This document shows, one piece after another, positions 1 to 64,000 of a DNA stretch of 64,000 bases. The translations under genes were made by a program, and so were the position numbers. The notes under the pieces were generated by a model. That model made no database searches. It saw only the letters and a program-made list of their open reading frames with translations, and was not told where the DNA came from. Location of the stretch: positions 3,410,001 through 3,474,000 of the forward strand of contig NZ_FNKU01000001.1 in the NCBI RefSeq assembly GCF_900100365.1, written 5' to 3'. Origin of the DNA: Pseudomonas cannabina. GTDB lineage: Bacteria > Pseudomonadota > Gammaproteobacteria > Pseudomonadales > Pseudomonadaceae. Positions within the stretch are counted from its first letter, which is position 1; the number at the start of each line of letters is the position of its first letter.

Positions 1-363
1 TTCCAGGTCGGTCTGCTGGTGACGGTGGGTCTGGCGGCGAAAAACGCCATTCTGATCGTCGAGTTCGCCAAAGAGCTGCATGAACAGGGCAAGAGTCTTG
101 CCGATGCAGCCATCGAAGCGTGCCGCATGCGTCTGCGCCCGATCATCATGACGTCCATGGCGTTCATCCTCGGCGTTGTGCCGCTGGCGATTTCGTCAGG
201 CGCAGGCTCGGGCAGTCAGCATTCGATCGGTACCGGCGTAATTGGCGGTATGATCACGGCAGTTATCCTGGCGATCTTCTGGGTGCCCCTGTTCTTTGTC
301 TCGGTTTCAGGGCTGTTCAAGGGCAAGCAGAAACATATTTCACACGATGAGGCTGGCCAATGA
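1..363 (+). CDS. mexB: RND efflux pump inner-membrane transporter MexB, C-terminal end (partial)
   Basis: The reading frame is open from base 1, so the 5' part lies outside the window. The visible 120 residues are the last transmembrane block of an HAE1-type RND transporter: the [16 protein letters not shown] helix, the RLRPIIMTS stretch, the [18 protein letters not shown] loop and a final hydrophobic helix. This family is the proton-driven inner-membrane part of a tripartite multidrug pump. The stop overlaps the start of the outer-membrane gene by four bases (ATGA), so the two are co-translated. The mexB name (ttgB in P. putida) is inferred from the family and from the oprM neighbour. Confidence 0.9.
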
Positions 364-1820
364 GCAAGTCATTGATCTCTCTTGCAGTTACCGCGTTCAT
401 ACTCGGCGGCTGCTCTTTGATCCCCGAGTACAAGCAGCCGGAAGCCCCGGTCGCCGCCCAATATCCACAAGGTCCGGCCTACACGCCGGCCGAGGCGGCC
501 AAAATGGCCGCTGCGGAGCAAGGCTGGCGCCACTTCTTCAATGATCCGGCGTTGCAACAGCTGATCGAGACCGCGCTGCTCAACAACCGTGACCTGCGGG
601 TCGCGGCGTTGAACATCGACGCCTATCGCGCCCAGTACCGCATTCAGCGCGCGGACTTGTTCCCCGCTGTTTCCGCGACCGGCAGCGGCGCTCGCCAACG
701 CGTGCCGGCCGACCAGACGCAGACCGGTCAGTCCGCGATCACCAGTAGCTACTCGGCCACGCTGGGCGTCAGCGCCTACGAGCTGGACCTGTTCGGTCGC
801 GTGCGCAGCCTCAGCGAACAGGCACTGGAAACCTACTTCGCCACGGAAGAAGCGCGTCGCGCCACCCAGATCAGTCTGGTGGCCAACGTCGCCAACGCCT
901 ACATGACCTGGCAGGCCGACAAGGAACTGCTCAAGCTGACGCAGGACACCCTCAAGACCTACGAAGAAAGCTTCCGCCTGACCTCGCGCAGCAATGAAGT
1001 CGGTGTTTCTTCGGCGCTGGACCTGAGCCAGTCGCGTACCGCTGTCGAGAGCGCTCGCGCCAGACTGGCCCAGTACCAGCGTCTGGTCGCTCAGGACCAG
1101 AACAGCCTGGTGCTGTTGCTTGGCACCGGCCTGCCGGACAACCTGCCGGCCAGCCAACTGCTGGATTCCGACATGCTGACCGAAATGCCGGCCGGTCTGC
1201 CGTCCGACCTGTTGCAGCGTCGTCCGGACATTCTGCAAGCCGAGCACACGCTCAAGGCCGCCAATGCCAACATCGGCGCAGCGCGTGCAGCGTTCTTCCC
1301 GAGCATCAGCCTGACCGCCAGCGCCGGGACCGGCAGCACCGAGCTGTCCGGCCTGTTCAAGGGGGGGTCGGGAACCTGGCTGTTCCAGCCGAGCATCAAC
1401 ATCCCGATCTTCAACGCCGGCAGCCTGCGTGCCAGCCTGGATTACTCGAAGATCCAGAAAGAAATCAGCGTCGCCAACTACGAGAAGGCCATTCAGACGG
1501 CTTTCCAGGAAGTGTCCGACGGCCTGGCTTCGCGCAAGACCTACGACGAGCAGCTCCAGGCGCAGCGTGACTTTGTCACTGCCAACCAGGATTACTACCG
1601 TCTGGCCGAGCGTCGCTACCGGATCGGCATCGACAGCAACCTGACCTTCCTCGACGCTCAGCGCTCGTTGTTCAGCGCGCAACAAACGCTGATCATTGAT
1701 CGCCTGTCGCAGCTGACCAGCGAGGTCAACCTGTACAAGGCCCTCGGCGGCGGCTGGTATGAAAGAACCGGGCAGACCGAAACCATCTCCAAAGAGAAGC
1801 CTTCGGTGCAGCTGTTCTAA
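360..1820 (+). CDS. oprM: Outer-membrane efflux factor OprM (lipoprotein)
   Basis: A 486-residue outer-membrane channel of the TolC/NodT family. The N-terminus is a lipoprotein signal with lipobox LGGC at about residues 15-18, followed by [12 protein letters not shown], the usual start of OprM-type proteins. Two repeats of the efflux domain are visible, the first with [16 protein letters not shown] and the second with [30 protein letters not shown] split by ordinary residues. It would form the exit duct for the MexB pump encoded just upstream, with which it overlaps by four bases. Length is normal for the family. Confidence 0.93.
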
Positions 1821-1857
1821 AGGCAGTGTTTTAATCGCACTGCTCTGATTGCAACGC

Positions 1858-1891
1858 ATAAAAAACCCACCTGATCAGGTGGTTTTTTTTT
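1858..1891. terminator. Bidirectional rho-independent terminator between oprM and pcaT
   Basis: A perfect palindrome CCACCTGATCAGGTGG is flanked by an A-run on the left and nine T residues on the right. It lies between the convergent oprM and pcaT genes, so it can stop transcription from both sides. Confidence 0.85.
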
Positions 1892-1908
1892 GATTGGAAG
1901 ACCTGCGA

Positions 1909-3210
1909 TCAATGATCCTGATGCAGGTACTTCGGCTCTTTCGGCAGCCGCAGACTGAACAGGAACGCGATCGCCATCATGGCCGTCACGTACCAGTAAA
2001 AGCTGTTTTCCATCCCGGCGCTCTTGAGTTTCAAGGCGACCCATTCGGCCGAACCGCCAAACATCGCGTTGGCGACCGCATACGCCAGCCCTACGCCCAG
2101 CGCACGCACCTGAGGCGGAAACATCTCGGCTTTGACCAGCCCGCTGATCGAGGTGTAGAAGCTGACAATCGCCAGCGCCAGGGTGATCAGCACGAAGGCC
2201 ATGAACGGGTTGGTGGTGGTTTTCAGAGTCATCAGGATCGGCACCGTACACAGCGTACCCAGCGCGCCGAACAACAGCATCGAATTACGTCGGCCGATAC
2301 GGTCCGCGAGCATGCCGAAGAACGGCTGCATGCACATGTACAGGAACAGCGCGCCGGTCATGATGTAGCTGGCCGTCTTGGCTTCCATACCGCCGGTGTT
2401 CACCAGATATTTCTGCATGTAGGTCGTGAAGGTATAGAAAATCAGCGAGCCACCGGCGGTGTAACCCAGCACCGTGATAAACGCAGCCGTGTGATTTCTG
2501 AACAGCGCCGTGATACTGCCTGCATCCTTGTCCTGACGACTTTCAGCGGTGGTGGTTTCATTGAGTGTGCGCCGTAGCAGCAAGGCGATGACAGCGGCCG
2601 CCGCGCCGATCACGAACGGGATGCGCCAGCCGTAATCGCGCAGCTCTTCGGTGGTGAGAAACTGCTGCAGGATGACCACGGTCAGCACGGCCAGCAACTG
2701 ACCGCCAATCAACGTCACGTACTGGAACGAGGCATAGAAACCGCGCTGGCCGCGCAACGCCACTTCACTCATGTACGTTGCCGTGGTGCCGTACTCGCCA
2801 CACACCGACAAACCTTGAAGCAAGCGCGCCATCAGCAGCAGTGCCGGGGCCCAGGCACCAATCGATGCATAGGTCGGCAGGCAGGCGATGATCAACGAAC
2901 CGGCACACATCATGGTGACCGAAATCAGCATCGAGTTCTTGCGGCCATGCTTGTCCGCCACGCGGCCAAACAGCCAGCCACCAATCGGGCGCATCAGAAA
3001 GCCAGCGGCAAACACGCCTGCGGTGTTGAGCAACTGGACGGTCGGGTCATCGGATGGAAAGAAGGCAGGCGCGAAATAGATCGCACAGAAGGCGTAGATA
3101 TAAAAGTCGAACCATTCAACGAGGTTCCCGGAAGAGGCGCCGACGATCGCGAAAATTCTTTTGCTTCGCTCCTCGCCCGTGTAGTGCGGTGCTTTTGCTG
3201 TTGTCGTCAT
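1909..3210 (-). CDS. pcaT: MFS transporter of the metabolite:H+ symporter family, PcaT-like
   Basis: A 12-helix major facilitator of the MHS group (relatives of alpha-ketoglutarate permease). [13 protein letters not shown] near the N-terminus, the loop [13 protein letters not shown] between helices 2 and 3, and [14 protein letters not shown] are visible. The start was placed at 3210 (MTTTAKAP) because a GGGGA motif lies 5-9 bases upstream; a longer form beginning at 3246 has no comparable ribosome site. It follows pcaF on the same strand, and beta-ketoadipate import is the family role in Pseudomonas pca clusters. The substrate is inferred from context. Confidence 0.8.
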
Positions 3211-3426
3211 TGTTTTCCCCAAAGCAGAACTGTCCATAAGCAACAATCTGTAACACTGTCTTTAATCGAGCACAATCACTCAGGCCAATTCAGCCAAAAC
3301 CACCAGGCGGGTACCTGTACTCAAATCGCACAACAACCCGGATCACTCGCCTGTCTTTTCGTGGAGACGGACGGATGAACCGGGTTGCTGAACAACGGGT
3401 CGGGAAGCGGCTTGAAACAGAAAAGC

Positions 3427-4629
3427 CTAACGCTCGATGGCCAGCGCCAGGCCCTGCCCTACACCCACGCACATGGTCGCCAGGCCTTTGCGCCCGCCGG
3501 TTTTTTCCAGCTGGTGCAGCGCCGTCAGGACCAGCCGTGCGCCGCTCATGCCCAGCGGGTGCCCGAGTGCAATCGCGCCGCCATTGGGATTGACCTGCGG
3601 CGCGTCGTCCGCCAGGCCCAGCTCGCGCAACACCGCCAAGCCCTGGCTGGCAAAAGCCTCGTTGAGTTCGATGACGTCAAAATCAGTAATCGCGATGCCC
3701 AGCCGCTCGACCAGTTTGCGCACTGCGGGCACAGGGCCGATGCCCATCACCCGTGGCTCGACGGCTGCGCTGGCCATGCCCAATACGCGAGCGCGAGGGA
3801 TCAGGCCATGCTTTTTGACCGCTTCGGCCAACGCCAGAGTCAGCGCCGCCGTACCGTCGTTGACGCCTGACGCATTGCCAGCCGTCACGGTCTGGTCCGC
3901 GCCGTTGACCGGCTTGAGTTTGCTCAGGGTTTCCAGGCTGGTATCGGCGCGCGGGTGTTCGTCCTTGTCGACAATCGTTTCACCCTTTTTGTGCGGGACC
4001 CGCACCGGTACGATTTCTTCCTCGAAGAAGCCTGCCGCCTGGGCGACGGCGGCGCGTTGCTGGCTGCGCAGCGCAAAAGCGTCCTGATCGGCTCGCGAAA
4101 TGTTGAAGTCAGTGGCGACGTTGTCGCCGGTCTCGGGCATGGAGTCCACGCCATACAGCGCTTTCATGGCCGGGTTGACGAAACGCCAGCCGATGGTGGT
4201 GTCTTCCAGCTTCATGTTGCGCGAAAACGCCGCATCGGCCTTGCCCATCACGAACGGCGCACGCGACATCGACTCGACGCCACCGGCAATCGCCAGCTCC
4301 ATCTCACCTGACGCAATGGCACGGAACGCAGTGCCGATGGCATCCATTCCAGACGCGCACAAACGATTGAGGGTAACGCCCGGCACGCTTTTCGGCAGCC
4401 CGGCGAGCAAGGCCGCCATGCGCGCGACGTTGCGGTTGTCCTCACCGGCCTGATTGGCGCAACCGAGGAACACTTCATCAACCTCTTCCCAATTGACGGT
4501 GAGGTTGCGCTCCATCAATGCCTTGATCGGTATGGCGGCCAGGTCGTCAGCACGCACCGTGGACAAACCACCGCCGAAACGGCCGATCGGCGTACGAATC
4601 GCATCGCAAATAAAGACGTCACGCATCAC
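3427..4629 (-). CDS. pcaF: Beta-ketoadipyl-CoA thiolase
   Basis: A 400-residue thiolase that cleaves 3-oxoadipyl-CoA to succinyl-CoA and acetyl-CoA, the last step of the beta-ketoadipate pathway. The nucleophilic cysteine is in [11 protein letters not shown] near residue 90. The C-terminal catalytic motifs are [16 protein letters not shown] and CVGVGQG. It overlaps the upstream pcaJ stop by four bases, so the CoA-transferase and thiolase genes are translationally coupled. Length matches the family. Confidence 0.95.
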
Positions 4630-5405
4630 GCTTCTCCTGCAACCTGACCATGGGCTGCGGCGGTCCGGGCTTCGAGATCGCGCAGTGCCGTCAGCTCGAC
4701 GTCAGTGGGTTCTTCCGAGATTGCGACCGTGTCGGCAAAACGGATGTCCCAGCCCGTCGCGGCGATAACCTGCTCGCGGGTCACGCCGGGGTGCAGCGTG
4801 GTCACGACGAACTCATTGGTGTGCGCTTCCGGCTCCATGATGCACAAGTCAGTGATGATCCCCACCGGCCCGGCACCCGGCAAGCCCAGACGCTTGCGCG
4901 AATCGCCACCTTCGCCATGACCGACCGAGGTGATGAAATCCAGCTTATTGACGAACGAACGCGCCGACTGCTTGAGAATGATCAGCACCGACTTCGCCGA
5001 ACCGGCGATTTCCGGCGCACCACCGGCACCCGGCAGGCGCACTTTCGGATGGTGATAATCGCCCACTACGGTGGTGTTGATATTGCCGAAGCGGTCCACT
5101 TGCGCAGCGCCGAGAAAGCCGACGTCGACCCGACCGCCTTGCAGCCAGTAGCGGAAAATTTCGCTGGTGGAAACCACCGTGTCAGCGGTTTCCGCCAGCT
5201 CGCCATCACCAATCGACAGCGGTAAAACGGTGGGTTTGGCACCAATCGGCCCGGATTCGTAGATCAGTACGACGTCGGGCGACGACGTCAGGCGTGCAAG
5301 GTTCGCCGCCTTGGAAGGCAGGCCGATGCCGACAAAGCACACCGAACCGTTGCGCAAACGGCGGGCGGCGGCGACAGTCATCATTTCACTGGTGGAGTAA
5401 GTCAT
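4626..5405 (-). CDS. pcaJ: 3-oxoadipate CoA-transferase subunit B
   Basis: A 259-residue class I CoA-transferase beta subunit. The catalytic glutamate is in IYESGPIGA, early in the protein as expected. The start at 5405 (MTYSTSEMM) overlaps the pcaI stop in a TAATG arrangement; an upstream extension of the frame to 5525 is only pcaI in another frame. With PcaI it moves CoA from succinyl-CoA to 3-oxoadipate before PcaF cleaves the product. Confidence 0.94.
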
Positions 5406-6262
5406 TATCGGGCCTCCGAAGCGCGAGCCAGCTTGCTCTGGAATTCGCTGAAATCTGCTGTGCCGTGAATGTATTCGTCGTTCCACGCCGTGAACGTTTC
5501 GCGGTCGCGGGCAATCGGGTCCCACGCCTGATAAAACGGGTTATCTCGCTCGTAGTAGCCATGCGCATAGGACGGATGCGCGCCACCGGGCACCAGACAC
5601 ACCGCGCTCAACGCCCAAGTCGGCAACACACAGGAGTTCATCGGTGCCTTGAGGTCATCGACTATCTCTTCTACCGTCACGATGCAGCGTTTGGCAGCCA
5701 GCGCGGCCTCTTTCTGCGCGCCAAGAATGCCCCACAGCAAAACATTGCCCTTACGATCGGCCTTCTGCGCGTGGATCACCGTGACGTCGGGACGAACCGA
5801 TGGCACGGCAGCCAGCACTTCCCCGGTAAACGGGCAGGTGACGGTCTTGATCAACGGGTTGACCTTGGGCAAGTCGGAACCGGCATAAGCACGCAGCACC
5901 GCAAACGGCAGGCCTGAGGCACCGGCGACATACGCGTTGGGGAGGTCGGCATGGCTGTGCTCTTCGATTTCCATCGCGCGCGGCCACTGTTTTTCGACGG
6001 CGTCGCGCAGACGGTGCAGGGAGCCGACGCTAGGGTTGCCGCCCCACGAGAAAATCAGACGTTTCGCACACCCTGCGCCTATCAACTGATCGTAGATAAG
6101 GTCGGGCGTCATGCGTACCAGGGTCAGGTCTTTCTTACCCTGACGAATGATTTCATGGCCCGCAGCCGTGGGGATCAAATGGGTAAAGCCTTCAAGCGCA
6201 ACGGTGTCGCCATCGTTGACCAGTTGCTTCACCGCATCGCGTAGAGAAAGAATATCTGCCAT
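5405..6262 (-). CDS. pcaI: 3-oxoadipate CoA-transferase subunit A
   Basis: A 285-residue class I CoA-transferase alpha subunit, with EGFTHLIPTAAGHE near residue 40 and the glycine-rich SWGGNPSVGS stretch. The start at 6262 (MADILSLRD) has GGAG seven bases upstream, so it is preferred over the 6292 in-frame ATG. It heads the pcaI-J-F-T run on the minus strand and lies downstream of pcaR. The region before it holds PcaR-like half sites, which suggests induction by beta-ketoadipate. Confidence 0.94.
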   Translation of the reverse strand: MADILSLRDAVKQLVNDGDTVALEGFTHLIPTAAGHEIIRQGKKDLTLVRMTPDLIYDQLIGAGCAKRLIFSWGGNPSVGSLHRLRDAVEKQWPRAMEIEEHSHADLPNAYVAGASGLPFAVLRAYAGSDLPKVNPLIKTVTCPFTGEVLAAVPSVRPDVTVIHAQKADRKGNVLLWGILGAQKEAALAAKRCIVTVEEIVDDLKAPMNSCVLPTWALSAVCLVPGGAHPSYAHGYYERDNPFYQAWDPIARDRETFTAWNDEYIHGTADFSEFQSKLARASEAR

Positions 6263-6355
6263 GAGGTGCTCCGAACCCAACATCACGTTCAAGGATCAGC
6301 GCGAAGACCTGCGCCGGAATGAAAATGAGGTTATGCCTGAGCCACACGGCAAACA

Positions 6356-6390
6356 ATCCGATAATCGACTAACCGTTCGGTAACCGAACA
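6356..6390 (-). promoter_or_regulatory. pcaIJ upstream region with PcaR-like half site and a palindrome
   Basis: CCGATAATCGACT (about 6358-6370) shares its core CGATAATCG with the PcaR site upstream of pcaR. It is followed by GTTCGGTAACCGAAC (6374-6388), a near-perfect inverted repeat. Both lie between the pcaR stop and pcaI start, where a PcaR-controlled promoter is expected. Binding is inferred from similarity only. Confidence 0.5.
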
Positions 6391-6420
6391 AATTCACCTG
6401 CAACGAGGGCGCTCAAGGCA

Positions 6421-7269
6421 TCAGGTGAACAGCTGGGTACTCAAGTCCCGGCTGGCATCCAGCATGATCGGCAGGAAGCGCTGCTCCAACTCACTTCGCG
6501 CCACTCGCCCGGCACTGGTGCTGACATTCAGCGCGGCCAGCACCTGGCCCGACGCATCATAAACCGGGACGGCAATAGAACGCAGCCCCTGCTCCAGTTC
6601 CTGATCGACAATACACCAGCCTTGTTGACGAACCAGTTGCAGGCATTCTAGCAAGGCTTCCGGCGTGCGAATGGTCCGGCTGGTCTTGGGCTGCAAGTCG
6701 ACGTGGTCCAGATATTCCTGCAACGACACATCGTCCAGCGCAGCCAGCAGAATACGCCCCATGGACGTGCAATACGCCGGCAATCGGCCGCCGACTGAAA
6801 GGTCGACCGAGATCAGCCGCTGCGTGGTTGCCGAGCGCGCGATATAAAGAATGTCGTTGCCTTCCAGCGTCGCCATGTTGCACGCCTCGTGCAGTTGATC
6901 GCTCATGCGGTCCAGATAAGGCTGCGACGACGTTGCCAGCGGCGTCGACGACAAATAGGCGTGACCGAGGGTCAGGACTTTCGGCAACAACGAATACGTG
7001 CGTCCGTCAGTGGTCGCGTAACCCAGTTTGATCAATGTATGCAGGCAGCGCCGCACGGCTGCGCGCGGGATTTCAGTGCGGTGGCTGATCTGCGCGATGG
7101 TCAGGTGCCGTTTGCGCTCCTGAAAGGCATGAATAACGGCGAGCCCGCGCGCCAGTGACGTCATGAAATCCGGGTCACCGGTCAGCGCCTGGATGCGCTT
7201 GGCAGGCGACGCCACGATAGGCGGTGCCAATGAGGCAAAAGAATTACGCAGTTCATCATTCATTGCCAC
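6421..7269 (-). CDS. pcaR: IclR-family regulator PcaR
   Basis: A 282-residue IclR-type regulator. The N-terminal winged helix-turn-helix spans about residues 35-95 (LTIAQISHRTEIPRAAVRRC), and the remaining two thirds is the effector-binding domain (SMGRILLAALDD; QGWCIVDQELEQGLRSIAVP). In Pseudomonas, PcaR senses beta-ketoadipate and controls pca genes. It is transcribed toward pcaI-J-F-T, and a strong operator-like sequence lies upstream at 7348-7383. Confidence 0.93.
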   Translation of the reverse strand: MAMNDELRNSFASLAPPIVASPAKRIQALTGDPDFMTSLARGLAVIHAFQERKRHLTIAQISHRTEIPRAAVRRCLHTLIKLGYATTDGRTYSLLPKVLTLGHAYLSSTPLATSSQPYLDRMSDQLHEACNMATLEGNDILYIARSATTQRLISVDLSVGGRLPAYCTSMGRILLAALDDVSLQEYLDHVDLQPKTSRTIRTPEALLECLQLVRQQGWCIVDQELEQGLRSIAVPVYDASGQVLAALNVSTSAGRVARSELEQRFLPIMLDASRDLSTQLFT

Positions 7270-7347
7270 ACCCTCTGTAACACGTAGTCAGGCCTTGTAA
7301 ACCGGGGGCTTCGGATGATTTTCAAGAATATCTGCGCGCCCCGGCTC

Positions 7348-7383
7348 GTGCGATTATCGAACAGATGGCCGATAATCGCAATT
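7348..7383 (-). promoter_or_regulatory. PcaR operator upstream of pcaR
   Basis: GTGCGATTATCGAAC (7348-7362) is the exact reverse complement of the 15-base PcaR site GTTCGATAATCGCAC as I recall it from P. putida. A second half CCGATAATCGCAA follows after a short spacer in the opposite orientation, making an inverted repeat around TGCGATTATCG / CGATAATCGCA. The position, about 80-115 bases before the pcaR start, fits autoregulation. Confidence 0.75.
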
Positions 7384-7399
7384 GACCCGTCACACAGAT

Positions 7400-7506
7400 G
7401 CTTATACCTTTAGCACTGCCACGAAGTGACTTCTTGGAAATTACTGGTCAGGTACCCACTGAGAAGTCATAGGCAGCGGCCTTGCTTACCTAGCAAGGCC
7501 GTTTTC
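7400..7506 (+). ncRNA. Possible small structured RNA ending in a rho-independent terminator
   Basis: No gene ends just upstream on this strand, yet a clear terminator is present at 7477-7505 (stem CGGCCTTGCT / AGCAAGGCCG, then TTTT). Upstream, AGTGACTTCT (7425-7434) can pair with AGAAGTCAT (7462-7470), giving a second stem with an unpaired loop of about 27 bases. A TTGACC sequence (7382-7387) with a weak TATACC-like box could be a promoter. This could also be an orphan terminator. I cannot match it to a named sRNA. Confidence 0.4.
7477..7505 (+). terminator. Rho-independent terminator of the possible small RNA
   Basis: A ten-base perfect stem CGGCCTTGCT / AGCAAGGCCG with a five-base loop is followed by TTTTC. 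Confidence 0.7.
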
Positions 7507-7510
7507 ATTA

Positions 7511-8106
7511 CGAAGCGCCGCCGTGCGCTGCAGTTCCGCCAGCCTCGCCCGCGCTTGACGAACCCGCCTTGAATACGTGGCAATATTTCAAGTCATCCCG
7601 GATATGAACACGCTGAATTTCAGCATCGGAGTTTTGTCTGAGGCGGCAAAAAATGTTTTATAAAAGTTCTTTCATATAAATGCCCGACTCAAACTTCGGA
7701 ACAATCGTACAAAAAAACCAGATATGTGAACTCGTGCAACGTCGGTTGTTGACGTAACACTAGTTCTTGGAGATAGTATCCGGCAGTTGACAGGCCTTAC
7801 ACTCACGACGATTGCCCGGTGCAAAGCGGCTCTGCTTCGATAAGCGTTTCGATGTACGGCTTCGTCGTGATGGAACACGTTGCCATTCACCGGCAAGTCT
7901 GCCAACACAGGCCCACTGCCTGAAATCAGAATGCATGTCGCTACGACAGCTATTTTCTCCGGTGTACGTAGCCGCAAGCATCCGCAAGATGCCCCGCACT
8001 CTCTGTTCGACTGCACGGCAAGGTTTCACCTGCTTGCGCATTACAGAAAGACGGAATGAGCCTACTTGCAATGTTTTGCGTTATCACCGGATCCCATTTG
8101 ACTTGA
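7511..8106. other. Gene-poor intergenic stretch
   Basis: About 600 bases without a convincing gene. Two overlapping minus-strand frames (7672-8016, 7760-8071) have no recognisable domain, no good ribosome site and unusual composition, and I take them as chance frames. The stretch ends at the TTAG target of a MITE-1 copy. Confidence 0.5.
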
Positions 8107-8110
8107 TTAG

Positions 8111-8209
8111 GGAGGCGCTGATTTATTCGATTTTTCGTCCCTGCAACGCTCTGGAGGCCTTGATTTATCTGGGGGCAACAGCTGGGTTTTAGAATAAATC
8201 AGCGTCTCC
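8111..8209 (+). mobile_element. MITE-1 copy 1 (99 bp), upstream of a small gene
   Basis: A 99-base element with imperfect 18-base terminal inverted repeats: GGAGGCGCTGATTTATTC at the left and GGAGACGCTGATTTATTC read inward from the right. It is flanked by TTAG on both sides (8107-8110 and 8210-8213), a 4-bp target duplication. It contains no gene. The ends match the IS5-group element at 18527 and its copies over the first 10-11 bases. Length and P. syringae context resemble the reported MITEPsy1, which I cannot verify here. This copy ends only 12 bases before the start codon at 8222. Confidence 0.9.
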
Positions 8210-8221
8210 TTAGGTAATACA

Positions 8222-8419
8222 GTGACTAAAGATGAACTGCGCGCGGAACTTGAGCGCCAGGAGCAACGTTTCAAGGATGTCTACGGCGGGGAAATCACCA
8301 CCTACGCCGCGCAGCCGGAACCGGAACGCAAGCCTTGGCGTAAAAGAGCCAGCCTGCTGGACCAGGCGTTCAAGCAGGAATTACAGAAAATGGAAGAAGA
8401 ACTGAAAGAAGAGCCGTGA
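8222..8419 (+). CDS. Small conserved charged protein of unknown function
   Basis: A 65-residue protein starting at GTG, rich in Glu, Lys and Arg ([17 protein letters not shown]...), predicted mostly helical and soluble. I know of no function. It precedes the Pit-type transporter on the same strand by about 200 bases. A MITE-1 copy ends 12 bases before the start, so the ribosome site now consists of the duplicated TTAG plus GTAATACA, and the original promoter has been pushed back about 103 bases. Confidence 0.65.
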
Positions 8420-8617
8420 CATCACGGGCCTGAATGCCCCGCCACCTCTGCCTTGATGCGTCCGCACTACTTGCACCACCGCCCCATTGAGCCTTCAACG
8501 GGGCTGCGCTCATGCGTCTTTTTTTTGGTTTGAGGCGACACCGGTCAGCGACGACAGGTCGTTCTGTATTTTTTCTGTCATAATCGCGCCCCCTTCAGAC
8601 CCGGTCAGAAAACCTAC

Positions 8618-10090
8618 ATGATCGATTTATTCAGCGGGCTTGATGCCTGGGTGCTTGTGAGCCTGTTGCTCGCCCTGGCTTTCGTCCTCACCTTCGAGTT
8701 CATCAACGGCTTTCATGACACCGCTAACGCGGTGGCGACAGTCATCTATACCAAGGCCATGCCCCCTCATCTGGCCGTGTTCTTTTCCGGTGTGTTCAAC
8801 TTTCTCGGTGTGCTGCTCGGCGGTGTGGGCGTTGCCTATGCCATCGTCCACCTGCTGCCGGTAGAGCTGTTGATCAACGTCAATACCGGACACGGTCTGG
8901 CCATGGTGTTCTCGCTGCTGGCGGCGGCGATTACCTGGAACCTGGGCACCTGGTATTTTGGGATTCCGGCCTCCAGTTCGCACACCCTGATCGGCTCGAT
9001 CCTCGGTGTCGGCCTGGCCAATGCACTGATCAACGGCATTCCTCTGGCTGATGGCGTCAACTGGCAGAAAGCGATCGACATCGGCGCCTCGCTGGTGTTC
9101 TCGCCACTCGCCGGCTTCATCGTTGCAGGACTGGTGCTGATCGGCCTGAAATGGTGGCGGCCGCAGTCGAAGATGCACAAGACGCCGGATCAACGCCGCA
9201 AGCTCGATGACAAGAAACACCCGCCGTTCTGGAACCGCCTGGCCCTGGTCATCTCCGCCATGGCGGTCAGCTTCGTGCACGGTTCCAACGATGGTCAGAA
9301 AGGCATCGGCCTGATCATGCTGGTGCTGATCGGTATCGTACCGAGCCAGTTCGTCCTCGACCTGACCAGCACCACCTACCAGATCGAACGTACCCGCGAC
9401 GCGACGCTGCATTTGAGCCAGTTCTATCAGCGCAACAGCAGCACGCTGGGCGAATACCTGGCGATGGGCAAGGCTGAAAAAGGCGACTTGCCGTCCAGTT
9501 CGGCGTGCAACCCGAAACAGACCGAGCCCACCATCGACGCGCTGCTTGACCGCCTGAAAGGCGTGTCCGACTACCATTCCTTGACGCCCGAGAGCCGCAT
9601 CGAAGTACGCCGCTATCTGTTGTGCCTGGATGACACGGCACGCAAGGTCGGCAAACTGCCAGACCTGGGCGCGCGTGAAAAGTCCGACCTTGAGAAGCTG
9701 CGCAAGGACCTGACCGCCACCACTGAATACGCACCATTCTGGGTGATTCTGGCGGTTGCGCTGGCGCTGGGCATCGGCACCATGGTCGGCTGGAAACGCG
9801 TGGTACTGACCATCGGCGAGAAGATTGGCAAGCAAGGCATGACCTACGCCCAAGGCATGTCGGCGCAAATCACCACGGCCTGCGCCATCGGTCTGGCCAA
9901 CGTGTTTAGCCTGCCGGTGTCCACCACCCACATTCTGTCATCGGGTGTTGCCGGGACCATGGTCGCCAACAAGAGCGGCCTGCAAGGCGGGACGGTCCGC
10001 ACCATTCTGCTGGCCTGGGTGCTGACCCTGCCTGCCACGGTTGCCTTGTCCGCCGGGCTGTTCTGGCTGGCCTCGAAGGCGCTGTCCTGA
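8618..10090 (+). CDS. pit: Inorganic phosphate transporter, Pit family
   Basis: A 490-residue membrane protein with the two Pit/PHO4 repeats. The first has GFHDTANAVATVIYTKAMPP (about residues 31-50), the second has SFVHGSNDGQKGIGL (about 222-236) and a later SLPVSTTHIL. These motifs define low-affinity phosphate:H+ (metal-phosphate) symporters. A soluble insert lies at about residues 250-370 between the membrane halves, as in other long bacterial Pit proteins. The start is the ATG preceding IDLFSGLDAW. Substrate assignment is by family. Confidence 0.9.
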   Translation: MIDLFSGLDAWVLVSLLLALAFVLTFEFINGFHDTANAVATVIYTKAMPPHLAVFFSGVFNFLGVLLGGVGVAYAIVHLLPVELLINVNTGHGLAMVFSLLAAAITWNLGTWYFGIPASSSHTLIGSILGVGLANALINGIPLADGVNWQKAIDIGASLVFSPLAGFIVAGLVLIGLKWWRPQSKMHKTPDQRRKLDDKKHPPFWNRLALVISAMAVSFVHGSNDGQKGIGLIMLVLIGIVPSQFVLDLTSTTYQIERTRDATLHLSQFYQRNSSTLGEYLAMGKAEKGDLPSSSACNPKQTEPTIDALLDRLKGVSDYHSLTPESRIEVRRYLLCLDDTARKVGKLPDLGAREKSDLEKLRKDLTATTEYAPFWVILAVALALGIGTMVGWKRVVLTIGEKIGKQGMTYAQGMSAQITTACAIGLANVFSLPVSTTHILSSGVAGTMVANKSGLQGGTVRTILLAWVLTLPATVALSAGLFWLASKALS

Positions 10091-10101
10091 TCTGAGCCTG
10101 C

Positions 10102-10129
10102 TCAAGCGGTGCGCCCCCCACACCGCTTG
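10102..10129. terminator. Stem-loop between convergent pit and HerA-like gene
   Basis: TCAAGCGGTG and CACCGCTTGA form a perfect ten-base stem with an eight-base loop between two converging genes. There is no clear T-run, so termination on either strand is plausible but not certain. Confidence 0.5.
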
Positions 10130-10140
10130 AAGGCCTGGCG

Positions 10141-11628
10141 TTACTTGCGCTTTTTACTGCCCAGCAACGACCCCATCAAACCCCGCACCAACTCACGCCC
10201 AAGTCGGTTGGCGGCCTGACGCATCACGTTTTTCATCGCCTGCCCGGCCAGACCACCCAGAAACTCTCCGGCCTTGTCGCTGAAACTCTCTTCCTGAGCA
10301 CTTTTCGTGACATCCGCATTCTGCTGCTCAGGCGCGTCGACGTTGCGGGCGCTGAGCATTTCATAGGCAGACTCTCTGTCCACCGGCTTGCTGTAACGCT
10401 GGCCCAGCGTGGACTGACTGATCAGACTGGCGCGCTCACTCTCGCTGAGCGGCCCGATACGCGATTGAGGCGGTGCAATCAGAACGCGCTGAACCATCGC
10501 CGGCGTGCCTTTATCCTGCAACGTGCCGACCAGTGCTTCACCGGTGCCCAGCTCGGTCAGCACACTCAAGGCATCGATATCAGGATTAGGCCGAAAACCG
10601 TCGGCCACGGCGCGCAGCGATTTCTGTTCTTTGGCCGTAAACGCGCGCAGACCGTGCTGAATGCGCAAGCCAAGCTGGGCAAGCACCGCATCAGGCAAAT
10701 CACTTGGCGACTGGGTCACGAAATAGACGCCCACACCTTTGGAGCGAATCAGGCGAACGACTTGCTCAAGCCGTTCCTGAAGCGCTTTCGGCGTGTCGGC
10801 AAACAGCAAATGGGCCTCATCGAAGAACAACGCCAGCAGCGGTTTGTCGGCATCGCCGCGCTCAGGCAACTGCTCGAACAACTCAGCCAGCAGCCACAGC
10901 AGAAAAGTCGCGTACACCTTCGGCGCTTCATGAACCAGACGGCTGGCGTCGAGCAGATGAATGCGCCCTCGCCCATCGCTGGCGGGCTGAAGAATGTCTT
11001 CGAGCTGTAGCGCGGGCTCACCAAACAAGGCTTCGGCGCCCTGCTGCTCCAGCACGGCCAGCCGACGCTGAAGGGCCTGGCTGGAACCGGTTGTCATCAG
11101 CGCGCTGTCTTCGCCCAGCAATTGCGGATTGTCACGCAAATGATTGAGCAGCGCTTTGAGGTCTTTGATATCGAGCAACAACAGACCTTCACGATCCGCC
11201 ACCTTGAACGCCGCATACAGGGCCGCTTGCTGGCTGTCGGTCAACTCGAGCAAATTACCGAGCAGTAACGGCCCCATTTCACTCAACGTGGTGCGCAATG
11301 GATGACCAGACTTGCCGTCAATGTCCCACAACGTGACCGGATACCCTTGAGGGCTGTGCGCAAGCCAGGGCATGCCGGCAATGCGTTCGGCAATCTTGCC
11401 TTGCGGACTGCCGGCAGCTCCGAGGCCGCACAAGTCAACTTTGATATAAGCGGCGAAAACTGCGACGCCCGCATCGCTGAAAGCCTCGGCCAGGCGCTGC
11501 AAGGTGACGGTCTTGCCGGTGCCAGTCGCACCGGCGATCAGCCCGTGACGGTTGGCCAGGCGAAGCGCCTGAGAAACGGGTCGCCCGGCAGGGTCGGCAC
11601 CCAGGACTATTTCCAGAGAGTCACGCAT
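10141..11628 (-). CDS. yjgR: HerA/YjgR-like ATPase
   Basis: A 495-residue AAA+ P-loop ATPase of the DUF853 (YjgR) group, related to HerA/FtsK translocases. Walker A is GATGTGKT at about residues 32-39 and Walker B is LFFDEAHLLF at about residues 264-273. The C-terminus is Ala/Gly/Arg-rich with a basic tail (GSKKRK). The cellular role is not established. Length is normal. It is convergent with the phosphate transporter. Confidence 0.85.
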   Translation of the reverse strand: MRDSLEIVLGADPAGRPVSQALRLANRHGLIAGATGTGKTVTLQRLAEAFSDAGVAVFAAYIKVDLCGLGAAGSPQGKIAERIAGMPWLAHSPQGYPVTLWDIDGKSGHPLRTTLSEMGPLLLGNLLELTDSQQAALYAAFKVADREGLLLLDIKDLKALLNHLRDNPQLLGEDSALMTTGSSQALQRRLAVLEQQGAEALFGEPALQLEDILQPASDGRGRIHLLDASRLVHEAPKVYATFLLWLLAELFEQLPERGDADKPLLALFFDEAHLLFADTPKALQERLEQVVRLIRSKGVGVYFVTQSPSDLPDAVLAQLGLRIQHGLRAFTAKEQKSLRAVADGFRPNPDIDALSVLTELGTGEALVGTLQDKGTPAMVQRVLIAPPQSRIGPLSESERASLISQSTLGQRYSKPVDRESAYEMLSARNVDAPEQQNADVTKSAQEESFSDKAGEFLGGLAGQAMKNVMRQAANRLGRELVRGLMGSLLGSKKRK

Positions 11629-11686
11629 CGTTCAGCTTCTCCAAAAGGGATTCAGCACCAGCGCACCGCACCGCAGCTGAATGGTT

Positions 11687-11878
11687 TTACGCCGGGTCAT
11701 CGCCCTGTGGCGAGGACGGCGCTTCAGTCGATTGCTGCAACGTGCGCCACAGTTCTGCAGCACCGTCAAAATCGGCACCGTTTTCCGGGGTCAGCGCAGC
11801 GGGGTCATAACGGCTCAGGCAGCCTTCGCCGAGGGTGGCGGGTGGTATCGAAACAGCTTTGTCGAGAGGGTCGGTCAT
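11687..11878 (-). CDS. Small conserved protein of unknown function
   Basis: About 63 residues from MTDPLDKAV. The sequence is acidic and proline-containing (PPATLGEGCLSRYDPAAL). I do not recognise a domain. It lies between purU and the HerA-like gene on the same strand, with short gaps, and could be part of one transcript. The start at 11878 is preferred over 11896 because the extra six residues have no ribosome site. Confidence 0.5.
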   Translation of the reverse strand: MTDPLDKAVSIPPATLGEGCLSRYDPAALTPENGADFDGAAELWRTLQQSTEAPSSPQGDDPA

Positions 11879-11955
11879 CAGGCTGGCACCTTGCACGTTG
11901 CGCCATCACCAACAGGGGAATGACAGGCGCGCAACGGGCGCGCCTGCCTCAGAGA

Positions 11956-12807
11956 TTAGTCGAACACCACTGTCTTGTTGTCATGCACCAGAACACGGTC
12001 TTCCAAATGCGCACGCAGACCACGGGCCAGGACCATTTTTTCCACATCACGACCGAAACGCACCATGTTTTCGATGCTGTCGCGATGGCTGACGCGTACC
12101 ACGTCCTGCTCGATGATCGGACCAGCGTCCAGCTCTTCGGTTACATAGTGACAGGTCGCACCGATCAGTTTTACGCCGCGCAGCGACGCCTGATGATAGG
12201 GCTTTGCACCTACGAAAGACGGCAGGAAACTGTGGTGAATGTTGATGACCTGATGGGCATATTCACGGCACAACTGCGGTGGCAGAATTTGCATGTAGCG
12301 CGCCAGAACCACGACATCTGCCTGATGATGCCCAACCAGACGCGACACTTCGGCGAACGCCGGCTCCTTGTCTTTCGGGTCCACCGGAACATGGTAATAA
12401 GGAATGTCATGCCACTCGACCATGCTGCGCAGGTCCTGGTGGTTCGAGATCACGCAGGCGATATCGCAATCGAGTTCATCACTGTGCCAGCGGTGCAGCA
12501 AGTCCGCCAGGCAGTGCGATTCACGGCTGGCCATGAGCACGACGCGCTTCTTCTGCGCCGAGTCGGTGATGCGCCAGTCCATCGAAAACTCTTCCGCTAT
12601 CGGCGTGAAGGCCTCACGGAAACCGTCCAGATCAAAAGGCAGGGTGTCGGCACGAATCTCGTGACGCATGAAAAACCAGCCGCTGAGGTTGTCGGAATGA
12701 TGACTCGCTTCGGTGATCCAGCCGTTATGGGACGCCAGAAAGTTACTGACTTTGGCAACGATGCCGACACGGTCCGGGCAAGCAATCACCAGACGAAAAG
12801 TGCGCAT
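11956..12807 (-). CDS. purU: Formyltetrahydrofolate deformylase
   Basis: A 283-residue protein with an N-terminal ACT domain (about 1-85) and a C-terminal formyl-transferase fold. The active-site segment NIHHSFLPSFVGAKPYHQA and the later DAGPIIEQDVVRVSHRD are present. The enzyme releases formate from 10-formyl-THF and balances one-carbon pools. In related genomes purU is close to mvaT; here a 14-kb insertion separates them. Confidence 0.94.
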   Translation of the reverse strand: MRTFRLVIACPDRVGIVAKVSNFLASHNGWITEASHHSDNLSGWFFMRHEIRADTLPFDLDGFREAFTPIAEEFSMDWRITDSAQKKRVVLMASRESHCLADLLHRWHSDELDCDIACVISNHQDLRSMVEWHDIPYYHVPVDPKDKEPAFAEVSRLVGHHQADVVVLARYMQILPPQLCREYAHQVINIHHSFLPSFVGAKPYHQASLRGVKLIGATCHYVTEELDAGPIIEQDVVRVSHRDSIENMVRFGRDVEKMVLARGLRAHLEDRVLVHDNKTVVFD

Positions 12808-13058
12808 TGGGGGAAACTCCAGAACTTCGCAAAGCCGCTATTCTAGCGGCTGCGCAGGAAAACTGCAGTATCTCTGTTGCCTGAATGCACGCGCCGAAAT
12901 GCACGGCCCCGGCGCGAAAGATTGCACCGTGCCACTATCTGCTTTTAGCGCGTCCGGCGCTAAACAAGCCCTATATTAAGAGGGATTTTATGCGAGGTTC
13001 TTTTCAAGCGCACACGTCCCGCTTCTAGTTCAGACGTCTGTAGGACCTGTGTATATTT
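12808..13058. other. purU upstream region, now truncated by an IS
   Basis: About 250 bases with no gene longer than a 12-codon frame at 12990 (ribosome site AAGAGGG). It contains an inverted repeat near 12830-12850 (AGCCGCTATTCTAGCGGCT). The chromosome runs into the CTAA at 13059-13062, where the insertion block starts. Confidence 0.5.
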
Positions 13059-13062
13059 CTAA

Positions 13063-14240
13063 GAGGGTGTAGACAAAATCATGTAGTGAGTCGGCGCGCG
13101 AGTATTCGAGCCTCGGCCAACCAAACCCATGCCTCGCTTACCGCAAAAAGGCGATCATGATGCATGATCAGTCGCCGAGCTCTCTCATTCCAGGCATGAG
13201 TTCGCTCCACTACCCATCGCTTGGGCATGACCACAAATCCAGTCTGAACAGGCTCCACGGAAAATAGATCGCCTTGTTCAGAGTGCCATTGCCCTGTTCT
13301 TCTGTTATTCGGGCCACGGATCACTTGAACATCGATAGCGTGCAGTTGATGGGTGCGCTGTGCCCATTTTCCTGCGTACGCACTATCAACAAAAAGCGTG
13401 CTCAGTGACGGATATTTTTCCTTCGAGTACGCCACCGCATCATCCGCCGCGTCACGATCCTGCACGCTTGCAGCACTGATACTGACAGCCAGCAGCAGGC
13501 CCAATGTATCGACAATCAGACTTCGTTTACGCCCCTTCACTTTTTTGCCTGCGTCGTAGCCGCTGTCACCGCCTTGAGGAGAACTGCGGGTCGACTGTGA
13601 ATCCAGGATCGCTGCTGACGGGCTGTCAGCGCGTTCTTCCCGCTCACGCCATTGAGCTCGCAAGCGATCATGCATTTGCTCGAACTTGCCTTGAGCGCTC
13701 CACCGGCGGAACGTTTTGTAGACATTGTCCCAATGAGGAAAATCGCGGGGTAGCATTCGCCATGAGCACCCCGTGCGTACGACATAGCAACAGGCTTCCA
13801 GCAACGTGCGCCGAGAGTGAAGCGGTGGCACTCCTCGTCCGCCCTGGCTTTCAAACAGGTCGGCGACCAGTGCCCACTCGGTATCTGTCAAGCAACTCGG
13901 ATATAGCTGCTCCGGCAGTTGGCGGCGGTGGGTTTCATTGTAGCCATAGGCTTTATTAGGTTCAGGTGACTGAAAACTTCCCTTGGCCCGCTGCTTTACA
14001 CGCGTAATCCCTGCCATTTTCAACGCTTTTGCAAAGGTGTCGGGATGCGCAGTGATACCGGTTTCGGCGAAGAATACGAGCGCCAATTCGGCCTGGCTGG
14101 AATAGGGCTGTGCATGAGCGAGTTTCACCAGCACGGGATAGTGCTCGGCGGCAATCGAGCGAGGACGTCCGGTTTTAGGCATGGCTTGAGGGCTATTCAG
14201 ACAAGGGAGTGAAAGTTTAATTTATTTTGTCTACACCCTC
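13063..14240 (-). mobile_element. IS5-family element with 367-codon transposase, copy A (IS-367A, 1178 bp)
   Basis: The ends are 17-base perfect inverted repeats, GAGGGTGTAGACAAAAT. A second, nearly identical copy lies at 19740-20917 in the same orientation. The left flank is CTAA (13059-13062) and the right flank is TAG (14241-14243), so the flanks of this copy do not match each other. They are the mirror of those of the second copy (left TAG, right TAA). Confidence 0.9.
13079..14182 (-). CDS. IS5-family transposase with N-terminal HTH extension (copy A)
   Basis: A 367-residue transposase. Residues 1-75 look like a DNA-binding helix-turn-helix domain (TAHPDTFAKALKMAGITRVKQR), followed by an IS5-type DDE domain: first Asp in AAILDSQSTRSS, second in LFVDSAYAG, and Glu in RWVVERTHAWNERARR. 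The fused N-terminal domain is unusual compared with the 250-residue transposase at 17759. The sequence looks intact and is identical to the copy at 19756. Confidence 0.9.
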   Translation of the reverse strand: MPKTGRPRSIAAEHYPVLVKLAHAQPYSSQAELALVFFAETGITAHPDTFAKALKMAGITRVKQRAKGSFQSPEPNKAYGYNETHRRQLPEQLYPSCLTDTEWALVADLFESQGGRGVPPLHSRRTLLEACCYVVRTGCSWRMLPRDFPHWDNVYKTFRRWSAQGKFEQMHDRLRAQWREREERADSPSAAILDSQSTRSSPQGGDSGYDAGKKVKGRKRSLIVDTLGLLLAVSISAASVQDRDAADDAVAYSKEKYPSLSTLFVDSAYAGKWAQRTHQLHAIDVQVIRGPNNRRTGQWHSEQGDLFSVEPVQTGFVVMPKRWVVERTHAWNERARRLIMHHDRLFAVSEAWVWLAEARILARRLTT

Positions 14241-14243
14241 TAG

Positions 14244-14343
14244 GTATCCTCTGAAAAAGCCCATTTTTTTGGAGAGGAACCGGGCTGGAGCGCCTGTATT
14301 TACTGGCTTCGACTTTTGAAGAAAAGGCTTTTTCAGACCTTCC
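14244..14343 (+). mobile_element. MITE-2 copy 1 (100 bp)
   Basis: A 100-base gene-free element with ends GTATCCTCTGAAAAAGCC (left) and GGAAGGTCTGAAAAAGCC (right, inward). It is flanked by CTAG on both sides (14240-14243 and 14344-14347). The ends match the 1194-bp IS at 20921-22114: the right twelve bases GGAAGGTCTGAA are identical. The C of the left CTAG is also the last base of IS-367A. Confidence 0.85.
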
Positions 14344-14347
14344 CTAG

Positions 14348-14890
14348 GGCCATAGGGGCTTTGCCCCTCTGGACTCCCCAGATCTGCCTTGCGACGCGGC
14401 GGGAAGCTGACGGGAAGAGCGCCCATCAGCCTCCCTTGCATAGGCTGGGGTCGTTCCAACCGCATCAAGGGTGAAGGCTTCGCCCCGGCGCTCCGTTCAT
14501 CGGGCAGGCCCGATGAGCCGGTGCGGCGGCCCTTGACCCGGCTATCCGCGTTATTCACGCAGAAACGCAAACAATTAATGAATGACTTTGGTCTACAGCG
14601 CTCCATGGTGGATTTTTCTCGTTTCTCAGGTGCAGACCCCTTCGCCACGGTTTCTATATATCCACGCAGGAACACGAAGATATTGTGGAAATGGGCTAGG
14701 GGTGGTTCATGCTTGAGCGATAGCATTCATAGTGACTAGACCACTACAGCAAAAGCGATCTGAAATGTAAGGAACTCAGCTTCAGGCTTGCTGGACACCT
14801 TTTTAGCCCGGTGGAGGGTTACCCAAAAAGCTTATCCATTTCACATATGTCGAACCGACGAGTTCTTATAACAGGCCCCGTTCCACTCCT
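14348..14890. other. GC-rich plasmid-like non-coding stretch
   Basis: No supported gene. The first 220 bases are GC-rich with AGGGGCTTTGCCCCT (inverted repeat) and CTCTGGACTCCCC, a look I associate with mobilisation/oriT regions of plasmids. The rest is AT-richer. A minus-strand frame at 14217-14726 runs through the MITE and has the composition of an accidental frame. The oriT idea is an inference supported only by the mobC-like fragment at 22222. Confidence 0.35.
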
Positions 14891-14895
14891 TGACG

Positions 14896-16074
14896 CTATT
14901 CATATCTCTCGGCCCTAAAATGCAGAGACTGAAGACGTCTATCGAACTCAATCGTCGGCTGGGCGGCGATCAAACGGTCCAATATTTTGGGAATTCCATA
15001 GAGATTGTTAGTGCTACCCGGACCGTACAGACGCCATAGCAGTGTCAGGGTTTCACAAGGAAATCTCTCCGGACATTCTGATCGTTCTAGGGCAGGTATT
15101 CTTTCTCGCCCTTGAACCTGCGAGAGGTAGGGAAGTAGTTGAACAAGTGCTTCGGGAAAAGCCTCTCCCGACCTTATTACCAGATTAGTGAAAGGGCAAG
15201 TCAACGCGCTTTCACGCACAACGCGCTCTCGCGGCCATACTTTTTCAAGAAGAGGGCCGACGCTTGTACGCCATGCCTCCGCCGGACCACCTTCAATGTC
15301 CAAAATCCACTGAGCGAGGAGCTCCACAGCGCCTTCCCGCAATGCGGCTGGACAGTTGCGAAGTGTATGAGAGATATCCGTAAGGGTGATGCCCCAAGCC
15401 TCGACGTCACTGTCTTCACGAATAATTGCCAATGCAGGCGCTACAATCTTTGCTGCTGCGGCTGTAGTTTCGTGATGCGATGCATCAACCTCTAACAGCC
15501 CTCTCAAAATGTGAGCGGAGAATACATTCGAGACAGAGATATACGTACGCCGTTGGTTTACCAAGACTGCTCGCAATCCATGCCCAGCAGCGGTTGTCTC
15601 GCCAAGAGCAGCATCAAGGCAGGTACAAATCTCATCGTTCGCCACGCTCAGTACAAATGCGAGCGAGTTGACGAAAATAGCCCGCGCAAACGCGCCTTGC
15701 TTTCCTTCTGCGCGAGCAGCAAAAACCATTGCCCTGAGATGATTCTCGCTAACCGAACCGAACGATTGTCGGGCGGCCTCGATATCGGAGAGCAGGGCTT
15801 CAGCTAATCTGCCCGCAGGTGAGTTGATCGCTCGCTCATACAGTCGCTCCCCGTTTTCGAGAAGCTCTACATCTTGTTCAACGGCTATCGCAAATAACCT
15901 TTGCCAACATGTTGATACATCATTACTGGGTTGCCGAGGAACGAATGCATAAAGAATTGCCAAGCGCTCGATGACAAGGGCCAGAAATCCAGATTCGGCA
16001 TGCTCCATGCGTTGAAAAACTCGGATAATGAGTTCTGAGGTCGTCTCAACGCTGGTACTTGGGGGAAATGTCAA
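14896..16074 (-). pseudogene. 3' fragment of the MITE-split helical protein gene
   Basis: 392 codons starting from an internal residue. The frame is open back to the CTAG at 16080-16083. It holds the C-terminus, including WGITLTDISHTLRNCP and the end FDRRLQSLHFRAERYE. No ribosome site precedes the first in-frame start, so translation is doubtful. Confidence 0.65.
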
Positions 16075-16083
16075 AGCTCCTAG

Positions 16084-16182
16084 GGAGACGCTGATTTATT
16101 CTAAAACCCAGCTGTTGCCCCCAGATAAATCAAGGCCTCCAGAGCGTTGCAGGGACGAAAAATCGAATAAATCAGCGCCTCC
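16084..16182 (-). mobile_element. MITE-1 copy 2, inside the split helical protein gene
   Basis: 99 bases, target duplication CTAG (16080-16083 and 16183-16186). It shifts the frame of the host gene by one base. Confidence 0.92.
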
Positions 16183-16624
16183 CTAGCAAGTCGTTCCACA
16201 ACGGTGCATTCACTTCCTCAAGGGGAGCGTTTTGAAGTGTGTCGAACGCGCCTTCTGGATCATCACCACAGTATGCACTCCATCCCATTCTTTTCTCGAT
16301 GTCGAAGCTCTGCATAACCGCTTGCGCGATCTCGAGACGTTGGTCACTAGCGGCGGCCATAATTGGCTGTGCATCACCAATGATCGTTCGGACACCGCTT
16401 GAATAAGATCTAAAAAAGTCTCGCTCTTCCACGTCGCGATCTAGGTAATCGCGCCGTAATAAGATTGAGGCGAGCTCCTGGGCCCCTTGTACGGACAACG
16501 CTCCAGCAGCTTCAAACATCTTCAGGCGCAACCATACGTCGGAGTCACGAGCATGGCCTCTCCAATCAGTTTGGCCACTGTCGATGGTGTAGCGTGCGAA
16601 GAACTCTTCGCCCTCAGTCAGCAC
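16172..16624 (-). pseudogene. Middle fragment of the MITE-split helical protein gene
   Basis: About 150 codons (LTEGEEFFARYTIDSGQ...), open at its upstream side to the CTAA at 16645-16648. It ends NDLLGRR-stop, where LGRR-stop is encoded by the target CTAG plus the MITE end rather than by the gene. Confidence 0.65.
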
Positions 16625-16648
16625 CCTCCGCTCAAGTTCTAAGACTAA

Positions 16649-16747
16649 GGAGGCGCTGATTTATTCGATTTTTCGTCCCTGCAACGCTCTGGAGGCCTTG
16701 ATTTATCTGGGGGCAACAGCTGGGTTTTAGAATAAATCAGCGTCTCC
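16649..16747 (+). mobile_element. MITE-1 copy 3, inside the split helical protein gene
   Basis: 99 bases, target duplication CTAA (16645-16648 and 16748-16751). It is in the opposite orientation to copy 2. Confidence 0.92.
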
Positions 16748-17549
16748 CTAACATCTGACTGGCCTCAGCAAGGCGTTCTCGCATCACTAGGAGAAGTTCA
16801 CGTTTCACCTGCCAAAACTGGGTAAGTGACAGAGCGTTGAGGCCACGAATGGCCTCGTCTGCTGTGTAGATCGCTGCATTACGATGCCCATGAAGCCATA
16901 GTCTTACGGCTAACATTCCTGGCACACGCCGCCACTCGTCAACAAAATGCCGAGCAGCATCTGGATCCGTTGCGGCAATCTTTGGCAAAAGACTCGCGAT
17001 CAACTTAACCAGGAGCATCGGCCCGTCATGATGCTCATTCTGGGCGTGAGGTTCCACCGAGGGCACTGAGGCATCATTGATGTCATAGTCTGTTTCAAGG
17101 GCTCCGCAATCGACGGTTGACGCGACAAGATCCTGAAGCTTTGAGGTCGCTAGCTTCATTATTAGCGCTGGCTGTGAGTGCGTCAGCAAAGCATCCACCA
17201 ACTCGGCAGCGCCGGCAGAATCTCGCAGTTCAAAACTGGGGCGAATCAGATCTCTGATTTGTTCAGGCGCGTCGGCGCTTTCCTGGTTTGACAGAAATGC
17301 ACGCGCTCCATTGAGGGTTAGCATAGGGGTAATTAAATCAACTGCTGCGAGGAGGTCGGAATGAAGAATGACTGTGCCGCCGAGCCTCTTTTGCAGGCTG
17401 TAGATTTGGAGCTCTGCCTCCATACGATCAGTACACGCCGAATTGGACACTAGGAGGCGCCACGCACGCGTCCAAAGATCATGTAATCCATTTACGTGAT
17501 CTACACGATTTGCTAACGCGGTTGCGAGAGACTTGCCAATTTTCTTCAT
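16737..17549 (-). pseudogene. 5'-proximal fragment of the MITE-split helical protein gene
   Basis: 270 codons from ATG 17549. The frame remains open upstream (Leu-Lys-Trp before the Met) into the MITE at 17565, so the true N-terminus is missing. It ends QMLGRR-stop through the MITE end. Helical, no recognised motif. Confidence 0.65.
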
Positions 17550-17564
17550 CCATTTGAGACCTAG

Positions 17565-17663
17565 GGAGACGCTGATTTATTCTAAAACCCAGCTGTTGCC
17601 CCCAGATAAATCAAGGCCTCCAGAGCGTTGCAGGGACGAAAAATCGAATAAATCAGCGCCTCC
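17565..17663 (-). mobile_element. MITE-1 copy 4, at the 5' edge of the split gene
   Basis: 99 bases, target duplication CTAG (17561-17564 and 17664-17667). The right CTAG is directly followed by the next IS. Confidence 0.92.
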
Positions 17664-17667
17664 CTAG

Positions 17668-18522
17668 GGTCTGTTCCCGTTTGCACGTAACCCATTGATC
17701 CTTATGAGAACAGCCCCGTATTGTTGGAGTTCTCACACAACACCAATACGAGCCTGCAATGCCCCGATTAATGCTCAGTGATGAGCACTGGCCGAAGCTA
17801 CGAGAAATTTTGCTACACGAATCGATCTACAACAAGCGAGATTTGCGCACCACGGTTGAAGGCATGCTGTATCGCATGCGTGTGGGTTGCCCTTGGCGAG
17901 ACCTGCCGAAAGCGTTTGGAAACTGGAGCAAGGTCTACAAGCGGTTCAATGCCTGGTCTGCTTCAGGCAAGTGGGTCAAGGTGCTTGAGGTGCTGATGAC
18001 TGATCCTGACATGGAGTGGGTCTTCATTGATGGCAGCTATGCCAAGGCTCATCAGCACAGCGCAGGTGCTGCCAGCACGCAGGACCAGGCCATCGGAAAA
18101 AGCCGAGCCGGTAACACCAGCAAGATTCACCTGGCTGTAGACGCTTGTGGGCTGCCTATTGCATTTGACGTGACCGCAGGCCAGACCAATGATTGTTCGC
18201 AGGCGGCCTCGTTGATTGCCAAGGTGCCCGATGCAGAAGTGATCATTGCGGACAAGGGCTACGACACTGAAGCGATACGGGCTCAGGTCGAGCAGCAAGG
18301 CAGCAAAGTGGTGATTCCACGAAAGCGCAATTCTCTGAAAGGGAACGCAGATCTGGACAAAGGGTTATATCGCAATCGACATCTCGTAGAAAACGCCTTC
18401 GCCCGGTTGAAGCATTTCCGGGCGGTGGCTTCTCGATTTGACAAACTCAAGAGAAACTATGAAAGCGTCATAGCAATGGCCTGCGCTTTTCTGTGGCTAC
18501 CAATGTGAAACGGGAACAGACC
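17668..18522 (+). mobile_element. IS5-family element, IS427-like (855 bp)
   Basis: The ends are perfect 15-base inverted repeats GGTCTGTTCCCGTTT. CTAG is present on both sides (17664-17667, 18523-18526). The left CTAG is shared with the MITE and the right one with the next IS, so three elements abut with no other DNA between them. Confidence 0.9.
17759..18508 (+). CDS. IS5-family transposase (249 codons)
   Basis: A compact DDE transposase. The N-terminal DUF4096-like part includes MRVGCPWRDLPKAFGNWSKV. Catalytic residues are in VFIDGSYAKAH, VIIADKGYDTEAI and RHLVENAFARLKHFR. It appears intact in one frame, without the frameshift used by some IS427 members. Confidence 0.9.
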   Translation: MPRLMLSDEHWPKLREILLHESIYNKRDLRTTVEGMLYRMRVGCPWRDLPKAFGNWSKVYKRFNAWSASGKWVKVLEVLMTDPDMEWVFIDGSYAKAHQHSAGAASTQDQAIGKSRAGNTSKIHLAVDACGLPIAFDVTAGQTNDCSQAASLIAKVPDAEVIIADKGYDTEAIRAQVEQQGSKVVIPRKRNSLKGNADLDKGLYRNRHLVENAFARLKHFRAVASRFDKLKRNYESVIAMACAFLWLPM

Positions 18523-18526
18523 CTAG

Positions 18527-19735
18527 GGAGACGCTGAACAATTAACCCGTTCGCACCGTCCCCATTTCCAAGCCGGTTTTTTTCAACCTGCCGGCCTTAT
18601 TTTACGTTTCTCGAGCAGATTTCTGCCCTCATTTTGCTGAAAGGCGGGCCAGTCCCGCCTTTCAGACGGATTTATCCTGCCGTCTGTTGTAAATACCGCT
18701 TGGCCAGCATCAGATTGGCCAACCCAAACAAACTGAACAACTGCGCTGTATTCTTTTCCAGCCCACGGTAGCGAACCTTGCGATGATTGAAGCGCACCTT
18801 GATTACCTGGAAGGGGTGCTCGACCTTGGCACGCAGTTGCGCCTTGGCATATTCAATTTTGCGCTTGACCCGATACAGCACGCTGCCTTCGCCGTGCTGC
18901 TTGTAACTGCTTGGCCGTTCTGCAATCGACCAGATAACGTCCCGTTCAGCATGCTCCGGTCGCTTGGCCGCACCGGTGTATCCAGCGTCACCCGAAACAT
19001 AGGTTTCGTCACCGTGAAGCAACTGGCCAACCTGGGTGACATCCGCCACGTTAGCGGCCGTCCCTACTACGCTGTGCACCAGCCCCGACGTGGCGTCTAC
19101 ACCAATGTGGGCCTTCATCCCAAAGTGCCATTGATTGCCTTTCCTGGCCTGATGCATCTCAGGATCACGCTTGCCTTCTCGGTTCTTGACCGAGGGCGGC
19201 GCGGCGATCAGAGTAGCGTCGACGATAGTGCCTTCCTTGAGCAGCAGCCCCCGGCTGGCCAGATGCTGGTTAATCGTTTCAAACAGCAGCCGGGTTAGCT
19301 GATGGACTTCCAGCAAGCGGCGAAAACGCAGCAAGGTGGTGGCATCCGGTGCAGACTCGCGACCCAGGTCGATACCCATAAAACCGCGGATGGCCTGGCT
19401 GTCGTAGACGGCATCTTCGCAACCTTCATCGGAGAAACCGAAACACTGCTGCACGACGTACATGCGCAACATGCGCGACACCCCTATCGCAGGGCGTCCG
19501 CGCTTGCCTGCGGTGTTGCTATAAAACGGCGCCACTTGCGCCTCCAGCAGGGCCCAGGGCACCAACTGTTCAAGGTCAGCCAGGAAGCGATCTCGGCGAG
19601 TCTGCTTTTTCTTGCCGGTATATTCGAGTTCGGAGAAGGTCTTCTGCACGCGCGTAACGCTCACGGAGAGGGAGGCTGTTGAAGGAACTTAGTGTGCCAA
19701 GGGTGGGGACAGTTGGCTATTTTTGCAGCGCCTCC
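18527..19735 (-). mobile_element. IS5-group element of 1209 bp, copy 1 (IS-1209)
   Basis: The outer ends are GGAGACGCTGAACAATTA (left as shown) and GGAGGCGCTGCAAAAATAGC (inward from the right). CTAG flanks both sides (18523-18526, 19736-19739). The same element occurs at 22432, 25915 and 37454. Its ends match MITE-1 over 10-11 bases, with the same A/G difference between the two ends. Confidence 0.92.
18672..19664 (-). CDS. IS5-group transposase of IS-1209, copy 1
   Basis: 330 residues starting at GTG. DDE residues lie in GTIVDATLIAAP, VSGDAGYTGAAK and KVEHPFQVIKVRF. DUF772-like and DDE_Tnp_1 regions follow the usual IS5 order. All four copies in the window encode the same protein, so the expansion is recent and the transposase is likely active. 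Confidence 0.93.
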   Translation of the reverse strand: MSVTRVQKTFSELEYTGKKKQTRRDRFLADLEQLVPWALLEAQVAPFYSNTAGKRGRPAIGVSRMLRMYVVQQCFGFSDEGCEDAVYDSQAIRGFMGIDLGRESAPDATTLLRFRRLLEVHQLTRLLFETINQHLASRGLLLKEGTIVDATLIAAPPSVKNREGKRDPEMHQARKGNQWHFGMKAHIGVDATSGLVHSVVGTAANVADVTQVGQLLHGDETYVSGDAGYTGAAKRPEHAERDVIWSIAERPSSYKQHGEGSVLYRVKRKIEYAKAQLRAKVEHPFQVIKVRFNHRKVRYRGLEKNTAQLFSLFGLANLMLAKRYLQQTAG

Positions 19736-19739
19736 CTAG

Positions 19740-20917
19740 GAGGGTGTAGACAAAATCATGTAGTGAGTCGGCGCGCGAGTATTCGAGCCTCGGCCAACCA
19801 AACCCATGCCTCGCTTACCGCAAAAAGGCGATCATGATGCATGATCAGTCGCCGAGCTCTCTCATTCCAGGCATGAGTTCGCTCCACTACCCATCGCTTG
19901 GGCATGACCACAAATCCAGTCTGAACAGGCTCCACGGAAAATAGATCGCCTTGTTCAGAGTGCCATTGCCCTGTTCTTCTGTTATTCGGGCCACGGATCA
20001 CTTGAACATCGATAGCGTGCAGTTGATGGGTGCGCTGTGCCCATTTTCCTGCGTACGCACTATCAACAAAAAGCGTGCTCAGTGACGGATATTTTTCCTT
20101 CGAGTACGCCACCGCATCATCCGCCGCGTCACGATCCTGCACGCTTGCAGCACTGATACTGACAGCCAGCAGCAGGCCCAATGTATCGACAATCAGACTT
20201 CGTTTACGCCCCTTCACTTTTTTGCCTGCGTCGTAGCCGCTGTCACCGCCTTGAGGAGAACTGCGGGTCGACTGTGAATCCAGGATCGCTGCTGACGGGC
20301 TGTCAGCGCGTTCTTCCCGCTCACGCCATTGAGCTCGCAAGCGATCATGCATTTGCTCGAACTTGCCTTGAGCGCTCCACCGGCGGAACGTTTTGTAGAC
20401 ATTGTCCCAATGAGGAAAATCGCGGGGTAGCATTCGCCATGAGCACCCCGTGCGTACGACATAGCAACAGGCTTCCAGCAACGTGCGCCGAGAGTGAAGC
20501 GGTGGCACTCCTCGTCCGCCCTGGCTTTCAAACAGGTCGGCGACCAGTGCCCACTCGGTATCTGTCAAGCAACTCGGATATAGCTGCTCCGGCAGTTGGC
20601 GGCGGTGGGTTTCATTGTAGCCATAGGCTTTATTAGGTTCAGGTGACTGAAAACTTCCCTTGGCCCGCTGCTTTACACGCGTAATCCCTGCCATTTTCAA
20701 CGCTTTTGCAAAGGTGTCGGGATGCGCAGTGATACCGGTTTCGGCGAAGAATACGAGCGCCAATTCGGCCTGGCTGGAATAGGGCTGTGCATGAGCGAGT
20801 TTCACCAGCACGGGATAGTGCTCGGCGGCAATCGAGCGAGGACGTCCGGTTTTAGGCATGGCTTGAGGGCTATTCAGACAAGGGAGTGAAAGTTTAATTT
20901 ATTTTGTCTACATCCTC
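19740..20917 (-). mobile_element. IS5-family element with 367-codon transposase, copy B (IS-367B, 1178 bp)
   Basis: Nearly identical to 13063-14240 and in the same orientation. The right end has one transition (ACATCCTC for ACACCCTC). It is flanked by TAG on the left (19737-19739, part of CTAG) and TAA on the right (20918-20920). Confidence 0.9.
19756..20859 (-). CDS. IS5-family transposase with N-terminal HTH extension (copy B)
   Basis: 367 residues, identical in sequence to the protein at 13079-14182, with the same DDE motifs and HTH extension. Apparently intact. Confidence 0.9.
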   Translation of the reverse strand: MPKTGRPRSIAAEHYPVLVKLAHAQPYSSQAELALVFFAETGITAHPDTFAKALKMAGITRVKQRAKGSFQSPEPNKAYGYNETHRRQLPEQLYPSCLTDTEWALVADLFESQGGRGVPPLHSRRTLLEACCYVVRTGCSWRMLPRDFPHWDNVYKTFRRWSAQGKFEQMHDRLRAQWREREERADSPSAAILDSQSTRSSPQGGDSGYDAGKKVKGRKRSLIVDTLGLLLAVSISAASVQDRDAADDAVAYSKEKYPSLSTLFVDSAYAGKWAQRTHQLHAIDVQVIRGPNNRRTGQWHSEQGDLFSVEPVQTGFVVMPKRWVVERTHAWNERARRLIMHHDRLFAVSEAWVWLAEARILARRLTT

Positions 20918-20920
20918 TAA

Positions 20921-22114
20921 GGAAACTCTGAAAAAGACTTCCTAATTTGGCAAAATCTCCGGACACCAGTCGCCGAGCTTTTCGATGATGAAACAGATGA
21001 CCTTCGCCGACGCCGAGTATGCCGGCAAGCGCAAGCAGACCCGTAAGGAATTGTTCCTGATCGAGATGGATCAGGTGGTGCCCTGGAAAGGTTTGATTGC
21101 CCTGATTGAGCCCTATTATCCAAAAGGAGAAGGTGGCCGGCCCGCCTACCCACTGATGGCGATGCTGCGTGTTCATCTGATGCAGAACTGGTTCGGCTAC
21201 AGCGATCCGGCGATGGAAGAAGCGCTGTATGAGACGACCATCCTGCGTCAGTTTTCAGGCCTGAGCCTGGAGCGCATTCCAGACGAAACCACGATTCTCA
21301 ACTTCCGTCATCTGCTGGAAAAGCACGAGTTGGCGACCGGGATTCTCGGCGTAATTAATGGTTATCTGGGCGACCGTGGCTTGTCGTTGCGTCAAGGCAC
21401 CATCGTCGATGCCACGCTGATCCACGCGCCCAGTTCGACCAAGAACAAGGATGGCAAACGCGATCCTGAGATGCATCAAACCAAGAAAGGTAACCAGTAC
21501 TATTTCGGCGCCAAGGCTCACATCGGCGCCGACGACGAGTCAGGCCTGGTGCACAGCGTGGTAGTAACAGCGGCCAATGTGGCAGACGTCACGCAGGTTG
21601 CCAAACTGCTACACGGCGAGGAAAACGTAGTCTGCGCCGACGCAGGTTACACCGGGGTTGAGAAGCGCGAAGAACATGCTGGGCGCAAGGTCATTTGGCA
21701 GATTGCCGCCCGCCGCAGCACTTACAAAAAGCACGGAAAACGCAGTGTTTTGTACAAGGCGATCCGCAAAATCGAGAAGGCCAAGGCCCAGGTTCGCGCC
21801 AAGGTCGAGCATCCGTTTCGGGTCATCAAACGCCAGTTTGGCTATGAAAAAGTGCGCTTTCGGGGCTTGGCCAAGAACACCGCGCAGATGGTGACGTTGT
21901 TCGCCCTGTCAAACCTGTGGATGGCCCGCCGACATTTGTTGGCGAGCGCAGGAGAGGTGCGCGTGTAATGCAGGAAATGGTTACCGCAAAAGGCTTTGCA
22001 GCGGCCGAAAGAGCTGAAAAGCGAAGATAATTGAGCAAATTTCGACATGCATCGTTTTTTGAAAAGTGCTGAGGACTCGGTAGCCGGAAAACATCCGGCT
22101 ACTTCAGACCTTCC
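20921..22114 (+). mobile_element. IS5-group element of 1194 bp (IS-1194)
   Basis: The ends are GGAAACTCTGAAAAAGAC (left) and GGAAGGTCTGAAGTAGCC (right, inward). The flanks are CTAA (20917-20920) and TTAA (22115-22118), both YTAR but not identical, which suggests a rearrangement after insertion. The ends match MITE-2. Confidence 0.88.
20985..21968 (+). CDS. IS5-group transposase of IS-1194
   Basis: 327 residues, about half identical by eye to the IS-1209 transposase. DDE residues are in GTIVDATLIHAP, VCADAGYTGVEK and KVEHPFRVIKRQF. It is full length and apparently intact, and is the likely source of transposase for MITE-2. Confidence 0.92.
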   Translation: MMKQMTFADAEYAGKRKQTRKELFLIEMDQVVPWKGLIALIEPYYPKGEGGRPAYPLMAMLRVHLMQNWFGYSDPAMEEALYETTILRQFSGLSLERIPDETTILNFRHLLEKHELATGILGVINGYLGDRGLSLRQGTIVDATLIHAPSSTKNKDGKRDPEMHQTKKGNQYYFGAKAHIGADDESGLVHSVVVTAANVADVTQVAKLLHGEENVVCADAGYTGVEKREEHAGRKVIWQIAARRSTYKKHGKRSVLYKAIRKIEKAKAQVRAKVEHPFRVIKRQFGYEKVRFRGLAKNTAQMVTLFALSNLWMARRHLLASAGEVRV

Positions 22115-22118
22115 TTAA

Positions 22119-22217
22119 GGAGGCGCTGATTTATTCGATTTTTCGTCCCTGCAACGCTCTGGAGGCCTTGATTTATCTGGGGGCAACAGCTGGGTTTTAG
22201 AATAAATCAGCGTCTCC
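22119..22217 (+). mobile_element. MITE-1 copy 5
   Basis: 99 bases with target duplication TTAA (22115-22118, 22218-22221). It abuts IS-1194, and the left TTAA is also the right flank of that IS. Confidence 0.92.
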
Positions 22218-22221
22218 TTAA

Positions 22222-22430
22222 ACGCAATCAGTAATTCAGAAGTTTGCTGTGAATGCGCACCGCGGCTGCTATTAAATAACTCTTTTTGCAGTCCGCCTAA
22301 ACTACGGAGCTGAGCTGCAAACGTCTTTATGTCTGCACAGAGTATCCGGTCTGATTGGTTCCGTATCCGGCGACTCAATCCTGCACAACGAATAAACATC
22401 GACAACGATATGCCTGCACCCTCAGCTTTA
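22222..22430 (-). pseudogene. Fragment of a MobC/TraJ-like relaxosome protein gene
   Basis: About 70 codons with no start or stop of their own, cut by IS-1209 on the right and by a MITE on the left. The reading AEGAGISLSMFIRCAGLSRR then a region with LRSLGGLQKELFNSSRG looks like the ribbon-helix-helix relaxosome accessory proteins (MobC/TraJ type) of mobilisable plasmids, which help the relaxase nick oriT. The assignment rests on this short stretch. Confidence 0.45.
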
Positions 22431-22431
22431 G

Positions 22432-23640
22432 GGAGGCGCTGCAAAAATAGCCAACTGTCCCCACCCTTGGCACACTAAGTTCCTTCAACAGCCTCCCTCT
22501 CCGTGAGCGTTACGCGCGTGCAGAAGACCTTCTCCGAACTCGAATATACCGGCAAGAAAAAGCAGACTCGCCGAGATCGCTTCCTGGCTGACCTTGAACA
22601 GTTGGTGCCCTGGGCCCTGCTGGAGGCGCAAGTGGCGCCGTTTTATAGCAACACCGCAGGCAAGCGCGGACGCCCTGCGATAGGGGTGTCGCGCATGTTG
22701 CGCATGTACGTCGTGCAGCAGTGTTTCGGTTTCTCCGATGAAGGTTGCGAAGATGCCGTCTACGACAGCCAGGCCATCCGCGGTTTTATGGGTATCGACC
22801 TGGGTCGCGAGTCTGCACCGGATGCCACCACCTTGCTGCGTTTTCGCCGCTTGCTGGAAGTCCATCAGCTAACCCGGCTGCTGTTTGAAACGATTAACCA
22901 GCATCTGGCCAGCCGGGGGCTGCTGCTCAAGGAAGGCACTATCGTCGACGCTACTCTGATCGCCGCGCCGCCCTCGGTCAAGAACCGAGAAGGCAAGCGT
23001 GATCCTGAGATGCATCAGGCCAGGAAAGGCAATCAATGGCACTTTGGGATGAAGGCCCACATTGGTGTAGACGCCACGTCGGGGCTGGTGCACAGCGTAG
23101 TAGGGACGGCCGCTAACGTGGCGGATGTCACCCAGGTTGGCCAGTTGCTTCACGGTGACGAAACCTATGTTTCGGGTGACGCTGGATACACCGGTGCGGC
23201 CAAGCGACCGGAGCATGCTGAACGGGACGTTATCTGGTCGATTGCAGAACGGCCAAGCAGTTACAAGCAGCACGGCGAAGGCAGCGTGCTGTATCGGGTC
23301 AAGCGCAAAATTGAATATGCCAAGGCGCAACTGCGTGCCAAGGTCGAGCACCCCTTCCAGGTAATCAAGGTGCGCTTCAATCATCGCAAGGTTCGCTACC
23401 GTGGGCTGGAAAAGAATACAGCGCAGTTGTTCAGTTTGTTTGGGTTGGCCAATCTGATGCTGGCCAAGCGGTATTTACAACAGACGGCAGGATAAATCCG
23501 TCTGAAAGGCGGGACTGGCCCGCCTTTCAGCAAAATGAGGGCAGAAATCTGCTCGAGAAACGTAAAATAAGGCCGGCAGGTTGAAAAAAACCGGCTTGGA
23601 AATGGGGACGGTGCGAACGGGTTAATTGTTCAGCGCCTCC
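22432..23640 (+). mobile_element. IS-1209 copy 2
   Basis: 1209 bases. The flanks are TTAG (22428-22431) and CTAG (23641-23644), not identical. Its right end reads GGAGGCGCTGAAC inward, where other copies have GGAGACGCTGAAC. Confidence 0.92.
22503..23495 (+). CDS. IS5-group transposase of IS-1209, copy 2
   Basis: 330 residues starting at GTG, the same protein as at 18672-19664, with the DDE motifs intact. Confidence 0.93.
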   Translation: MSVTRVQKTFSELEYTGKKKQTRRDRFLADLEQLVPWALLEAQVAPFYSNTAGKRGRPAIGVSRMLRMYVVQQCFGFSDEGCEDAVYDSQAIRGFMGIDLGRESAPDATTLLRFRRLLEVHQLTRLLFETINQHLASRGLLLKEGTIVDATLIAAPPSVKNREGKRDPEMHQARKGNQWHFGMKAHIGVDATSGLVHSVVGTAANVADVTQVGQLLHGDETYVSGDAGYTGAAKRPEHAERDVIWSIAERPSSYKQHGEGSVLYRVKRKIEYAKAQLRAKVEHPFQVIKVRFNHRKVRYRGLEKNTAQLFSLFGLANLMLAKRYLQQTAG

Positions 23641-23644
23641 CTAG

Positions 23645-23743
23645 GGAGACGCTGATTTATTCTAAAACCCAGCTGTTGCCCCCAGATAAATCAAGGCCTC
23701 CAGAGCGTTGCAGGGACGAAAAATCGAATAAATCAGCGCCTCC
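23645..23743 (-). mobile_element. MITE-1 copy 6
   Basis: 99 bases, target duplication CTAG (23641-23644, 23744-23747). It abuts IS-1209 copy 2 with a shared CTAG. Confidence 0.92.
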
Positions 23744-23748
23744 CTAGG

Positions 23749-24423
23749 TGGTGGGTTAAAGCGATCACCGATGTTCTGCCGAAAGATCTACAGACCCTGC
23801 TGCAGCAAAGTGGGTGGGAAGCAGGGTTGGAAGTTAGCGCTTACGAGAACGCCAAATCGCGGAATCAGGTACGTTGCTCAAAAGATTTTGAGGCCATCCC
23901 TTTCTATTCGGTGCAAGAGGCTGCATTCCAACTTGCATCAGGAAAATCATGGCCACTATGGATAAGCGAAGATGCTGCGCGGCAGACCTCTGCAATCGGT
24001 GAATGTCCGCCAGAACTCCATAAGGGATCAAAGGACGTCGTACTTGACCTTATTAAGGTGTTGGACAGTCGCAATTTCGGGCTCGGCGTGTCCAGCGAAC
24101 ACGAAAGTCGGTGGCGGCCATACGTCGTTCTCTTCTCAAGAAACAATCCGGCTAGCGAGGTGCTTGCAGGCGTAGTCCACTCGTACTTCTCTTGGCGACA
24201 GCGTCGAGATGAGCGCTCGCCCATGCTTTACGTGTCCGACGGAGCTACGTCCTATGCACCTCGGCTATTGGGCTTCGGTGACCATACCGCAGTCGTAAAC
24301 GGCCTTGATGTAATTCCTGCGGGCGATGGCCCCGGGGAGTTTTTCGGCTACAAAAATGCCTTGAAAGTGGTGGGTACTCCGAACGGACTTCAGTACATGG
24401 GCAAGCGAGTCCCATTGGTGTGA
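23749..24423 (+). pseudogene. 5'-truncated gene of unknown function
   Basis: The frame is open from the CTAG left by the MITE and runs about 224 codons to a stop at 24423; the only early starts are internal (TTG at 23827). The product is soluble-looking with no signal or membrane segment. Visible stretches include PLWISEDAARQTS, ESRWRPYVVLFSRNN and FFGYKNALKVVGTPNG. I do not recognise the family. It is convergent with the repA remnant and has a lower GC content than core genes, so it is probably plasmid or island cargo. Confidence 0.5.
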
Positions 24424-24445
24424 ATGTGTCCCGGTAATCGGCGCG

Positions 24446-24474
24446 AGGTGTTCATCTCATTGAGGTGAACACCT
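24446..24474. terminator. Stem-loop between the truncated gene and repA
   Basis: AGGTGTTCA and TGAACACCT form a perfect nine-base stem with an 11-base loop between two converging genes, with a short TTT on the plus side. Confidence 0.55.
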
Positions 24475-24497
24475 TTAGAACGCTAGCAGACGAATCT

Positions 24498-24845
24498 TCA
24501 GGCGCATTGATCTAAACTTCGTATTCGTTTTGACTGCTTTTTATCAGGCGGTATATGAAGCTGGGCGGGAGTCAGTTTGATATACTCTCGGTAGATTTCC
24601 ACGTGGGGACGGGCCTCAGGGTAAAACAATAGGGCTTCGTCGAGGCGTCTAATAAAAGTTTTCTTGAAGTCACGAGCACCTTGTTTATCCGTTGCGTAGT
24701 TGGCACCAAATTGCCTACGCAAACTTGAGATTGGTATCTTCATTTCTGTTCTTTTGGATTTCCGTAACGTGTACATCCTATAGACAAGCCAGGCGTAGAT
24801 ATCCATCGCTAGCGGCGAATGCCTTAGGCTTTGCAATGCTTCCAT
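24498..24845 (-). pseudogene. RepA 3' fragment
   Basis: 115 codons from an internal ATG. The frame is open further upstream to the MITE at 24930 (KWESSLTLNTDFFEA). It encodes the conserved C-terminal block of the RepA_C domain. Confidence 0.75.
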
Positions 24846-24929
24846 TTTGAGCGGAACTGGGGCGCTAATGATTGCTTCAAAGAAGTCTGTATTGAGTGTA
24901 AGACTGCTCTCCCATTTCTCGCAGTCTAG

Positions 24930-25028
24930 GGAGGCGCTGATTTATTCGATTTTTCGTCCCTGCAACGCTCTGGAGGCCTTGATTTATCTGGGGGCAACAG
25001 CTGGGTTTTAGAATAAATCAGCGTCTCC
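24930..25028 (+). mobile_element. MITE-1 copy 7, inside repA
   Basis: 99 bases, target duplication CTAG (24926-24929, 25029-25032). Confidence 0.92.
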
Positions 25029-25551
25029 CTAGTGTTCTAACATCCCAAAAGAAAAACGCTTTCTTTGCTACCATCATATTTTCAATTGTGATCGCGCCGC
25101 TGTTGCTTCCAGTTACTGAAATCATCGATCTTACAAGCCTTAATGTCTGCTCTTTAAGTTTGCCGATGTATCGACCATCGTTATGCAGTCCCAGTTTTTT
25201 AAGGAACGCCGACTGTGATTTACCCAGCCCTATCACGGGGCTTTGAGTTTTGACTGCTTCAGTGCAGATCCAAGCCAGTAGCAATCTCGGTAGGCTTCCA
25301 TACGGTACTCCGATATGTGGAGGTGCCGAAATCGATAGCTTCAACCATTCCGTACCGCGTTCAAAATAATGAATACCAGGGTCGCTATGAGGAAAGGTAG
25401 CCTGTACTAGAAAACGGGTCGTGAACGCCGTGGGACCCGGTTTCGTTCTCTGAGCAGCTTCCATCCGAGTCGCGTCATTCATCATGCGGAGCAAGCGGGG
25501 GTTAAGCTCCCAAGATATTTCATCCAGAGCATTATTTTTAGCGAGGCTCAT
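25018..25551 (-). pseudogene. RepA 5' fragment
   Basis: 177 codons from the native ATG, ending RTLGRR-stop where the last four residues and the stop come from the target site and the MITE end. It carries the N-terminal and central RepA motifs, and could yield a truncated initiator if expressed. Confidence 0.75.
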
Positions 25552-25558
25552 TTTTACC

Positions 25559-25707
25559 TCAGCGAACAGCTTGCGTTAGTCGTTTCTCACATTTATGGCT
25601 TAACCACGCTGACACCTCTGCCTCAATCCAGCCGACGGCTCTGATGCCTAGTGGTACTGGTCTTGGAAAGCTTCCGTTGTTTATCAGAAAGTAGATCCCT
25701 GACTTAG
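25559..25707 (-). pseudogene. AlpA-family regulator, 5'-truncated by a MITE
   Basis: 49 codons without a start: KSGIYFLINNGSFPRPVPL then GIRAVGWIEAEVSAWLSHK. This is the characteristic MerR-like helix-turn-helix and wing of AlpA/Prophage CP4-57 regulators, small DNA-binding proteins of integrative elements and plasmids that act on integrase or rep genes. The stop lies just before the repA start, so the two formed one transcript. The N-terminal dozen or so residues are missing at the TTAG of the MITE. Confidence 0.75.
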
Positions 25708-25806
25708 GGAGACGCTGATTTATTCTAAAACCCAGCTGTTGCCCCCAGATAAATCAAGGCCTCCAGAGCGTTGCAGGGACGAAAAATCGAATAAATCAGC
25801 GCCTCC
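25708..25806 (-). mobile_element. MITE-1 copy 8, inside the alpA-like gene
   Basis: 99 bases, target duplication TTAG (25704-25707, 25807-25810). Confidence 0.92.
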
Positions 25807-25810
25807 TTAG

Positions 25811-25910
25811 GTATCCTCTGAAAAAGCCCATTTTTTTGGAGAGGAACCGGGCTGGAGCGCCTGTATTTACTGGCTTCGACTTTTGAAGAAAAGGCTTTTT
25901 CAGACCTTCC
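25811..25910 (+). mobile_element. MITE-2 copy 2
   Basis: 100 bases, identical by eye to the copy at 14244. Target duplication TTAG (25807-25810, 25911-25914). It abuts MITE-1 copy 8 on the left and IS-1209 copy 3 on the right, sharing a TTAG with each. Confidence 0.88.
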
Positions 25911-25914
25911 TTAG

Positions 25915-27123
25915 GGAGGCGCTGCAAAAATAGCCAACTGTCCCCACCCTTGGCACACTAAGTTCCTTCAACAGCCTCCCTCTCCGTGAGCGTTACGCGC
26001 GTGCAGAAGACCTTCTCCGAACTCGAATATACCGGCAAGAAAAAGCAGACTCGCCGAGATCGCTTCCTGGCTGACCTTGAACAGTTGGTGCCCTGGGCCC
26101 TGCTGGAGGCGCAAGTGGCGCCGTTTTATAGCAACACCGCAGGCAAGCGCGGACGCCCTGCGATAGGGGTGTCGCGCATGTTGCGCATGTACGTCGTGCA
26201 GCAGTGTTTCGGTTTCTCCGATGAAGGTTGCGAAGATGCCGTCTACGACAGCCAGGCCATCCGCGGTTTTATGGGTATCGACCTGGGTCGCGAGTCTGCA
26301 CCGGATGCCACCACCTTGCTGCGTTTTCGCCGCTTGCTGGAAGTCCATCAGCTAACCCGGCTGCTGTTTGAAACGATTAACCAGCATCTGGCCAGCCGGG
26401 GGCTGCTGCTCAAGGAAGGCACTATCGTCGACGCTACTCTGATCGCCGCGCCGCCCTCGGTCAAGAACCGAGAAGGCAAGCGTGATCCTGAGATGCATCA
26501 GGCCAGGAAAGGCAATCAATGGCACTTTGGGATGAAGGCCCACATTGGTGTAGACGCCACGTCGGGGCTGGTGCACAGCGTAGTAGGGACGGCCGCTAAC
26601 GTGGCGGATGTCACCCAGGTTGGCCAGTTGCTTCACGGTGACGAAACCTATGTTTCGGGTGACGCTGGATACACCGGTGCGGCCAAGCGACCGGAGCATG
26701 CTGAACGGGACGTTATCTGGTCGATTGCAGAACGGCCAAGCAGTTACAAGCAGCACGGCGAAGGCAGCGTGCTGTATCGGGTCAAGCGCAAAATTGAATA
26801 TGCCAAGGCGCAACTGCGTGCCAAGGTCGAGCACCCCTTCCAGGTAATCAAGGTGCGCTTCAATCATCGCAAGGTTCGCTACCGTGGGCTGGAAAAGAAT
26901 ACAGCGCAGTTGTTCAGTTTGTTTGGGTTGGCCAATCTGATGCTGGCCAAGCGGTATTTACAACAGACGGCAGGATAAATCCGTCTGAAAGGCGGGACTG
27001 GCCCGCCTTTCAGCAAAATGAGGGCAGAAATCTGCTCGAGAAACGTAAAATAAGGCCGGCAGGTTGAAAAAAACCGGCTTGGAAATGGGGACGGTGCGAA
27101 CGGGTTAATTGTTCAGCGTCTCC
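25915..27123 (+). mobile_element. IS-1209 copy 3
   Basis: 1209 bases. The flanks TTAG (25911-25914) and CTAA (27124-27127) do not match. Confidence 0.92.
25986..26978 (+). CDS. IS5-group transposase of IS-1209, copy 3
   Basis: 330 residues from GTG, the same protein as in the other copies, intact. Confidence 0.93.
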   Translation: MSVTRVQKTFSELEYTGKKKQTRRDRFLADLEQLVPWALLEAQVAPFYSNTAGKRGRPAIGVSRMLRMYVVQQCFGFSDEGCEDAVYDSQAIRGFMGIDLGRESAPDATTLLRFRRLLEVHQLTRLLFETINQHLASRGLLLKEGTIVDATLIAAPPSVKNREGKRDPEMHQARKGNQWHFGMKAHIGVDATSGLVHSVVGTAANVADVTQVGQLLHGDETYVSGDAGYTGAAKRPEHAERDVIWSIAERPSSYKQHGEGSVLYRVKRKIEYAKAQLRAKVEHPFQVIKVRFNHRKVRYRGLEKNTAQLFSLFGLANLMLAKRYLQQTAG

Positions 27124-27127
27124 CTAA

Positions 27128-27227
27128 GTATCCTCTGAAAAAGCCCATTTTTTTGGAGAGGAACCGGGCTGGAGCGCCTGTATTTACTGGCTTCGACTTT
27201 TGAAGAAAAGGCTTTTTCAGACCTTCC
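27128..27227 (+). mobile_element. MITE-2 copy 3, at the mvaT-side edge of the block
   Basis: 100 bases with target duplication CTAA (27124-27127, 27228-27231). The right CTAA is the first chromosomal sequence before the mvaT promoter. Confidence 0.88.
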
Positions 27228-27259
27228 CTAAATAATTCAAATAAAACTTTTATTTAATG

Positions 27260-27288
27260 TTTACTTGCCCATTTACAGTGACTATTAT
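27260..27288 (+). promoter_or_regulatory. Probable mvaT promoter
   Basis: TTTACT (27260-27265) and TATTAT (27283-27288) are separated by exactly 17 bases. The upstream DNA is very AT-rich (about 27230-27259), as expected for an UP element or MvaT/MvaU binding. The insertion block ends 28 bases before the -35 box. Confidence 0.6.
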
Positions 27289-27332
27289 TGCCGCACTGTA
27301 TCCCTGCAACCCTCACAACTTAAGGTCCCCTC

Positions 27333-27713
27333 ATGTCCCTGATCAACGAATACCGCGCCACAGAAGAAGCCATCAAAGAACTGCAAGCCCGTTTGAAGAA
27401 TCTGTCGCAAGACGACAAACTGCAAACCGAGCTGGAATTCGAAGGCAAACTGCGCACGCTGATGGGCGAATATCAGAAATCGCTGCGTGACATCATTGCT
27501 TTGCTGGACCCGGACGCCAAGGTTAACAAGGCTCCACGTGGCGGCGCAGTTAAACCTGCCGGCACCAAACGCGCTCGCAAGGTCAAGCAATACAAGAACC
27601 CGCACAACGGTGAAGTCATCGAAACCAAAGGTGGCAACCACAAGACGCTGAAAGAGTGGAAAGCCAAGTGGGGCAGCGATGACGTAGAAAGCTGGGCCAC
27701 TCTGCTGGGCTAA
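27333..27713 (+). CDS. mvaT: H-NS-like xenogeneic silencer MvaT
   Basis: 126 residues. The N-terminal coiled-coil oligomerisation part is MSLINEYRATEEAIKELQAR and following; the basic linker is APRGGAVKPAGTKRARKVK; the C-terminal AT-hook-like DNA-binding part includes KQYKNPHNGEVIETKGGNHK and LKEWKAKWG. MvaT coats AT-rich foreign DNA in Pseudomonas and silences it. The gene is intact, but its upstream neighbour is now a 14-kb block of mobile DNA instead of purU. Confidence 0.97.
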   Translation: MSLINEYRATEEAIKELQARLKNLSQDDKLQTELEFEGKLRTLMGEYQKSLRDIIALLDPDAKVNKAPRGGAVKPAGTKRARKVKQYKNPHNGEVIETKGGNHKTLKEWKAKWGSDDVESWATLLG

Positions 27714-27742
27714 GCTGCACACGGTCGCAATCATCGCGATTG

Positions 27743-27770
27743 AAAAACGCCAGCTTGCTGGCGTTTTTTA
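27743..27770. terminator. Bidirectional terminator between mvaT and sbcB
   Basis: AAAAACGCCAGC and GCTGGCGTTTTTT form a stem with A/T tails on both sides, between convergent genes. Confidence 0.88.
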
Positions 27771-27781
27771 TTGCCCGCTAT

Positions 27782-29212
27782 TTATAGCTGCAAACGCGCA
27801 CTCAACAGTTGGGCGTAATCCTGCCACTGGCGTAACACATCCAGTTGATCGGGTGTGGCATTAAGCGACAGTTCAATCAGCGCTTTCGTAAAATCCTGTA
27901 GGGTATTGGGCGCACCCCACTCCGGATTGCGTAACCGCTCTTGGCAGAAATGCTGCCAGCGCTGCTGCTCTTCACGGCTCAAGGTGTGCGGAAAGTTGCG
28001 CGCACGGTAGCGAAATAACAGTTCAGGCAAACGCGTATCGTCGAACGGCCAGGCGTCACCCGCCAACCGCTCAGGGTCAGCGAGTCGTACTTGCTCGCAC
28101 AGCCGACGATCCCGATCAGCGATAAATCCATCATATAACTGTTGTTCGGGATCTTCACTTGCAGTGAAGTCCTCCTTGCCGTACAGCGCCAACACTTTAT
28201 CCTGCCAAACTTCGCGACTTTCATTCAACGCGGCAGCACGTGACTCATAGCCCGCCATGTCCAGTTGCAGACGCTCTTGATCTTCGCTGCGCAGCACGCC
28301 CATCGGCGCAATCACCGGGCAGCGATTTATATGAAGTAATTTGAGCGGCACTGGCAATTCGCCTTCGTTCAAGGCCTCATGCCGCGTATATAGACGCTGC
28401 TTAAGTGTCGACGCGTCTTGATCCAACAAAGGCGAATGATCCAGGTGCAGATCACAGACGATCAGCGCATTGCGATTATGCGGGTGCCAGGCCAGCGGTA
28501 ACACAACGCCCAGATAGTTGCGCGCCGCTGAAAAGCGTCCGGAGATATGCACCAATGGCTGCATCAGACGAATCTGGTCCTGAACTTTCTGCTTACTGCG
28601 CAGCGCGAACAGATAGTCGTAGAGCCTGGGCTGTTTCTCACGAATCAAACGTGCCAGCGCTATCGTTGCCCGCACATCGGACAGCGCGTCATGCGCCTGC
28701 CCATGATCGATACCGTTGGCAGCCGTGAGGCGCTCCAGTTTAAGCGTTACCCGTCCGTCCTGTTCGGGCCAGACAATGCCATCGGGGCGCAATGCATACG
28801 CTGCGCGCACTACATCGATCAGATCCCAGCGACTGTTACCGCCCTGCCACTCGCGCGCGTAGGGGTCGAAAAAGTTGCGATAAAGGCTGTAACGGGTAAC
28901 TTCGTCATCGAAACGCAGCGTGTTGTAACCTGCGCCACAGGTGCCCGGCGTGGACAGTTCGGCGTGTACCCGGGTCATGAAGTCAGCTTCACTCAGGCCC
29001 TTTTCGGCCAGCAGGGTTGGCGTTATTCCGGTAATCAGGCACGCCGCAGGATGAGGCAGAATGTCATCACTGGGCTGACAATGCAGATTGACCGGAGGCG
29101 CTATTTCATTGAGATCGGCATCGGTACGAATGCCAGCCATCTGCAACGCGCGATCATTGCGCGGGTTGATGCCGGTGGTTTCGTAGTCATACCAAAAAAT
29201 GCTGGAAGTCAC
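27782..29212 (-). CDS. sbcB: Exodeoxyribonuclease I
   Basis: 476 residues. The DnaQ-like exonuclease domain begins at FWYDYETTGINP (Asp-Glu metal ligands), with GYNTLRFDDEV and HDALSDVRATIALARL as the other active-site motifs, followed by the SH3-like and helical C-terminal domains. It degrades single-stranded DNA 3' to 5' in recombination and mismatch repair. Convergent with mvaT, as in related pseudomonads. Confidence 0.95.
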   Translation of the reverse strand: MTSSIFWYDYETTGINPRNDRALQMAGIRTDADLNEIAPPVNLHCQPSDDILPHPAACLITGITPTLLAEKGLSEADFMTRVHAELSTPGTCGAGYNTLRFDDEVTRYSLYRNFFDPYAREWQGGNSRWDLIDVVRAAYALRPDGIVWPEQDGRVTLKLERLTAANGIDHGQAHDALSDVRATIALARLIREKQPRLYDYLFALRSKQKVQDQIRLMQPLVHISGRFSAARNYLGVVLPLAWHPHNRNALIVCDLHLDHSPLLDQDASTLKQRLYTRHEALNEGELPVPLKLLHINRCPVIAPMGVLRSEDQERLQLDMAGYESRAAALNESREVWQDKVLALYGKEDFTASEDPEQQLYDGFIADRDRRLCEQVRLADPERLAGDAWPFDDTRLPELLFRYRARNFPHTLSREEQQRWQHFCQERLRNPEWGAPNTLQDFTKALIELSLNATPDQLDVLRQWQDYAQLLSARLQL

Positions 29213-29422
29213 GGGCTGATCCTGAACAAAAGACCCGCCAAGTGTAGGGTGTCAAATACACCGTTGGCTAATCGGGTAACGTCCGGCGCACGGAGAAATC
29301 CTTTCTTACAGCTCGCGTATTGAATGGCTGGTTGCTTAGCACTGCGCAGGTGGCTAGCATCAGTTTTCGAACAACATGCGCCTCCAATAGTGCCGCCCTC
29401 TCCAGCTTCGCCAGGGAATGCA

Positions 29423-30112
29423 GTGAACAGACCGCTGGATACACGCATCGAGATCGAGACCCCGGAAGGCATCGACATGCTCCTTCGCCCCGCCGGCCTG
29501 GTTTCCCGCTCGCTGGCGTTCGGCATCGACCTGGCCATTCGGGCAGGCGTCATCGGCATACTTTTCATGTTGCTACAGTTGTTCGACAAGCTCGGAATGG
29601 GCCTCGCGGCCATTGCCATCTTCTTGGTCAACTGGTGGTACATGGTGCTATTCGAAGTGCTGAATCAAGGCCGCACGCCGGGCAAGCGAATGCTCGGGCT
29701 GCGGGTCGTGCACGATGACGGTACGCCTGTCGACTGGTCGTCATCGGTCATACGAAACCTGCTGCGTTTCGTCGATATGCTGCCGCTGGGTTACAGCCTC
29801 GGGGCGGTCAGTTGCCTGAACCATCCTTTGTTCAAGCGCCTCGGCGATCTGGCCGCCGGTACGCTGGTAATCTACAGCGACCGGCCTGCGCTGCGCCCTG
29901 TGGTGCCGCCAGCCGAGCCAGTCATCGTGCCGTTCGCCCTGCGCCTGGACGAGCAGCGTGCAGTGCTGAGCCTGGCCGAACGTCAGGCCGAACTGTCCAG
30001 CGCCCGCACTCAGGAACTGGCGGCGATTCTGGCCAAGCCGTTGCGTATCCCGGCGGACCAGGCTGTGCTTCACGTGAACGGCATCGCCCGTAGCCTGCTG
30101 GGGCCGACATGA
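29423..30112 (+). CDS. RDD-family membrane protein
   Basis: About 229 residues from GTG 29423 (NRPLDTRIEIETPEG), with AGGGA upstream; a longer frame from 29324 lacks support. The RDD motif region includes RPAGLVSRSLAFGIDL, and there are three membrane segments. NQGRTPGKRMLGLRVVHDDG and LGDLAAGTLVIYSDRP are conserved in the family. It is the first gene of an operon whose later members overlap by four bases. The exact function of this MoxR-linked membrane group is unknown. Confidence 0.85.
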   Translation: MNRPLDTRIEIETPEGIDMLLRPAGLVSRSLAFGIDLAIRAGVIGILFMLLQLFDKLGMGLAAIAIFLVNWWYMVLFEVLNQGRTPGKRMLGLRVVHDDGTPVDWSSSVIRNLLRFVDMLPLGYSLGAVSCLNHPLFKRLGDLAAGTLVIYSDRPALRPVVPPAEPVIVPFALRLDEQRAVLSLAERQAELSSARTQELAAILAKPLRIPADQAVLHVNGIARSLLGPT

Positions 30113-31089
30113 AGCAAAGCCAGTTCGAAAGCCGCCATGCCCCTGAATGGCAACACTTTGGCCAGCGCCTCGATGCACTGGAGCGTGGCAACGCCGACGC
30201 TGCCGCCAGCGAGACATTCCCCGGCGATTACCGGCGCATCTGTCAGCATCTGGCGCTGGCTCAAGAACGGGGTTACAGCAGCCACCTCATCGATCCGCTC
30301 CACCAGTTGGCAATGCGTGGCCATCAGCAACTTTATCGCCACCGCAGTGCATCGAGTGCCCGTTTGCTGGGCTTCATTCTGGCGGGCTTCCCCAGACTGG
30401 TCCGCGCCGAATGGCGTTTCGTGCTGATCGCCAGCCTGCTGTTTTTCGGCAGCCTGATCGGCATGGGCTTGCTGGTCTACGGCTTTCCAGAGTTGATTTA
30501 CAGTGTTGTCAGCCCGGAACAGCTTAGCGAGATGCAGAGCATGTATGACCCGTCGGCCAGCAGGATTGGCCAGGCGGCCGAACGCGCATCCGACGCCGAC
30601 TGGATGATGTTCGGCTACTACATCATGAACAACATCGGCATCGCTTTTCAAACCTACGCCAGCGGTTTGCTGTTCGGCCTGGGCAGCCTGTTCTTTCTGC
30701 TGTTCAACGGTTTGATGATCGGCGCGGTAGCGGGGCATTTGACGGACATCGGCTACGGTCAGACATTCTGGTCCTTCGTTATCGGCCATGGTGCCTTCGA
30801 ACTCACCGCCATTGCCCTGGCCGGTGCAGCCGGGCTCAAACTGGGCTGGGCCTTGCTGGCACCGGGCAGGCTGACCCGCAGCGCGGCATTGCGCGCTGCC
30901 GCCAGCACCAGTGTGCAACTGATCGGCGGAGTGATTCTGTTTCTGTTGATCGCGGCCTTCATCGAAGCCTATTGGTCATCAATGACCTGGCCCGGCCCGG
31001 TGATCAAATATCTGGTGGGCAGCCTGTTATGGGTGCTGGTGGCGGCCTACCTGACCCTGGCCGGACGGGTGACCCATGCGCCTGACTGA
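30109..31089 (+). CDS. SpoIIM/DUF95-family membrane protein
   Basis: 326 residues with at least five membrane segments in the C-terminal two thirds. The N-terminal part includes FESRHAPEWQHFGQRLDAL. The stage II sporulation protein M-like domain (GHGAFELTAIALAGAAGLKLG) is widespread in non-spore-formers next to RDD and MoxR genes. It overlaps the RDD gene by four bases (ATGA) and the next gene by 14. Confidence 0.85.
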   Translation: MKQSQFESRHAPEWQHFGQRLDALERGNADAAASETFPGDYRRICQHLALAQERGYSSHLIDPLHQLAMRGHQQLYRHRSASSARLLGFILAGFPRLVRAEWRFVLIASLLFFGSLIGMGLLVYGFPELIYSVVSPEQLSEMQSMYDPSASRIGQAAERASDADWMMFGYYIMNNIGIAFQTYASGLLFGLGSLFFLLFNGLMIGAVAGHLTDIGYGQTFWSFVIGHGAFELTAIALAGAAGLKLGWALLAPGRLTRSAALRAAASTSVQLIGGVILFLLIAAFIEAYWSSMTWPGPVIKYLVGSLLWVLVAAYLTLAGRVTHAPD

Positions 31090-32668
31090 ATCGAGCGTCG
31101 CCATTCGTCCTCGCTCGCCTTGGGAAGCCATCGATCTCGGCGTGCTGCTGGCCGGTCGGCATCGCGGTTTGCTGATGGGCAGTTGGGCAATCGTGACGCT
31201 GCCCTTTTTCTGCCTGCTCAGCCTGCTGCTCTGGGAATATCCTTCGGCGGTCATTTTCCTGTTCTGGTGGTTGAAGCCTGCGTTCGAGCGCCTGCCGCTG
31301 CTTATCTTGTCCCAGTCGCTGTTCGGCGCAACACCCACGCTCAGGCAAGCCCTCAAAGCCTGGACGGGCACCTTGAAAAGCCAGCTTCTACCCAGCCTGC
31401 TATGGCGGCGCCTGAGCCTGAGCCGCAGCTTTCAATTACCGGTGCAACAACTCGAACACCTGGACGGCACCGAGCGCGCCATCCGTATCGGTCTGCTCAG
31501 TCAAAAAGACCTGCGCGCCGCGCGGATGCTCACGGTCGTGGGCGCCCACCTGGAATATTCACTGTGGATCGGCCTGCTGATTCTGCTCTACGCACTGATC
31601 CCTCAGCAGGTGCAGGTCGACTGGCACTGGATGAACCTGCTCGATCTTGAAAGTCCGCAACTGTGGATCGATCACCTGACCAACCTGTTTTATGCGCTGG
31701 CGCTGGTGCTCTGGGAGCCCATATATGTCGCATGCGGCTTCACCCTTTACCTCAACCGCCGTACCGTCCTTGAAGCGTGGGATATCGAACTGGTTTTCAG
31801 ACGCTTGCGCCAGCGTCTGATCGGCAGCGCTTATGTGTTGTTGATCGGCGTCGGGCTGGGCCTGTCGATAGCCCCGGTCCCGGCATGGGCCGATCCGCAG
31901 GAATACAGTTGCCCATTGCCTGACGGCAGCGAGGTCCACGCGACGCCGTCTCTGGCTGCCCCCGACACGCCACGCCTGACGCGTCAGACCCTGACCAGCG
32001 AAGCGTCCCGACACAAGATAAACGAGGTACTGCAACAGCCTCCGTTCAAGAACCTCAAGACTGAAACCGGCTGGCGCTTCCCGGAAAAAAAACAGCCAGG
32101 CAAACCGAACGGTCGGGAACATCACGATCAAGGCTGGCTGATCAAATGGCTCGACAGGCTGATGCTGGCGACCCACGGCATCGCCCGTTTCGTCGAAGTG
32201 CTGCTATGGGCGGCAGTGCTGGGTCTGAGCGGCTTGTTGATCTGGCGTTATCGGCGGTGGGTCACAACCTTCGTCAGCCGTGGCACCGGCAGGAAAAAAG
32301 CCGCAAAGCCTCGTCCCGAGCAGCTTTTCGGTCTGCAGGTGAGCGCCGAAAGTCTGCCGGACGACGTCGCCGGGCAGGCCGAGCAGCTTTGGAACAGCCA
32401 GCCTCGTGAGGCTTTGGGCTTGCTGTACCGCGCACTGCTCAGCCGCTTGCTGACCGACTACCGACTGCCATTGAAAAACGCCGACACCGAAGGCCAGGTT
32501 CTGCAGCGCATAGCGTCGCTGAACCAGCCGCTGTTGAGCGAATTCAGTCAAACCCTGACCCGCCACTGGCAAGCACTCGCCTACGGCCATCGCCTGCCAC
32601 CTGCGCACTTGCGGCAGGAACTCTGTGATGGCTGGCGTCGCCTGTTCGGTTCGTCGGCGAAATCATGA
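31076..32668 (+). CDS. DUF4129-domain membrane protein
   Basis: 530 residues with several membrane helices in the first 270 residues, a soluble loop, another helix at about residue 370 and a C-terminal cytosolic DUF4129 domain (PREALGLLYRALLSRL, ADTEGQVLQRI). It is part of the RDD-SpoIIM-DUF4129-DUF4350 run and overlaps both neighbours. Function unknown, probably a membrane complex served by the MoxR ATPase. Confidence 0.82.
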   Translation: MRLTESSVAIRPRSPWEAIDLGVLLAGRHRGLLMGSWAIVTLPFFCLLSLLLWEYPSAVIFLFWWLKPAFERLPLLILSQSLFGATPTLRQALKAWTGTLKSQLLPSLLWRRLSLSRSFQLPVQQLEHLDGTERAIRIGLLSQKDLRAARMLTVVGAHLEYSLWIGLLILLYALIPQQVQVDWHWMNLLDLESPQLWIDHLTNLFYALALVLWEPIYVACGFTLYLNRRTVLEAWDIELVFRRLRQRLIGSAYVLLIGVGLGLSIAPVPAWADPQEYSCPLPDGSEVHATPSLAAPDTPRLTRQTLTSEASRHKINEVLQQPPFKNLKTETGWRFPEKKQPGKPNGREHHDQGWLIKWLDRLMLATHGIARFVEVLLWAAVLGLSGLLIWRYRRWVTTFVSRGTGRKKAAKPRPEQLFGLQVSAESLPDDVAGQAEQLWNSQPREALGLLYRALLSRLLTDYRLPLKNADTEGQVLQRIASLNQPLLSEFSQTLTRHWQALAYGHRLPPAHLRQELCDGWRRLFGSSAKS

Positions 32669-33894
32669 GCCGGCGTAACACAGTCCCCATCGGCATACTG
32701 ATCGGCGTGCTGGTCGTGGCGCTGCTGACCGCTGCGGGGATTTACCTGAGCAGCCATCTGGAGCGCTACGAGAAAACAGTCGATCATGGACCTGCACCCG
32801 AGGCGAAGGCTAACCCGTGGCTAGCCGCCGAGCAGTTTTTGCGAGGGCTGTCCGTACCGGTCAGCACCACCGACACGCTGGTTCAGTTGCCCGATCCACG
32901 CCAGGGCACGCAGACGCTTTTGCTGCTCAACGACCGCAAGAATATGACCCCCGCACAAACCCAGCGTCTGCTGGACTGGGCAGAATCGGGCGGGCACTTG
33001 CTGTTCGTCGCCCAGCAACTCTGGGATGAACGAAAAGGCCGCAGCGGAGACCTGCTGCTCGACAGGTTGCAGATTCATCAATACCTCACCCGAGACATCA
33101 ACGCGAAGGACCGGCAACTGGACGACGCCCAGCCCATGCCGCCCATTCCACTGGCGAAACCCGCCCCGCCGCACAAAAAAGTGCCTTGGCCCGAACTGAC
33201 CCGCCTGTATCTGGAAAACGAAAGCGCTCCGGCTTACATGAGTTTCACGCCGGCGTTTCATCTGGAAGACCCGGAAGACAATGCCCAGTCCTGGGCGAAC
33301 AGTGCCGACGCTACGCACCTGATGCAGCTCAGCCGTGGCGATGGCATGATCACGGTGATCACCGACGCCGACCTGTGGAAAACCCGCTCGATCGGCAAAT
33401 ATGACAACGCCTGGCTGCTCTGGTACCTGACTCAAGGCAGCGAAGTGACCATGGTGCTGCAAACCGAGCACGACAATTTGCCGAGCCTGTTGCTGCGCAA
33501 CTTCCCTCAGGCGCTGCTGGCACTGGCGCTGCTGATTGCCTTCGGCCTGTGGCATGTCGGACTGCGCGAAGGCCCGTTACAGAGACCCGCTTCCCTGGCA
33601 CGCCGTCAGCTGACCGAGCACCTGCGCGCCAGCGCCGAGTTTCTGCGCCGACGCACCGGTCAGCAAACCCTGATCAAAAGCCTGCAACAGGACGTCCTGC
33701 GCCGCGCCCGTCAGGTCCATCCCGGTTTCGAACAACTGGTTGTCGCCGAACAATGGCAGGTGCTGTCGCGCCTGACGCGCCAGCCCACCAGCGCCATCAG
33801 CGACGCCCTGCGCCCAAGGCCGGCGCAACGCCTCTCACACAGCGAATTCACCCGTCAGGTGGCCCACCTGCAAACCATCAGGAATGCCATATGA
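32665..33894 (+). CDS. DUF4350-domain membrane protein
   Basis: 409 residues. One N-terminal membrane helix (IGVLVVALLTAAGIYLSSHL) is followed by the DUF4350 domain, related to ThuA/glutamine-amidotransferase-like folds (LLLNDRKNMTPAQTQRLLDW, SGGHLLFVA), then a second helix near residue 285 and a cytosolic tail. Start overlaps the DUF4129 stop (ATGA). In the intact layout the next gene would be moxR, only about 15 bases on; here 5.6 kb of foreign DNA follows. Confidence 0.83.
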   Translation: MSRRNTVPIGILIGVLVVALLTAAGIYLSSHLERYEKTVDHGPAPEAKANPWLAAEQFLRGLSVPVSTTDTLVQLPDPRQGTQTLLLLNDRKNMTPAQTQRLLDWAESGGHLLFVAQQLWDERKGRSGDLLLDRLQIHQYLTRDINAKDRQLDDAQPMPPIPLAKPAPPHKKVPWPELTRLYLENESAPAYMSFTPAFHLEDPEDNAQSWANSADATHLMQLSRGDGMITVITDADLWKTRSIGKYDNAWLLWYLTQGSEVTMVLQTEHDNLPSLLLRNFPQALLALALLIAFGLWHVGLREGPLQRPASLARRQLTEHLRASAEFLRRRTGQQTLIKSLQQDVLRRARQVHPGFEQLVVAEQWQVLSRLTRQPTSAISDALRPRPAQRLSHSEFTRQVAHLQTIRNAI

Positions 33895-33926
33895 TCTGGC
33901 TCGGAAAGCGTTAGATTGCTGCCCCA

Positions 33927-34200
33927 GTGAAATCAACACCTTATAAGCTCACAGGTCTTGGTACTGAGCAGTGGGTATCTGTTGAGTGCAGGAGACGGCA
34001 GATGGAGCTTGTGTGGGCTGCTGAGGATTTCGTAATTGCCGGGCAGCCCTATGCGGAGTTCTCTACGACTTTCTCAGCTTCTTGGAGCCCATGGGATTGA
34101 TTGGCGTGACGTGGATCCTGGTGAGGCCAAATGTCTCGTGGCAGCCTATCGAGACTACTGTTTAGTGACCTGCGAACTGGCGCCGAACACCACTCGCTAA
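33927..34200 (+). pseudogene. Remnant of a phage-type tyrosine recombinase (integrase)
   Basis: Frame 1 from GTG 33927 runs GTEQWVSVECRRRQMELVWA... and stops at about 34100; a second frame from about 34045 gives LSQLLGAHGIDWRDVDPG, then AKCLVAAYRDYCL and ELAPNTTR-stop. Joined by one frameshift, it resembles the N-terminal SAM-like core-binding domain of tyrosine recombinases (AHGIDWRDV, YRDY, APNT). The catalytic domain is absent. It lies at the left edge of the moxR-operon insertion, where an integrase is expected. Confidence 0.45.
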
Positions 34201-34367
34201 CGCCTGACATTGAAGTAGCTTCTGTCAGCGAAACCTATTTTTGAAAACTTACCAGCTTCAAATCGGGATGATTTCCTTGCGTCCATGCCTGCCCTGCACG
34301 CCAATCCAAAGCTCCAGCGTCGCCGCTTCTCATCATCTTCTTTCGGTGGTGTCGATGCCATATCCTG

Positions 34368-34718
34368 CTATATAGGCTGAAGCAGGCAGTAGCGGATGAG
34401 GGCTTGTTCGACACTTTGTTTACCACCCATTACAAGCACCACGACGATGACGGTAATACCATCTGAATCCCTCACTTCGTAAAAGATCCGGTATCCGTCA
34501 GTGTTCAACTCACGATAATGCAGTACGCCCAGCTCACTCAATTGAGGACTGACCGGGTAGCCCAACGGGGTGGACAGGAGCTTGTTCTGAATGGCATCGA
34601 TCAGGGTATCTACGCGTTGAGCAGCTGATGAGAATCCCTGATGAACAGCCAGGTGTTCAACCTGATCTTCGAGGCTTTGCTGGGCAACCTCGGTAAAGCG
34701 CAGTGCAACTGTAGTCAT
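34368..34718 (-). CDS. RelE/ParE-superfamily toxin
   Basis: 116 residues with the family fold signals: RFTEVAQQSLEDQVEHL at the start, PLGYPVSPQLSELGVLHYREL in the middle and GYRIFYEVRDSDGITVIVVV near the end. Such toxins act on mRNA at the ribosome (RelE type) or on gyrase (ParE type); which one cannot be told. It lies 12 bases downstream of its antitoxin, the standard order. Confidence 0.85.
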   Translation of the reverse strand: MTTVALRFTEVAQQSLEDQVEHLAVHQGFSSAAQRVDTLIDAIQNKLLSTPLGYPVSPQLSELGVLHYRELNTDGYRIFYEVRDSDGITVIVVVLVMGGKQSVEQALIRYCLLQPI

Positions 34719-34730
34719 GTAGGCTCCTGA

Positions 34731-34979
34731 TTACTTGTGGTCAAACCTCCTGCTCAATCGGGCCTTGAGTTCGTCAGTGGAACAGTGCTTGCCTTGGGCG
34801 TACTCGCGGGAACTGATGGCCAGGAGCTTCACCAAAGCGATCGACTCATCGCGACGCTTACGATCTGCGTAAGATTCCACCACGTAAGCCGGGACACCAT
34901 TTTGCGTGACAACCAATGGCTCATCGAGAGGCAGGTCGGCTGCGTTGCGTTTCAGATAGCTAATTGTTTCAACTCGCAT
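34731..34979 (-). CDS. Phd/YefM-family antitoxin
   Basis: 82 residues from ATG 34979 ([21 protein letters not shown]), with AAGGAGGT eight bases upstream; a longer start at 35006 is less likely. [19 protein letters not shown] is the Phd core that both binds operator DNA and neutralises the toxin. The pair may stabilise the insertion in the moxR operon. Confidence 0.85.
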
Positions 34980-35366
34980 GAGTTGAGACCTCCTTCGTAG
35001 TGGCACCGGGAAAATCGTGCCTAACCTCCACTGCTTTCGGCACTGTATCGCCTAAGCCGCACGCTCGAAGCCAAAATGTAGACCAAATAAAGACTCTTTT
35101 CAAATTCTTTTTCCTTCAGGGCCAAGAGACTTGATTGGGGATGCATAGATATGACGCTGTCTGATTTTTACGATTTGTGGGGATACAAGACGTGCGAGCT
35201 ACGAATGAAAGATGTCCGTACATTTCCGAGAGGACTTACCAAACCGCTCGTTGATCGTGAGCATCTGCAACCATGGCTTTCTCTGAGGCTGTTTGTCCGC
35301 TGTCACCGGATGACTGGCTCGGCCCCCTGCTTTTTGAGGACAACATCTTGGTTGTATAAAGCTGCC
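34980..35366. other. Stretch before the IS1182 element, no supported gene
   Basis: Contains a 76-codon plus-strand frame (35151-35381) that ends inside the IS terminal repeat. It may be a chance frame or the start of a broken gene; I see no domain. Confidence 0.4.
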
Positions 35367-35410
35367 ATGCAGACTGTGTGAAAACCTAGCAATCTGCGCA
35401 GCGCTCAAAG

Positions 35411-35446
35411 AAAATGCTCCGTATCGAAAGATACAGAGCATTTTTC
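35411..35446 (+). terminator. Hairpin with T-run immediately before the IS1182 transposase start
   Basis: AAAATGCTC / GAGCATTTTT and GTATC / GATAC pair to give an almost continuous stem with a four-base loop and a T-run. It ends four bases before the ATG at 35450, and no ribosome site lies between. It probably blocks transcription or translation entering from outside. Confidence 0.6.
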
Positions 35447-35449
35447 GTT

Positions 35450-36874
35450 ATGGCCTACATCCAAGGTGAGTCCCGCAGCCAGACCAGCCTATTCCCGGTC
35501 TCGCTGGAAGAGTTGATCCCCGAGGATCACCTCGTTCGTGTCATTGACCTGTACGTTGCCAGGCTCGATCTGGTGCAACTGGGCTTCGATAAAGCGATTC
35601 CAAAAAGCACGGGGCGCCCTGCTTATGATCCCGCCGATCAGCTAAAACTCTACCTCTACGGCTATTTTCAGCGGATTCGCTCATCGCGACGTCTTGAAGC
35701 CGAGTGTCAGCGCAACATCGAAGTGATGTGGCTGATCAACCGGCTCAAGCCCGACTTCAAGACCATCGCCGATTTTCGCAAGAACAATAAACCCGCCTTC
35801 ATCGCGACCTGCCGTGCTTTCGTTCGGTTTTGTCGCACGGCAGGCTTGATCGCCGGTGAGTTGGTGGCCATCGACGGCAGCAAGTTTCAGGCGGTCGCAT
35901 CCTCACGGCGTCATGTGAATTTGAAGCAGCTCAAGCGCCAGGAAGAAAAACTGGATAAGCGCATCGCTCAGTATCTGGCCGAGCTGGATGAGGCCGACAA
36001 GGCTGAAACCACAGATTCAATTGATCGCAGCGCAATCAAGGTAGCCCTGGCACAGCTTGAGGCTCGACAACAGGATAATCAGAGTTGCCAGGCACTGATG
36101 CGTTCGATGGGCATCGAGCAGTTCAACACCCATGAAAGCGATGCCCGAATGATGCGCACGGCCAAAGGGCCACGTGTGGCCTACAACGTGCAAACCGTCG
36201 TGGACGCCGAGCATTGCCTGATTTTGCATCATGAGGTCACCCAAGATGGCGATGACCGAAAGCAACTGGAGCCGATGGCCAAGGCCGCCAAAGCAGAGTT
36301 ACAGCAAGATGATCTGACGGTCACTGCCGATGCCGGCTACTCCAATGGCAAGCAGTTTCAGGCCTGCGAGGATGCTTCGATTACGGCCTATGTACCGCCC
36401 AATCGTTCGAAAAACCCTGGCAGTCAGGAAGAGCAGCTCTTTGAGCGAAAAGACTTTATCTATGAGACCGGACACGATCGTTTCCAGTGTCCGGCAGGCA
36501 AATGGTTAACGCTAAAACAGCACAACAAAGGTGATCGGATCTATCAGGCTGAGGTCGATGACTGCGCCAACTGCGCGCTGAAAACGCAATGCACTCGAGC
36601 CCGGCGCCGTTATGTCTCACGACATGCCCATGAAGAGGCTTTCGAGCGGATGGAGCAAAGAATGCAGGCGCATCCTGAGATGATGGCCAACCGAAGATCC
36701 ATCGTTGAGCACCCCTTCGGCAACCTCAAGCAATGGCTATTTGGTAATGGCCGTTTCTTGCTGCGACAACTGGAGGGTACAAAAGCTGAAATGGCCTTGG
36801 CGGTGAATGCCTATAACCTGAAACGAGCGATTAAAGTGCTCGGTGTGCGCCATCTGATGGCTTTGATGGGCTGA
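35450..36874 (+). CDS. IS1182-family transposase
   Basis: 474 residues. The start at MAYIQGESRSQ is preferred because the 12 residues before it are encoded by the hairpin. DUF772-type N-terminus (RPAYDPADQLKLYLYGYF), DDE residues in VAIDGSKFQAVAS, TVTADAGYSNGKQF and SIVEHPFGNLKQW, and a cysteine-rich insert CANCALKTQC typical of the family. Full length and apparently intact. Confidence 0.92.
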   Translation: MAYIQGESRSQTSLFPVSLEELIPEDHLVRVIDLYVARLDLVQLGFDKAIPKSTGRPAYDPADQLKLYLYGYFQRIRSSRRLEAECQRNIEVMWLINRLKPDFKTIADFRKNNKPAFIATCRAFVRFCRTAGLIAGELVAIDGSKFQAVASSRRHVNLKQLKRQEEKLDKRIAQYLAELDEADKAETTDSIDRSAIKVALAQLEARQQDNQSCQALMRSMGIEQFNTHESDARMMRTAKGPRVAYNVQTVVDAEHCLILHHEVTQDGDDRKQLEPMAKAAKAELQQDDLTVTADAGYSNGKQFQACEDASITAYVPPNRSKNPGSQEEQLFERKDFIYETGHDRFQCPAGKWLTLKQHNKGDRIYQAEVDDCANCALKTQCTRARRRYVSRHAHEEAFERMEQRMQAHPEMMANRRSIVEHPFGNLKQWLFGNGRFLLRQLEGTKAEMALAVNAYNLKRAIKVLGVRHLMALMG

Positions 36875-36909
36875 GCGGACATTTTTTTCGTCTGCTGCCA
36901 ATACAAAAA

Positions 36910-36937
36910 AAACGCCCCGAACAAGTCGGGGCGTTTG
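36910..36937 (+). terminator. Terminator of the IS1182 transposase gene
   Basis: AACGCCCCGA / TCGGGGCGTT form a ten-base stem with a five-base loop, preceded by an A-run. Confidence 0.8.
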
Positions 36938-37101
36938 CTTGGGCCTTCATCAGTGTGTTTTCACACAGTCTGCATGAGCCCTCTTATTTCCTATGTAGGG
37001 GGATCATTTTGGTATGACTTCGTCGTTAATTTCAGGCTTTCGTGGGCATGCTTTCATGAATGGTTAATGTAAAGTACTCGGCCCACATCAAGGATGACTT
37101 T

Positions 37102-37464
37102 ATGTCTAGTAACTACCCAATGCGACCATTCGAAAACGCTCGCGCAAAAATCCTTTCGATCTATGCGGCTATTAGCAGACCGGAAGCAGATCAGCTTTCA
37201 CAGGCAACGCAGAACTACGTAGAGACCCTGGAGGAATATGAACTTATCTCTAAGGCACAGCGGATGGTTTTGGACAACGAACTAGCGAACGCTCGGTGCA
37301 ATTGGGAGATGCCCTCCCAAAATGTGCCGCTGATGAAGCGAATCACGAGTTGCCTCAAGCGGAAATTGGCTAGGTGTAAAGCATGGCTTGCTGCCAAAGA
37401 GCAAAAATGGAAAACATACTGGCTAAAGTGGGTTGCGATAACGACTATCCTAGGGAGACGCTGA
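37102..37464 (+). pseudogene. 5' fragment of the split membrane protein gene
   Basis: About 120 codons from ATG 37102, ending ITTILGRR-stop through the end of IS-1209. Soluble, basic, with a coiled-coil-like middle (KRKLARCKAWLAAKEQKWK). Confidence 0.65.
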
Positions 37465-38662
37465 ACAATTAACCCGTTCGCACCGTCCCCATTTCCAAGC
37501 CGGTTTTTTTCAACCTGCCGGCCTTATTTTACGTTTCTCGAGCAGATTTCTGCCCTCATTTTGCTGAAAGGCGGGCCAGTCCCGCCTTTCAGATGGATTT
37601 ATCCTGCCGTCTGTTGTAAATACCGCTTGGCCAGCATCAGATTGGCCAACCCAAACAAACTGAACAACTGCGCTGTATTCTTTTCCAGCCCACGGTAGCG
37701 AACCTTGCGATGATTGAAGCGCACCTTGATTACCTGGAAGGGGTGCTCGACCTTGGCACGCAGTTGCGCCTTGGCATATTCAATTTTGCGCTTGACCCGA
37801 TACAGCACGCTGCCTTCGCCGTGCTGCTTGTAACTGCTTGGCCGTTCTGCAATCGACCAGATAACGTCCCGTTCAGCATGCTCCGGTCGCTTGGCCGCAC
37901 CGGTGTATCCAGCGTCACCCGAAACATAGGTTTCGTCACCGTGAAGCAACTGGCCAACCTGGGTGACATCCGCCACGTTAGCGGCCGTCCCTACTACGCT
38001 GTGCACCAGCCCCGACGTGGCGTCTACACCAATGTGGGCCTTCATCCCAAAGTGCCATTGATTGCCTTTCCTGGCCTGATGCATCTCAGGATCACGCTTG
38101 CCTTCTCGGTTCTTGACCGAGGGCGGCGCGGCGATCAGAGTAGCGTCGACGATAGTGCCTTCCTTGAGCAGCAGCCCCCGGCTGGCCAGATGCTGGTTAA
38201 TCGTTTCAAACAGCAGCCGGGTTAGCTGATGGACTTCCAGCAAGCGGCGAAAACGCAGCAAGGTGGTGGCATCCGGTGCAGACTCGCGACCCAGGTCGAT
38301 ACCCATAAAACCGCGGATGGCCTGGCTGTCGTAGACGGCATCTTCGCAACCTTCATCGGAGAAACCGAAACACTGCTGCACGACGTACATGCGCAACATG
38401 CGCGACACCCCTATCGCAGGGCGTCCGCGCTTGCCTGCGGTGTTGCTATAAAACGGCGCCACTTGCGCCTCCAGCAGGGCCCAGGGCACCAACTGTTCAA
38501 GGTCAGCCAGGAAGCGATCTCGGCGAGTCTGCTTTTTCTTGCCGGTATATTCGAGTTCGGAGAAGGTCTTCTGCACGCGCGTAACGCTCACGGAGAGGGA
38601 GGCTGTTGAAGGAACTTAGTGTGCCAAGGGTGGGGACAGTTGGCTATTTTTGCAGCGCCTCC
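37454..38662 (-). mobile_element. IS-1209 copy 4, inside a membrane protein gene
   Basis: 1209 bases with matching CTAG duplication (37450-37453, 38663-38666). It differs from the other copies by at least one base near the transposase stop (GATGGATTT for GACGGATTT). Confidence 0.92.
37599..38591 (-). CDS. IS5-group transposase of IS-1209, copy 4
   Basis: 330 residues from GTG, protein identical to the other three copies. Confidence 0.93.
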   Translation of the reverse strand: MSVTRVQKTFSELEYTGKKKQTRRDRFLADLEQLVPWALLEAQVAPFYSNTAGKRGRPAIGVSRMLRMYVVQQCFGFSDEGCEDAVYDSQAIRGFMGIDLGRESAPDATTLLRFRRLLEVHQLTRLLFETINQHLASRGLLLKEGTIVDATLIAAPPSVKNREGKRDPEMHQARKGNQWHFGMKAHIGVDATSGLVHSVVGTAANVADVTQVGQLLHGDETYVSGDAGYTGAAKRPEHAERDVIWSIAERPSSYKQHGEGSVLYRVKRKIEYAKAQLRAKVEHPFQVIKVRFNHRKVRYRGLEKNTAQLFSLFGLANLMLAKRYLQQTAG

Positions 38663-38666
38663 CTAG

Positions 38667-38765
38667 GGAGACGCTGATTTATTCTAAAGCACAGCTGTTG
38701 CCCCCTGATAAATCAAGGCCTCCAGAGCGTTGCAGGGACGAAAAATCGAATAAATCAGCGGCTCC
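38667..38765 (-). mobile_element. MITE-1 copy 9, sequence-divergent
   Basis: 99 bases with CTAG on both sides (38663-38666, 38766-38769). It differs from the other copies at several positions (for example AAAGCACAG for AAAACCCAG, CCCCTGATA for CCCCAGATA, and GCGGCTCC at the right end for GCGCCTCC). It is the oldest-looking copy in the window and abuts IS-1209. Confidence 0.88.
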
Positions 38766-38789
38766 CTAGTCCTTATCGTCACGTTTTGT

Positions 38790-39143
38790 ATGGTTCCTTT
38801 CTTTGGCGCCGCGATTTCATTGAGCTACCTGGTAACGGTGGTGGGGCTATTGCTCGTCGCGTTCAGCCTGCTGGTGAGATTTAAATTTTTGCAAGATCTT
38901 GCCACTCTGCTGGGGATAGTGCTGGCTGGCTACTGGTACATCCACTCTGTAAGTGGCGCGTTCAACCCTGTCGATGAGGTCATCCTCATCACGGAACAAA
39001 AGGATGGGTACGTCGCGTTGGTGAAGGTTGTTAAGCATAAGGATAGTCGTAAGCAAGCCTGTTCATTCGATCCAACCAAAGCGCAATTGACTTGCGAAGT
39101 GAGAATCGGAAAAAGCGATACAGGCCTGCAACCACAACTATAG
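38790..39143 (+). pseudogene. 3' fragment of the split membrane protein gene
   Basis: 117 codons from an internal ATG, with two to three membrane helices (SLSYLVTVVGLLLVAFSLLV, LATLLGIVLAGYWYIHSV) and a short soluble end. It looks like an independent gene in isolation but continues the upstream frame through the CTAG. Confidence 0.65.
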
Positions 39144-39154
39144 ATAGGAGTTGA

Positions 39155-39343
39155 CGGATCACCCATCGAAAACTAGGCAAGCCTCAAAACAGAGAAAACG
39201 GAAGCGTAGTCCGCGAGATCAAGGCGGCGGGGATGAATCAATCGCAGATTGCACGCGAGACCGGGCTAGCTCTATCGACTGTCCATCGATACTGGAAGAG
39301 GATTGATGCTACCGACTCTTGCGCGGATGAGGGGATGGAGTAG
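39155..39343 (+). pseudogene. C-terminal helix-turn-helix remnant of a serine recombinase-like protein
   Basis: About 62 codons without a proper start. KLGKPQNRENGSVV is followed by REIKAAGMNQSQIARETGLA and LSTVHRYWKRID, the pattern of the HTH tail of resolvases/invertases. The catalytic domain is missing. It lies near the right edge of the moxR-operon insertion. Confidence 0.45.
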
Positions 39344-39495
39344 GTTACCGTCAGCGGTCTAAAAGAGTGTGAACGTGAGCACCGTTACCCAAAAAGGCGT
39401 GCCGGCCAAAAGGTCACCTAAAACAGTTAGATTGAGTAAGTGATTAATTTATGGAAGATAATCCCGCCCTAACAGTTAGCAAGGCTACGGAACCA

Positions 39496-40542
39496 ATGAC
39501 CAATCAAACGCCCGAACACCCTGCCAGCGCCGAGCCCGTCACGGAACCGGTCAGCCCGACGAGCACTGCAAGCACTCAGGCGCAGCAGCGCCAGCGCGCC
39601 AGTCAGCTTGCTCAGGCGTTGCGCACTGAACTGCAAAAAGCGGTGATCGGGCAGAATACGGTCATCGAAGACGTGCTGACTGCGCTGATCGGCGGCGGGC
39701 ATGTATTGCTCGAAGGCGTACCGGGGCTGGGCAAGACGCTGCTGGTCAGAGCGCTGGCCAGTTGCATTGGTTGCGACTTCGCACGTATCCAGTTCACGCC
39801 GGACCTGATGCCCAGCGATGTCACCGGGCACGCTGTGTACGACATGCAGACCGAGCAGTTCAAGCTGCGCAAAGGGCCACTGTTCACCAATCTGTTACTG
39901 GCCGATGAAATCAACCGTGCACCGGCCAAGACGCAGGCCGCACTGCTGGAAGCCATGCAAGAACGGCAGGTCACCCTTGAAGGACGAGCCTTGCCCATTG
40001 CGCAGCCGTTCATGGTGCTGGCGACTCAGAATCCTATCGAGCAGGAAGGCACCTACCCGCTGCCGGAAGCGGAGCTGGATCGCTTCATGCTCAAGCTGCG
40101 CATGGATTACCCCGAAGCCCGGGAAGAGCTGGACATGGTGCGCCAGGTCACTCGTTCGTCGCGCGCCGACATGCTGGATGTGAAGCCGCTCAGGGTCATC
40201 ATGCAGGCCCGTGAAGTTCAGGTCCTGCAACGTATTGCCAGCGAGCTGCCGCTCGACGAACAGGTGCTGGATTATGCCGTCAGGCTGGCGCGCAGCACGC
40301 GAACCTGGCCCGGCCTGAGCCAGGGCGCCGGACCGCGAGCGTCGATTGCGCTGGTGCGTGGCGGACGGGCGCGCGCCTTGCTGCGCGGTGGCGAATTCGT
40401 GACGCCGGATGATATCAAGGGCTGTGCGCTGGCCGTGTTGCGGCACCGGGTACGTCTGTCGCCAGAGCTGGACATCGAAGGCCTGTCGGTGGATCAGGTG
40501 CTCAGGCAGATCCTCGATCAGGTTCCGGCGCCGCGCCTGTGA
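39496..40542 (+). CDS. moxR: MoxR-family AAA+ ATPase
   Basis: About 348 residues from MTNQTPEHP. Walker A is EGVPGLGKT, Walker B is LLLADEINRAPAKTQAALLEAM, and ATQNPIEQEGTYPLPEAELDRF is the sensor region. MoxR ATPases work with VWA/DUF58 proteins to mature or assemble other proteins. An upstream in-frame ATG at 39451 probably lies in inserted DNA: GGCTACGGAA (39483-39492) matches GGCTCGGAA right after the DUF4350 stop, marking the original junction. The DUF58 gene overlaps its end. Confidence 0.92.
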   Translation: MTNQTPEHPASAEPVTEPVSPTSTASTQAQQRQRASQLAQALRTELQKAVIGQNTVIEDVLTALIGGGHVLLEGVPGLGKTLLVRALASCIGCDFARIQFTPDLMPSDVTGHAVYDMQTEQFKLRKGPLFTNLLLADEINRAPAKTQAALLEAMQERQVTLEGRALPIAQPFMVLATQNPIEQEGTYPLPEAELDRFMLKLRMDYPEAREELDMVRQVTRSSRADMLDVKPLRVIMQAREVQVLQRIASELPLDEQVLDYAVRLARSTRTWPGLSQGAGPRASIALVRGGRARALLRGGEFVTPDDIKGCALAVLRHRVRLSPELDIEGLSVDQVLRQILDQVPAPRL

Positions 40543-41882
40543 AACAGACCCTGCGGCCGTCGGTGACGTTGCTCCGTTGGCTCGGAGGGCTGACGGGTGC
40601 TGCGTTGCTGCTCGGCACACTGCATGCGCTGGGCATCGACTATCCGGCACAGATCGACAGCCTGTATCGGGGCGCTTTACTGGTGCTGACGATTGCCGGC
40701 CTGCTCGACGCCTTCTGGCTGATTCGCCAGGCCTCGCCGCAGGTGCAGCGTCATCTTCCGGGAAGCCTGGCGCTGGATCGCTGGAACGAGGCTCGGCTCG
40801 ACGTCGAGCAGCACAGTTCCAGGCCGCTGACGATACGCGTTTTCGACCACCTGCCCCATGGTCTGGAATGGGAAAACCTGCCGCAATCCCTGACGCTGCT
40901 GCCGGGCGAAAAAGGCCAGTTCGGCTATCGGCTGCGCCCGACGAGCCGGGGGCATTTTGTGTTCGAGCGCTGTGAAATCAGCCTGCCCGGACGTTTGCGG
41001 CTGTGGACCACCCGGCGCTATCTGGCTTTGCACAGCACAACCCGCGTCTACCCGGATTTCGCTCGTCTCTATGGCGGGCAACTGCTGGCGGTGGACAACT
41101 GGATCAGCCAGCTCGGTGTGCGGCAGTTGCAACGTCGCGGGTTGGGCATGGAATTCAATCAGTTGCGCGAATTTCGCGAAGGCGACAGCCTGCGCCAGAT
41201 CGACTGGAAAGCCACCGCGCGTCAACGCACCCCCATCGCTCGCGAGTATCAGGATGAGCGCGATCAGCAAATCGTCTTCATGCTCGATTGCGGACGCCGT
41301 ATGCGCAGCCAGGATGGCGAGCTGTCGCATTTCGATCACGCACTCAATGCCTGCCTGCTGTTGAGCTATGTCGCGTTGCGCCAGGGCGACTCGGTAGGCC
41401 TGGCAACTTTTGCTGGCGATGAGGACCGCTACCTGTCGCCCGTCAAAGGCTCGGGGCAACTCAACCTGTTGCTCAATACGGTCTATGACTTGCAGACCAC
41501 CCGGCGTACGGCCGATTACAGCGCAGCCGTTCGTCAACTGATGATCCGACACAAAAGACGCTCGCTGATCGTACTGGTCACTAACTTGCGCGACGAAGAC
41601 GACGACGAACTCCTGGCGGCGGTCAGGCAACTGAGTCGCCAGCATCGGGTGCTGGTTGCCAGTCTGAGAGAGGAAGTGCTCGACAGCCTGCGCCAGTCGC
41701 CAGTGCAAACCTATGATCAGGCGCTCGACTACTGTGGGACGATGAGTTTCCTCAATGCCCGGGCGGCGCTTCATGAGCGGATGAGTGCCCAAGGCGTGGC
41801 GATCATGGATGCGCGTCCAAGGGAACTGGGGCCGCAATTGATCACTCGCTACCTGAGCTGGAAGAAGGCAGGAACGCTATAG
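40539..41882 (+). CDS. DUF58-domain protein (VWA-like partner of MoxR)
   Basis: 447 residues: one or two N-terminal membrane helices (about residues 15-65), a beta-rich middle and the DUF58 signature GMEFNQLREFREGDSLRQID then WKATARQRTPIAREYQDE, followed by a VWA-like fold with a metal-site start VFMLDCGRRM. It overlaps moxR by four bases. The two would form the cytosolic ATPase/adaptor part of the six-gene membrane system. Confidence 0.9.
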   Translation: MKQTLRPSVTLLRWLGGLTGAALLLGTLHALGIDYPAQIDSLYRGALLVLTIAGLLDAFWLIRQASPQVQRHLPGSLALDRWNEARLDVEQHSSRPLTIRVFDHLPHGLEWENLPQSLTLLPGEKGQFGYRLRPTSRGHFVFERCEISLPGRLRLWTTRRYLALHSTTRVYPDFARLYGGQLLAVDNWISQLGVRQLQRRGLGMEFNQLREFREGDSLRQIDWKATARQRTPIAREYQDERDQQIVFMLDCGRRMRSQDGELSHFDHALNACLLLSYVALRQGDSVGLATFAGDEDRYLSPVKGSGQLNLLLNTVYDLQTTRRTADYSAAVRQLMIRHKRRSLIVLVTNLRDEDDDELLAAVRQLSRQHRVLVASLREEVLDSLRQSPVQTYDQALDYCGTMSFLNARAALHERMSAQGVAIMDARPRELGPQLITRYLSWKKAGTL

Positions 41883-41937
41883 GGCAGAACGTTAACAGGC
41901 AGGACCCGTGCGGCTTGAACCGCACGGTCCGCCAAGG

Positions 41938-42400
41938 TCAGGCAGACGCCTCGTAAGACGGGTAAAACGAGAAGTAGCGGCGCAGCATCTGGATGAAGTC
42001 GAGGTATTCGGTCGAAACCTGAGACAGCTCAAAGCCAGAGTCATAGCCGCCGGGCGTTTCGTCCTCGTGACACCAGAGGCACAAGGCTTTTACATTGATG
42101 ACATCGGCACCCTTTGCATCGGGCATTCTCAATACAAGGTCAAACCGGGCACCCACCAGCATCGGCAGGTCACTGATAAGCATCAGTCCATCTTCGGATA
42201 CGTTACCTAGGGAGACGCTGATTTATTCTAAAACCCAGCTGTTGCCCCCAGATAAATCAAGGCCTCCAGAGCGTTGCAGGGACGAAAAATCGAATAAATC
42301 AGCGCCTCCCTAGGCAACCTATAGGTTTGCCCGTATGACAATTGAAAACCTGAAGATAATCATGCAATTGGTGCCGTTCTATTCTTCGCTCTTTATACAT
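41938..42400 (-). pseudogene. PilZ-domain c-di-GMP receptor gene, split by a MITE
   Basis: The 5' part (ATG 42400) reads MYKERRIERHQLHDYLQVFN then CHTGKPIGCL; the 3' part continues GNVSEDGLMLISDLPMLVGA... to a stop at 41938. Removing MITE-1 copy 10 and one CTAG joins them in phase as GCLGNVSEDG. The two halves of the PilZ ligand signature, RxxxR (RRIER) and NxSxxG (NVSEDG), are now on opposite sides of the insertion. The restored protein has about 119 residues. A short minus-strand frame 41938-42183 could still start internally but lacks the arginine motif. It is convergent with the DUF58 gene. Confidence 0.85.
42211..42309 (-). mobile_element. MITE-1 copy 10, inside the PilZ gene
   Basis: 99 bases, target duplication CTAG (42207-42210, 42310-42313). 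Confidence 0.92.
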
Positions 42401-42593
42401 GGCAGGCCGCCTTCGGAAACCACTGGGCGTGGTTACGTAAAACTGCATGTTCGCTACAGCCACTCCAGACACCGAGCTGCAGAGATTCCTTTGATACAGA
42501 GTTTTACAACTCCTCTATCCCTCATGAGACAGACTAGCCCAGTTTTTTCCGAAATCCACCCGATTACGATACATTCCACCCAATTGGATGTAA

Positions 42594-42983
42594 TTATTTT
42601 GAAACGGGACTGCGCGGAGCAGGCATTACTCTGACGGGCTGGGCCTGGGGGTAGTGACCGAGCTGCGCCAGCGTGTCGAGTCTGGCCCGTGCGCGGTAAG
42701 CATATTCACTTTGTGGGTACTGCGTTAGAAGGAATTGGTAGGTCTGTGCAGCATCCACATACAATTTCTGACGCTCCAGGCACTGCGCGCGGAGCATCGA
42801 AACCTCCGGCTGCACATAACGCCGCTCACGGCTCTGACGCTCGATCTTGGACAAATCGAGCATCACCCGATCGCAATCGCCTTCCTGATAAGCGCGGTAG
42901 GCATGATCCAGGTTGGAGTTCATTGCCCAGCGATTGCAGCCGCCGAGCGCAATCAGTAATACAACAATCGTTACAATACGCAT
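42594..42983 (-). CDS. Small TPR-type lipoprotein
   Basis: 129 residues with a lipoprotein signal (MRIVTIVVLLIALGGC, lipobox LGGC). The mature part has TPR-like repeats (NSNLDHAYRAYQEGDCDRVM; YVDAAQTYQFLLTQYPQSEYAYRARARL). This suggests an outer- or inner-membrane anchored scaffold protein. It is divergent from pyk and occurs next to pykA in other pseudomonads. Confidence 0.85.
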   Translation of the reverse strand: MRIVTIVVLLIALGGCNRWAMNSNLDHAYRAYQEGDCDRVMLDLSKIERQSRERRYVQPEVSMLRAQCLERQKLYVDAAQTYQFLLTQYPQSEYAYRARARLDTLAQLGHYPQAQPVRVMPAPRSPVSK

Positions 42984-43159
42984 GGGAGTCTCCTGTTCTC
43001 TGCGCTTTATCGGCTCGCCAGCCGTTTTCTACAGGCCAATCGAGCACCGATCGTCAGCCGCTTGCCCGTCCCGTCCGCAGCGCGGCAGTGCAAAGGAACA
43101 ATGACTAAAGATCCAGAGAGGAGTAGCCTCTCGCTGCGCTTCAATCAAGGAGTTTGTGC

Positions 43160-44611
43160 ATGACCGTACGCCGCACCAAAATCGTCGCCACACTTGGCCC
43201 TGCCAGCAACTCGCCGGAAATCATCGAGCAACTGATCCTCTCGGGTCTGGACGTTGCCCGTCTGAATTTCTCCCACGGCACCCCGGATGAGCACAAGGCT
43301 CGCGCCAAACTGATCCGTGAGATTGCCGCCAGACACGGGCGCTTCGTCGCTCTGCTGGGTGACCTGCAGGGTCCGAAAATCCGTATTGCGAAGTTCACCG
43401 ACAAACGAATCGAGCTGAAGGTCGGTGACAAGTTCACCTTCTCCACCGCTCATCCGCTGACCAGTGGCAACCAGCAAATCGTGGGTATCGACTACCCGGA
43501 TCTGGTCAAGGATTGCGGCGTAGGCGACGAGCTGTTGCTCGACGACGGTCGCGTGGTCATGCGCGTCGACACCCAGACCGCACACGAACTGCACTGCACG
43601 GTGCTGATCGGCGGTCCGCTGTCCGACCATAAAGGCATCAACCGTCGCGGTGGCGGTCTGACGGCCCCGGCGCTGACCGAGAAAGACAAGCAGGACATCA
43701 AGCTCGCTGCCGAAATGGATCTGGACTATCTGGCCGTTTCCTTTCCGCGCGATGCCGCTGATATGGAATATGCCCGCCAGTTGCGTGACGAATCCGGTGG
43801 CACCGCCTGGCTGGTCGCCAAGATCGAACGGGCTGAAGCCGTCGCCAACGACGAAGTGCTTGACGCACTGATTCGCGCCAGCGATGCCGTCATGGTTGCC
43901 CGTGGCGACCTGGGTGTCGAAATCGGTGACGCCGAACTGGTCGGTGTTCAGAAACGCATCATTCTGCACGCACGTCGCCACAACAAGGCGGTGATCGTCG
44001 CGACGCAAATGATGGAGTCGATGATCTCCAGCCCCATGCCGACCCGCGCCGAAGTGTCCGACGTGGCCAACGCCGTGCTCGATTACACCGACGCCGTCAT
44101 GCTCTCGGCAGAAAGCGCTGCGGGTTCTTACCCTGTTGAAGCCGTACAGGCCATGGCACGTATCTGCGTCGGCGCTGAAAAGCACCCGACCGGCAAAACG
44201 TCCAGCCACCGTATCGGCCACTCGTTCACGCGTTGCGATGAAAGCATCGCGCTGGCCGCCATGTACACCGCCAACCACTTCCCTGGCGTGAAGGCGATCA
44301 TCGCACTGACCGAAAGCGGCTACACCCCGCTGATCATGTCGCGCATTCGCTCCTCGGTGCCGATCTACGCGTTTTCCCCGCACCGTGGCACTCAGGCGCG
44401 CGCGGCGATGTTCCGTGGCGTCTACACCGTGCCGTTCGACCCGGCAAACCTGCCGCCTGGCCAGGTCAGCCAGGCCGCCGTCGACGAACTGCTCAAGCGC
44501 GGGCTGGTCGAGCAAGGCGACTGGGTCATCCTGACCAAGGGTGACAGCTACCACACCATCGGCGGCACCAACGGCATGAAAATCCTGCACGTTGGCGACC
44601 CATTGGTCTGA
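43160..44611 (+). CDS. pykA: Pyruvate kinase
   Basis: 483 residues from ATG 43160 with AAGGAG eight bases upstream. Motifs: TKIVATLGPASNSPEIIEQL at the start, LQGPKIRIAKF, the catalytic KIERAEAVAN, MVARGDLGVEIGDAE and ATQMMESMISSPMPTRAEVS, with a C-terminal allosteric domain. Converts phosphoenolpyruvate and ADP to pyruvate and ATP. The position beside the lipoprotein and class I fumarase matches PykA of P. aeruginosa rather than PykF. Confidence 0.96.
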   Translation: MTVRRTKIVATLGPASNSPEIIEQLILSGLDVARLNFSHGTPDEHKARAKLIREIAARHGRFVALLGDLQGPKIRIAKFTDKRIELKVGDKFTFSTAHPLTSGNQQIVGIDYPDLVKDCGVGDELLLDDGRVVMRVDTQTAHELHCTVLIGGPLSDHKGINRRGGGLTAPALTEKDKQDIKLAAEMDLDYLAVSFPRDAADMEYARQLRDESGGTAWLVAKIERAEAVANDEVLDALIRASDAVMVARGDLGVEIGDAELVGVQKRIILHARRHNKAVIVATQMMESMISSPMPTRAEVSDVANAVLDYTDAVMLSAESAAGSYPVEAVQAMARICVGAEKHPTGKTSSHRIGHSFTRCDESIALAAMYTANHFPGVKAIIALTESGYTPLIMSRIRSSVPIYAFSPHRGTQARAAMFRGVYTVPFDPANLPPGQVSQAAVDELLKRGLVEQGDWVILTKGDSYHTIGGTNGMKILHVGDPLV

Positions 44612-44644
44612 TAGCACTGGTCTTATAGCTCGGCGCTGCAAGCC

Positions 44645-44678
44645 AAGGCCCCATCTCGCAAGAGCCGGGGCCTTTTTG
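44645..44678 (+). terminator. pykA terminator
   Basis: AAGGCCCC / GGGGCCTT stem followed by TTTTTG. Confidence 0.85.
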
Positions 44679-44689
44679 TATTGTGTCAG

Positions 44690-45045
44690 CTCGGGAACTG
44701 GGGCTTTCAGGCTTCTGCCCGTAGGCCGTGGGAGCGAACTTGTTCGCGAAGGGGCCGGTACATTCCGCGAATAATGTCCCCCCTGAACCACAGTCTTCGC
44801 GAACAATGCGGATCGCCGCCCCGGTCGCTCCCACGGCTTTCGGCCAGAATCAGAAGCGGACTTGTGCATAGCGATGCATCGGACGCAGAGCACGCTTCTG
44901 CCCGTAGGGCGTGGGAGCGAACTTGTTCGCGAAAGCTTTATTCCGGGCGATACATCTTCAGCGGATGTAACGGCCCTTTCGCGAACAAGTTCGCACGGAC
45001 TTCGGCCAGAATCAAAAGCGGACTTGTATAACGCTAAGCGCTGAA
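44690..45045. repeat. Cluster of REP-type repeats
   Basis: GTGGGAGCGAACTTGTTCGC appears twice (about 44729-44748 and 44911-44930), and partial inverse copies (GCGAACAAGTTCGC at 44981-44994; GCGACCGGGGCGGCGATCC region near 44810). The block CTTCTGCCCGTAGG precedes each forward copy and CGGCCAGAATC(A)AAAGCGG follows each unit, so a unit of about 170 bases is duplicated. These are the palindromic REP/BIME sequences common between Pseudomonas genes. Confidence 0.8.
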
Positions 45046-45079
45046 GCATGCGGAACGAGAGCTTTAACTAACGAGCCCC

Positions 45080-46018
45080 TTACTCCCGCGCCACAAACAC
45101 ATCCGCCAGCAGTCGATTACGCGGCAGCCCTGCCAGATACAAACGCTTGGCAAACATCTCCACGCTGTCGGCACTGCCACACAACAGCGCCATGGCATGC
45201 CGCGACAACAGGCGCAGCTCGGCCAAGGTTGTCTGTAGAGTCTGCGCGGTGATCAGTTGAACCAGCAGCTGTGGATAACGCTCAGCCAAGGCCTGTAACT
45301 CGTCAGCCAGGTAATGTTCATGACGGTCACGAGCCAGATGAATCAGGCGGATACTGCCTTGATGCTCCTGACGCAACGCCTCGCGCAGCACGCCCCACAA
45401 AGGCCCGAGACCGGTGCCGGCTGCCAACAGCAGCAACGGCTTGTCCTGCCAGTCAGGGTCATAGCGCAGCGCCCCGCCACGCAGTTCGCCGAGTCGCAAG
45501 TCGTCACCGATCTGCAACTGACGGGCGGCATCACGGAAGGCACCGGGCAAACCACAATCGATATGAAATTCCAGAAACGCATCCTCGCCCGGAAGACTGG
45601 CCAGCGAGTAGGGTCGTGCAATACCACCTTCCGTCCACAACACCTGATGCTGGCCTGCGCCGTAGCGCAGCGGGCGTGCCGGTTCGAGCCGCAAGCGCAG
45701 CACTGTGGGGCCAAGCCAGTCGCAGCCGACAACCTTCGCGGGCAAACCGTCGCGTTGCGGATCGAACACCTCGACCGTCAGGTCCTCGACCACTCGGCAC
45801 TGGCAGGCAAGGCGCCAGCCCTGCTGACGCTTTTCAGCGGGCAAGGCTTCGGGCAACGCGTCGTCAGGCTCACCTTTTACACAGCGCACCAGACACGCAT
45901 GACAACTGCCGGCACGACAACTGTAAGGAACCGGCACACCGACATGGTTAAGGGCGTCGAGCAGATTGCCGGCCGATGGCACCGACCAGCTACGCTCACC
46001 CACATGCAATTGAGGCAT
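45080..46018 (-). CDS. 2Fe-2S ferredoxin/flavin reductase
   Basis: 312 residues. An N-terminal plant-type [2Fe-2S] ferredoxin domain with ligands in CRAGSCHACLVRC and CQCR (about residues 34-90), then an FAD-binding ferredoxin-reductase domain (RPYSLASLPGEDAFLEF) and an NAD-binding domain (LLLLAAGTGLGPLWGVL). It resembles CDP-6-deoxyglucoseen reductase and oxygenase reductase components. The electron acceptor is unknown. Divergent from fumarase. Confidence 0.88.
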   Translation of the reverse strand: MPQLHVGERSWSVPSAGNLLDALNHVGVPVPYSCRAGSCHACLVRCVKGEPDDALPEALPAEKRQQGWRLACQCRVVEDLTVEVFDPQRDGLPAKVVGCDWLGPTVLRLRLEPARPLRYGAGQHQVLWTEGGIARPYSLASLPGEDAFLEFHIDCGLPGAFRDAARQLQIGDDLRLGELRGGALRYDPDWQDKPLLLLAAGTGLGPLWGVLREALRQEHQGSIRLIHLARDRHEHYLADELQALAERYPQLLVQLITAQTLQTTLAELRLLSRHAMALLCGSADSVEMFAKRLYLAGLPRNRLLADVFVARE

Positions 46019-46196
46019 TCAGACGCCCTGTGCAGAAAATAACCGTGATTGTACAGACTGGCCTGTCGGGCGGGTTATACTGCCGCGCCTTTTTGCGCCC
46101 GCTTCGGCTCACTGACAGCTCTGGTCCAAGCCGCAGTTCCAGACTGCCGCCGATAGCGTATTTGAATGTTCCCGTCCTTACAGAGGAGCGCGCCGC

Positions 46197-47720
46197 ATGA
46201 CCGTGATCAAGCAAGACGACCTGATTCAGAGCGTTGCAGACGCCCTGCAGTTCATATCCTATTACCACCCCGTGGATTTCATCCAGGCCATGCACGAGGC
46301 GTATCTGCGTGAAGAGTCGCCTGCCGCCCGCGACTCCATCGCCCAGATCCTGATCAACTCGCGCATGTGCGCGACCGGTCATCGCCCGATCTGTCAGGAC
46401 ACCGGCATCGTCACCGTTTTCGTGCGCGTCGGTATGGACGTTCGCTGGGACGGCGCCACCATGGGCCTGGACGACATGATCAACGAAGGTGTGCGTCGCG
46501 CCTACAACCTGCCTGAAAACGTCTTGCGCGCCTCCATCCTCGCCGACCCGGCAGGCGCTCGCAAAAACACCAAGGACAACACCCCGGCGGTCATCCACTA
46601 CTCCATTGTCCCGGGTAACACCGTGGAAGTAGACGTCGCAGCAAAAGGCGGCGGTTCGGAAAACAAATCGAAGATGGCGATGCTCAACCCGTCCGATTCG
46701 ATCGTCGACTGGGTACTGAAAACAGTGCCGACCATGGGCGCTGGCTGGTGCCCGCCGGGCATGCTCGGCATCGGCATCGGCGGCACGGCTGAAAAAGCCG
46801 CCGTCATGGCCAAGGAAGTGCTGATGGAATCCATCGACATTCATGAGCTGAAAGCCCGCGGCCCGCAGAACCGTATCGAAGAGATGCGTCTGGAGCTGTT
46901 CGAGAAGGTCAACCAGCTGGGCATCGGTGCTCAGGGCCTTGGCGGTCTGACCACCGTGCTCGACGTCAAGATCATGGATTACCCGACCCACGCCGCCTCG
47001 CTGCCGGTGTGCATGATCCCCAACTGCGCCGCCACCCGTCACGCCCACTTCGTGCTCGACGGCTCCGGCCCGGCTTCGCTGGAAGCACCACCGCTGGATG
47101 CCTACCCGGAAATCGTCTGGGAAGCCGGCCCGTCGGCCCGCCGCGTCGATCTCGACACCCTGACCCCGGAAGACGTGCAAAGCTGGAAGCCGGGCGAAAC
47201 CGTGCTGCTCAACGGCAAGATGCTCACCGGTCGCGACGCTGCGCACAAACGCATGGTCGAGATGCTCAACAAGGGCGAAACCCTGCCGGTAGACCTCAAG
47301 GGCCGCTTCATCTACTACGTTGGCCCGGTTGACCCGGTACGCGAAGAAGTCGTCGGCCCTGCTGGCCCGACCACGGCCACGCGGATGGACAAATTCACCC
47401 GCCAGATCCTCGACCAGACCGGCCTGCTGGGCATGATCGGCAAATCCGAACGCGGCCCGACCGCCATCGAAGCCATTCGTGAGCACAAGGCGGTGTACCT
47501 GATGGCCGTTGGCGGCGCTGCTTATCTGGTGGCTCAAGCGATCAAGAAATCCAGAGTCGTGGCCTTCGCCGAGCTGGGCATGGAAGCGATCTACGAGTTC
47601 GAGGTCAAGGACATGCCTGTGACCGTTGCCGTAGACAGCACCGGTGAGTCTGTTCACATCACCGGCCCGCAGATCTGGCAGAAGAAGATCAGCGACAGCC
47701 TGGCGGTGGAAGTGCAGTAG
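46197..47720 (+). CDS. fumA: Fumarate hydratase, class I (iron-sulfur)
   Basis: 507 residues with the FumA/FumB-type fused alpha and beta domains. Cysteines for the 4Fe-4S cluster are in CATGHRPICQDTG, AGWCPPG and near VCMIPNC. C-terminal beta domain from about residue 330 (SGPASLEAPPLDAYPEI; GKSERGPTAIEAIREH). Catalyses fumarate to malate in the TCA cycle. Preceded by GGAG-like sequence. In P. aeruginosa the equivalent gene is close to pykA. Confidence 0.95.
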   Translation: MTVIKQDDLIQSVADALQFISYYHPVDFIQAMHEAYLREESPAARDSIAQILINSRMCATGHRPICQDTGIVTVFVRVGMDVRWDGATMGLDDMINEGVRRAYNLPENVLRASILADPAGARKNTKDNTPAVIHYSIVPGNTVEVDVAAKGGGSENKSKMAMLNPSDSIVDWVLKTVPTMGAGWCPPGMLGIGIGGTAEKAAVMAKEVLMESIDIHELKARGPQNRIEEMRLELFEKVNQLGIGAQGLGGLTTVLDVKIMDYPTHAASLPVCMIPNCAATRHAHFVLDGSGPASLEAPPLDAYPEIVWEAGPSARRVDLDTLTPEDVQSWKPGETVLLNGKMLTGRDAAHKRMVEMLNKGETLPVDLKGRFIYYVGPVDPVREEVVGPAGPTTATRMDKFTRQILDQTGLLGMIGKSERGPTAIEAIREHKAVYLMAVGGAAYLVAQAIKKSRVVAFAELGMEAIYEFEVKDMPVTVAVDSTGESVHITGPQIWQKKISDSLAVEVQ

Positions 47721-47734
47721 GCGCCCTTCGATGA

Positions 47735-47769
47735 GGTAGCGAATTCGTCTACAATTCGGGTTCGCTACC
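47735..47769. repeat. Inverted repeat downstream of fumarase
   Basis: GGTAGCGAA and TTCGCTACC pair perfectly around a 17-base loop that itself holds GAATTCG...ATTC. No T-run follows directly, so it could be a 3' stability element or a weak terminator. Confidence 0.4.
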
Positions 47770-47824
47770 AGGCATCGCCTGGCAAAATCTCGACACGAGG
47801 CCTTGATCGGCCCCGCTTACACCC

Positions 47825-48982
47825 TCAATTCCGCTGATCCAGCAAATTCACCACCAGCCGGTCGATCCAGCCCCACAGGCGCTGCTTGACACGCCGCCAC
47901 AGGGGTCTGGCTTTCCAGTCTTCCAGGGTGATTTCGGCGCTCAGGGCGAAGTCTTTTTCGAAACTGGCAACCACGTCCCGGGTCAGGCCCGGATCGATGC
48001 CTTCGAGGTTGGCTTCCAGGTTGAAGTGCAGGTTCCAGTGATCGAAGTTGCACGAGCCGATACTCACCCAGTCGTCGATCAGCACCATTTTCAGGTGCAG
48101 AAAACACGGCTGGTATTCGAAGACTTTGACACCGGCACGCAGTAGGCGCGGGTAGTAGCGGTGACCAGCGTAGCGCACGGACGGGTGGTCAGTGCGCGGG
48201 CCGGTCAGCAGCAGCCGCACATCGACGCCACGCGCCGCCGCGCTGCGCAGGGCGCGACGGACTTTCCAGGTGGGCAGGAAATACGGTGTGGCGAGCCAGA
48301 CGCGCTTCTGGCCGCTGTGCAAGGTACGCACCAGCGACTGCAGAATGTCGCGGTGCTGACGGGAATCGGCATAAGCCACCCGTCCCAGCCCTTCCCCGGA
48401 CGTCGGCATGTTCGGTAACTGCCGCAGGCCGAAGTTTTGCTTCGGGCGCCAGGCAAAGCGCAGCGCATTGGCATGGAATTGCCGGTCGAACAGCGCCTGC
48501 CAGTCCAGCACCAGCGGCCCGGTAATCTCCACCATGACCTCATGCCACTGACTGACGTCTTTGTCCGGCTCCCAGAATTCATCGGTCACCCCGGTGCCAC
48601 CCACCACTGCCAGAGCTTTGTCCACGACCAGAATCTTGCGATGGTCACGGTACAGATTGCGCACGCCACGCCGCCAGTGAATCGGGTTATAGAAGCGCAG
48701 GATCACCCCGGCATCCGTCAGTTGCTGGCGCAGCCCGGCATCGAAGGCTTTCGAGCCGAAGTCATCGAACAGACAGCGGACCATCACGCCACGCCGCCCC
48801 GCCTCGACCAGCGCCCGCACGATGGCATCGGCGCAGGCCCCGGCTTCGACCAGGTACAGTTCAAGGTCTACCTGCTGCTCGGCGCGATCGATCGCCGCGA
48901 TCATGCGCGGAAAGAATGCCGGGCCGTCGATCAATAATTGGAAACGGTTGTTTTCACGCCACGGAAAAATCGCGCTGGCCAT
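47825..48982 (-). CDS. clsB: Cardiolipin synthase / phospholipase D-like protein (ClsB-type)
   Basis: 385 residues with two PLD motifs: HRKILVVDKALAVVGGTGVTDEFW (about residues 115-140) and HLKMVLIDDWVSIGSCNFD (about 296-314). The HxK(x4)D pattern defines the active-site halves. It lacks N-terminal membrane helices, as in ClsB/ClsC rather than ClsA. Start within a few bases of the YceI-like gene stop, so the two are coupled. Confidence 0.85.
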   Translation of the reverse strand: MASAIFPWRENNRFQLLIDGPAFFPRMIAAIDRAEQQVDLELYLVEAGACADAIVRALVEAGRRGVMVRCLFDDFGSKAFDAGLRQQLTDAGVILRFYNPIHWRRGVRNLYRDHRKILVVDKALAVVGGTGVTDEFWEPDKDVSQWHEVMVEITGPLVLDWQALFDRQFHANALRFAWRPKQNFGLRQLPNMPTSGEGLGRVAYADSRQHRDILQSLVRTLHSGQKRVWLATPYFLPTWKVRRALRSAAARGVDVRLLLTGPRTDHPSVRYAGHRYYPRLLRAGVKVFEYQPCFLHLKMVLIDDWVSIGSCNFDHWNLHFNLEANLEGIDPGLTRDVVASFEKDFALSAEITLEDWKARPLWRRVKQRLWGWIDRLVVNLLDQRN

Positions 48983-48983
48983 A

Positions 48984-49565
48984 TCAGCGCGCCGTGAAAA
49001 TCAGCACAGCGCCCACGGGCACCGACAGGCTGACCGCTGACAATCCCGCCGTTTTGCGCAAGGCGGTGAAGTCCGGCAGCAGATCGAAATCCTGTGCATG
49101 GACCACCAGCGGCTTCAGCGTCACCACCTGAAAGCGGCGATCGTCGAGACGCGTCACCAGCAACTCAGCGTTGTAGGTATGGGTCTTGTCGCGCAGGCTC
49201 ACGGACAGCGGCAAGCGCAGTTCCAGTTGCGCACCGGGGGCGAGGTCGTTGATCGGTCGCATGTCCAGCTGCGCGTTGATCTGCGCGAAAGGAAAGTTGT
49301 GGACCTGAAACACCTGCTCACGAAGGCGCTCGTCGCGCATCGGAATGCCGGTGCTGACCGAGTCCATCTCGACCTGCACTTGCGCCAGCCCTTTGTTGCT
49401 GACCTTGCCGTGCAGCACCAGAAAGCGGTGCACTTCGGCGATGTCGGAGTCTTTGGTTGAAGTGAAAGAGAGTCGTGAAGACTCGTTATCCAGATACCAG
49501 TTGGCATGGGCAGGTAACGCCACTGCGGCCAGCATGACCAGCAGCAGACGAATTGTGTTGAGCAT
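48984..49565 (-). CDS. YceI-like periplasmic protein
   Basis: 193 residues with a signal peptide (LLLVMLAAVALPAHA). The mature part begins NWYLDNESSRLSFTSTKDSD, typical of YceI lipocalin-like proteins that bind isoprenoid-type lipids. SVSTGIPMRDERLREQVF and MRPINDLAPG fit the family. Upstream of the cardiolipin synthase-like gene on the same strand. Confidence 0.8.
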   Translation of the reverse strand: MLNTIRLLLVMLAAVALPAHANWYLDNESSRLSFTSTKDSDIAEVHRFLVLHGKVSNKGLAQVQVEMDSVSTGIPMRDERLREQVFQVHNFPFAQINAQLDMRPINDLAPGAQLELRLPLSVSLRDKTHTYNAELLVTRLDDRRFQVVTLKPLVVHAQDFDLLPDFTALRKTAGLSAVSLSVPVGAVLIFTAR

Positions 49566-49644
49566 GCAGACTCCAGACGTGCATTTGGGGGCAACCTTAA
49601 CGCCTGTCAGACCTCCGGCATACCGCTATGTTCGACCCGACGTG

Positions 49645-49983
49645 TCAGGAAGGGGGCGACAGCAGCCGACAGCCTTGTTTTTCGCCCTGCCATGCGGCGC
49701 TGCTGGTACGTCCAAGGCCGCTGGCAACTACCCGTTTCTGGCTTGCATCATCTGTCAGAGTGCTGGGCACGTACTGTTTGACGTAGCCCCGACAGTACGT
49801 TTCAGGGTTGTTCATCACGTACCGGCACGAGCAGTATTCCTTGGCGGTGTAAGCGCTGATGATGGTCGGGAATGCCTGCAGGTTCACGCGGTATAGCCAG
49901 GCAAGCACGGCGAGCACAACGATGATCAGCACCAGCAGGCTGCTGAACGGGCGACGCAGGATGAACATCCGACGGCTGCTCAT
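49645..49983 (-). CDS. Small membrane-anchored protein of unknown function
   Basis: 112 residues with one N-terminal membrane helix (SLLVLIIVVLAVLAWLY) and a cysteine-containing outer part (KEYCSCRYVMNNPETYC). It overlaps the preceding serine-hydrolase gene by four bases. In other pseudomonads a similar small protein accompanies this hydrolase; function unknown. Confidence 0.7.
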   Translation of the reverse strand: MSSRRMFILRRPFSSLLVLIIVVLAVLAWLYRVNLQAFPTIISAYTAKEYCSCRYVMNNPETYCRGYVKQYVPSTLTDDASQKRVVASGLGRTSSAAWQGEKQGCRLLSPPS

Positions 49984-51086
49984 TGGCTAGCCTCCTTGCC
50001 GAAGGCTGTTTGTACCAGCTTGAGCATCTGATTGTGGTTGTAAGTGCCATCACGGTCATCGGCATAGCGCACGATGACCAGTTTCTGTTCAGGAATCACA
50101 TACAGCGCCTGCCCCCAGTGCCCCAGCGCGGCGAAGGTATCGGCGGGGGCGTCAGCCCAAGGGCCCTTGCCGCCATCAGCCGTGCGATTGAGCCACCACT
50201 GACCGCCCGGCACTTCAACACTGGCGTCCACTTGCTCGCCGGCAAAAGGCGTCAGCACGAAATCCATCCACGCCTGATTGAGCAACTGCCGCCCCTGCCA
50301 TTGACCGCCGCGCTGCATCAACAGGCCGATACGTGCCAGATCGCCAACGGTCATGTAGGCATACGACGACCCCACGAAGATGCCGCTGCCGTCGGTTTCC
50401 CAGACCGCACCACGAATACCGAGCGGGTCAAACAGCGCTGTCCACGGGTAGTCCGGATACGCCTGTTGCCCGACCATGTTTTTCAGCGCGGCCGCCAGCA
50501 CCGTGCTGTCGCCGCTGGAATAAAGATAAGCCTTGCCCGCAGGCCTGGCGGCGGCGTGCTCGGCGGTGAAGCGCGCCATGTCGTCACGGCCGCGGGTATA
50601 GAGCATGGCGACCACGGAGGAGTTGAGCGGCGCGTATTCGTAGTCTTCCTGCCAGTCCAGGCCGGACGCCCAGTGCATCAGGTCTTTGAGGGTGATATCG
50701 GGATGCTTCTGGAACGGCGCATAGAACTTCGCGACCGGGTCATTCAACTGAAAGCGCCCTTCTGTAAACGCCACGCCAAGCACCGTGGCCAGGATGCTCT
50801 TGCTGATGGACCAAGTCAGGTGCGGGGTCTGGGCGGTGGTGACGCCGGCATAGCGTTCGTAAACGACTTCGCCATCACGGATGACCAGCAGCGCGTCGGT
50901 GCGAATGCCTTTGCGGGTGTCTTCGTCCCTGGCCGGAAAGGCGTAGTTTTCAAGCGTTTCGATGGCCGGGGATCGTGGGACCGAGCGAGATGGCCACTGC
51001 TCCGCGGGCCATGTTTCGGCAACAGCGTTATGCGCGCTGATACCCAGCATCAACAGCAGACACAAGCGGACGAATCGACGAGGCAT
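49980..51086 (-). CDS. Periplasmic serine hydrolase (class C beta-lactamase family)
   Basis: 368 residues with a signal peptide ending near VAETW. The SxxK active site is in WSISKSILATVLG (about residues 93-105); YLYSSGDSTVLAA provides the YxS-type tyrosine, and HWGQALYVIPEQ lies near the C-terminal motif. Family members are esterases, amidases or beta-lactamases, so the substrate cannot be set. Followed by and overlapping a small membrane protein gene. Confidence 0.85.
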   Translation of the reverse strand: MPRRFVRLCLLLMLGISAHNAVAETWPAEQWPSRSVPRSPAIETLENYAFPARDEDTRKGIRTDALLVIRDGEVVYERYAGVTTAQTPHLTWSISKSILATVLGVAFTEGRFQLNDPVAKFYAPFQKHPDITLKDLMHWASGLDWQEDYEYAPLNSSVVAMLYTRGRDDMARFTAEHAAARPAGKAYLYSSGDSTVLAAALKNMVGQQAYPDYPWTALFDPLGIRGAVWETDGSGIFVGSSYAYMTVGDLARIGLLMQRGGQWQGRQLLNQAWMDFVLTPFAGEQVDASVEVPGGQWWLNRTADGGKGPWADAPADTFAALGHWGQALYVIPEQKLVIVRYADDRDGTYNHNQMLKLVQTAFGKEASQ

Positions 51087-51525
51087 GGCAGGGTCTCGAA
51101 AGAATTATCCGCAAACCTTATCAAACCTTCATGACAATCCGGTAACGCGCCGGATTGGTGGGATGCAGGAGCTTCAGGAGGTTACGACGGCTGCGATGGG
51201 CTGCGAAGCGGCCCTGAAACAGGACACCTCGGTTTTGCCTGATACACCGAGGCGATTGGTTTTGCTGCCGGTTCCCGGCAGTTCGCGGACGAGCGAAGCG
51301 TCGCCCGGTCTGCTCCTCGCCCTGCGGGCAGAAGCCTGTTTTCCGAGCTCATCAAGACTTGTGCATCACGCGGGACGCGGAGCTTCGGCACAAGAGTCCG
51401 GGCGTAACAGGACCACACAACCATCACCAAAGCTTCACAGCCGTGACACGCCACCTCCCTAGCCTGCAGTTACGGCAAAGCGCCTGGACAAATCAGTCAA
51501 CCAGCCCTATCAGCCAAGGCTGGCT
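51087..51525. repeat. Intergenic region with DUF1534-like repeat sequence
   Basis: About 440 bases before olsB. CTTGTGCATCACGCGGGACGC and CGCAGGGCGAGGAG-type pieces match the degenerate short repeats that P. syringae genomes carry and that are often annotated as DUF1534 peptides. The minus-strand frame 51182-51454 is best read as such a repeat, not a gene. The last 60 bases hold the olsB leader. Confidence 0.45.
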
Positions 51526-51538
51526 CATGGAGATTCGT

Positions 51539-52294
51539 ATGACCCAGATCGCCCGCATTCGTGACAACACTTCTGAACGTCGTCTTCAGGCCGAACGCCT
51601 GATTGGAACGCGCGCCCTGCAGGAAGCACAGGCGCTGCGTTTCAGTGTGTTCAGCGAAGAGTTCAACGCTCGCCTCAACGGCGCTGAACAAGGTCTGGAT
51701 ATCGATGACTACGATGTTCACTGCTCGCACATAGGGGTTCGCGACTTGAACACCGGGCGTCTGGTTGCCACCACCCGGCTGCTCGACCACAAGGCTGCCA
51801 GCACCTTGGGCAGCTTCTACAGTGAAGAAGAATTCAGCCTGCACGGCCTGGCGCATCTGCAAGGTCCGATTCTGGAACTGGGACGCACCTGTGTCGATCC
51901 GGCCTACCGTAACGGCGGCACCATCGCCGTGTTGTGGAGCGAACTGGCCGAAGTGCTCAACGAAGGCGGCTACAGCTACCTGATGGGTTGCGCGAGCATC
52001 CCCATGCAGGACGGCGGCATTCAGGCCCACGCAATCATGCAGCGCCTGCGCGAACGCTATCTGTGCAACGAGCACCTGCGCGCCGAGCCGAAAAACCCGC
52101 TGCCGACCCTCGATATCCCCAGCAACGTCATTTGCGAAATGCCGCCGCTGCTCAAGGCCTACATGCGCCTGGGTGCGAAGATCTGCGGCGAGCCCTGCTG
52201 GGACGAAGATTTCCAGGTCGCCGACGTGTTCATCCTGCTCAAGCGCGACGATCTGTGCCCACACTACGCGCGTCACTTCAAGGCGGCCGTGTGA
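51539..52294 (+). CDS. olsB: L-ornithine N-acyltransferase OlsB
   Basis: 251 residues, GNAT-like acyltransferase that moves 3-hydroxyacyl chains from ACP to ornithine, the first step in ornithine-lipid synthesis. [34 protein letters not shown] and [14 protein letters not shown] are family hallmarks. The start at 51539 has GGAG eight bases upstream (another ATG is at 51527). The stop overlaps olsA (ATGA). Ornithine lipids replace phospholipids under phosphate limitation, so a Pho link is likely but no Pho box was checked. Confidence 0.93.
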
Positions 52295-53100
52295 TGAGCC
52301 GGATGCGCGGCTATGCCCGCGTGGTCCGGGTGCTGCTGGTGGTGGCACTCGGCCTGACGATTGCCGGAGCGTTCGCGATTCTGGAGCGCATGAAAGTCGG
52401 CAGCTCGATGGAGCGCAGGCAGCCCTGGAGCCGCTGGTTCATGGCACGCCTGAGCAACGCCCTGCCGTTTCGCGTCACCGTGACCGGCGAGTTGCCAAAG
52501 CAGCCGATGCTGTGGGTCAGCAATCATGTGTCATGGACTGACATCGCGCTGCTGGGCATGCTCGCGCCGCTGTCGTTTCTGTCCAAGGCCGAAGTGCGCA
52601 CCTGGCCGGTGGCTGGCTGGCTGGCCTTGAAAGCCGGCACCCTGTTCATTCGTCGCGGCGCGGGCGACAGCCGTCTGATCCAGAAGCAGATGTGCAACCA
52701 CCTGCAACAAGGCAACGCGCTGTTGATCTTCCCGGAAGGCACCACCACCGACGGCAGGAGCCTGCGTACGTTTCATGGTCGCTTGCTGTCCAGCGCCATC
52801 GAAGCAGGCGTGCCGATCCAGCCGGTAGCCATCGGCTATTCGCGTGATGGCAAGCCTGACCCTATTGCGCCGTTCATTGGTGATGATGACCTGCTGTCGC
52901 ACCTGCGCCGGCTGTTCGCCAACGAGCAAAGCGACGTGCATATTCATCTGCTGACGCCGATCCCGACGGCGGATCAGGAACGTGCCGCCCTGGCCTTCAA
53001 GGCTCAGCAGGCTGTGCAGACGGCCTTGTTTGGTGAGCCCGTGATCGGCGAACCTGCTCAGTCGAGCGAAGTGGTCTCGCGGCCGGCCAGAGCGGCCTGA
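52294..53100 (+). CDS. olsA: Lyso-ornithine lipid O-acyltransferase OlsA
   Basis: 268 residues with an N-terminal membrane helix. The PlsC-type motifs are NHVSWTD (NHx4D, about residue 75), the middle TLFIRRGAGDS and FPEGTTTDG (about 145). It completes ornithine-lipid synthesis after OlsB and is co-translated with it. The 3' end overlaps the converging acpH by 43 bases. Confidence 0.93.
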   Translation: MSRMRGYARVVRVLLVVALGLTIAGAFAILERMKVGSSMERRQPWSRWFMARLSNALPFRVTVTGELPKQPMLWVSNHVSWTDIALLGMLAPLSFLSKAEVRTWPVAGWLALKAGTLFIRRGAGDSRLIQKQMCNHLQQGNALLIFPEGTTTDGRSLRTFHGRLLSSAIEAGVPIQPVAIGYSRDGKPDPIAPFIGDDDLLSHLRRLFANEQSDVHIHLLTPIPTADQERAALAFKAQQAVQTALFGEPVIGEPAQSSEVVSRPARAA

Positions 53101-53657
53101 GCGAAATCCTGAAGCTGCGGATAAAACGCGGCGAAATCCTCGCTCAAGGGCTGGTAAAGCGCCTGCAACTCTTGCATGCCGCCCGCCAGCCCTTCGGGTC
53201 GTGACAGGCGGCTGGAGATACCACGCAGCACCTGCTCCAACACGTCGAAATCCCGGTACGAACCCAGCCAGTCCTGCGCCGCCATCCGCGGTGCGATCAA
53301 TGCCAGACGCTCGGGCAACTGCGGCTCGGCTGCCAGCGTGCCATAAACCCGTCGAGTGAACGTGTCCAGCGGCAGATCGGCATACACATGCCAGTCACGC
53401 GCCAGGCAATGATCGAAAAACACATCGAGCATGATGCCCGCGTAACGCCGCCGCTGTGTCGGAAAGCGAGCGATGGACGCCTTGATCAGCGGGTGGGCAT
53501 CGGTGAACGCGTCAATCCTGCGATGCAGACGAATCGCGGCTTCCAGTTCGACAGAAAAACGCCCGGGCAGCGGACCTTTGACGAAGTCGCCGTACAGGCT
53601 GCCGAGCAATTGAGCAGGCCGCTGCCCGCCAAGATGAAGATGTGCCAGATAGTTCAT
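53058..53657 (-). CDS. acpH: ACP phosphodiesterase AcpH
   Basis: 199 residues of the DUF479 family. MNYLAHLHLGGQRPAQLLGS, HRRIDAFTDAHP and DVFFDHCLARDW carry the His/Asp metal-site residues. AcpH removes the phosphopantetheine arm from holo-ACP. It converges on olsA with a 43-base overlap and is divergent from pyeR. Confidence 0.9.
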   Translation of the reverse strand: MNYLAHLHLGGQRPAQLLGSLYGDFVKGPLPGRFSVELEAAIRLHRRIDAFTDAHPLIKASIARFPTQRRRYAGIMLDVFFDHCLARDWHVYADLPLDTFTRRVYGTLAAEPQLPERLALIAPRMAAQDWLGSYRDFDVLEQVLRGISSRLSRPEGLAGGMQELQALYQPLSEDFAAFYPQLQDFAQAALAGRETTSLD

Positions 53658-53689
53658 GAGCGCAAGCCTACGCCGCTTTCGGGGCTCCG

Positions 53690-53803
53690 GTCTATATATC
53701 GATATAACCCGATATACCGATTTGTTCGCTGCTCAGCACATAATCATATTTGTATATCGCAATATACAGATATAAAGTTCGCCCTATCGCGATATATCGC
53801 TAC
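53690..53803 (+). promoter_or_regulatory. Repeated ATATCG-type operators in front of pyeR
   Basis: The acpH-pyeR gap contains many small palindromes: TATATATCGATATAACCC then GATATACCG (53692-53719), TGTATATCGCAATATACAGA then TATAA (53751-53775), and TATCGCGATATATCGC (53785-53800). The shared unit is CGATATA or its complement. An ArsR-type dimer would fit such inverted repeats, so PyeR autoregulation through multiple sites is likely. Confidence 0.65.
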
Positions 53804-53821
53804 ACCGCCTGTGAGAACGAC

Positions 53822-54136
53822 ATGCAGATCGACCTCGACGACATAATAAAAGCCCTGGCCCACCCGGTCCGCCGAGAAATCCTGACCTGGCTGAAAGACC
53901 CGCGTGGCAACTTTCCGACCCAGGAGTACTCGATCGAACACGGCGTCTGCGCCGGACAGATCGATCAGCGCGCCGGGTTGTCGCAGTCCACAGTGTCAGC
54001 CCATCTGGCGACCCTGCAACGCGCCGGGCTGATCAGCAGCAAGAAGGTCGGCCAATGGCACTTCTTCAGACGTAACGAAGAAGTGATCCAGGCGTTCGTG
54101 CAGGCGCTGGTTAAAGAGCTGAACAACCCGACCTGA
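53822..54136 (+). CDS. pyeR: ArsR-family regulator PyeR
   Basis: 104 residues, winged HTH of the ArsR/SmtB group: IIKALAHPVRREILTWLKDP, then LSQSTVSAHLATLQRAGLIS as the recognition region. It lacks the metal-binding cysteines of ArsR/CadC, so it is probably redox- or ligand-responsive. Start at ATG 53822; the longer frame from 53750 covers the operator region. It heads the pyeR-pyeM-xenB operon known from P. aeruginosa. Confidence 0.9.
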   Translation: MQIDLDDIIKALAHPVRREILTWLKDPRGNFPTQEYSIEHGVCAGQIDQRAGLSQSTVSAHLATLQRAGLISSKKVGQWHFFRRNEEVIQAFVQALVKELNNPT

Positions 54137-54169
54137 TTTTCCACACTGTTTCGTTTCAAGGAGATGCCC

Positions 54170-55336
54170 GTGCCCCTTTCGCTACTCATTCTGGCCTTGA
54201 GCGCCTTCGCCATCGGCACCACTGAATTCGTCATCATGGGCCTGCTGCCCGACGTCGCCGCCGATCTGGGCGTATCGATCCCCGGCGCTGGCTGGCTGGT
54301 GACCGGCTACGCGCTGGGCGTGGCTGTCGGCGCACCGTTCATGGCCATGGCCACCGCCAGACTGCCGCGCAAAGCCGCGCTGGTCACGCTGATGGGGATT
54401 TTCATCATCGGCAACCTGCTCTGCGCGCTGGCCAGTGACTACAACGTGCTGATGTTCGCCCGTGTGGTCACGGCGCTGTGCCATGGCGCGTTCTTCGGTA
54501 TCGGCTCGGTGGTCGCCGCAGGCCTGGTGCCCGCCAACCGCCGTGCGTCCGCTGTGGCCTTGATGTTCACCGGTCTGACCCTGGCCAACGTGCTGGGCGT
54601 ACCGCTGGGCACCGCGTTGGGACAATACGCCGGCTGGCGCTCGACGTTCTGGGCCGTGACCGTGATCGGCGTGATTGCGCTGATCGGCCTGATCCGCTTT
54701 CTGCCGACCAATCGCAACGAAGAAAAACTCGACATGCGTGCCGAACTGAGCGCCCTCAAAGGTGCCGGTATCTGGCTGTCGCTGAGCATGACTGCGCTGT
54801 TTTCGGCGTCCATGTTCACCCTGTTCACCTACATCGCCCCGTTGCTCGGCGAAGTGACCGGCGTGTCGCCCAACGGCGTGACCTGGACCCTGCTGCTGAT
54901 CGGCCTGGGCCTGACCGCCGGCAACGTGATCGGCGGCAAGATGGCCGACCGCCGCCTGTCGTCCACGCTGATAGGTGTGTTCGTTTCGATGGCGGTGATT
55001 TCCACCGCCCTCAGCTGGACCAGCGCGGCGCTGATACCGACTGAAATCACTCTGTTCCTCTGGGCAGTGGCGGCCTTCGCGGCGGTCCCGGCGTTGCAGA
55101 TCAACGTGGTGACCTTCGGCAAAGCCGCACCCAACCTGGTCTCGACCCTGAACATCGGCGCCTTCAACGTCGGTAACGCGCTCGGCGCCTGGGTCGGCGG
55201 CAGCGTCATCGCACACGGCCTGGGCCTGACCAGCGTGCCATTGGCAGCAGCCGTTCTGGCCGTGCTCGCGCTGCTGATCACCCTGATTACTTTCCGCCAG
55301 ACCGGCAACCCCGATCTGGCACACGCTACACATTGA
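54170..55336 (+). CDS. pyeM: MFS transporter PyeM (AraJ-like)
   Basis: About 388 residues, 12 membrane helices of the DHA1/AraJ group, with GTTEFVIMGLLPDVAADLGV near the N-terminus, and the helix 2-3 loop ATARLPRKAAL. GTG at 54170 is the likely start because AAGGAG ends six bases before it; the ATG at 54164 overlaps that site. An export role is inferred. Confidence 0.9.
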   Translation: MPLSLLILALSAFAIGTTEFVIMGLLPDVAADLGVSIPGAGWLVTGYALGVAVGAPFMAMATARLPRKAALVTLMGIFIIGNLLCALASDYNVLMFARVVTALCHGAFFGIGSVVAAGLVPANRRASAVALMFTGLTLANVLGVPLGTALGQYAGWRSTFWAVTVIGVIALIGLIRFLPTNRNEEKLDMRAELSALKGAGIWLSLSMTALFSASMFTLFTYIAPLLGEVTGVSPNGVTWTLLLIGLGLTAGNVIGGKMADRRLSSTLIGVFVSMAVISTALSWTSAALIPTEITLFLWAVAAFAAVPALQINVVTFGKAAPNLVSTLNIGAFNVGNALGAWVGGSVIAHGLGLTSVPLAAAVLAVLALLITLITFRQTGNPDLAHATH

Positions 55337-55357
55337 TCAATTACGAGGATTCGACAC

Positions 55358-56407
55358 ATGACGACTATCTTTGACCCGATCACCCTTGGCGATCTGCAAC
55401 TGCCAAACCGCATCATCATGGCGCCGCTGACCCGCTGCCGTGCCGACGAAGGGCGCGTGCCCAACGCAATGATGGCCGAGTATTACGTACAGCGCACTTC
55501 GGCAGGCCTGATCCTGACCGAAGCCACCTCTGTCACACCGATGGGCGTTGGCTACCCGGACACCCCTGGCATCTGGTCCAACGATCAAGTGCGTGGCTGG
55601 AGCAACATCACCAAGGCGGTGCATAACGCTGGCGGCCGCATCGTGCTGCAACTGTGGCACGTAGGCCGTATTTCCCACCCGGCGTACCTGAATGGCGAAA
55701 CGCCGGTCGCGCCGAGTGCCATTGCTGCTGAAGGCCACGTCAGCCTGATGCGCCCTATCACTCCATTGCCAACCCCGCGTGCGCTGGAACTGGCAGAAAT
55801 CGGCGACATCGTCGAGGCTTATCGGGTCGGCGCAGAAAACGCCAAGGCAGCGGGCTTCGATGGCGTGGAAGTCCACGGCGCCAATGGTTACCTGCTCGAG
55901 CAATTCCTGCTGACCGGCAGCAACCAGCGTACCGACCAGTACGGCGGATCGCTGGAGAACCGTGCACGTCTGTTGCTGGAAGTGACCGATGCGGTGATCG
56001 ACGTGTGGGGCGCTGGCCGCGTGGGTGTGCACCTGTCACCACGCTTCGACATGCACGACATGAGCGATGAAAACCGGGCGGAAACTTTTAGCTACGTTGC
56101 CAAAGAGCTCGGCAAGCGCGGTATTGCGTTCATCTGCGCGCGTGAGCGTGATGCTGAAGACAGCCTCGGCCCGCAACTGAAGAAAGACTTCGGCGGCATG
56201 TACATTGCCAACGAGAAGTTCACCAAGGAAAGCGCCAATGCCTGGCTGGCAGAAGGCAAGGCTGACGCAATCGCGTTCGGTGTGCCGTATATCGCCAACC
56301 CGGACCTGCCAGAGCGTCTGGCCAGCGATGCACCTCTGAACGAACCGCATCCGGAGACGTTCTACGGCAAAGGGGCGGTCGGCTATATCGACTACCCACG
56401 CCTGTAA
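55358..56407 (+). CDS. xenB: Old yellow enzyme-family xenobiotic reductase XenB
   Basis: 349 residues, FMN-dependent ene/nitro-ester reductase. FDPITLGDLQLPNRIIMAPL, the ligand-binding GVEVHGANGYLLEQFL (His and Asn), the flavin-phosphate region YGGSLENRARLLLEV and AFGVPYIANPDLPERL are present. Last gene of the pyeR-pyeM-xenB operon, about 20 bases after pyeM. Family substrates are alpha,beta-unsaturated carbonyls and nitro compounds. Confidence 0.93.
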   Translation: MTTIFDPITLGDLQLPNRIIMAPLTRCRADEGRVPNAMMAEYYVQRTSAGLILTEATSVTPMGVGYPDTPGIWSNDQVRGWSNITKAVHNAGGRIVLQLWHVGRISHPAYLNGETPVAPSAIAAEGHVSLMRPITPLPTPRALELAEIGDIVEAYRVGAENAKAAGFDGVEVHGANGYLLEQFLLTGSNQRTDQYGGSLENRARLLLEVTDAVIDVWGAGRVGVHLSPRFDMHDMSDENRAETFSYVAKELGKRGIAFICARERDAEDSLGPQLKKDFGGMYIANEKFTKESANAWLAEGKADAIAFGVPYIANPDLPERLASDAPLNEPHPETFYGKGAVGYIDYPRL

Positions 56408-56423
56408 CACGTTGCCGTAAGGC

Positions 56424-56458
56424 AAAAAAACCCTGACTCGCGAGAGTCAGGGTTTTTT
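56424..56458 (+). terminator. xenB terminator
   Basis: CCCTGACTC / GAGTCAGGG stem with A-run before and TTTTTT after. Can act in both directions. Confidence 0.88.
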
Positions 56459-56498
56459 AGTGTCCGTCTGCCCTACCGCTACAGCGCAGCGGCAGGCT

Positions 56499-57350
56499 TC
56501 AACGACGTGTGTTGAGCTGCTGGGAGAGGTTCTGGATCTGGCTGTTCAGCGTGTTGATGCTGCGGGTGACTTGCGCCCGGAAAGCATCGAACTCGGCGGT
56601 GTTTCCGCCCGCTGACGGCGCCGGGGTGTTTTCCTGCTCGCTTTTGAGCACCATCAGTTCCTGCTCCAGGCGCTCGACCGCAGCCGACGCATTACCCTGT
56701 TTTTTCAGGGTCGCCACATCGGCGGCCACGCTCTTGATCTGGGCGTCCAGCTTGCCCTGCTCGGCCTGCGCAGTTTTCAGGTCAGGCAACGCGGCTTTCA
56801 AGGCGGCCAGTTCAGCGGCGACGCTTTTCAGTTGTTCCTGCACCTGCGTGTTTTCGGTTTGTTGCTGGGCCGTTTGCGCGGCAATCTGCTCCAGACGCTT
56901 GTCGAGGCTGCCCTGCTGACCTTCGACGCCTTCACGCTGTTTGTCCTGGTCCTCCAGTTGCGCTTCGAGCAACTTGATGCGCTGCTTGAGGGCTTCGCCG
57001 TCACTGGACAGTGACTCAGTCGCCACGACCTTGCCGGAGATGTCCTGCAAACGTCCCGCAGCTTCTTCACTGATACGCGCGAAGCTTTCCTGCGTTGCCA
57101 CCAGCTGTTGCTCCATCAGCGAAACCTGCTGAAAGCTCCACCAGCCCAGGCCGCAAAAAGCAATGAACAACGCACCGACCAATGCCCAGAGCGGTCCGGT
57201 GCTCGGCCCTTTGACCTTGACCACCGGCGCGGTACGCGAATAAACCTTGGTGCGGTCACGCGCCTCGCTGTTCACGACGAAATCGTCATCGTCGTCTTTG
57301 GCGCTGAGGTGGGGAACGTCGTCGACGTCATCGTATGGATCGTTGCGCAT
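56499..57350 (-). CDS. Single-pass membrane protein with long coiled coil
   Basis: 283 residues: an acidic N-terminus (DPYDDVDDVPHLSAKDDDDD), one membrane helix at about residues 53-75 (LWALVGALFIAFCGLGWW), then a long coiled coil rich in Gln, Glu, Leu and Ala (residues 80-280). Topology suggests a cytoplasmic N-end and periplasmic coil. It resembles ATPase/division-associated anchor proteins in shape only; function unknown. Confidence 0.8.
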   Translation of the reverse strand: MRNDPYDDVDDVPHLSAKDDDDDFVVNSEARDRTKVYSRTAPVVKVKGPSTGPLWALVGALFIAFCGLGWWSFQQVSLMEQQLVATQESFARISEEAAGRLQDISGKVVATESLSSDGEALKQRIKLLEAQLEDQDKQREGVEGQQGSLDKRLEQIAAQTAQQQTENTQVQEQLKSVAAELAALKAALPDLKTAQAEQGKLDAQIKSVAADVATLKKQGNASAAVERLEQELMVLKSEQENTPAPSAGGNTAEFDAFRAQVTRSINTLNSQIQNLSQQLNTRR

Positions 57351-57436
57351 GGATAACCCTTCAGGAAACTGTCGAAACCAAAATCAGGCAGTATATCAAC
57401 AGCACGGCGACCAATCTCACTGTGCCACTACCACGT

Positions 57437-58429
57437 TCACATCCCGCTCTGTGCCTGCCACCAGCCACAGAATTCATCCAGTGCAGTCCACAGGCTGACC
57501 TGCGGCTGGTAATCCAGATAATGCCTTGCACGGCTGATATCAAGCGTAAAGTCCTTGTTCATGACCTGCATGCCCAACCTTGTCAGCGTGGGTTCAGGTC
57601 GGCCCGGCCACAGCCTGCAAGCGGCTTCGTTGATGGCCGCCGCGCTGCAGGCCAGCCCGTACGAACGATAGCGGGTAACCTGCGGCAACTGCATCTGCCG
57701 CATCACATAATTGATCGCATCCCATAGCGGCACCGGCGTGCCGTTGCTGATGTTGTAGGCCTTGCCCAGTGCCGATCCGGTTGCCAGCAGACTGCTCAGC
57801 AATGCTTCGTTGAGGTTCTGCATGCTGGTGAAGTCGACCATGTTCAGGCCATTGCCGATGATCGACAGGCGCTTCTTGCGCTGCATCTGCAACAGACGCG
57901 GAAAGATACTGTTGTCGCCTGCGCCGGTGACGAAGCGCGGCCGCAGGGCAATCACCTCGAGGCCGAATTCTGCAGCGCCGAAGACCTTCTGCTCGGCCAT
58001 GTATTTGGTGGCCGCGTAGTGATTGTGGAAGCGTTTGGGCACCTGATCTTCAGTGATATCGCGACGCGACTGACCATTGAAATAAATCGACGGCGATGAC
58101 AGGTGGACCAGCTTGCGCACTCTTTGTTTCAGGCAGCCCTCAACGATGTTCTCGGTGAGCTGCACGTTGCCCTGCACGAAATCCTGACGCCGCCCCCACA
58201 CGCCGACCGAGCCGGAGCAATGCACCACGGCCTCGACGTCATCGCACAGCGCTCCCACCAGATACGGGTCGGCGAGGTCGCCCTGAATGAACTCGGCGCC
58301 GCGCCTGACCAGATGCTCGACGGCATCGGCACGGCGGCCATTGATCCGCACGCTCATGCCCTGTTCAAGGGCGAAACGCGCAAAGCGTCCGCCAATGAAG
58401 CCGCTTGCGCCGGTGACCAGAATCTTCAT
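57437..58429 (-). CDS. NAD(P)-dependent epimerase/dehydratase (extended SDR)
   Basis: 330 residues. Rossmann motif TGASGFIGGRFARF at the start, the catalytic YAATKYMAEQKVF (YxxxK) near residue 139 and VVHCSGSVGVWG. The pattern is that of 3-beta-hydroxysteroid dehydrogenase-like sugar or lipid modifying enzymes. The substrate is not known. Confidence 0.85.
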   Translation of the reverse strand: MKILVTGASGFIGGRFARFALEQGMSVRINGRRADAVEHLVRRGAEFIQGDLADPYLVGALCDDVEAVVHCSGSVGVWGRRQDFVQGNVQLTENIVEGCLKQRVRKLVHLSSPSIYFNGQSRRDITEDQVPKRFHNHYAATKYMAEQKVFGAAEFGLEVIALRPRFVTGAGDNSIFPRLLQMQRKKRLSIIGNGLNMVDFTSMQNLNEALLSSLLATGSALGKAYNISNGTPVPLWDAINYVMRQMQLPQVTRYRSYGLACSAAAINEAACRLWPGRPEPTLTRLGMQVMNKDFTLDISRARHYLDYQPQVSLWTALDEFCGWWQAQSGM

Positions 58430-58503
58430 TTACCGCTCCATTAACGCACCTGCGTGACGGGAGAAACCCGACCCGCATTGATTACACATGACCACAATGA
58501 CGA

Positions 58504-59403
58504 TCATTCATCGCTCAACGGCACCAGCCAGCGCGCAGCATGTTGCGCCAGATGCTCGGTGAGGCGTGTCAGCAACTGGCCGCCATTGCGCCAATGGTGC
58601 CAGTACAACGGCACATCGATACAGCGATCCGGCAGCAGCTCAAACAGAACGCCGCTGCGCAATTGCCCGCGCACTTGCAGTTCAGGCGCCAGCCCCCAGC
58701 CCATTCCGGCTTCGATCATACGGATGAAACCTTCGGAAGAGGGGCACAAATGATGCTGGAAACCTTCCTGTACACCAAGCAGTGCCAGATAGCGATGCTG
58801 CAAAAGATCATCCGGCCCGTAAACGAGTGCTGCCGACCTGGCCAGTTTTTCGGGGCTGACACCGTCCGCAAAATGACGTGCGATGAACGCCGGGCTGGCC
58901 AGTGCCCTATAGCGCATCGCCCCAAGCAACTGGCTGCGCGCCCCGGCCACCGGGCGCTCGCTGCCACACAGACAGGCAGCGACTTCACCAGCCCGCATAC
59001 GCTTGAGCCCGACGTCCTGATCTTCGACCACCAGGTCCAGCAAAAGACGGTGCTGTGTACAGAAATCACCGATCGCAGGCGCCCACCACGTTGCCAGACT
59101 GTCGGCATTCAAGGCGATCCGCAGACGCTCGGGCACACCCTCTTCATCCAGAGCAGGCACCTGACTTTGCAGATCGCGCTCCAGCAGACGCACCTGCTGC
59201 ACATGGTTGAGCAGACGTCGCCCGATGTCGGTAGGGCTGGGTGGCGTAGCCCTGACCAGCACCGGCTGGCCGATACGCGCTTCCAGCAATTTTATGCGTT
59301 GCGACACGGCCGACTGCGACAGCCCCAGCACCTGAGCCGCGCGCTCGAACCCGGCTTGCTCGATAACGGCGGCGAGCGCCGATAACAGCTTGTAGTCGAA
59401 CAT
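58504..59403 (-). CDS. argP: LysR-family regulator ArgP
   Basis: 299 residues. N-terminal HTH (LSALAAVIEQAGFERAAQVL; LSQSAVSQRIKLLEARIGQP) and the LysR effector domain. It is divergent from a LysE/ArgO exporter; ArgP (IciA) activates argO in response to arginine or its analogue and to lysine. The 94-base gap should hold the shared control site. Confidence 0.9.
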   Translation of the reverse strand: MFDYKLLSALAAVIEQAGFERAAQVLGLSQSAVSQRIKLLEARIGQPVLVRATPPSPTDIGRRLLNHVQQVRLLERDLQSQVPALDEEGVPERLRIALNADSLATWWAPAIGDFCTQHRLLLDLVVEDQDVGLKRMRAGEVAACLCGSERPVAGARSQLLGAMRYRALASPAFIARHFADGVSPEKLARSAALVYGPDDLLQHRYLALLGVQEGFQHHLCPSSEGFIRMIEAGMGWGLAPELQVRGQLRSGVLFELLPDRCIDVPLYWHHWRNGGQLLTRLTEHLAQHAARWLVPLSDE

Positions 59404-59497
59404 CAGATTTCCTAATGAGCGATAAAGATTATTGGTTTTCCTTATACCGCTACACCACCGAGAATCGCCACCTGAATCTGCCTGATGGGAACGTATT

Positions 59498-60100
59498 ATG
59501 TGGCAAAGCTATTTCAACGGATTACTGCTCGCCGCCGGGCTGATCATGGCCATCGGCTCGCAAAACGCGTTCGTGCTGGCGCAGGGGCTGCGCCGTGAAC
59601 ACCATGTGCCGGTAGCGCTGCTGTGCGTTATCTGTGACGCCATTCTGGTGGCTGCCGGGGTGTTCGGTCTGGCCAACGTGCTGGCGCAAAACCCGACTCT
59701 TCTGGCGGTGGCGCGTTGGGGCGGTGTGATATTCCTCACCTGGTATGGCCTGCAGGCACTGCGCCGGGCCTGCTCGAAACAAAGCCTCGAACACAGCGCG
59801 ACAGCTGGCAAAAGGTCCCGCCGCACGGTACTGCTCAGCGCGCTGGCCGTGACGTTGCTCAACCCGCACGTTTATCTGGACACGGTGTTGCTGATCGGTT
59901 CGCTCGGCGCGCAGCAAACGGTACCGGAGGCCTACGTGGCCGGTGCGGCGAGTGCTTCGTTGCTGTGGTTTTCCTGCCTTGCGCTCGGCGCGGCATGGCT
60001 CGCGCCCTGGCTGGCCCGGCCTGCCACCTGGCGCCTGCTGGACGTGATGGTGGCGGTCATGATGTTCAGCGTGGCGTGGCAGTTGATCCGTTCAGCCTGA
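59498..60100 (+). CDS. argO: Arginine exporter ArgO (LysE family)
   Basis: 200 residues with six membrane helices. AIGSQNAFVLAQGLRREH near the N-terminus and LLNPHVYLDTVLLIGSLG in the middle are LysE/ArgO signatures. It exports basic amino acids; divergent from argP, which would control it. Confidence 0.92.
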   Translation: MWQSYFNGLLLAAGLIMAIGSQNAFVLAQGLRREHHVPVALLCVICDAILVAAGVFGLANVLAQNPTLLAVARWGGVIFLTWYGLQALRRACSKQSLEHSATAGKRSRRTVLLSALAVTLLNPHVYLDTVLLIGSLGAQQTVPEAYVAGAASASLLWFSCLALGAAWLAPWLARPATWRLLDVMVAVMMFSVAWQLIRSA

Positions 60101-60291
60101 AGGTTTCATGTCCATTGGGGCAACAGCGCAGGAACCTCTATTCCACACAGTTGTTGCGTGGTTAAGCCGCAGGCCCGGTGCTATGATCCGGGGTCTGCGC
60201 CGCAAAAGAGTAAAACTCCCGGTGCATGCTGCTCCTGGCCGCCCGTGATCGGCCACGCGATTACCGCAATTGACCTGAAAGGAGATAAACC

Positions 60292-60873
60292 ATGGCTTTT
60301 GAATTGCCACCACTGCCCTACGCCAAAGACGCTCTGGTGCCGCACATTTCTGCGGAGACTCTGGAATATCACCACGACAAGCACCACAACACCTACGTCG
60401 TGAACCTGAACAACCTGGTGCCAGGCACCGAGTTCGAAGGCAAAACGCTGGAAGAGATCATCAAGACTTCCTCGGGCGGTATCTTCAACAACGCCGCTCA
60501 GGTATGGAACCACACGTTCTACTGGAACTGCCTGGCCCCCAACGCTGGCGGCGAGCCGACCGGTGCGCTGGCCGAAGCAATCAACGCTGCATTCGGCTCC
60601 TTCGACAAGTTCAAGGAAGAGTTCAGCAAGACGTCCATCGGCACCTTCGGCTCCGGCTGGGGCTGGCTGGTGAAAAAGGCTGATGGCTCTTTGGCGCTGG
60701 CCAGCACCATCGGTGCCGGCAACCCGCTGACCAGCGGCGACAAGCCATTGCTGACCTGCGATGTCTGGGAGCACGCCTACTACATCGACTATCGCAACCT
60801 GCGTCCGAAGTATGTAGAAGCGTTCTGGAACCTGGTGAACTGGGATTTCGTGGCTCAGCAATACGCCTCCTGA
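60292..60873 (+). CDS. sodB: Iron superoxide dismutase
   Basis: 193 residues. Metal ligands: His in [19 protein letters not shown], His in [16 protein letters not shown], and Asp and His in [22 protein letters not shown] and Gln-69-type placement indicate the iron form. Start has AAGGAG eight bases upstream. It converts superoxide to peroxide and oxygen in the cytoplasm. Its own terminator follows, so it is monocistronic. Confidence 0.97.
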
Positions 60874-60888
60874 ATCCGGCAACACTGA

Positions 60889-60918
60889 AGAACCCGGCCC
60901 TGCGCCGGGTTTTTTTTG
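60889..60918 (+). terminator. sodB terminator
   Basis: AACCCGG / CCGGGTT stem followed by eight T residues. Confidence 0.88.
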
Positions 60919-61024
60919 GCCCGCTTTCTGCGTAATGGCCTCAGGCGAGCGGTTTTTCATCCATGCGACGTACAAATGTTTTTCGCCTGCCGCTCGTACT
61001 TTGTGTATTGTCAGAAAGCGTTAG

Positions 61025-61235
61025 TTAGCTAATTATCACGACGTATTATCACGACGTAATTCTTTACAGTGTCCTGCTCTAATCATGCACACGGCCGTCG
61101 GCTGCATTGAGGTGGCGTGGGCCAGTGGGTGCAAGGAACGCGAGGATCAGCCGGCGGTGCCCCTTCTGAGGCACTCCGGTTTTTCGAGGGTGACGGGGCT
61201 ATGCGCCCCCTCCGACACGAACTAAGGAACGGCCA
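61025..61235 (+). promoter_or_regulatory. bifA leader region with a direct repeat
   Basis: TATCACGACGTATTATCACG is a 13-base tandem direct repeat (61035-61060) followed by TAATTC. The rest is a leader of about 180 bases that is GC-rich and could fold. The start codon of bifA is a TTG at 61236 with AAGGAACGG ten bases upstream. Confidence 0.4.
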
Positions 61236-63287
61236 TTGAAGCTGGAACTCAAGAACAGCCTGTCGGTAAAGCTGCTGCGTGTCGTGCTGCTGTCAGCGCT
61301 TCTGGTGGGCGTCGTATTGAGCTGCGCGCAAATCGTTTTCGACGCTTACAAAACCCGGCAAGCCGTTGCAAGTGATGCCGAGCGGATTCTCGGCATGTTT
61401 CGCGACCCCTCGACTCAGGCGGTCTACAGCCTGGACAGGGAAATGGGCATGCAGGTCATCGAAGGCCTGTTTCAGGATGACTCGGTGCGCATGGCGTCGA
61501 TCGGACACCCCAACGAAACCCTGCTCGCCGAAAAAGACCGCCCGCTGAAAGCATCGCCGACCCGCTGGCTGACCGATCTCATTCTGGGTCAAGAGCGCAG
61601 CTTCTCTACGCAGTTAGTGGGACGCAGCCCGTACAGCGAGTATTACGGTGATTTGCGCATTACCCTGGACACGGCCAACTACGGCGAAAGTTTTCTGGTC
61701 AACGCGGGCATCATCTTCATCGCTGGCGTGCTACGAGCGTTGGCAATGGGCCTGGTGCTGTATCTGGTCTATCACTGGCTGCTGACCAAGCCGCTGTCGA
61801 AAATAATCGAGCACCTGACGACCATCAACCCGGATCGCCCCAGCGAGTATCAATTGCCGCTGCTCAAGGGTCATGAAAAGAACGAGTTGGGGATCTGGGT
61901 CAACACCGCCAATCAGCTGCTGGCCTCCATCGAGCGCAACACCTACCTGCGCCACGAGGCCGAAAGCAATCTGCAGCGCCTGGCGCACTATGACTTTCTG
62001 ACCGGGCTGCCCAACCGGCTTCAATTACAGACCCGACTGGACCGGATTCTGGAGGATGCCGGACGTCAGCAACACCGGGTTGCGGTTCTGTGCGTGGGCC
62101 TCGATGACTTCAAAGGCATCAACGAGCAGTTCAGTTATCAGGCCGGCGATCAGTTGCTGTTGGCACTCGCAGACCGGTTGCGCGCGCACAGCGGCCGGCT
62201 CGGCGCTCTGGCGCGGCTGGGCGGCGATCAGTTCGCGCTGGTTCAGGCCACTATCGAGCAGCCTTACGAAGCGGCAGAACTGGCGCAAAATATCCTCGAC
62301 GAGCTGGAAGCCCCGTTCGAAGTAGCCGAACAGCGCATCCAGTTGCGGGCCACCATCGGCATTACCCTGTTCCCCGAGGACGGCGACAGCACCGAGAAAC
62401 TGCTGCAGAAAGCTGAACAGACCATGACCCTGGCCAAAGCCCGCTCGCGCAATCGCTACCAGTTCTACATCGCCAGCGTCGACAGCGAAATGCGCCGCCG
62501 TCGGGAGCTCGAAAAAGACCTGCGTGAAGCCTTGCCGCGTGATCAGTTGTACCTGGTCTATCAGCCGCAGATCAGCTATCGCGACAACAGTGTGGTCGGC
62601 GTGGAAGCGCTGATTCGCTGGCAACACCCGGAGCATGGGCTGGTGCCGCCGGACGCGTTTATCCCGCTGGCCGAGCAGAACGGCACGATCATCGCCATCG
62701 GTGAATGGGTGCTAGACCAGGCTTGCCGCCAGTTGCGCGAATGGCTCGATCAGGGCTTCACCGATTTGCGCATGGCGGTGAACCTGTCGACCGTGCAACT
62801 GCATCACGCCGAGCTGCCACGGGTCGTCAACAACCTGTTGCAAATCTATCGCCTGCCACCCCGCTGCCTCGAGCTGGAAGTCACCGAAACCGGCCTGATG
62901 GAAGACATCAATACCGCCGCCCAGCACTTGCTCAGCCTGCGCCGCTCCGGTGCATTGATCGCCATCGATGACTTCGGCACCGGTTACTCTTCGCTCAGTT
63001 ACCTGAAGAGTCTGCCGCTGGACAAGATCAAAATTGACAAGAGTTTCGTCCAGGACCTCATTCATGACGACGATGACGCCACGATCGTGCGGGCAATCAT
63101 CCAACTGGGCAAAAGCCTCGGCATGCAGGTGATTGCCGAAGGTGTGGAAACCGTCGAGCAAGAGGCCTACGTGGTGACCGAGGGCTGCCATGAAGGCCAA
63201 GGCTACCTGTACAGCAAACCGTTGGCAGCCCGTGAGCTGCTGGCGTATTTGAAGCAGGCACGTCAGCGCAATCCCGTCACACTCTGA
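61236..63287 (+). CDS. bifA: GGDEF-EAL protein BifA, c-di-GMP phosphodiesterase
   Basis: 683 residues. Two membrane helices (about 13-33 and 152-182) frame a periplasmic domain; then a degenerate GGDEF domain with GGDQF (about residue 329), and an EAL domain with VGVEALIRWQHP (about 452), TDDFGTGYSSL-type loop IDDFGTGYSSLSYL and VIAEGVET. The altered GGDQF predicts loss of cyclase activity, with c-di-GMP hydrolysis retained. The location after sodB matches BifA of P. aeruginosa, a swarming/biofilm regulator. Starts at TTG. Confidence 0.92.
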   Translation: MKLELKNSLSVKLLRVVLLSALLVGVVLSCAQIVFDAYKTRQAVASDAERILGMFRDPSTQAVYSLDREMGMQVIEGLFQDDSVRMASIGHPNETLLAEKDRPLKASPTRWLTDLILGQERSFSTQLVGRSPYSEYYGDLRITLDTANYGESFLVNAGIIFIAGVLRALAMGLVLYLVYHWLLTKPLSKIIEHLTTINPDRPSEYQLPLLKGHEKNELGIWVNTANQLLASIERNTYLRHEAESNLQRLAHYDFLTGLPNRLQLQTRLDRILEDAGRQQHRVAVLCVGLDDFKGINEQFSYQAGDQLLLALADRLRAHSGRLGALARLGGDQFALVQATIEQPYEAAELAQNILDELEAPFEVAEQRIQLRATIGITLFPEDGDSTEKLLQKAEQTMTLAKARSRNRYQFYIASVDSEMRRRRELEKDLREALPRDQLYLVYQPQISYRDNSVVGVEALIRWQHPEHGLVPPDAFIPLAEQNGTIIAIGEWVLDQACRQLREWLDQGFTDLRMAVNLSTVQLHHAELPRVVNNLLQIYRLPPRCLELEVTETGLMEDINTAAQHLLSLRRSGALIAIDDFGTGYSSLSYLKSLPLDKIKIDKSFVQDLIHDDDDATIVRAIIQLGKSLGMQVIAEGVETVEQEAYVVTEGCHEGQGYLYSKPLAARELLAYLKQARQRNPVTL

Positions 63288-63466
63288 AAACTGCCGCGCA
63301 GCAGAGGCCGGTCAGAACGTTTTGAAACCGTCTTTTACAACCTGTCTGATACCTGATCACGACGGCAACGGCGTTTTGCCTTTACATCGAATGCAAATCT
63401 TTCGCATCATGTCGCAGATTTTATGGGCGCACTCCCGCCTTAACCCTATCGACGCAGGATTCCGTC

Positions 63467-64000
63467 ATGATTCGTATGCCTCTGGCAACCGCTAGTCTGT
63501 TGGCCATCGCTATCTCTCTCGCCGGTTGCGGTGAAGGCAAGGACAAGGCCGCCGCCCAGGCGCCAGCCGCAACCCCTGCTGCCCCGGCCACCGCGCCAGC
63601 GCCTGCTGCACCCGCCGCCGCGCCGGTCGCCGCCGCACAAACAGACGACGCAGCGGCCAAAGCCGTGGTCGCCAACTACGCCAACATGGTGTCGGCCGTA
63701 TTCGACGATGCCGAGGCCGGTGCGAAAAAACTCAGCGCGGCGGTCGACGCATTTCTGGCCAAGCCCAACGACGAAACCCTGAAAGCGGCTCGTGAAGCCT
63801 GGGTGGCGGCACGTGTGCCTTATATGCAGAGCGAAGTATTCCGCTTCGGCAACACCATCATCGACGACTGGGAAGGACAGGTTAACGCCTGGCCGCTGGA
63901 CGAAGGCCTGATCGATTATGTGGCTAAGGATTACCAGCACGCGCTGGGCAACCCAGGCGCTACGGCCAACATCATCGCCAACACCGAAATTCAGGTGGGC
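63467..64000 (+). CDS. icmP: Imelysin-family iron-regulated lipoprotein (partial)
   Basis: The first 178 codons; the gene runs beyond the window. A lipoprotein signal (IAISLAGCGEG) is followed by an Ala/Pro-rich linker and the imelysin (IrpA-like) domain with YANMVSAVFDDAEAGAKKL, EAWVAARVPYMQSEVFRF and WPLDEGLIDYV. The matching P. aeruginosa gene after bifA is the insulin-cleaving metalloproteinase icmP, so the symbol is by synteny. An iron box is possible upstream (AATGCAAATCTTTCGCATC) but is a weak match. Confidence 0.85.
   Translation, partial: MIRMPLATASLLAIAISLAGCGEGKDKAAAQAPAATPAAPATAPAPAAPAAAPVAAAQTDDAAAKAVVANYANMVSAVFDDAEAGAKKLSAAVDAFLAKPNDETLKAAREAWVAARVPYMQSEVFRFGNTIIDDWEGQVNAWPLDEGLIDYVAKDYQHALGNPGATANIIANTEIQVG

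Follow-up and report, generated by a model that had tools for sequence, protein, structure and literature searches.

A block of IS5-type elements and other DNA occupies a single CTAA between purU and mvaT in Pseudomonas cannabina

In Pseudomonas syringae pv. phaseolicola 1448A, MITEPsy1 is described as inserting at CTAG or YTAA with a 4-nt duplication, and ISPsy19 often adjoins ISPsy2 (nine cases) and MITEPsy1 (three cases) (PMC3189936). IS30 is reported to have a dual target choice, inserting in hot spots or beside its own inverted repeats (PMC9333248), and recombination between ISs is described as removing matching target duplications (PMC11708052). Reviewed high-copy MITEs of prokaryotes include Correia, with more than 120 copies, and ERIC, with up to 711 (PMC10969869), while transposon capture by H-NS links a silencer to transposon hotspots (PMC11335895). 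The block analysed here lies in a window of 64,000 nucleotides of the P. cannabina genome and, as in 1448A, contains elements matching ISPsy19, ISPsy2 and MITEPsy1 by length and ends; however, in the account of 1448A MITEPsy1 has six copies and adjacency is noted (PMC3189936), whereas here a different MITE with IS330-like ends, MITE-1, reaches about 220 copies, and adjacency was measured against null models. As with IS30, insertion takes place beside the tip of a resident element; IS30, however, is directed at its own ends, with IR-IR junctions as the product (PMC9333248), whereas here different IS5-type elements meet over one full 4-bp YTAR and sequence preference explains most of the effect.

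The left neighbour of the block is purU (TIGR00655, E 3e-108); the right one is mvaT (27333..27713, forward strand; NF041860, 236.8 bits against a cut-off of 180), coding for MvaT, the master silencer of foreign DNA. The whole block, 14,165 bp between its outer CTAA copies, occupies one single CTAA between these genes. Both copies are where the sequence-only reading had placed them: the left one at 13059..13062, and the right one, which is kept in relatives, at 27228..27231. The alignment to relatives proposed by that reading was carried out and confirmed contiguous flanks with one CTAA and, as it had supposed, an ancestral adjacency of purU and mvaT. Indeed, the joined flanks (372 nt) align end to end in 13 of 397 other Pseudomonas genomes, the best match, a close relative, being 97% across the site; three of these loci are in the opposite orientation and are uninformative at the joint, and in all ten readable ones the joint is contiguous, with CTAA in nine and CTCA in one. 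The best match and P. syringae pv. cilantro both read TATATTT-CTAA-ATAATTC, with zero bases missing. Among 19 named records with the exact right-hand motif, the conserved left half runs directly into CTAAATAATTC in 18, three of which have a left flank shorter than 170 bp. The remaining record, P. avellanae BPIC 631, carries instead an IS end at the mvaT CTAA, namely 15 bp of an ISPsy2-type end, separate from the P. cannabina block; its left side leaves the purU-mvaT DNA past a CTAG 34 bp upstream of the target. None of the papers found that combine mvaT, P. syringae and insertion sequences concerns this site by its title.

The description of the block as mobile and broken DNA is supported, since it comprises 17 IS5-type elements (two ISPsy19, one ISPsy2-like, three IS330, one IS249, three MITEPsy1 and seven MITE-1) and six other segments, with DSR1 and repA pieces. 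The single target stands, but the block is not one plain insert: CTAA at 13059, 20917, 27124 and 27228 delimits three units, each CTAA-edged. The inner copies at 20917 and 27124 were absent from the earlier reading. ISPsy19 was named by its ends and length, and the ISPsy2-like IS by a length equal to that given for ISPsy2 (PMC3189936). All four IS types have inverted ends and an IS5-type transposase (NF033580 or NF033581, above cut-off). The MITEPsy1 copies show the 100 nt, the 18-nt ends and the 4-nt CTAG or YTAA duplication published for that element (PMC3189936), and MITE-1 has 99 bp, 18-bp inverted repeats and a matching YTAR in 68 of 76 copies.

The leftmost unit begins with ISPsy19 copy A (13063..14239, reverse strand; 367-aa IS5 transposase), flanked by CTAA and CTAG, and ends with copy B (19740..20916, reverse), with the reciprocal flanks CTAG and CTAA; the two copies differ at one base. 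Between them lie MITEPsy1 copy a (14244..14343, forward; CTAG on both sides), segment P1 (14348..16079, reverse), containing the 3′ end of DSR1 from about 14889, and two MITE-1 copies within DSR1, a (16084..16182, forward; CTAG/CTAG) and b (16649..16747, reverse; CTAA/CTAA), separated by segment P2 with the middle of DSR1 (16187..16644, reverse). Segment P3 follows (16752..17560, reverse), with DSR1 cut at the CTAG at 17561, and then MITE-1 copy c (17565..17663, forward), the 855-bp IS5_3-type IS249 (17668..18522, forward) and IS330 copy a (18527..19735, reverse), all three within CTAG/CTAG.

The second unit begins with the 1194-bp ISPsy2-like IS, IS327 (20921..22114, forward; CTAA/TTAA), followed by MITE-1 copy d (22119..22217, reverse; TTAA/TTAA), segment P4 (22222..22427), IS330 copy b (22432..23640, forward; TTAG/CTAG) and MITE-1 copy e (23645..23743, forward; CTAG/CTAG). 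The 3′ part of repA (segment P5, 23748..24925; RepA_C, under the family cut-off) is separated from its 5′ part (segment P6, 25033..25703, reverse; similar to plasmid RepA) by MITE-1 copy f (24930..25028, reverse; CTAG/CTAG). The unit ends with MITE-1 copy g (25708..25806, forward), MITEPsy1 copy b (25811..25910, forward), both within TTAG/TTAG, which is CTAA on the opposite strand, and IS330 copy c (25915..27123, forward; TTAG/CTAA), whose transposase points towards mvaT. MITEPsy1 copy c (27128..27227, forward; CTAA/CTAA) alone forms the third unit.

A YTAR is found at all 24 block junctions, and the flanking 4-mers match in 12 of the 17 elements, the unmatched five being ISPsy19 A and B, mutually reciprocal, the ISPsy2-like IS and IS330 b and c. 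For the four IS types, and with a one-base shift allowed, two of the seven copies in the block had a matching YTAR, against 20 of 23 elsewhere. Mismatched flanks may be read as scars of IS-IS recombination, as in PMC11708052; unlike the cases described there, the reciprocal pair may mark the uptake of a segment.

Tip-to-tip contacts were counted in the window and 400 kb of the genome, in 20 stretches picked for MITE-1 content and thus no random sample. Among 118 elements, 46 neighbouring pairs have one YTAR in common, whereas random choice among YTAR gave a mean of 9.6 and a maximum of 21 in 2000 runs (20 in a separate 1000). A null model weighted by the preferences of 45 lone insertions, with one weight for all tips, gave 34.3 pairs (s.d. 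4.5) and reached 46 in ten of 1000 runs; MITE-1 supplies 42 of these lone sites, so that the preference chiefly reflects a single element. The weighted mean is far above the uniform one because the preferred bases are present at element tips. Target preference thus explains most of the tip-to-tip excess, but may not be all of it, the weighted null remaining below 46. CTAG accounts for 21 of 58 used sites against 236 of 1261 background YTAR, and TCC lies directly outside the YTAR at 70 of 441 MITE-1 ends genome-wide. Of 19 arrays elsewhere, 13 keep a single 4-mer throughout, as in one of seven elements with CTAG everywhere (L189:4195-8951), and six have mixed 4-mers. In other strains, three plasmid stretches were compared: such joints also occur in p107 (ISPsy2-CTAG-ISPsy19-CTAG-IS330-like) and PP1 (IS330-like-CTAG-ISPsy19), and the third has no tip-to-tip pair. 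A limited literature search, with PMC9333248 among its sources, returned no account of tip-to-tip accretion of IS5 elements.

These data make it fairly probable that the target regenerates itself, and that the block accreted tip to tip at one site and then took in DNA. The IS5-type elements here prefer a YTAR preceded by C and followed by G, and duplicate it; since most ends are GG.../...CC, each inserted tip again presents C-YTAR-G, a better target than most genomic YTAR, and several families would therefore accrete at one site. The first array beside mvaT may have been CTAA-ISPsy19-CTAA-ISPsy2-CTAA-IS330-CTAA-MITEPsy1-CTAA, which would have served as a landing pad for DNA uptake by IS-IS recombination. 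Closed into a circle at one ISPsy19, the left cargo has an array that is entirely CTAG; such a circle, carrying MITE-1, IS249, IS330, ISPsy19, MITEPsy1 and the 3′ part of DSR1, could have entered by an ISPsy19 x ISPsy19 crossover, giving CTAA-A-CTAG...CTAG-B-CTAA. Crossovers in the ISPsy2-like IS and in IS330 would have exchanged the CTAA between them for a repA segment, leaving the flanks CTAA/TTAA and TTAG/CTAA, and IS330b (TTAG/CTAG) would be a deletion scar. Several observations count against this explanation: the mvaT target is preceded by T and followed by A, not by C and G, some arrays are mixed, one plasmid stretch (L210) is without pairs, and the DSR1 DNA has an island scar and, in one relative, a missing CTAG.

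Neither DSR1 nor repA is complete in the block. DSR1 is present there only as model positions 484-1259, in three pieces that lack SIR2 and a full-length frame; its 5′ third, with the SIR2 part at C1:58 kb, lies 3.37 Mb away (G000:C1:57925-59118) and is cut at the same CTAG (17561), both portions being edged by MITE-1 with IS330 nearby. The first 235 bp of P1 are 95% like a contig of another genome (G356 C9), and a native CTAG is found at the place corresponding to the P1 edge in that genome and to the P3 edge in another (G383), but is absent from a further relative of the P1 edge (G213). The island scar at DSR1 is CTAG/TTAG, a poor fit to one simple excision. IS330b (TTAG/CTAG) was considered as its reciprocal but does not fit, its neighbours being repA DNA; a 3.37-Mb inversion between IS330a and the IS330 at C1:59.2 kb would bring the two DSR1 parts back together but split the ancestral purU-mvaT adjacency, and was rejected for this reason. 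In the 12 top-ranking records out of 661, plasmid RepA shares 48-50% amino acid identity with the repA part of P6, and repA is no intact gene, consisting of two RepA_C-bearing pieces with MITE-1 copy f between them. Searches of plasmid records with four of the six segments found no donor (P4 had no match; P1, P5 and P6 short ones), and no plasmid record searched spans the ISPsy19 unit. The earlier label of plasmid DNA suits the repA pieces, but not the left cargo, which belongs to a defence gene with its remainder elsewhere on the chromosome.

The CTAA on both sides of each unit would also be expected if ISPsy19 A and B had carried the DSR1 segment as one composite transposon, and if a second one had run from the left end of the ISPsy2-like IS to the right end of IS330c or MITEPsy1. 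Indeed, ISPsy19 A and B flank cargo with matching outer CTAA, and the transposases may accept each other's ends, since GGAAACTCTGAA is identical to GGAGACGCTGAA at 10 of 12 bases; however, only chance would then have given both ISPsy19 copies an inner CTAG, and the second unit would have to be built from two different ISs, one supplying its left end and the other its right. A weak search, scoring two candidates per genome and covering the DSR1 unit in the own genome, showed no second copy of either unit. Composite transposition is possible, but doubtful. The outer match fits circle integration equally well. That an assembly error joined the pieces of DSR1 and repA to the mvaT site is quite improbable: the block is full of 1.2-kb repeats, which could be misassembled, and DSR1 is split over two places, both MITE-1-edged with IS330 near, but the genome is in nine contigs, one of 5.82 Mb, which suggests long reads, and both outer edges link unique DNA to an element through an identical CTAA.

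MvaT-family proteins, if bound to their own AT-rich promoters, might attract transposons, as described for H-NS (PMC11335895); here, however, the silencer gene itself is the neighbour. In line with such attraction, the P. avellanae ISPsy2-type end sits at the same CTAA, and a clean MITE-1 lies about 170 bp upstream of the start of a second MvaT/MvaU-family gene of the genome. On the other hand, a third mvaT-like region has no element within 3 kb, arrays are present at many other places, and a hit beside some mvaT paralogue is unsurprising when 6.4 Mb contain 441 MITE-1 ends and 92 of IS330; silencer-directed capture is unlikely.

The block separates from mvaT a conserved 23-bp upstream stretch (13036..13058), now 14 kb away; the earlier reading had not remarked on it. 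The core promoter is spared: TTTACT-17-TATTAT (27260..27288, forward) is intact, its -35 box starting 28 bases past the right CTAA, as had been pointed out. The proposal that read-out from IS or MITE ends could raise MvaT found no support, as a promoter scan of 26900-27360 detected the native mvaT promoter alone; a strong hairpin 3′ of the mvaT-facing IS330c transposase gene (26985..27013, forward; -22.9 kcal/mol, z -4.6), although lacking a T-run, argues against strong read-out.

MITE-1 resembles Correia and ERIC in being short and present in more than 100 copies; unlike the families covered in that review (PMC10969869), its exact ends occur in a single genome among 398 of Pseudomonas (441 ends in P. 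cannabina, none in the 397 others), which points to a very recent burst. Its ends and those of IS330 have GGAGRCGCTG in common. It is conceivable, but very improbable, that insertions before mvaT and the second MvaT/MvaU gene weakened silencing, freed the new IS330 transposase and launched the burst in a runaway loop; if so, mobile DNA would have disarmed its own silencer. The restoration of a preferred target by element ends offers a simple, testable reason for IS pile-ups, in which a site improves once it is hit, and the block hints at how such piles may incorporate unrelated DNA and leave genes split across megabases; in P. cannabina, this pile lies next to the gene of the master foreign-DNA silencer, during a very recent MITE burst.

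The block lies between purU on its left and mvaT on its right, with a CTAA at each end (13059-13062 and 27228-27231), on contig C1 (5.82 Mb) of a 6.39-Mb genome in 9 contigs. A query joining the two flanks across one CTAA aligned end to end in 13 of 397 other Pseudomonas genomes; the best match, in genome G347 (97%), has the joint TATATTT-CTAA-ATAATTC, with 0 bases gained or lost. Ten of the 13 loci were in readable orientation, the remaining three being reversed, and in these ten the joint 4-mer is CTAA nine times and CTCA once (genome G018). A scan for the exact right-hand motif, with one genome per species, found 19 named records, and the conserved left half adjoins the motif in all but one (18/19); the closest record, P. 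syringae pv. cilantro 0788_9, matches at 99.7% in the right flank and 97.9% in the left. The sequence-only reading, which had placed the block at a single CTAA, is thus confirmed on this point: the site is empty in relatives, and the block is an insertion into one CTAA. Unless the relatives lost it cleanly, it is younger than the split from P. syringae pv. cilantro 0788_9.

Elements make up 9,023 of the 14,165 bp, the remainder being six segments and the target copies. The 17 full-length elements comprise two copies of ISPsy19, one ISPsy2-like IS (1,194 bp), three copies of IS330 (1,209 bp, an IS5-type IS), one IS249 (855 bp), three MITEPsy1 and seven copies of MITE-1, a MITE of 99 bp; all four IS types carry IS5-family transposases over the curated cut-off. 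ISPsy19, ISPsy2 and MITEPsy1 were named by the lengths and ends given in PMC3189936 and by record annotations; IS330, IS249 and MITE-1 are labels coined here. All 24 junctions are YTAR, and the 4-mer is identical on both sides in 12 of the 17 elements; mismatched flanks occur at ISPsy19 A (CTAA|CTAG), ISPsy19 B (CTAG|CTAA), the ISPsy2-like IS (CTAA|TTAA), IS330b (TTAG|CTAG) and IS330c (TTAG|CTAA). Elsewhere the flanks match, with a one-base shift tolerated, in 90 of 101 elements. The chromosomal CTAA recurs within the block (20917 and 27124), which allows a reading as three CTAA-edged units: 13063-20916, 20921-27123 and a MITEPsy1 at 27128-27227.

Pairs of neighbouring elements were counted in the window and in 20 stretches of 20 kb from the same genome, picked for containing MITE-1. 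Among the 118 full-length elements, 69 belong to arrays (23 in number), and 46 neighbouring pairs have one common YTAR, against 9.6 expected with random YTAR (maximum 21 in 2,000 runs and 20 in 1,000 runs). Target preferences were derived from 45 lone insertions whose flanks match (42 are MITE-1): a C immediately 5' of YTAR, or a G immediately 3' of it, is favoured 2.36-fold per side, with CTAG at 1.66-fold and TTAA at 0.48-fold. A null weighted by these preferences, with all tips treated as CTCC, gives 34.3 pairs (s.d. 4.5), and at least 46 in 10 of 1,000 runs; thus, ordinary sequence preference, which the elements' own tips satisfy, accounts for the greater part of the pile-up, and the excess may be real. 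Repeated hits at one site would require one 4-mer throughout an array: of the 19 arrays located elsewhere, 13 have a single 4-mer at all junctions and six are mixed. An array of seven elements of six kinds (L189:4195-8951) has CTAG at every junction; another long array, of six elements (L198:6378-10290), has one junction offset by a base, which was scored as CTAG. A long array of five elements with mixed 4-mers (L195:9504-12202) may be another recombination site. Tip-to-tip joints also occur on plasmids of other strains, in two of the three stretches compared; the third (L210) has none. Within the window but beyond the block, additional copies of MITE-1 and IS330 lie at 8111-8209, 37454-38765 and 42211-42309, the middle one being an IS330 and MITE-1 pair with one CTAG in common.

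The exact MITE-1 end with YTAR is present 441 times in the window's genome (reversed control, 0), with TCC just outside the YTAR at 70 of these ends, and in none of the 397 other genomes of the genus, in which each species is represented once; judged from these sequences, the MITE-1 burst is recent. Diverged copies are kept in G347, one of which shares its flanks with a degenerate copy in stretch L191, so some old copies predate the burst. The window's genome contains 92 exact right ends of IS330, and ends of both elements are present also on the smaller contigs. IS330-like DNA (E 1e-200 or better) is found in 10 of the 397 genomes at 83-98% identity; the 98% belongs to a partial match in G213, and over the full length the closest is G235 at 93%. 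Plasmids from the P. syringae group and from P. amygdali carry IS330 at 100%. MITE-1 occurs in 38 of 72,556 plasmid records, in four of them at 99% or more. It is a fair guess that a plasmid-borne IS330 arrived and then mobilised a resident MITE with like ends.

Three of the six segments, P1-P3, contain pieces of the anti-phage gene DSR1 (model positions 941-1259, 744-867 and 484-714), the PADLOC call agreeing for two. The DSR1 frame of genome G383 (L180) has no stop over 1,160 codons, up to the end of that stretch, and maps collinearly to two places; its bases 1495-3809 match the block from 17564 down to 15044 (75-79%), and bases 304-1498 match C1:57925-59118 of the window's genome (L185:7925-9118; 82.6%), 3.37 Mb away. 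This 5' part carries the SIR2 domain; the island around it also encodes GajA and GajB of the Gabija system and a phage-type integrase. At either cut, DSR1 ends at one and the same CTAG and MITE-1 comes next. Beyond MITE-1, IS330 follows at once in the island, where its flanks are mismatched (CTAG|TTAG), and in the block IS249 lies between the two. The pieces appear to be one gene divided at a single CTAG; two separate copies, each cut at that CTAG, would be a formal alternative, and a single inversion is ruled out by the purU-mvaT adjacency of relatives. The block had been described as mobile and broken plasmid DNA, which holds for its plasmid-type repA pieces; the label is too simple for the left cargo, given the DSR1 5' part in an island of the chromosomal contig. 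P5 (below the family cut-off) and P6 are the two pieces of one repA, separated by a MITE-1, and P6 is 48-50% like RepA proteins (12 best of 661 plasmid records).

For the ISPsy19-bounded segment, entry as a circle through crossover between two ISPsy19 copies is favoured: a circle closed at one ISPsy19 would run MITE-1c, IS249, IS330a, ISPsy19, MITEPsy1a with all joints CTAG, and a native CTAG exists at the P1 edge in genome G356 and at the P3 edge in the G383 DSR1. A composite transposon would produce the outer CTAA equally well. For the repA segment, the surrounding CTAA|TTAA and TTAG|CTAA would follow from crossover within the ISPsy2-like IS and within IS330c, the sequence of events being our inference.

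The block splits a conserved stretch upstream of mvaT: among 21 relatives, conservation (ten-column means) is 97-100% in the 40 bp on the right side of the joint and 87-93% in the 20 bp on its left, and ranges from 50 to 83% in blocks further left. The predicted core promoter TTTACT-17-TATTAT is retained, no other was found in a promoter scan of 26900-27360, and a strong hairpin is predicted after the IS330c gene. The effects on MvaT that the sequence-only reading suggested are thus hypothetical. In P. avellanae BPIC 631, 15 bp of an ISPsy2-type right end lie at the same CTAA, where the contig ends (L141:1-15), and foreign sequence begins on the left (end of L143) beyond a CTAG equivalent to window 13025, 34 bp upstream; this is a separate insertion. 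A second MvaT/MvaU-family gene (L002:1470-1835; G000:C1 near 4,895,300) has a clean MITE-1 insertion (L002:2005-2103, CTAA|CTAA) some 170 bp ahead of the start codon, and 3 kb at a third mvaT-like region are free of elements. This pattern is suggestive of a link between silencer and transposons, as in the H-NS capture of transposons (PMC11335895), but with insertions so numerous in this genome chance may be enough.

A target regenerated by the elements' own tips, with the resulting array as a landing pad for foreign segments, is the best explanation of the block and somewhat better than an even bet, our confidence being slightly lowered by the P1 edge in G213, where CTAG is absent. Three things are new here: a self-regenerating target that has been measured, mismatched flanks read as traces of a landing pad, and the MITE-1 burst.
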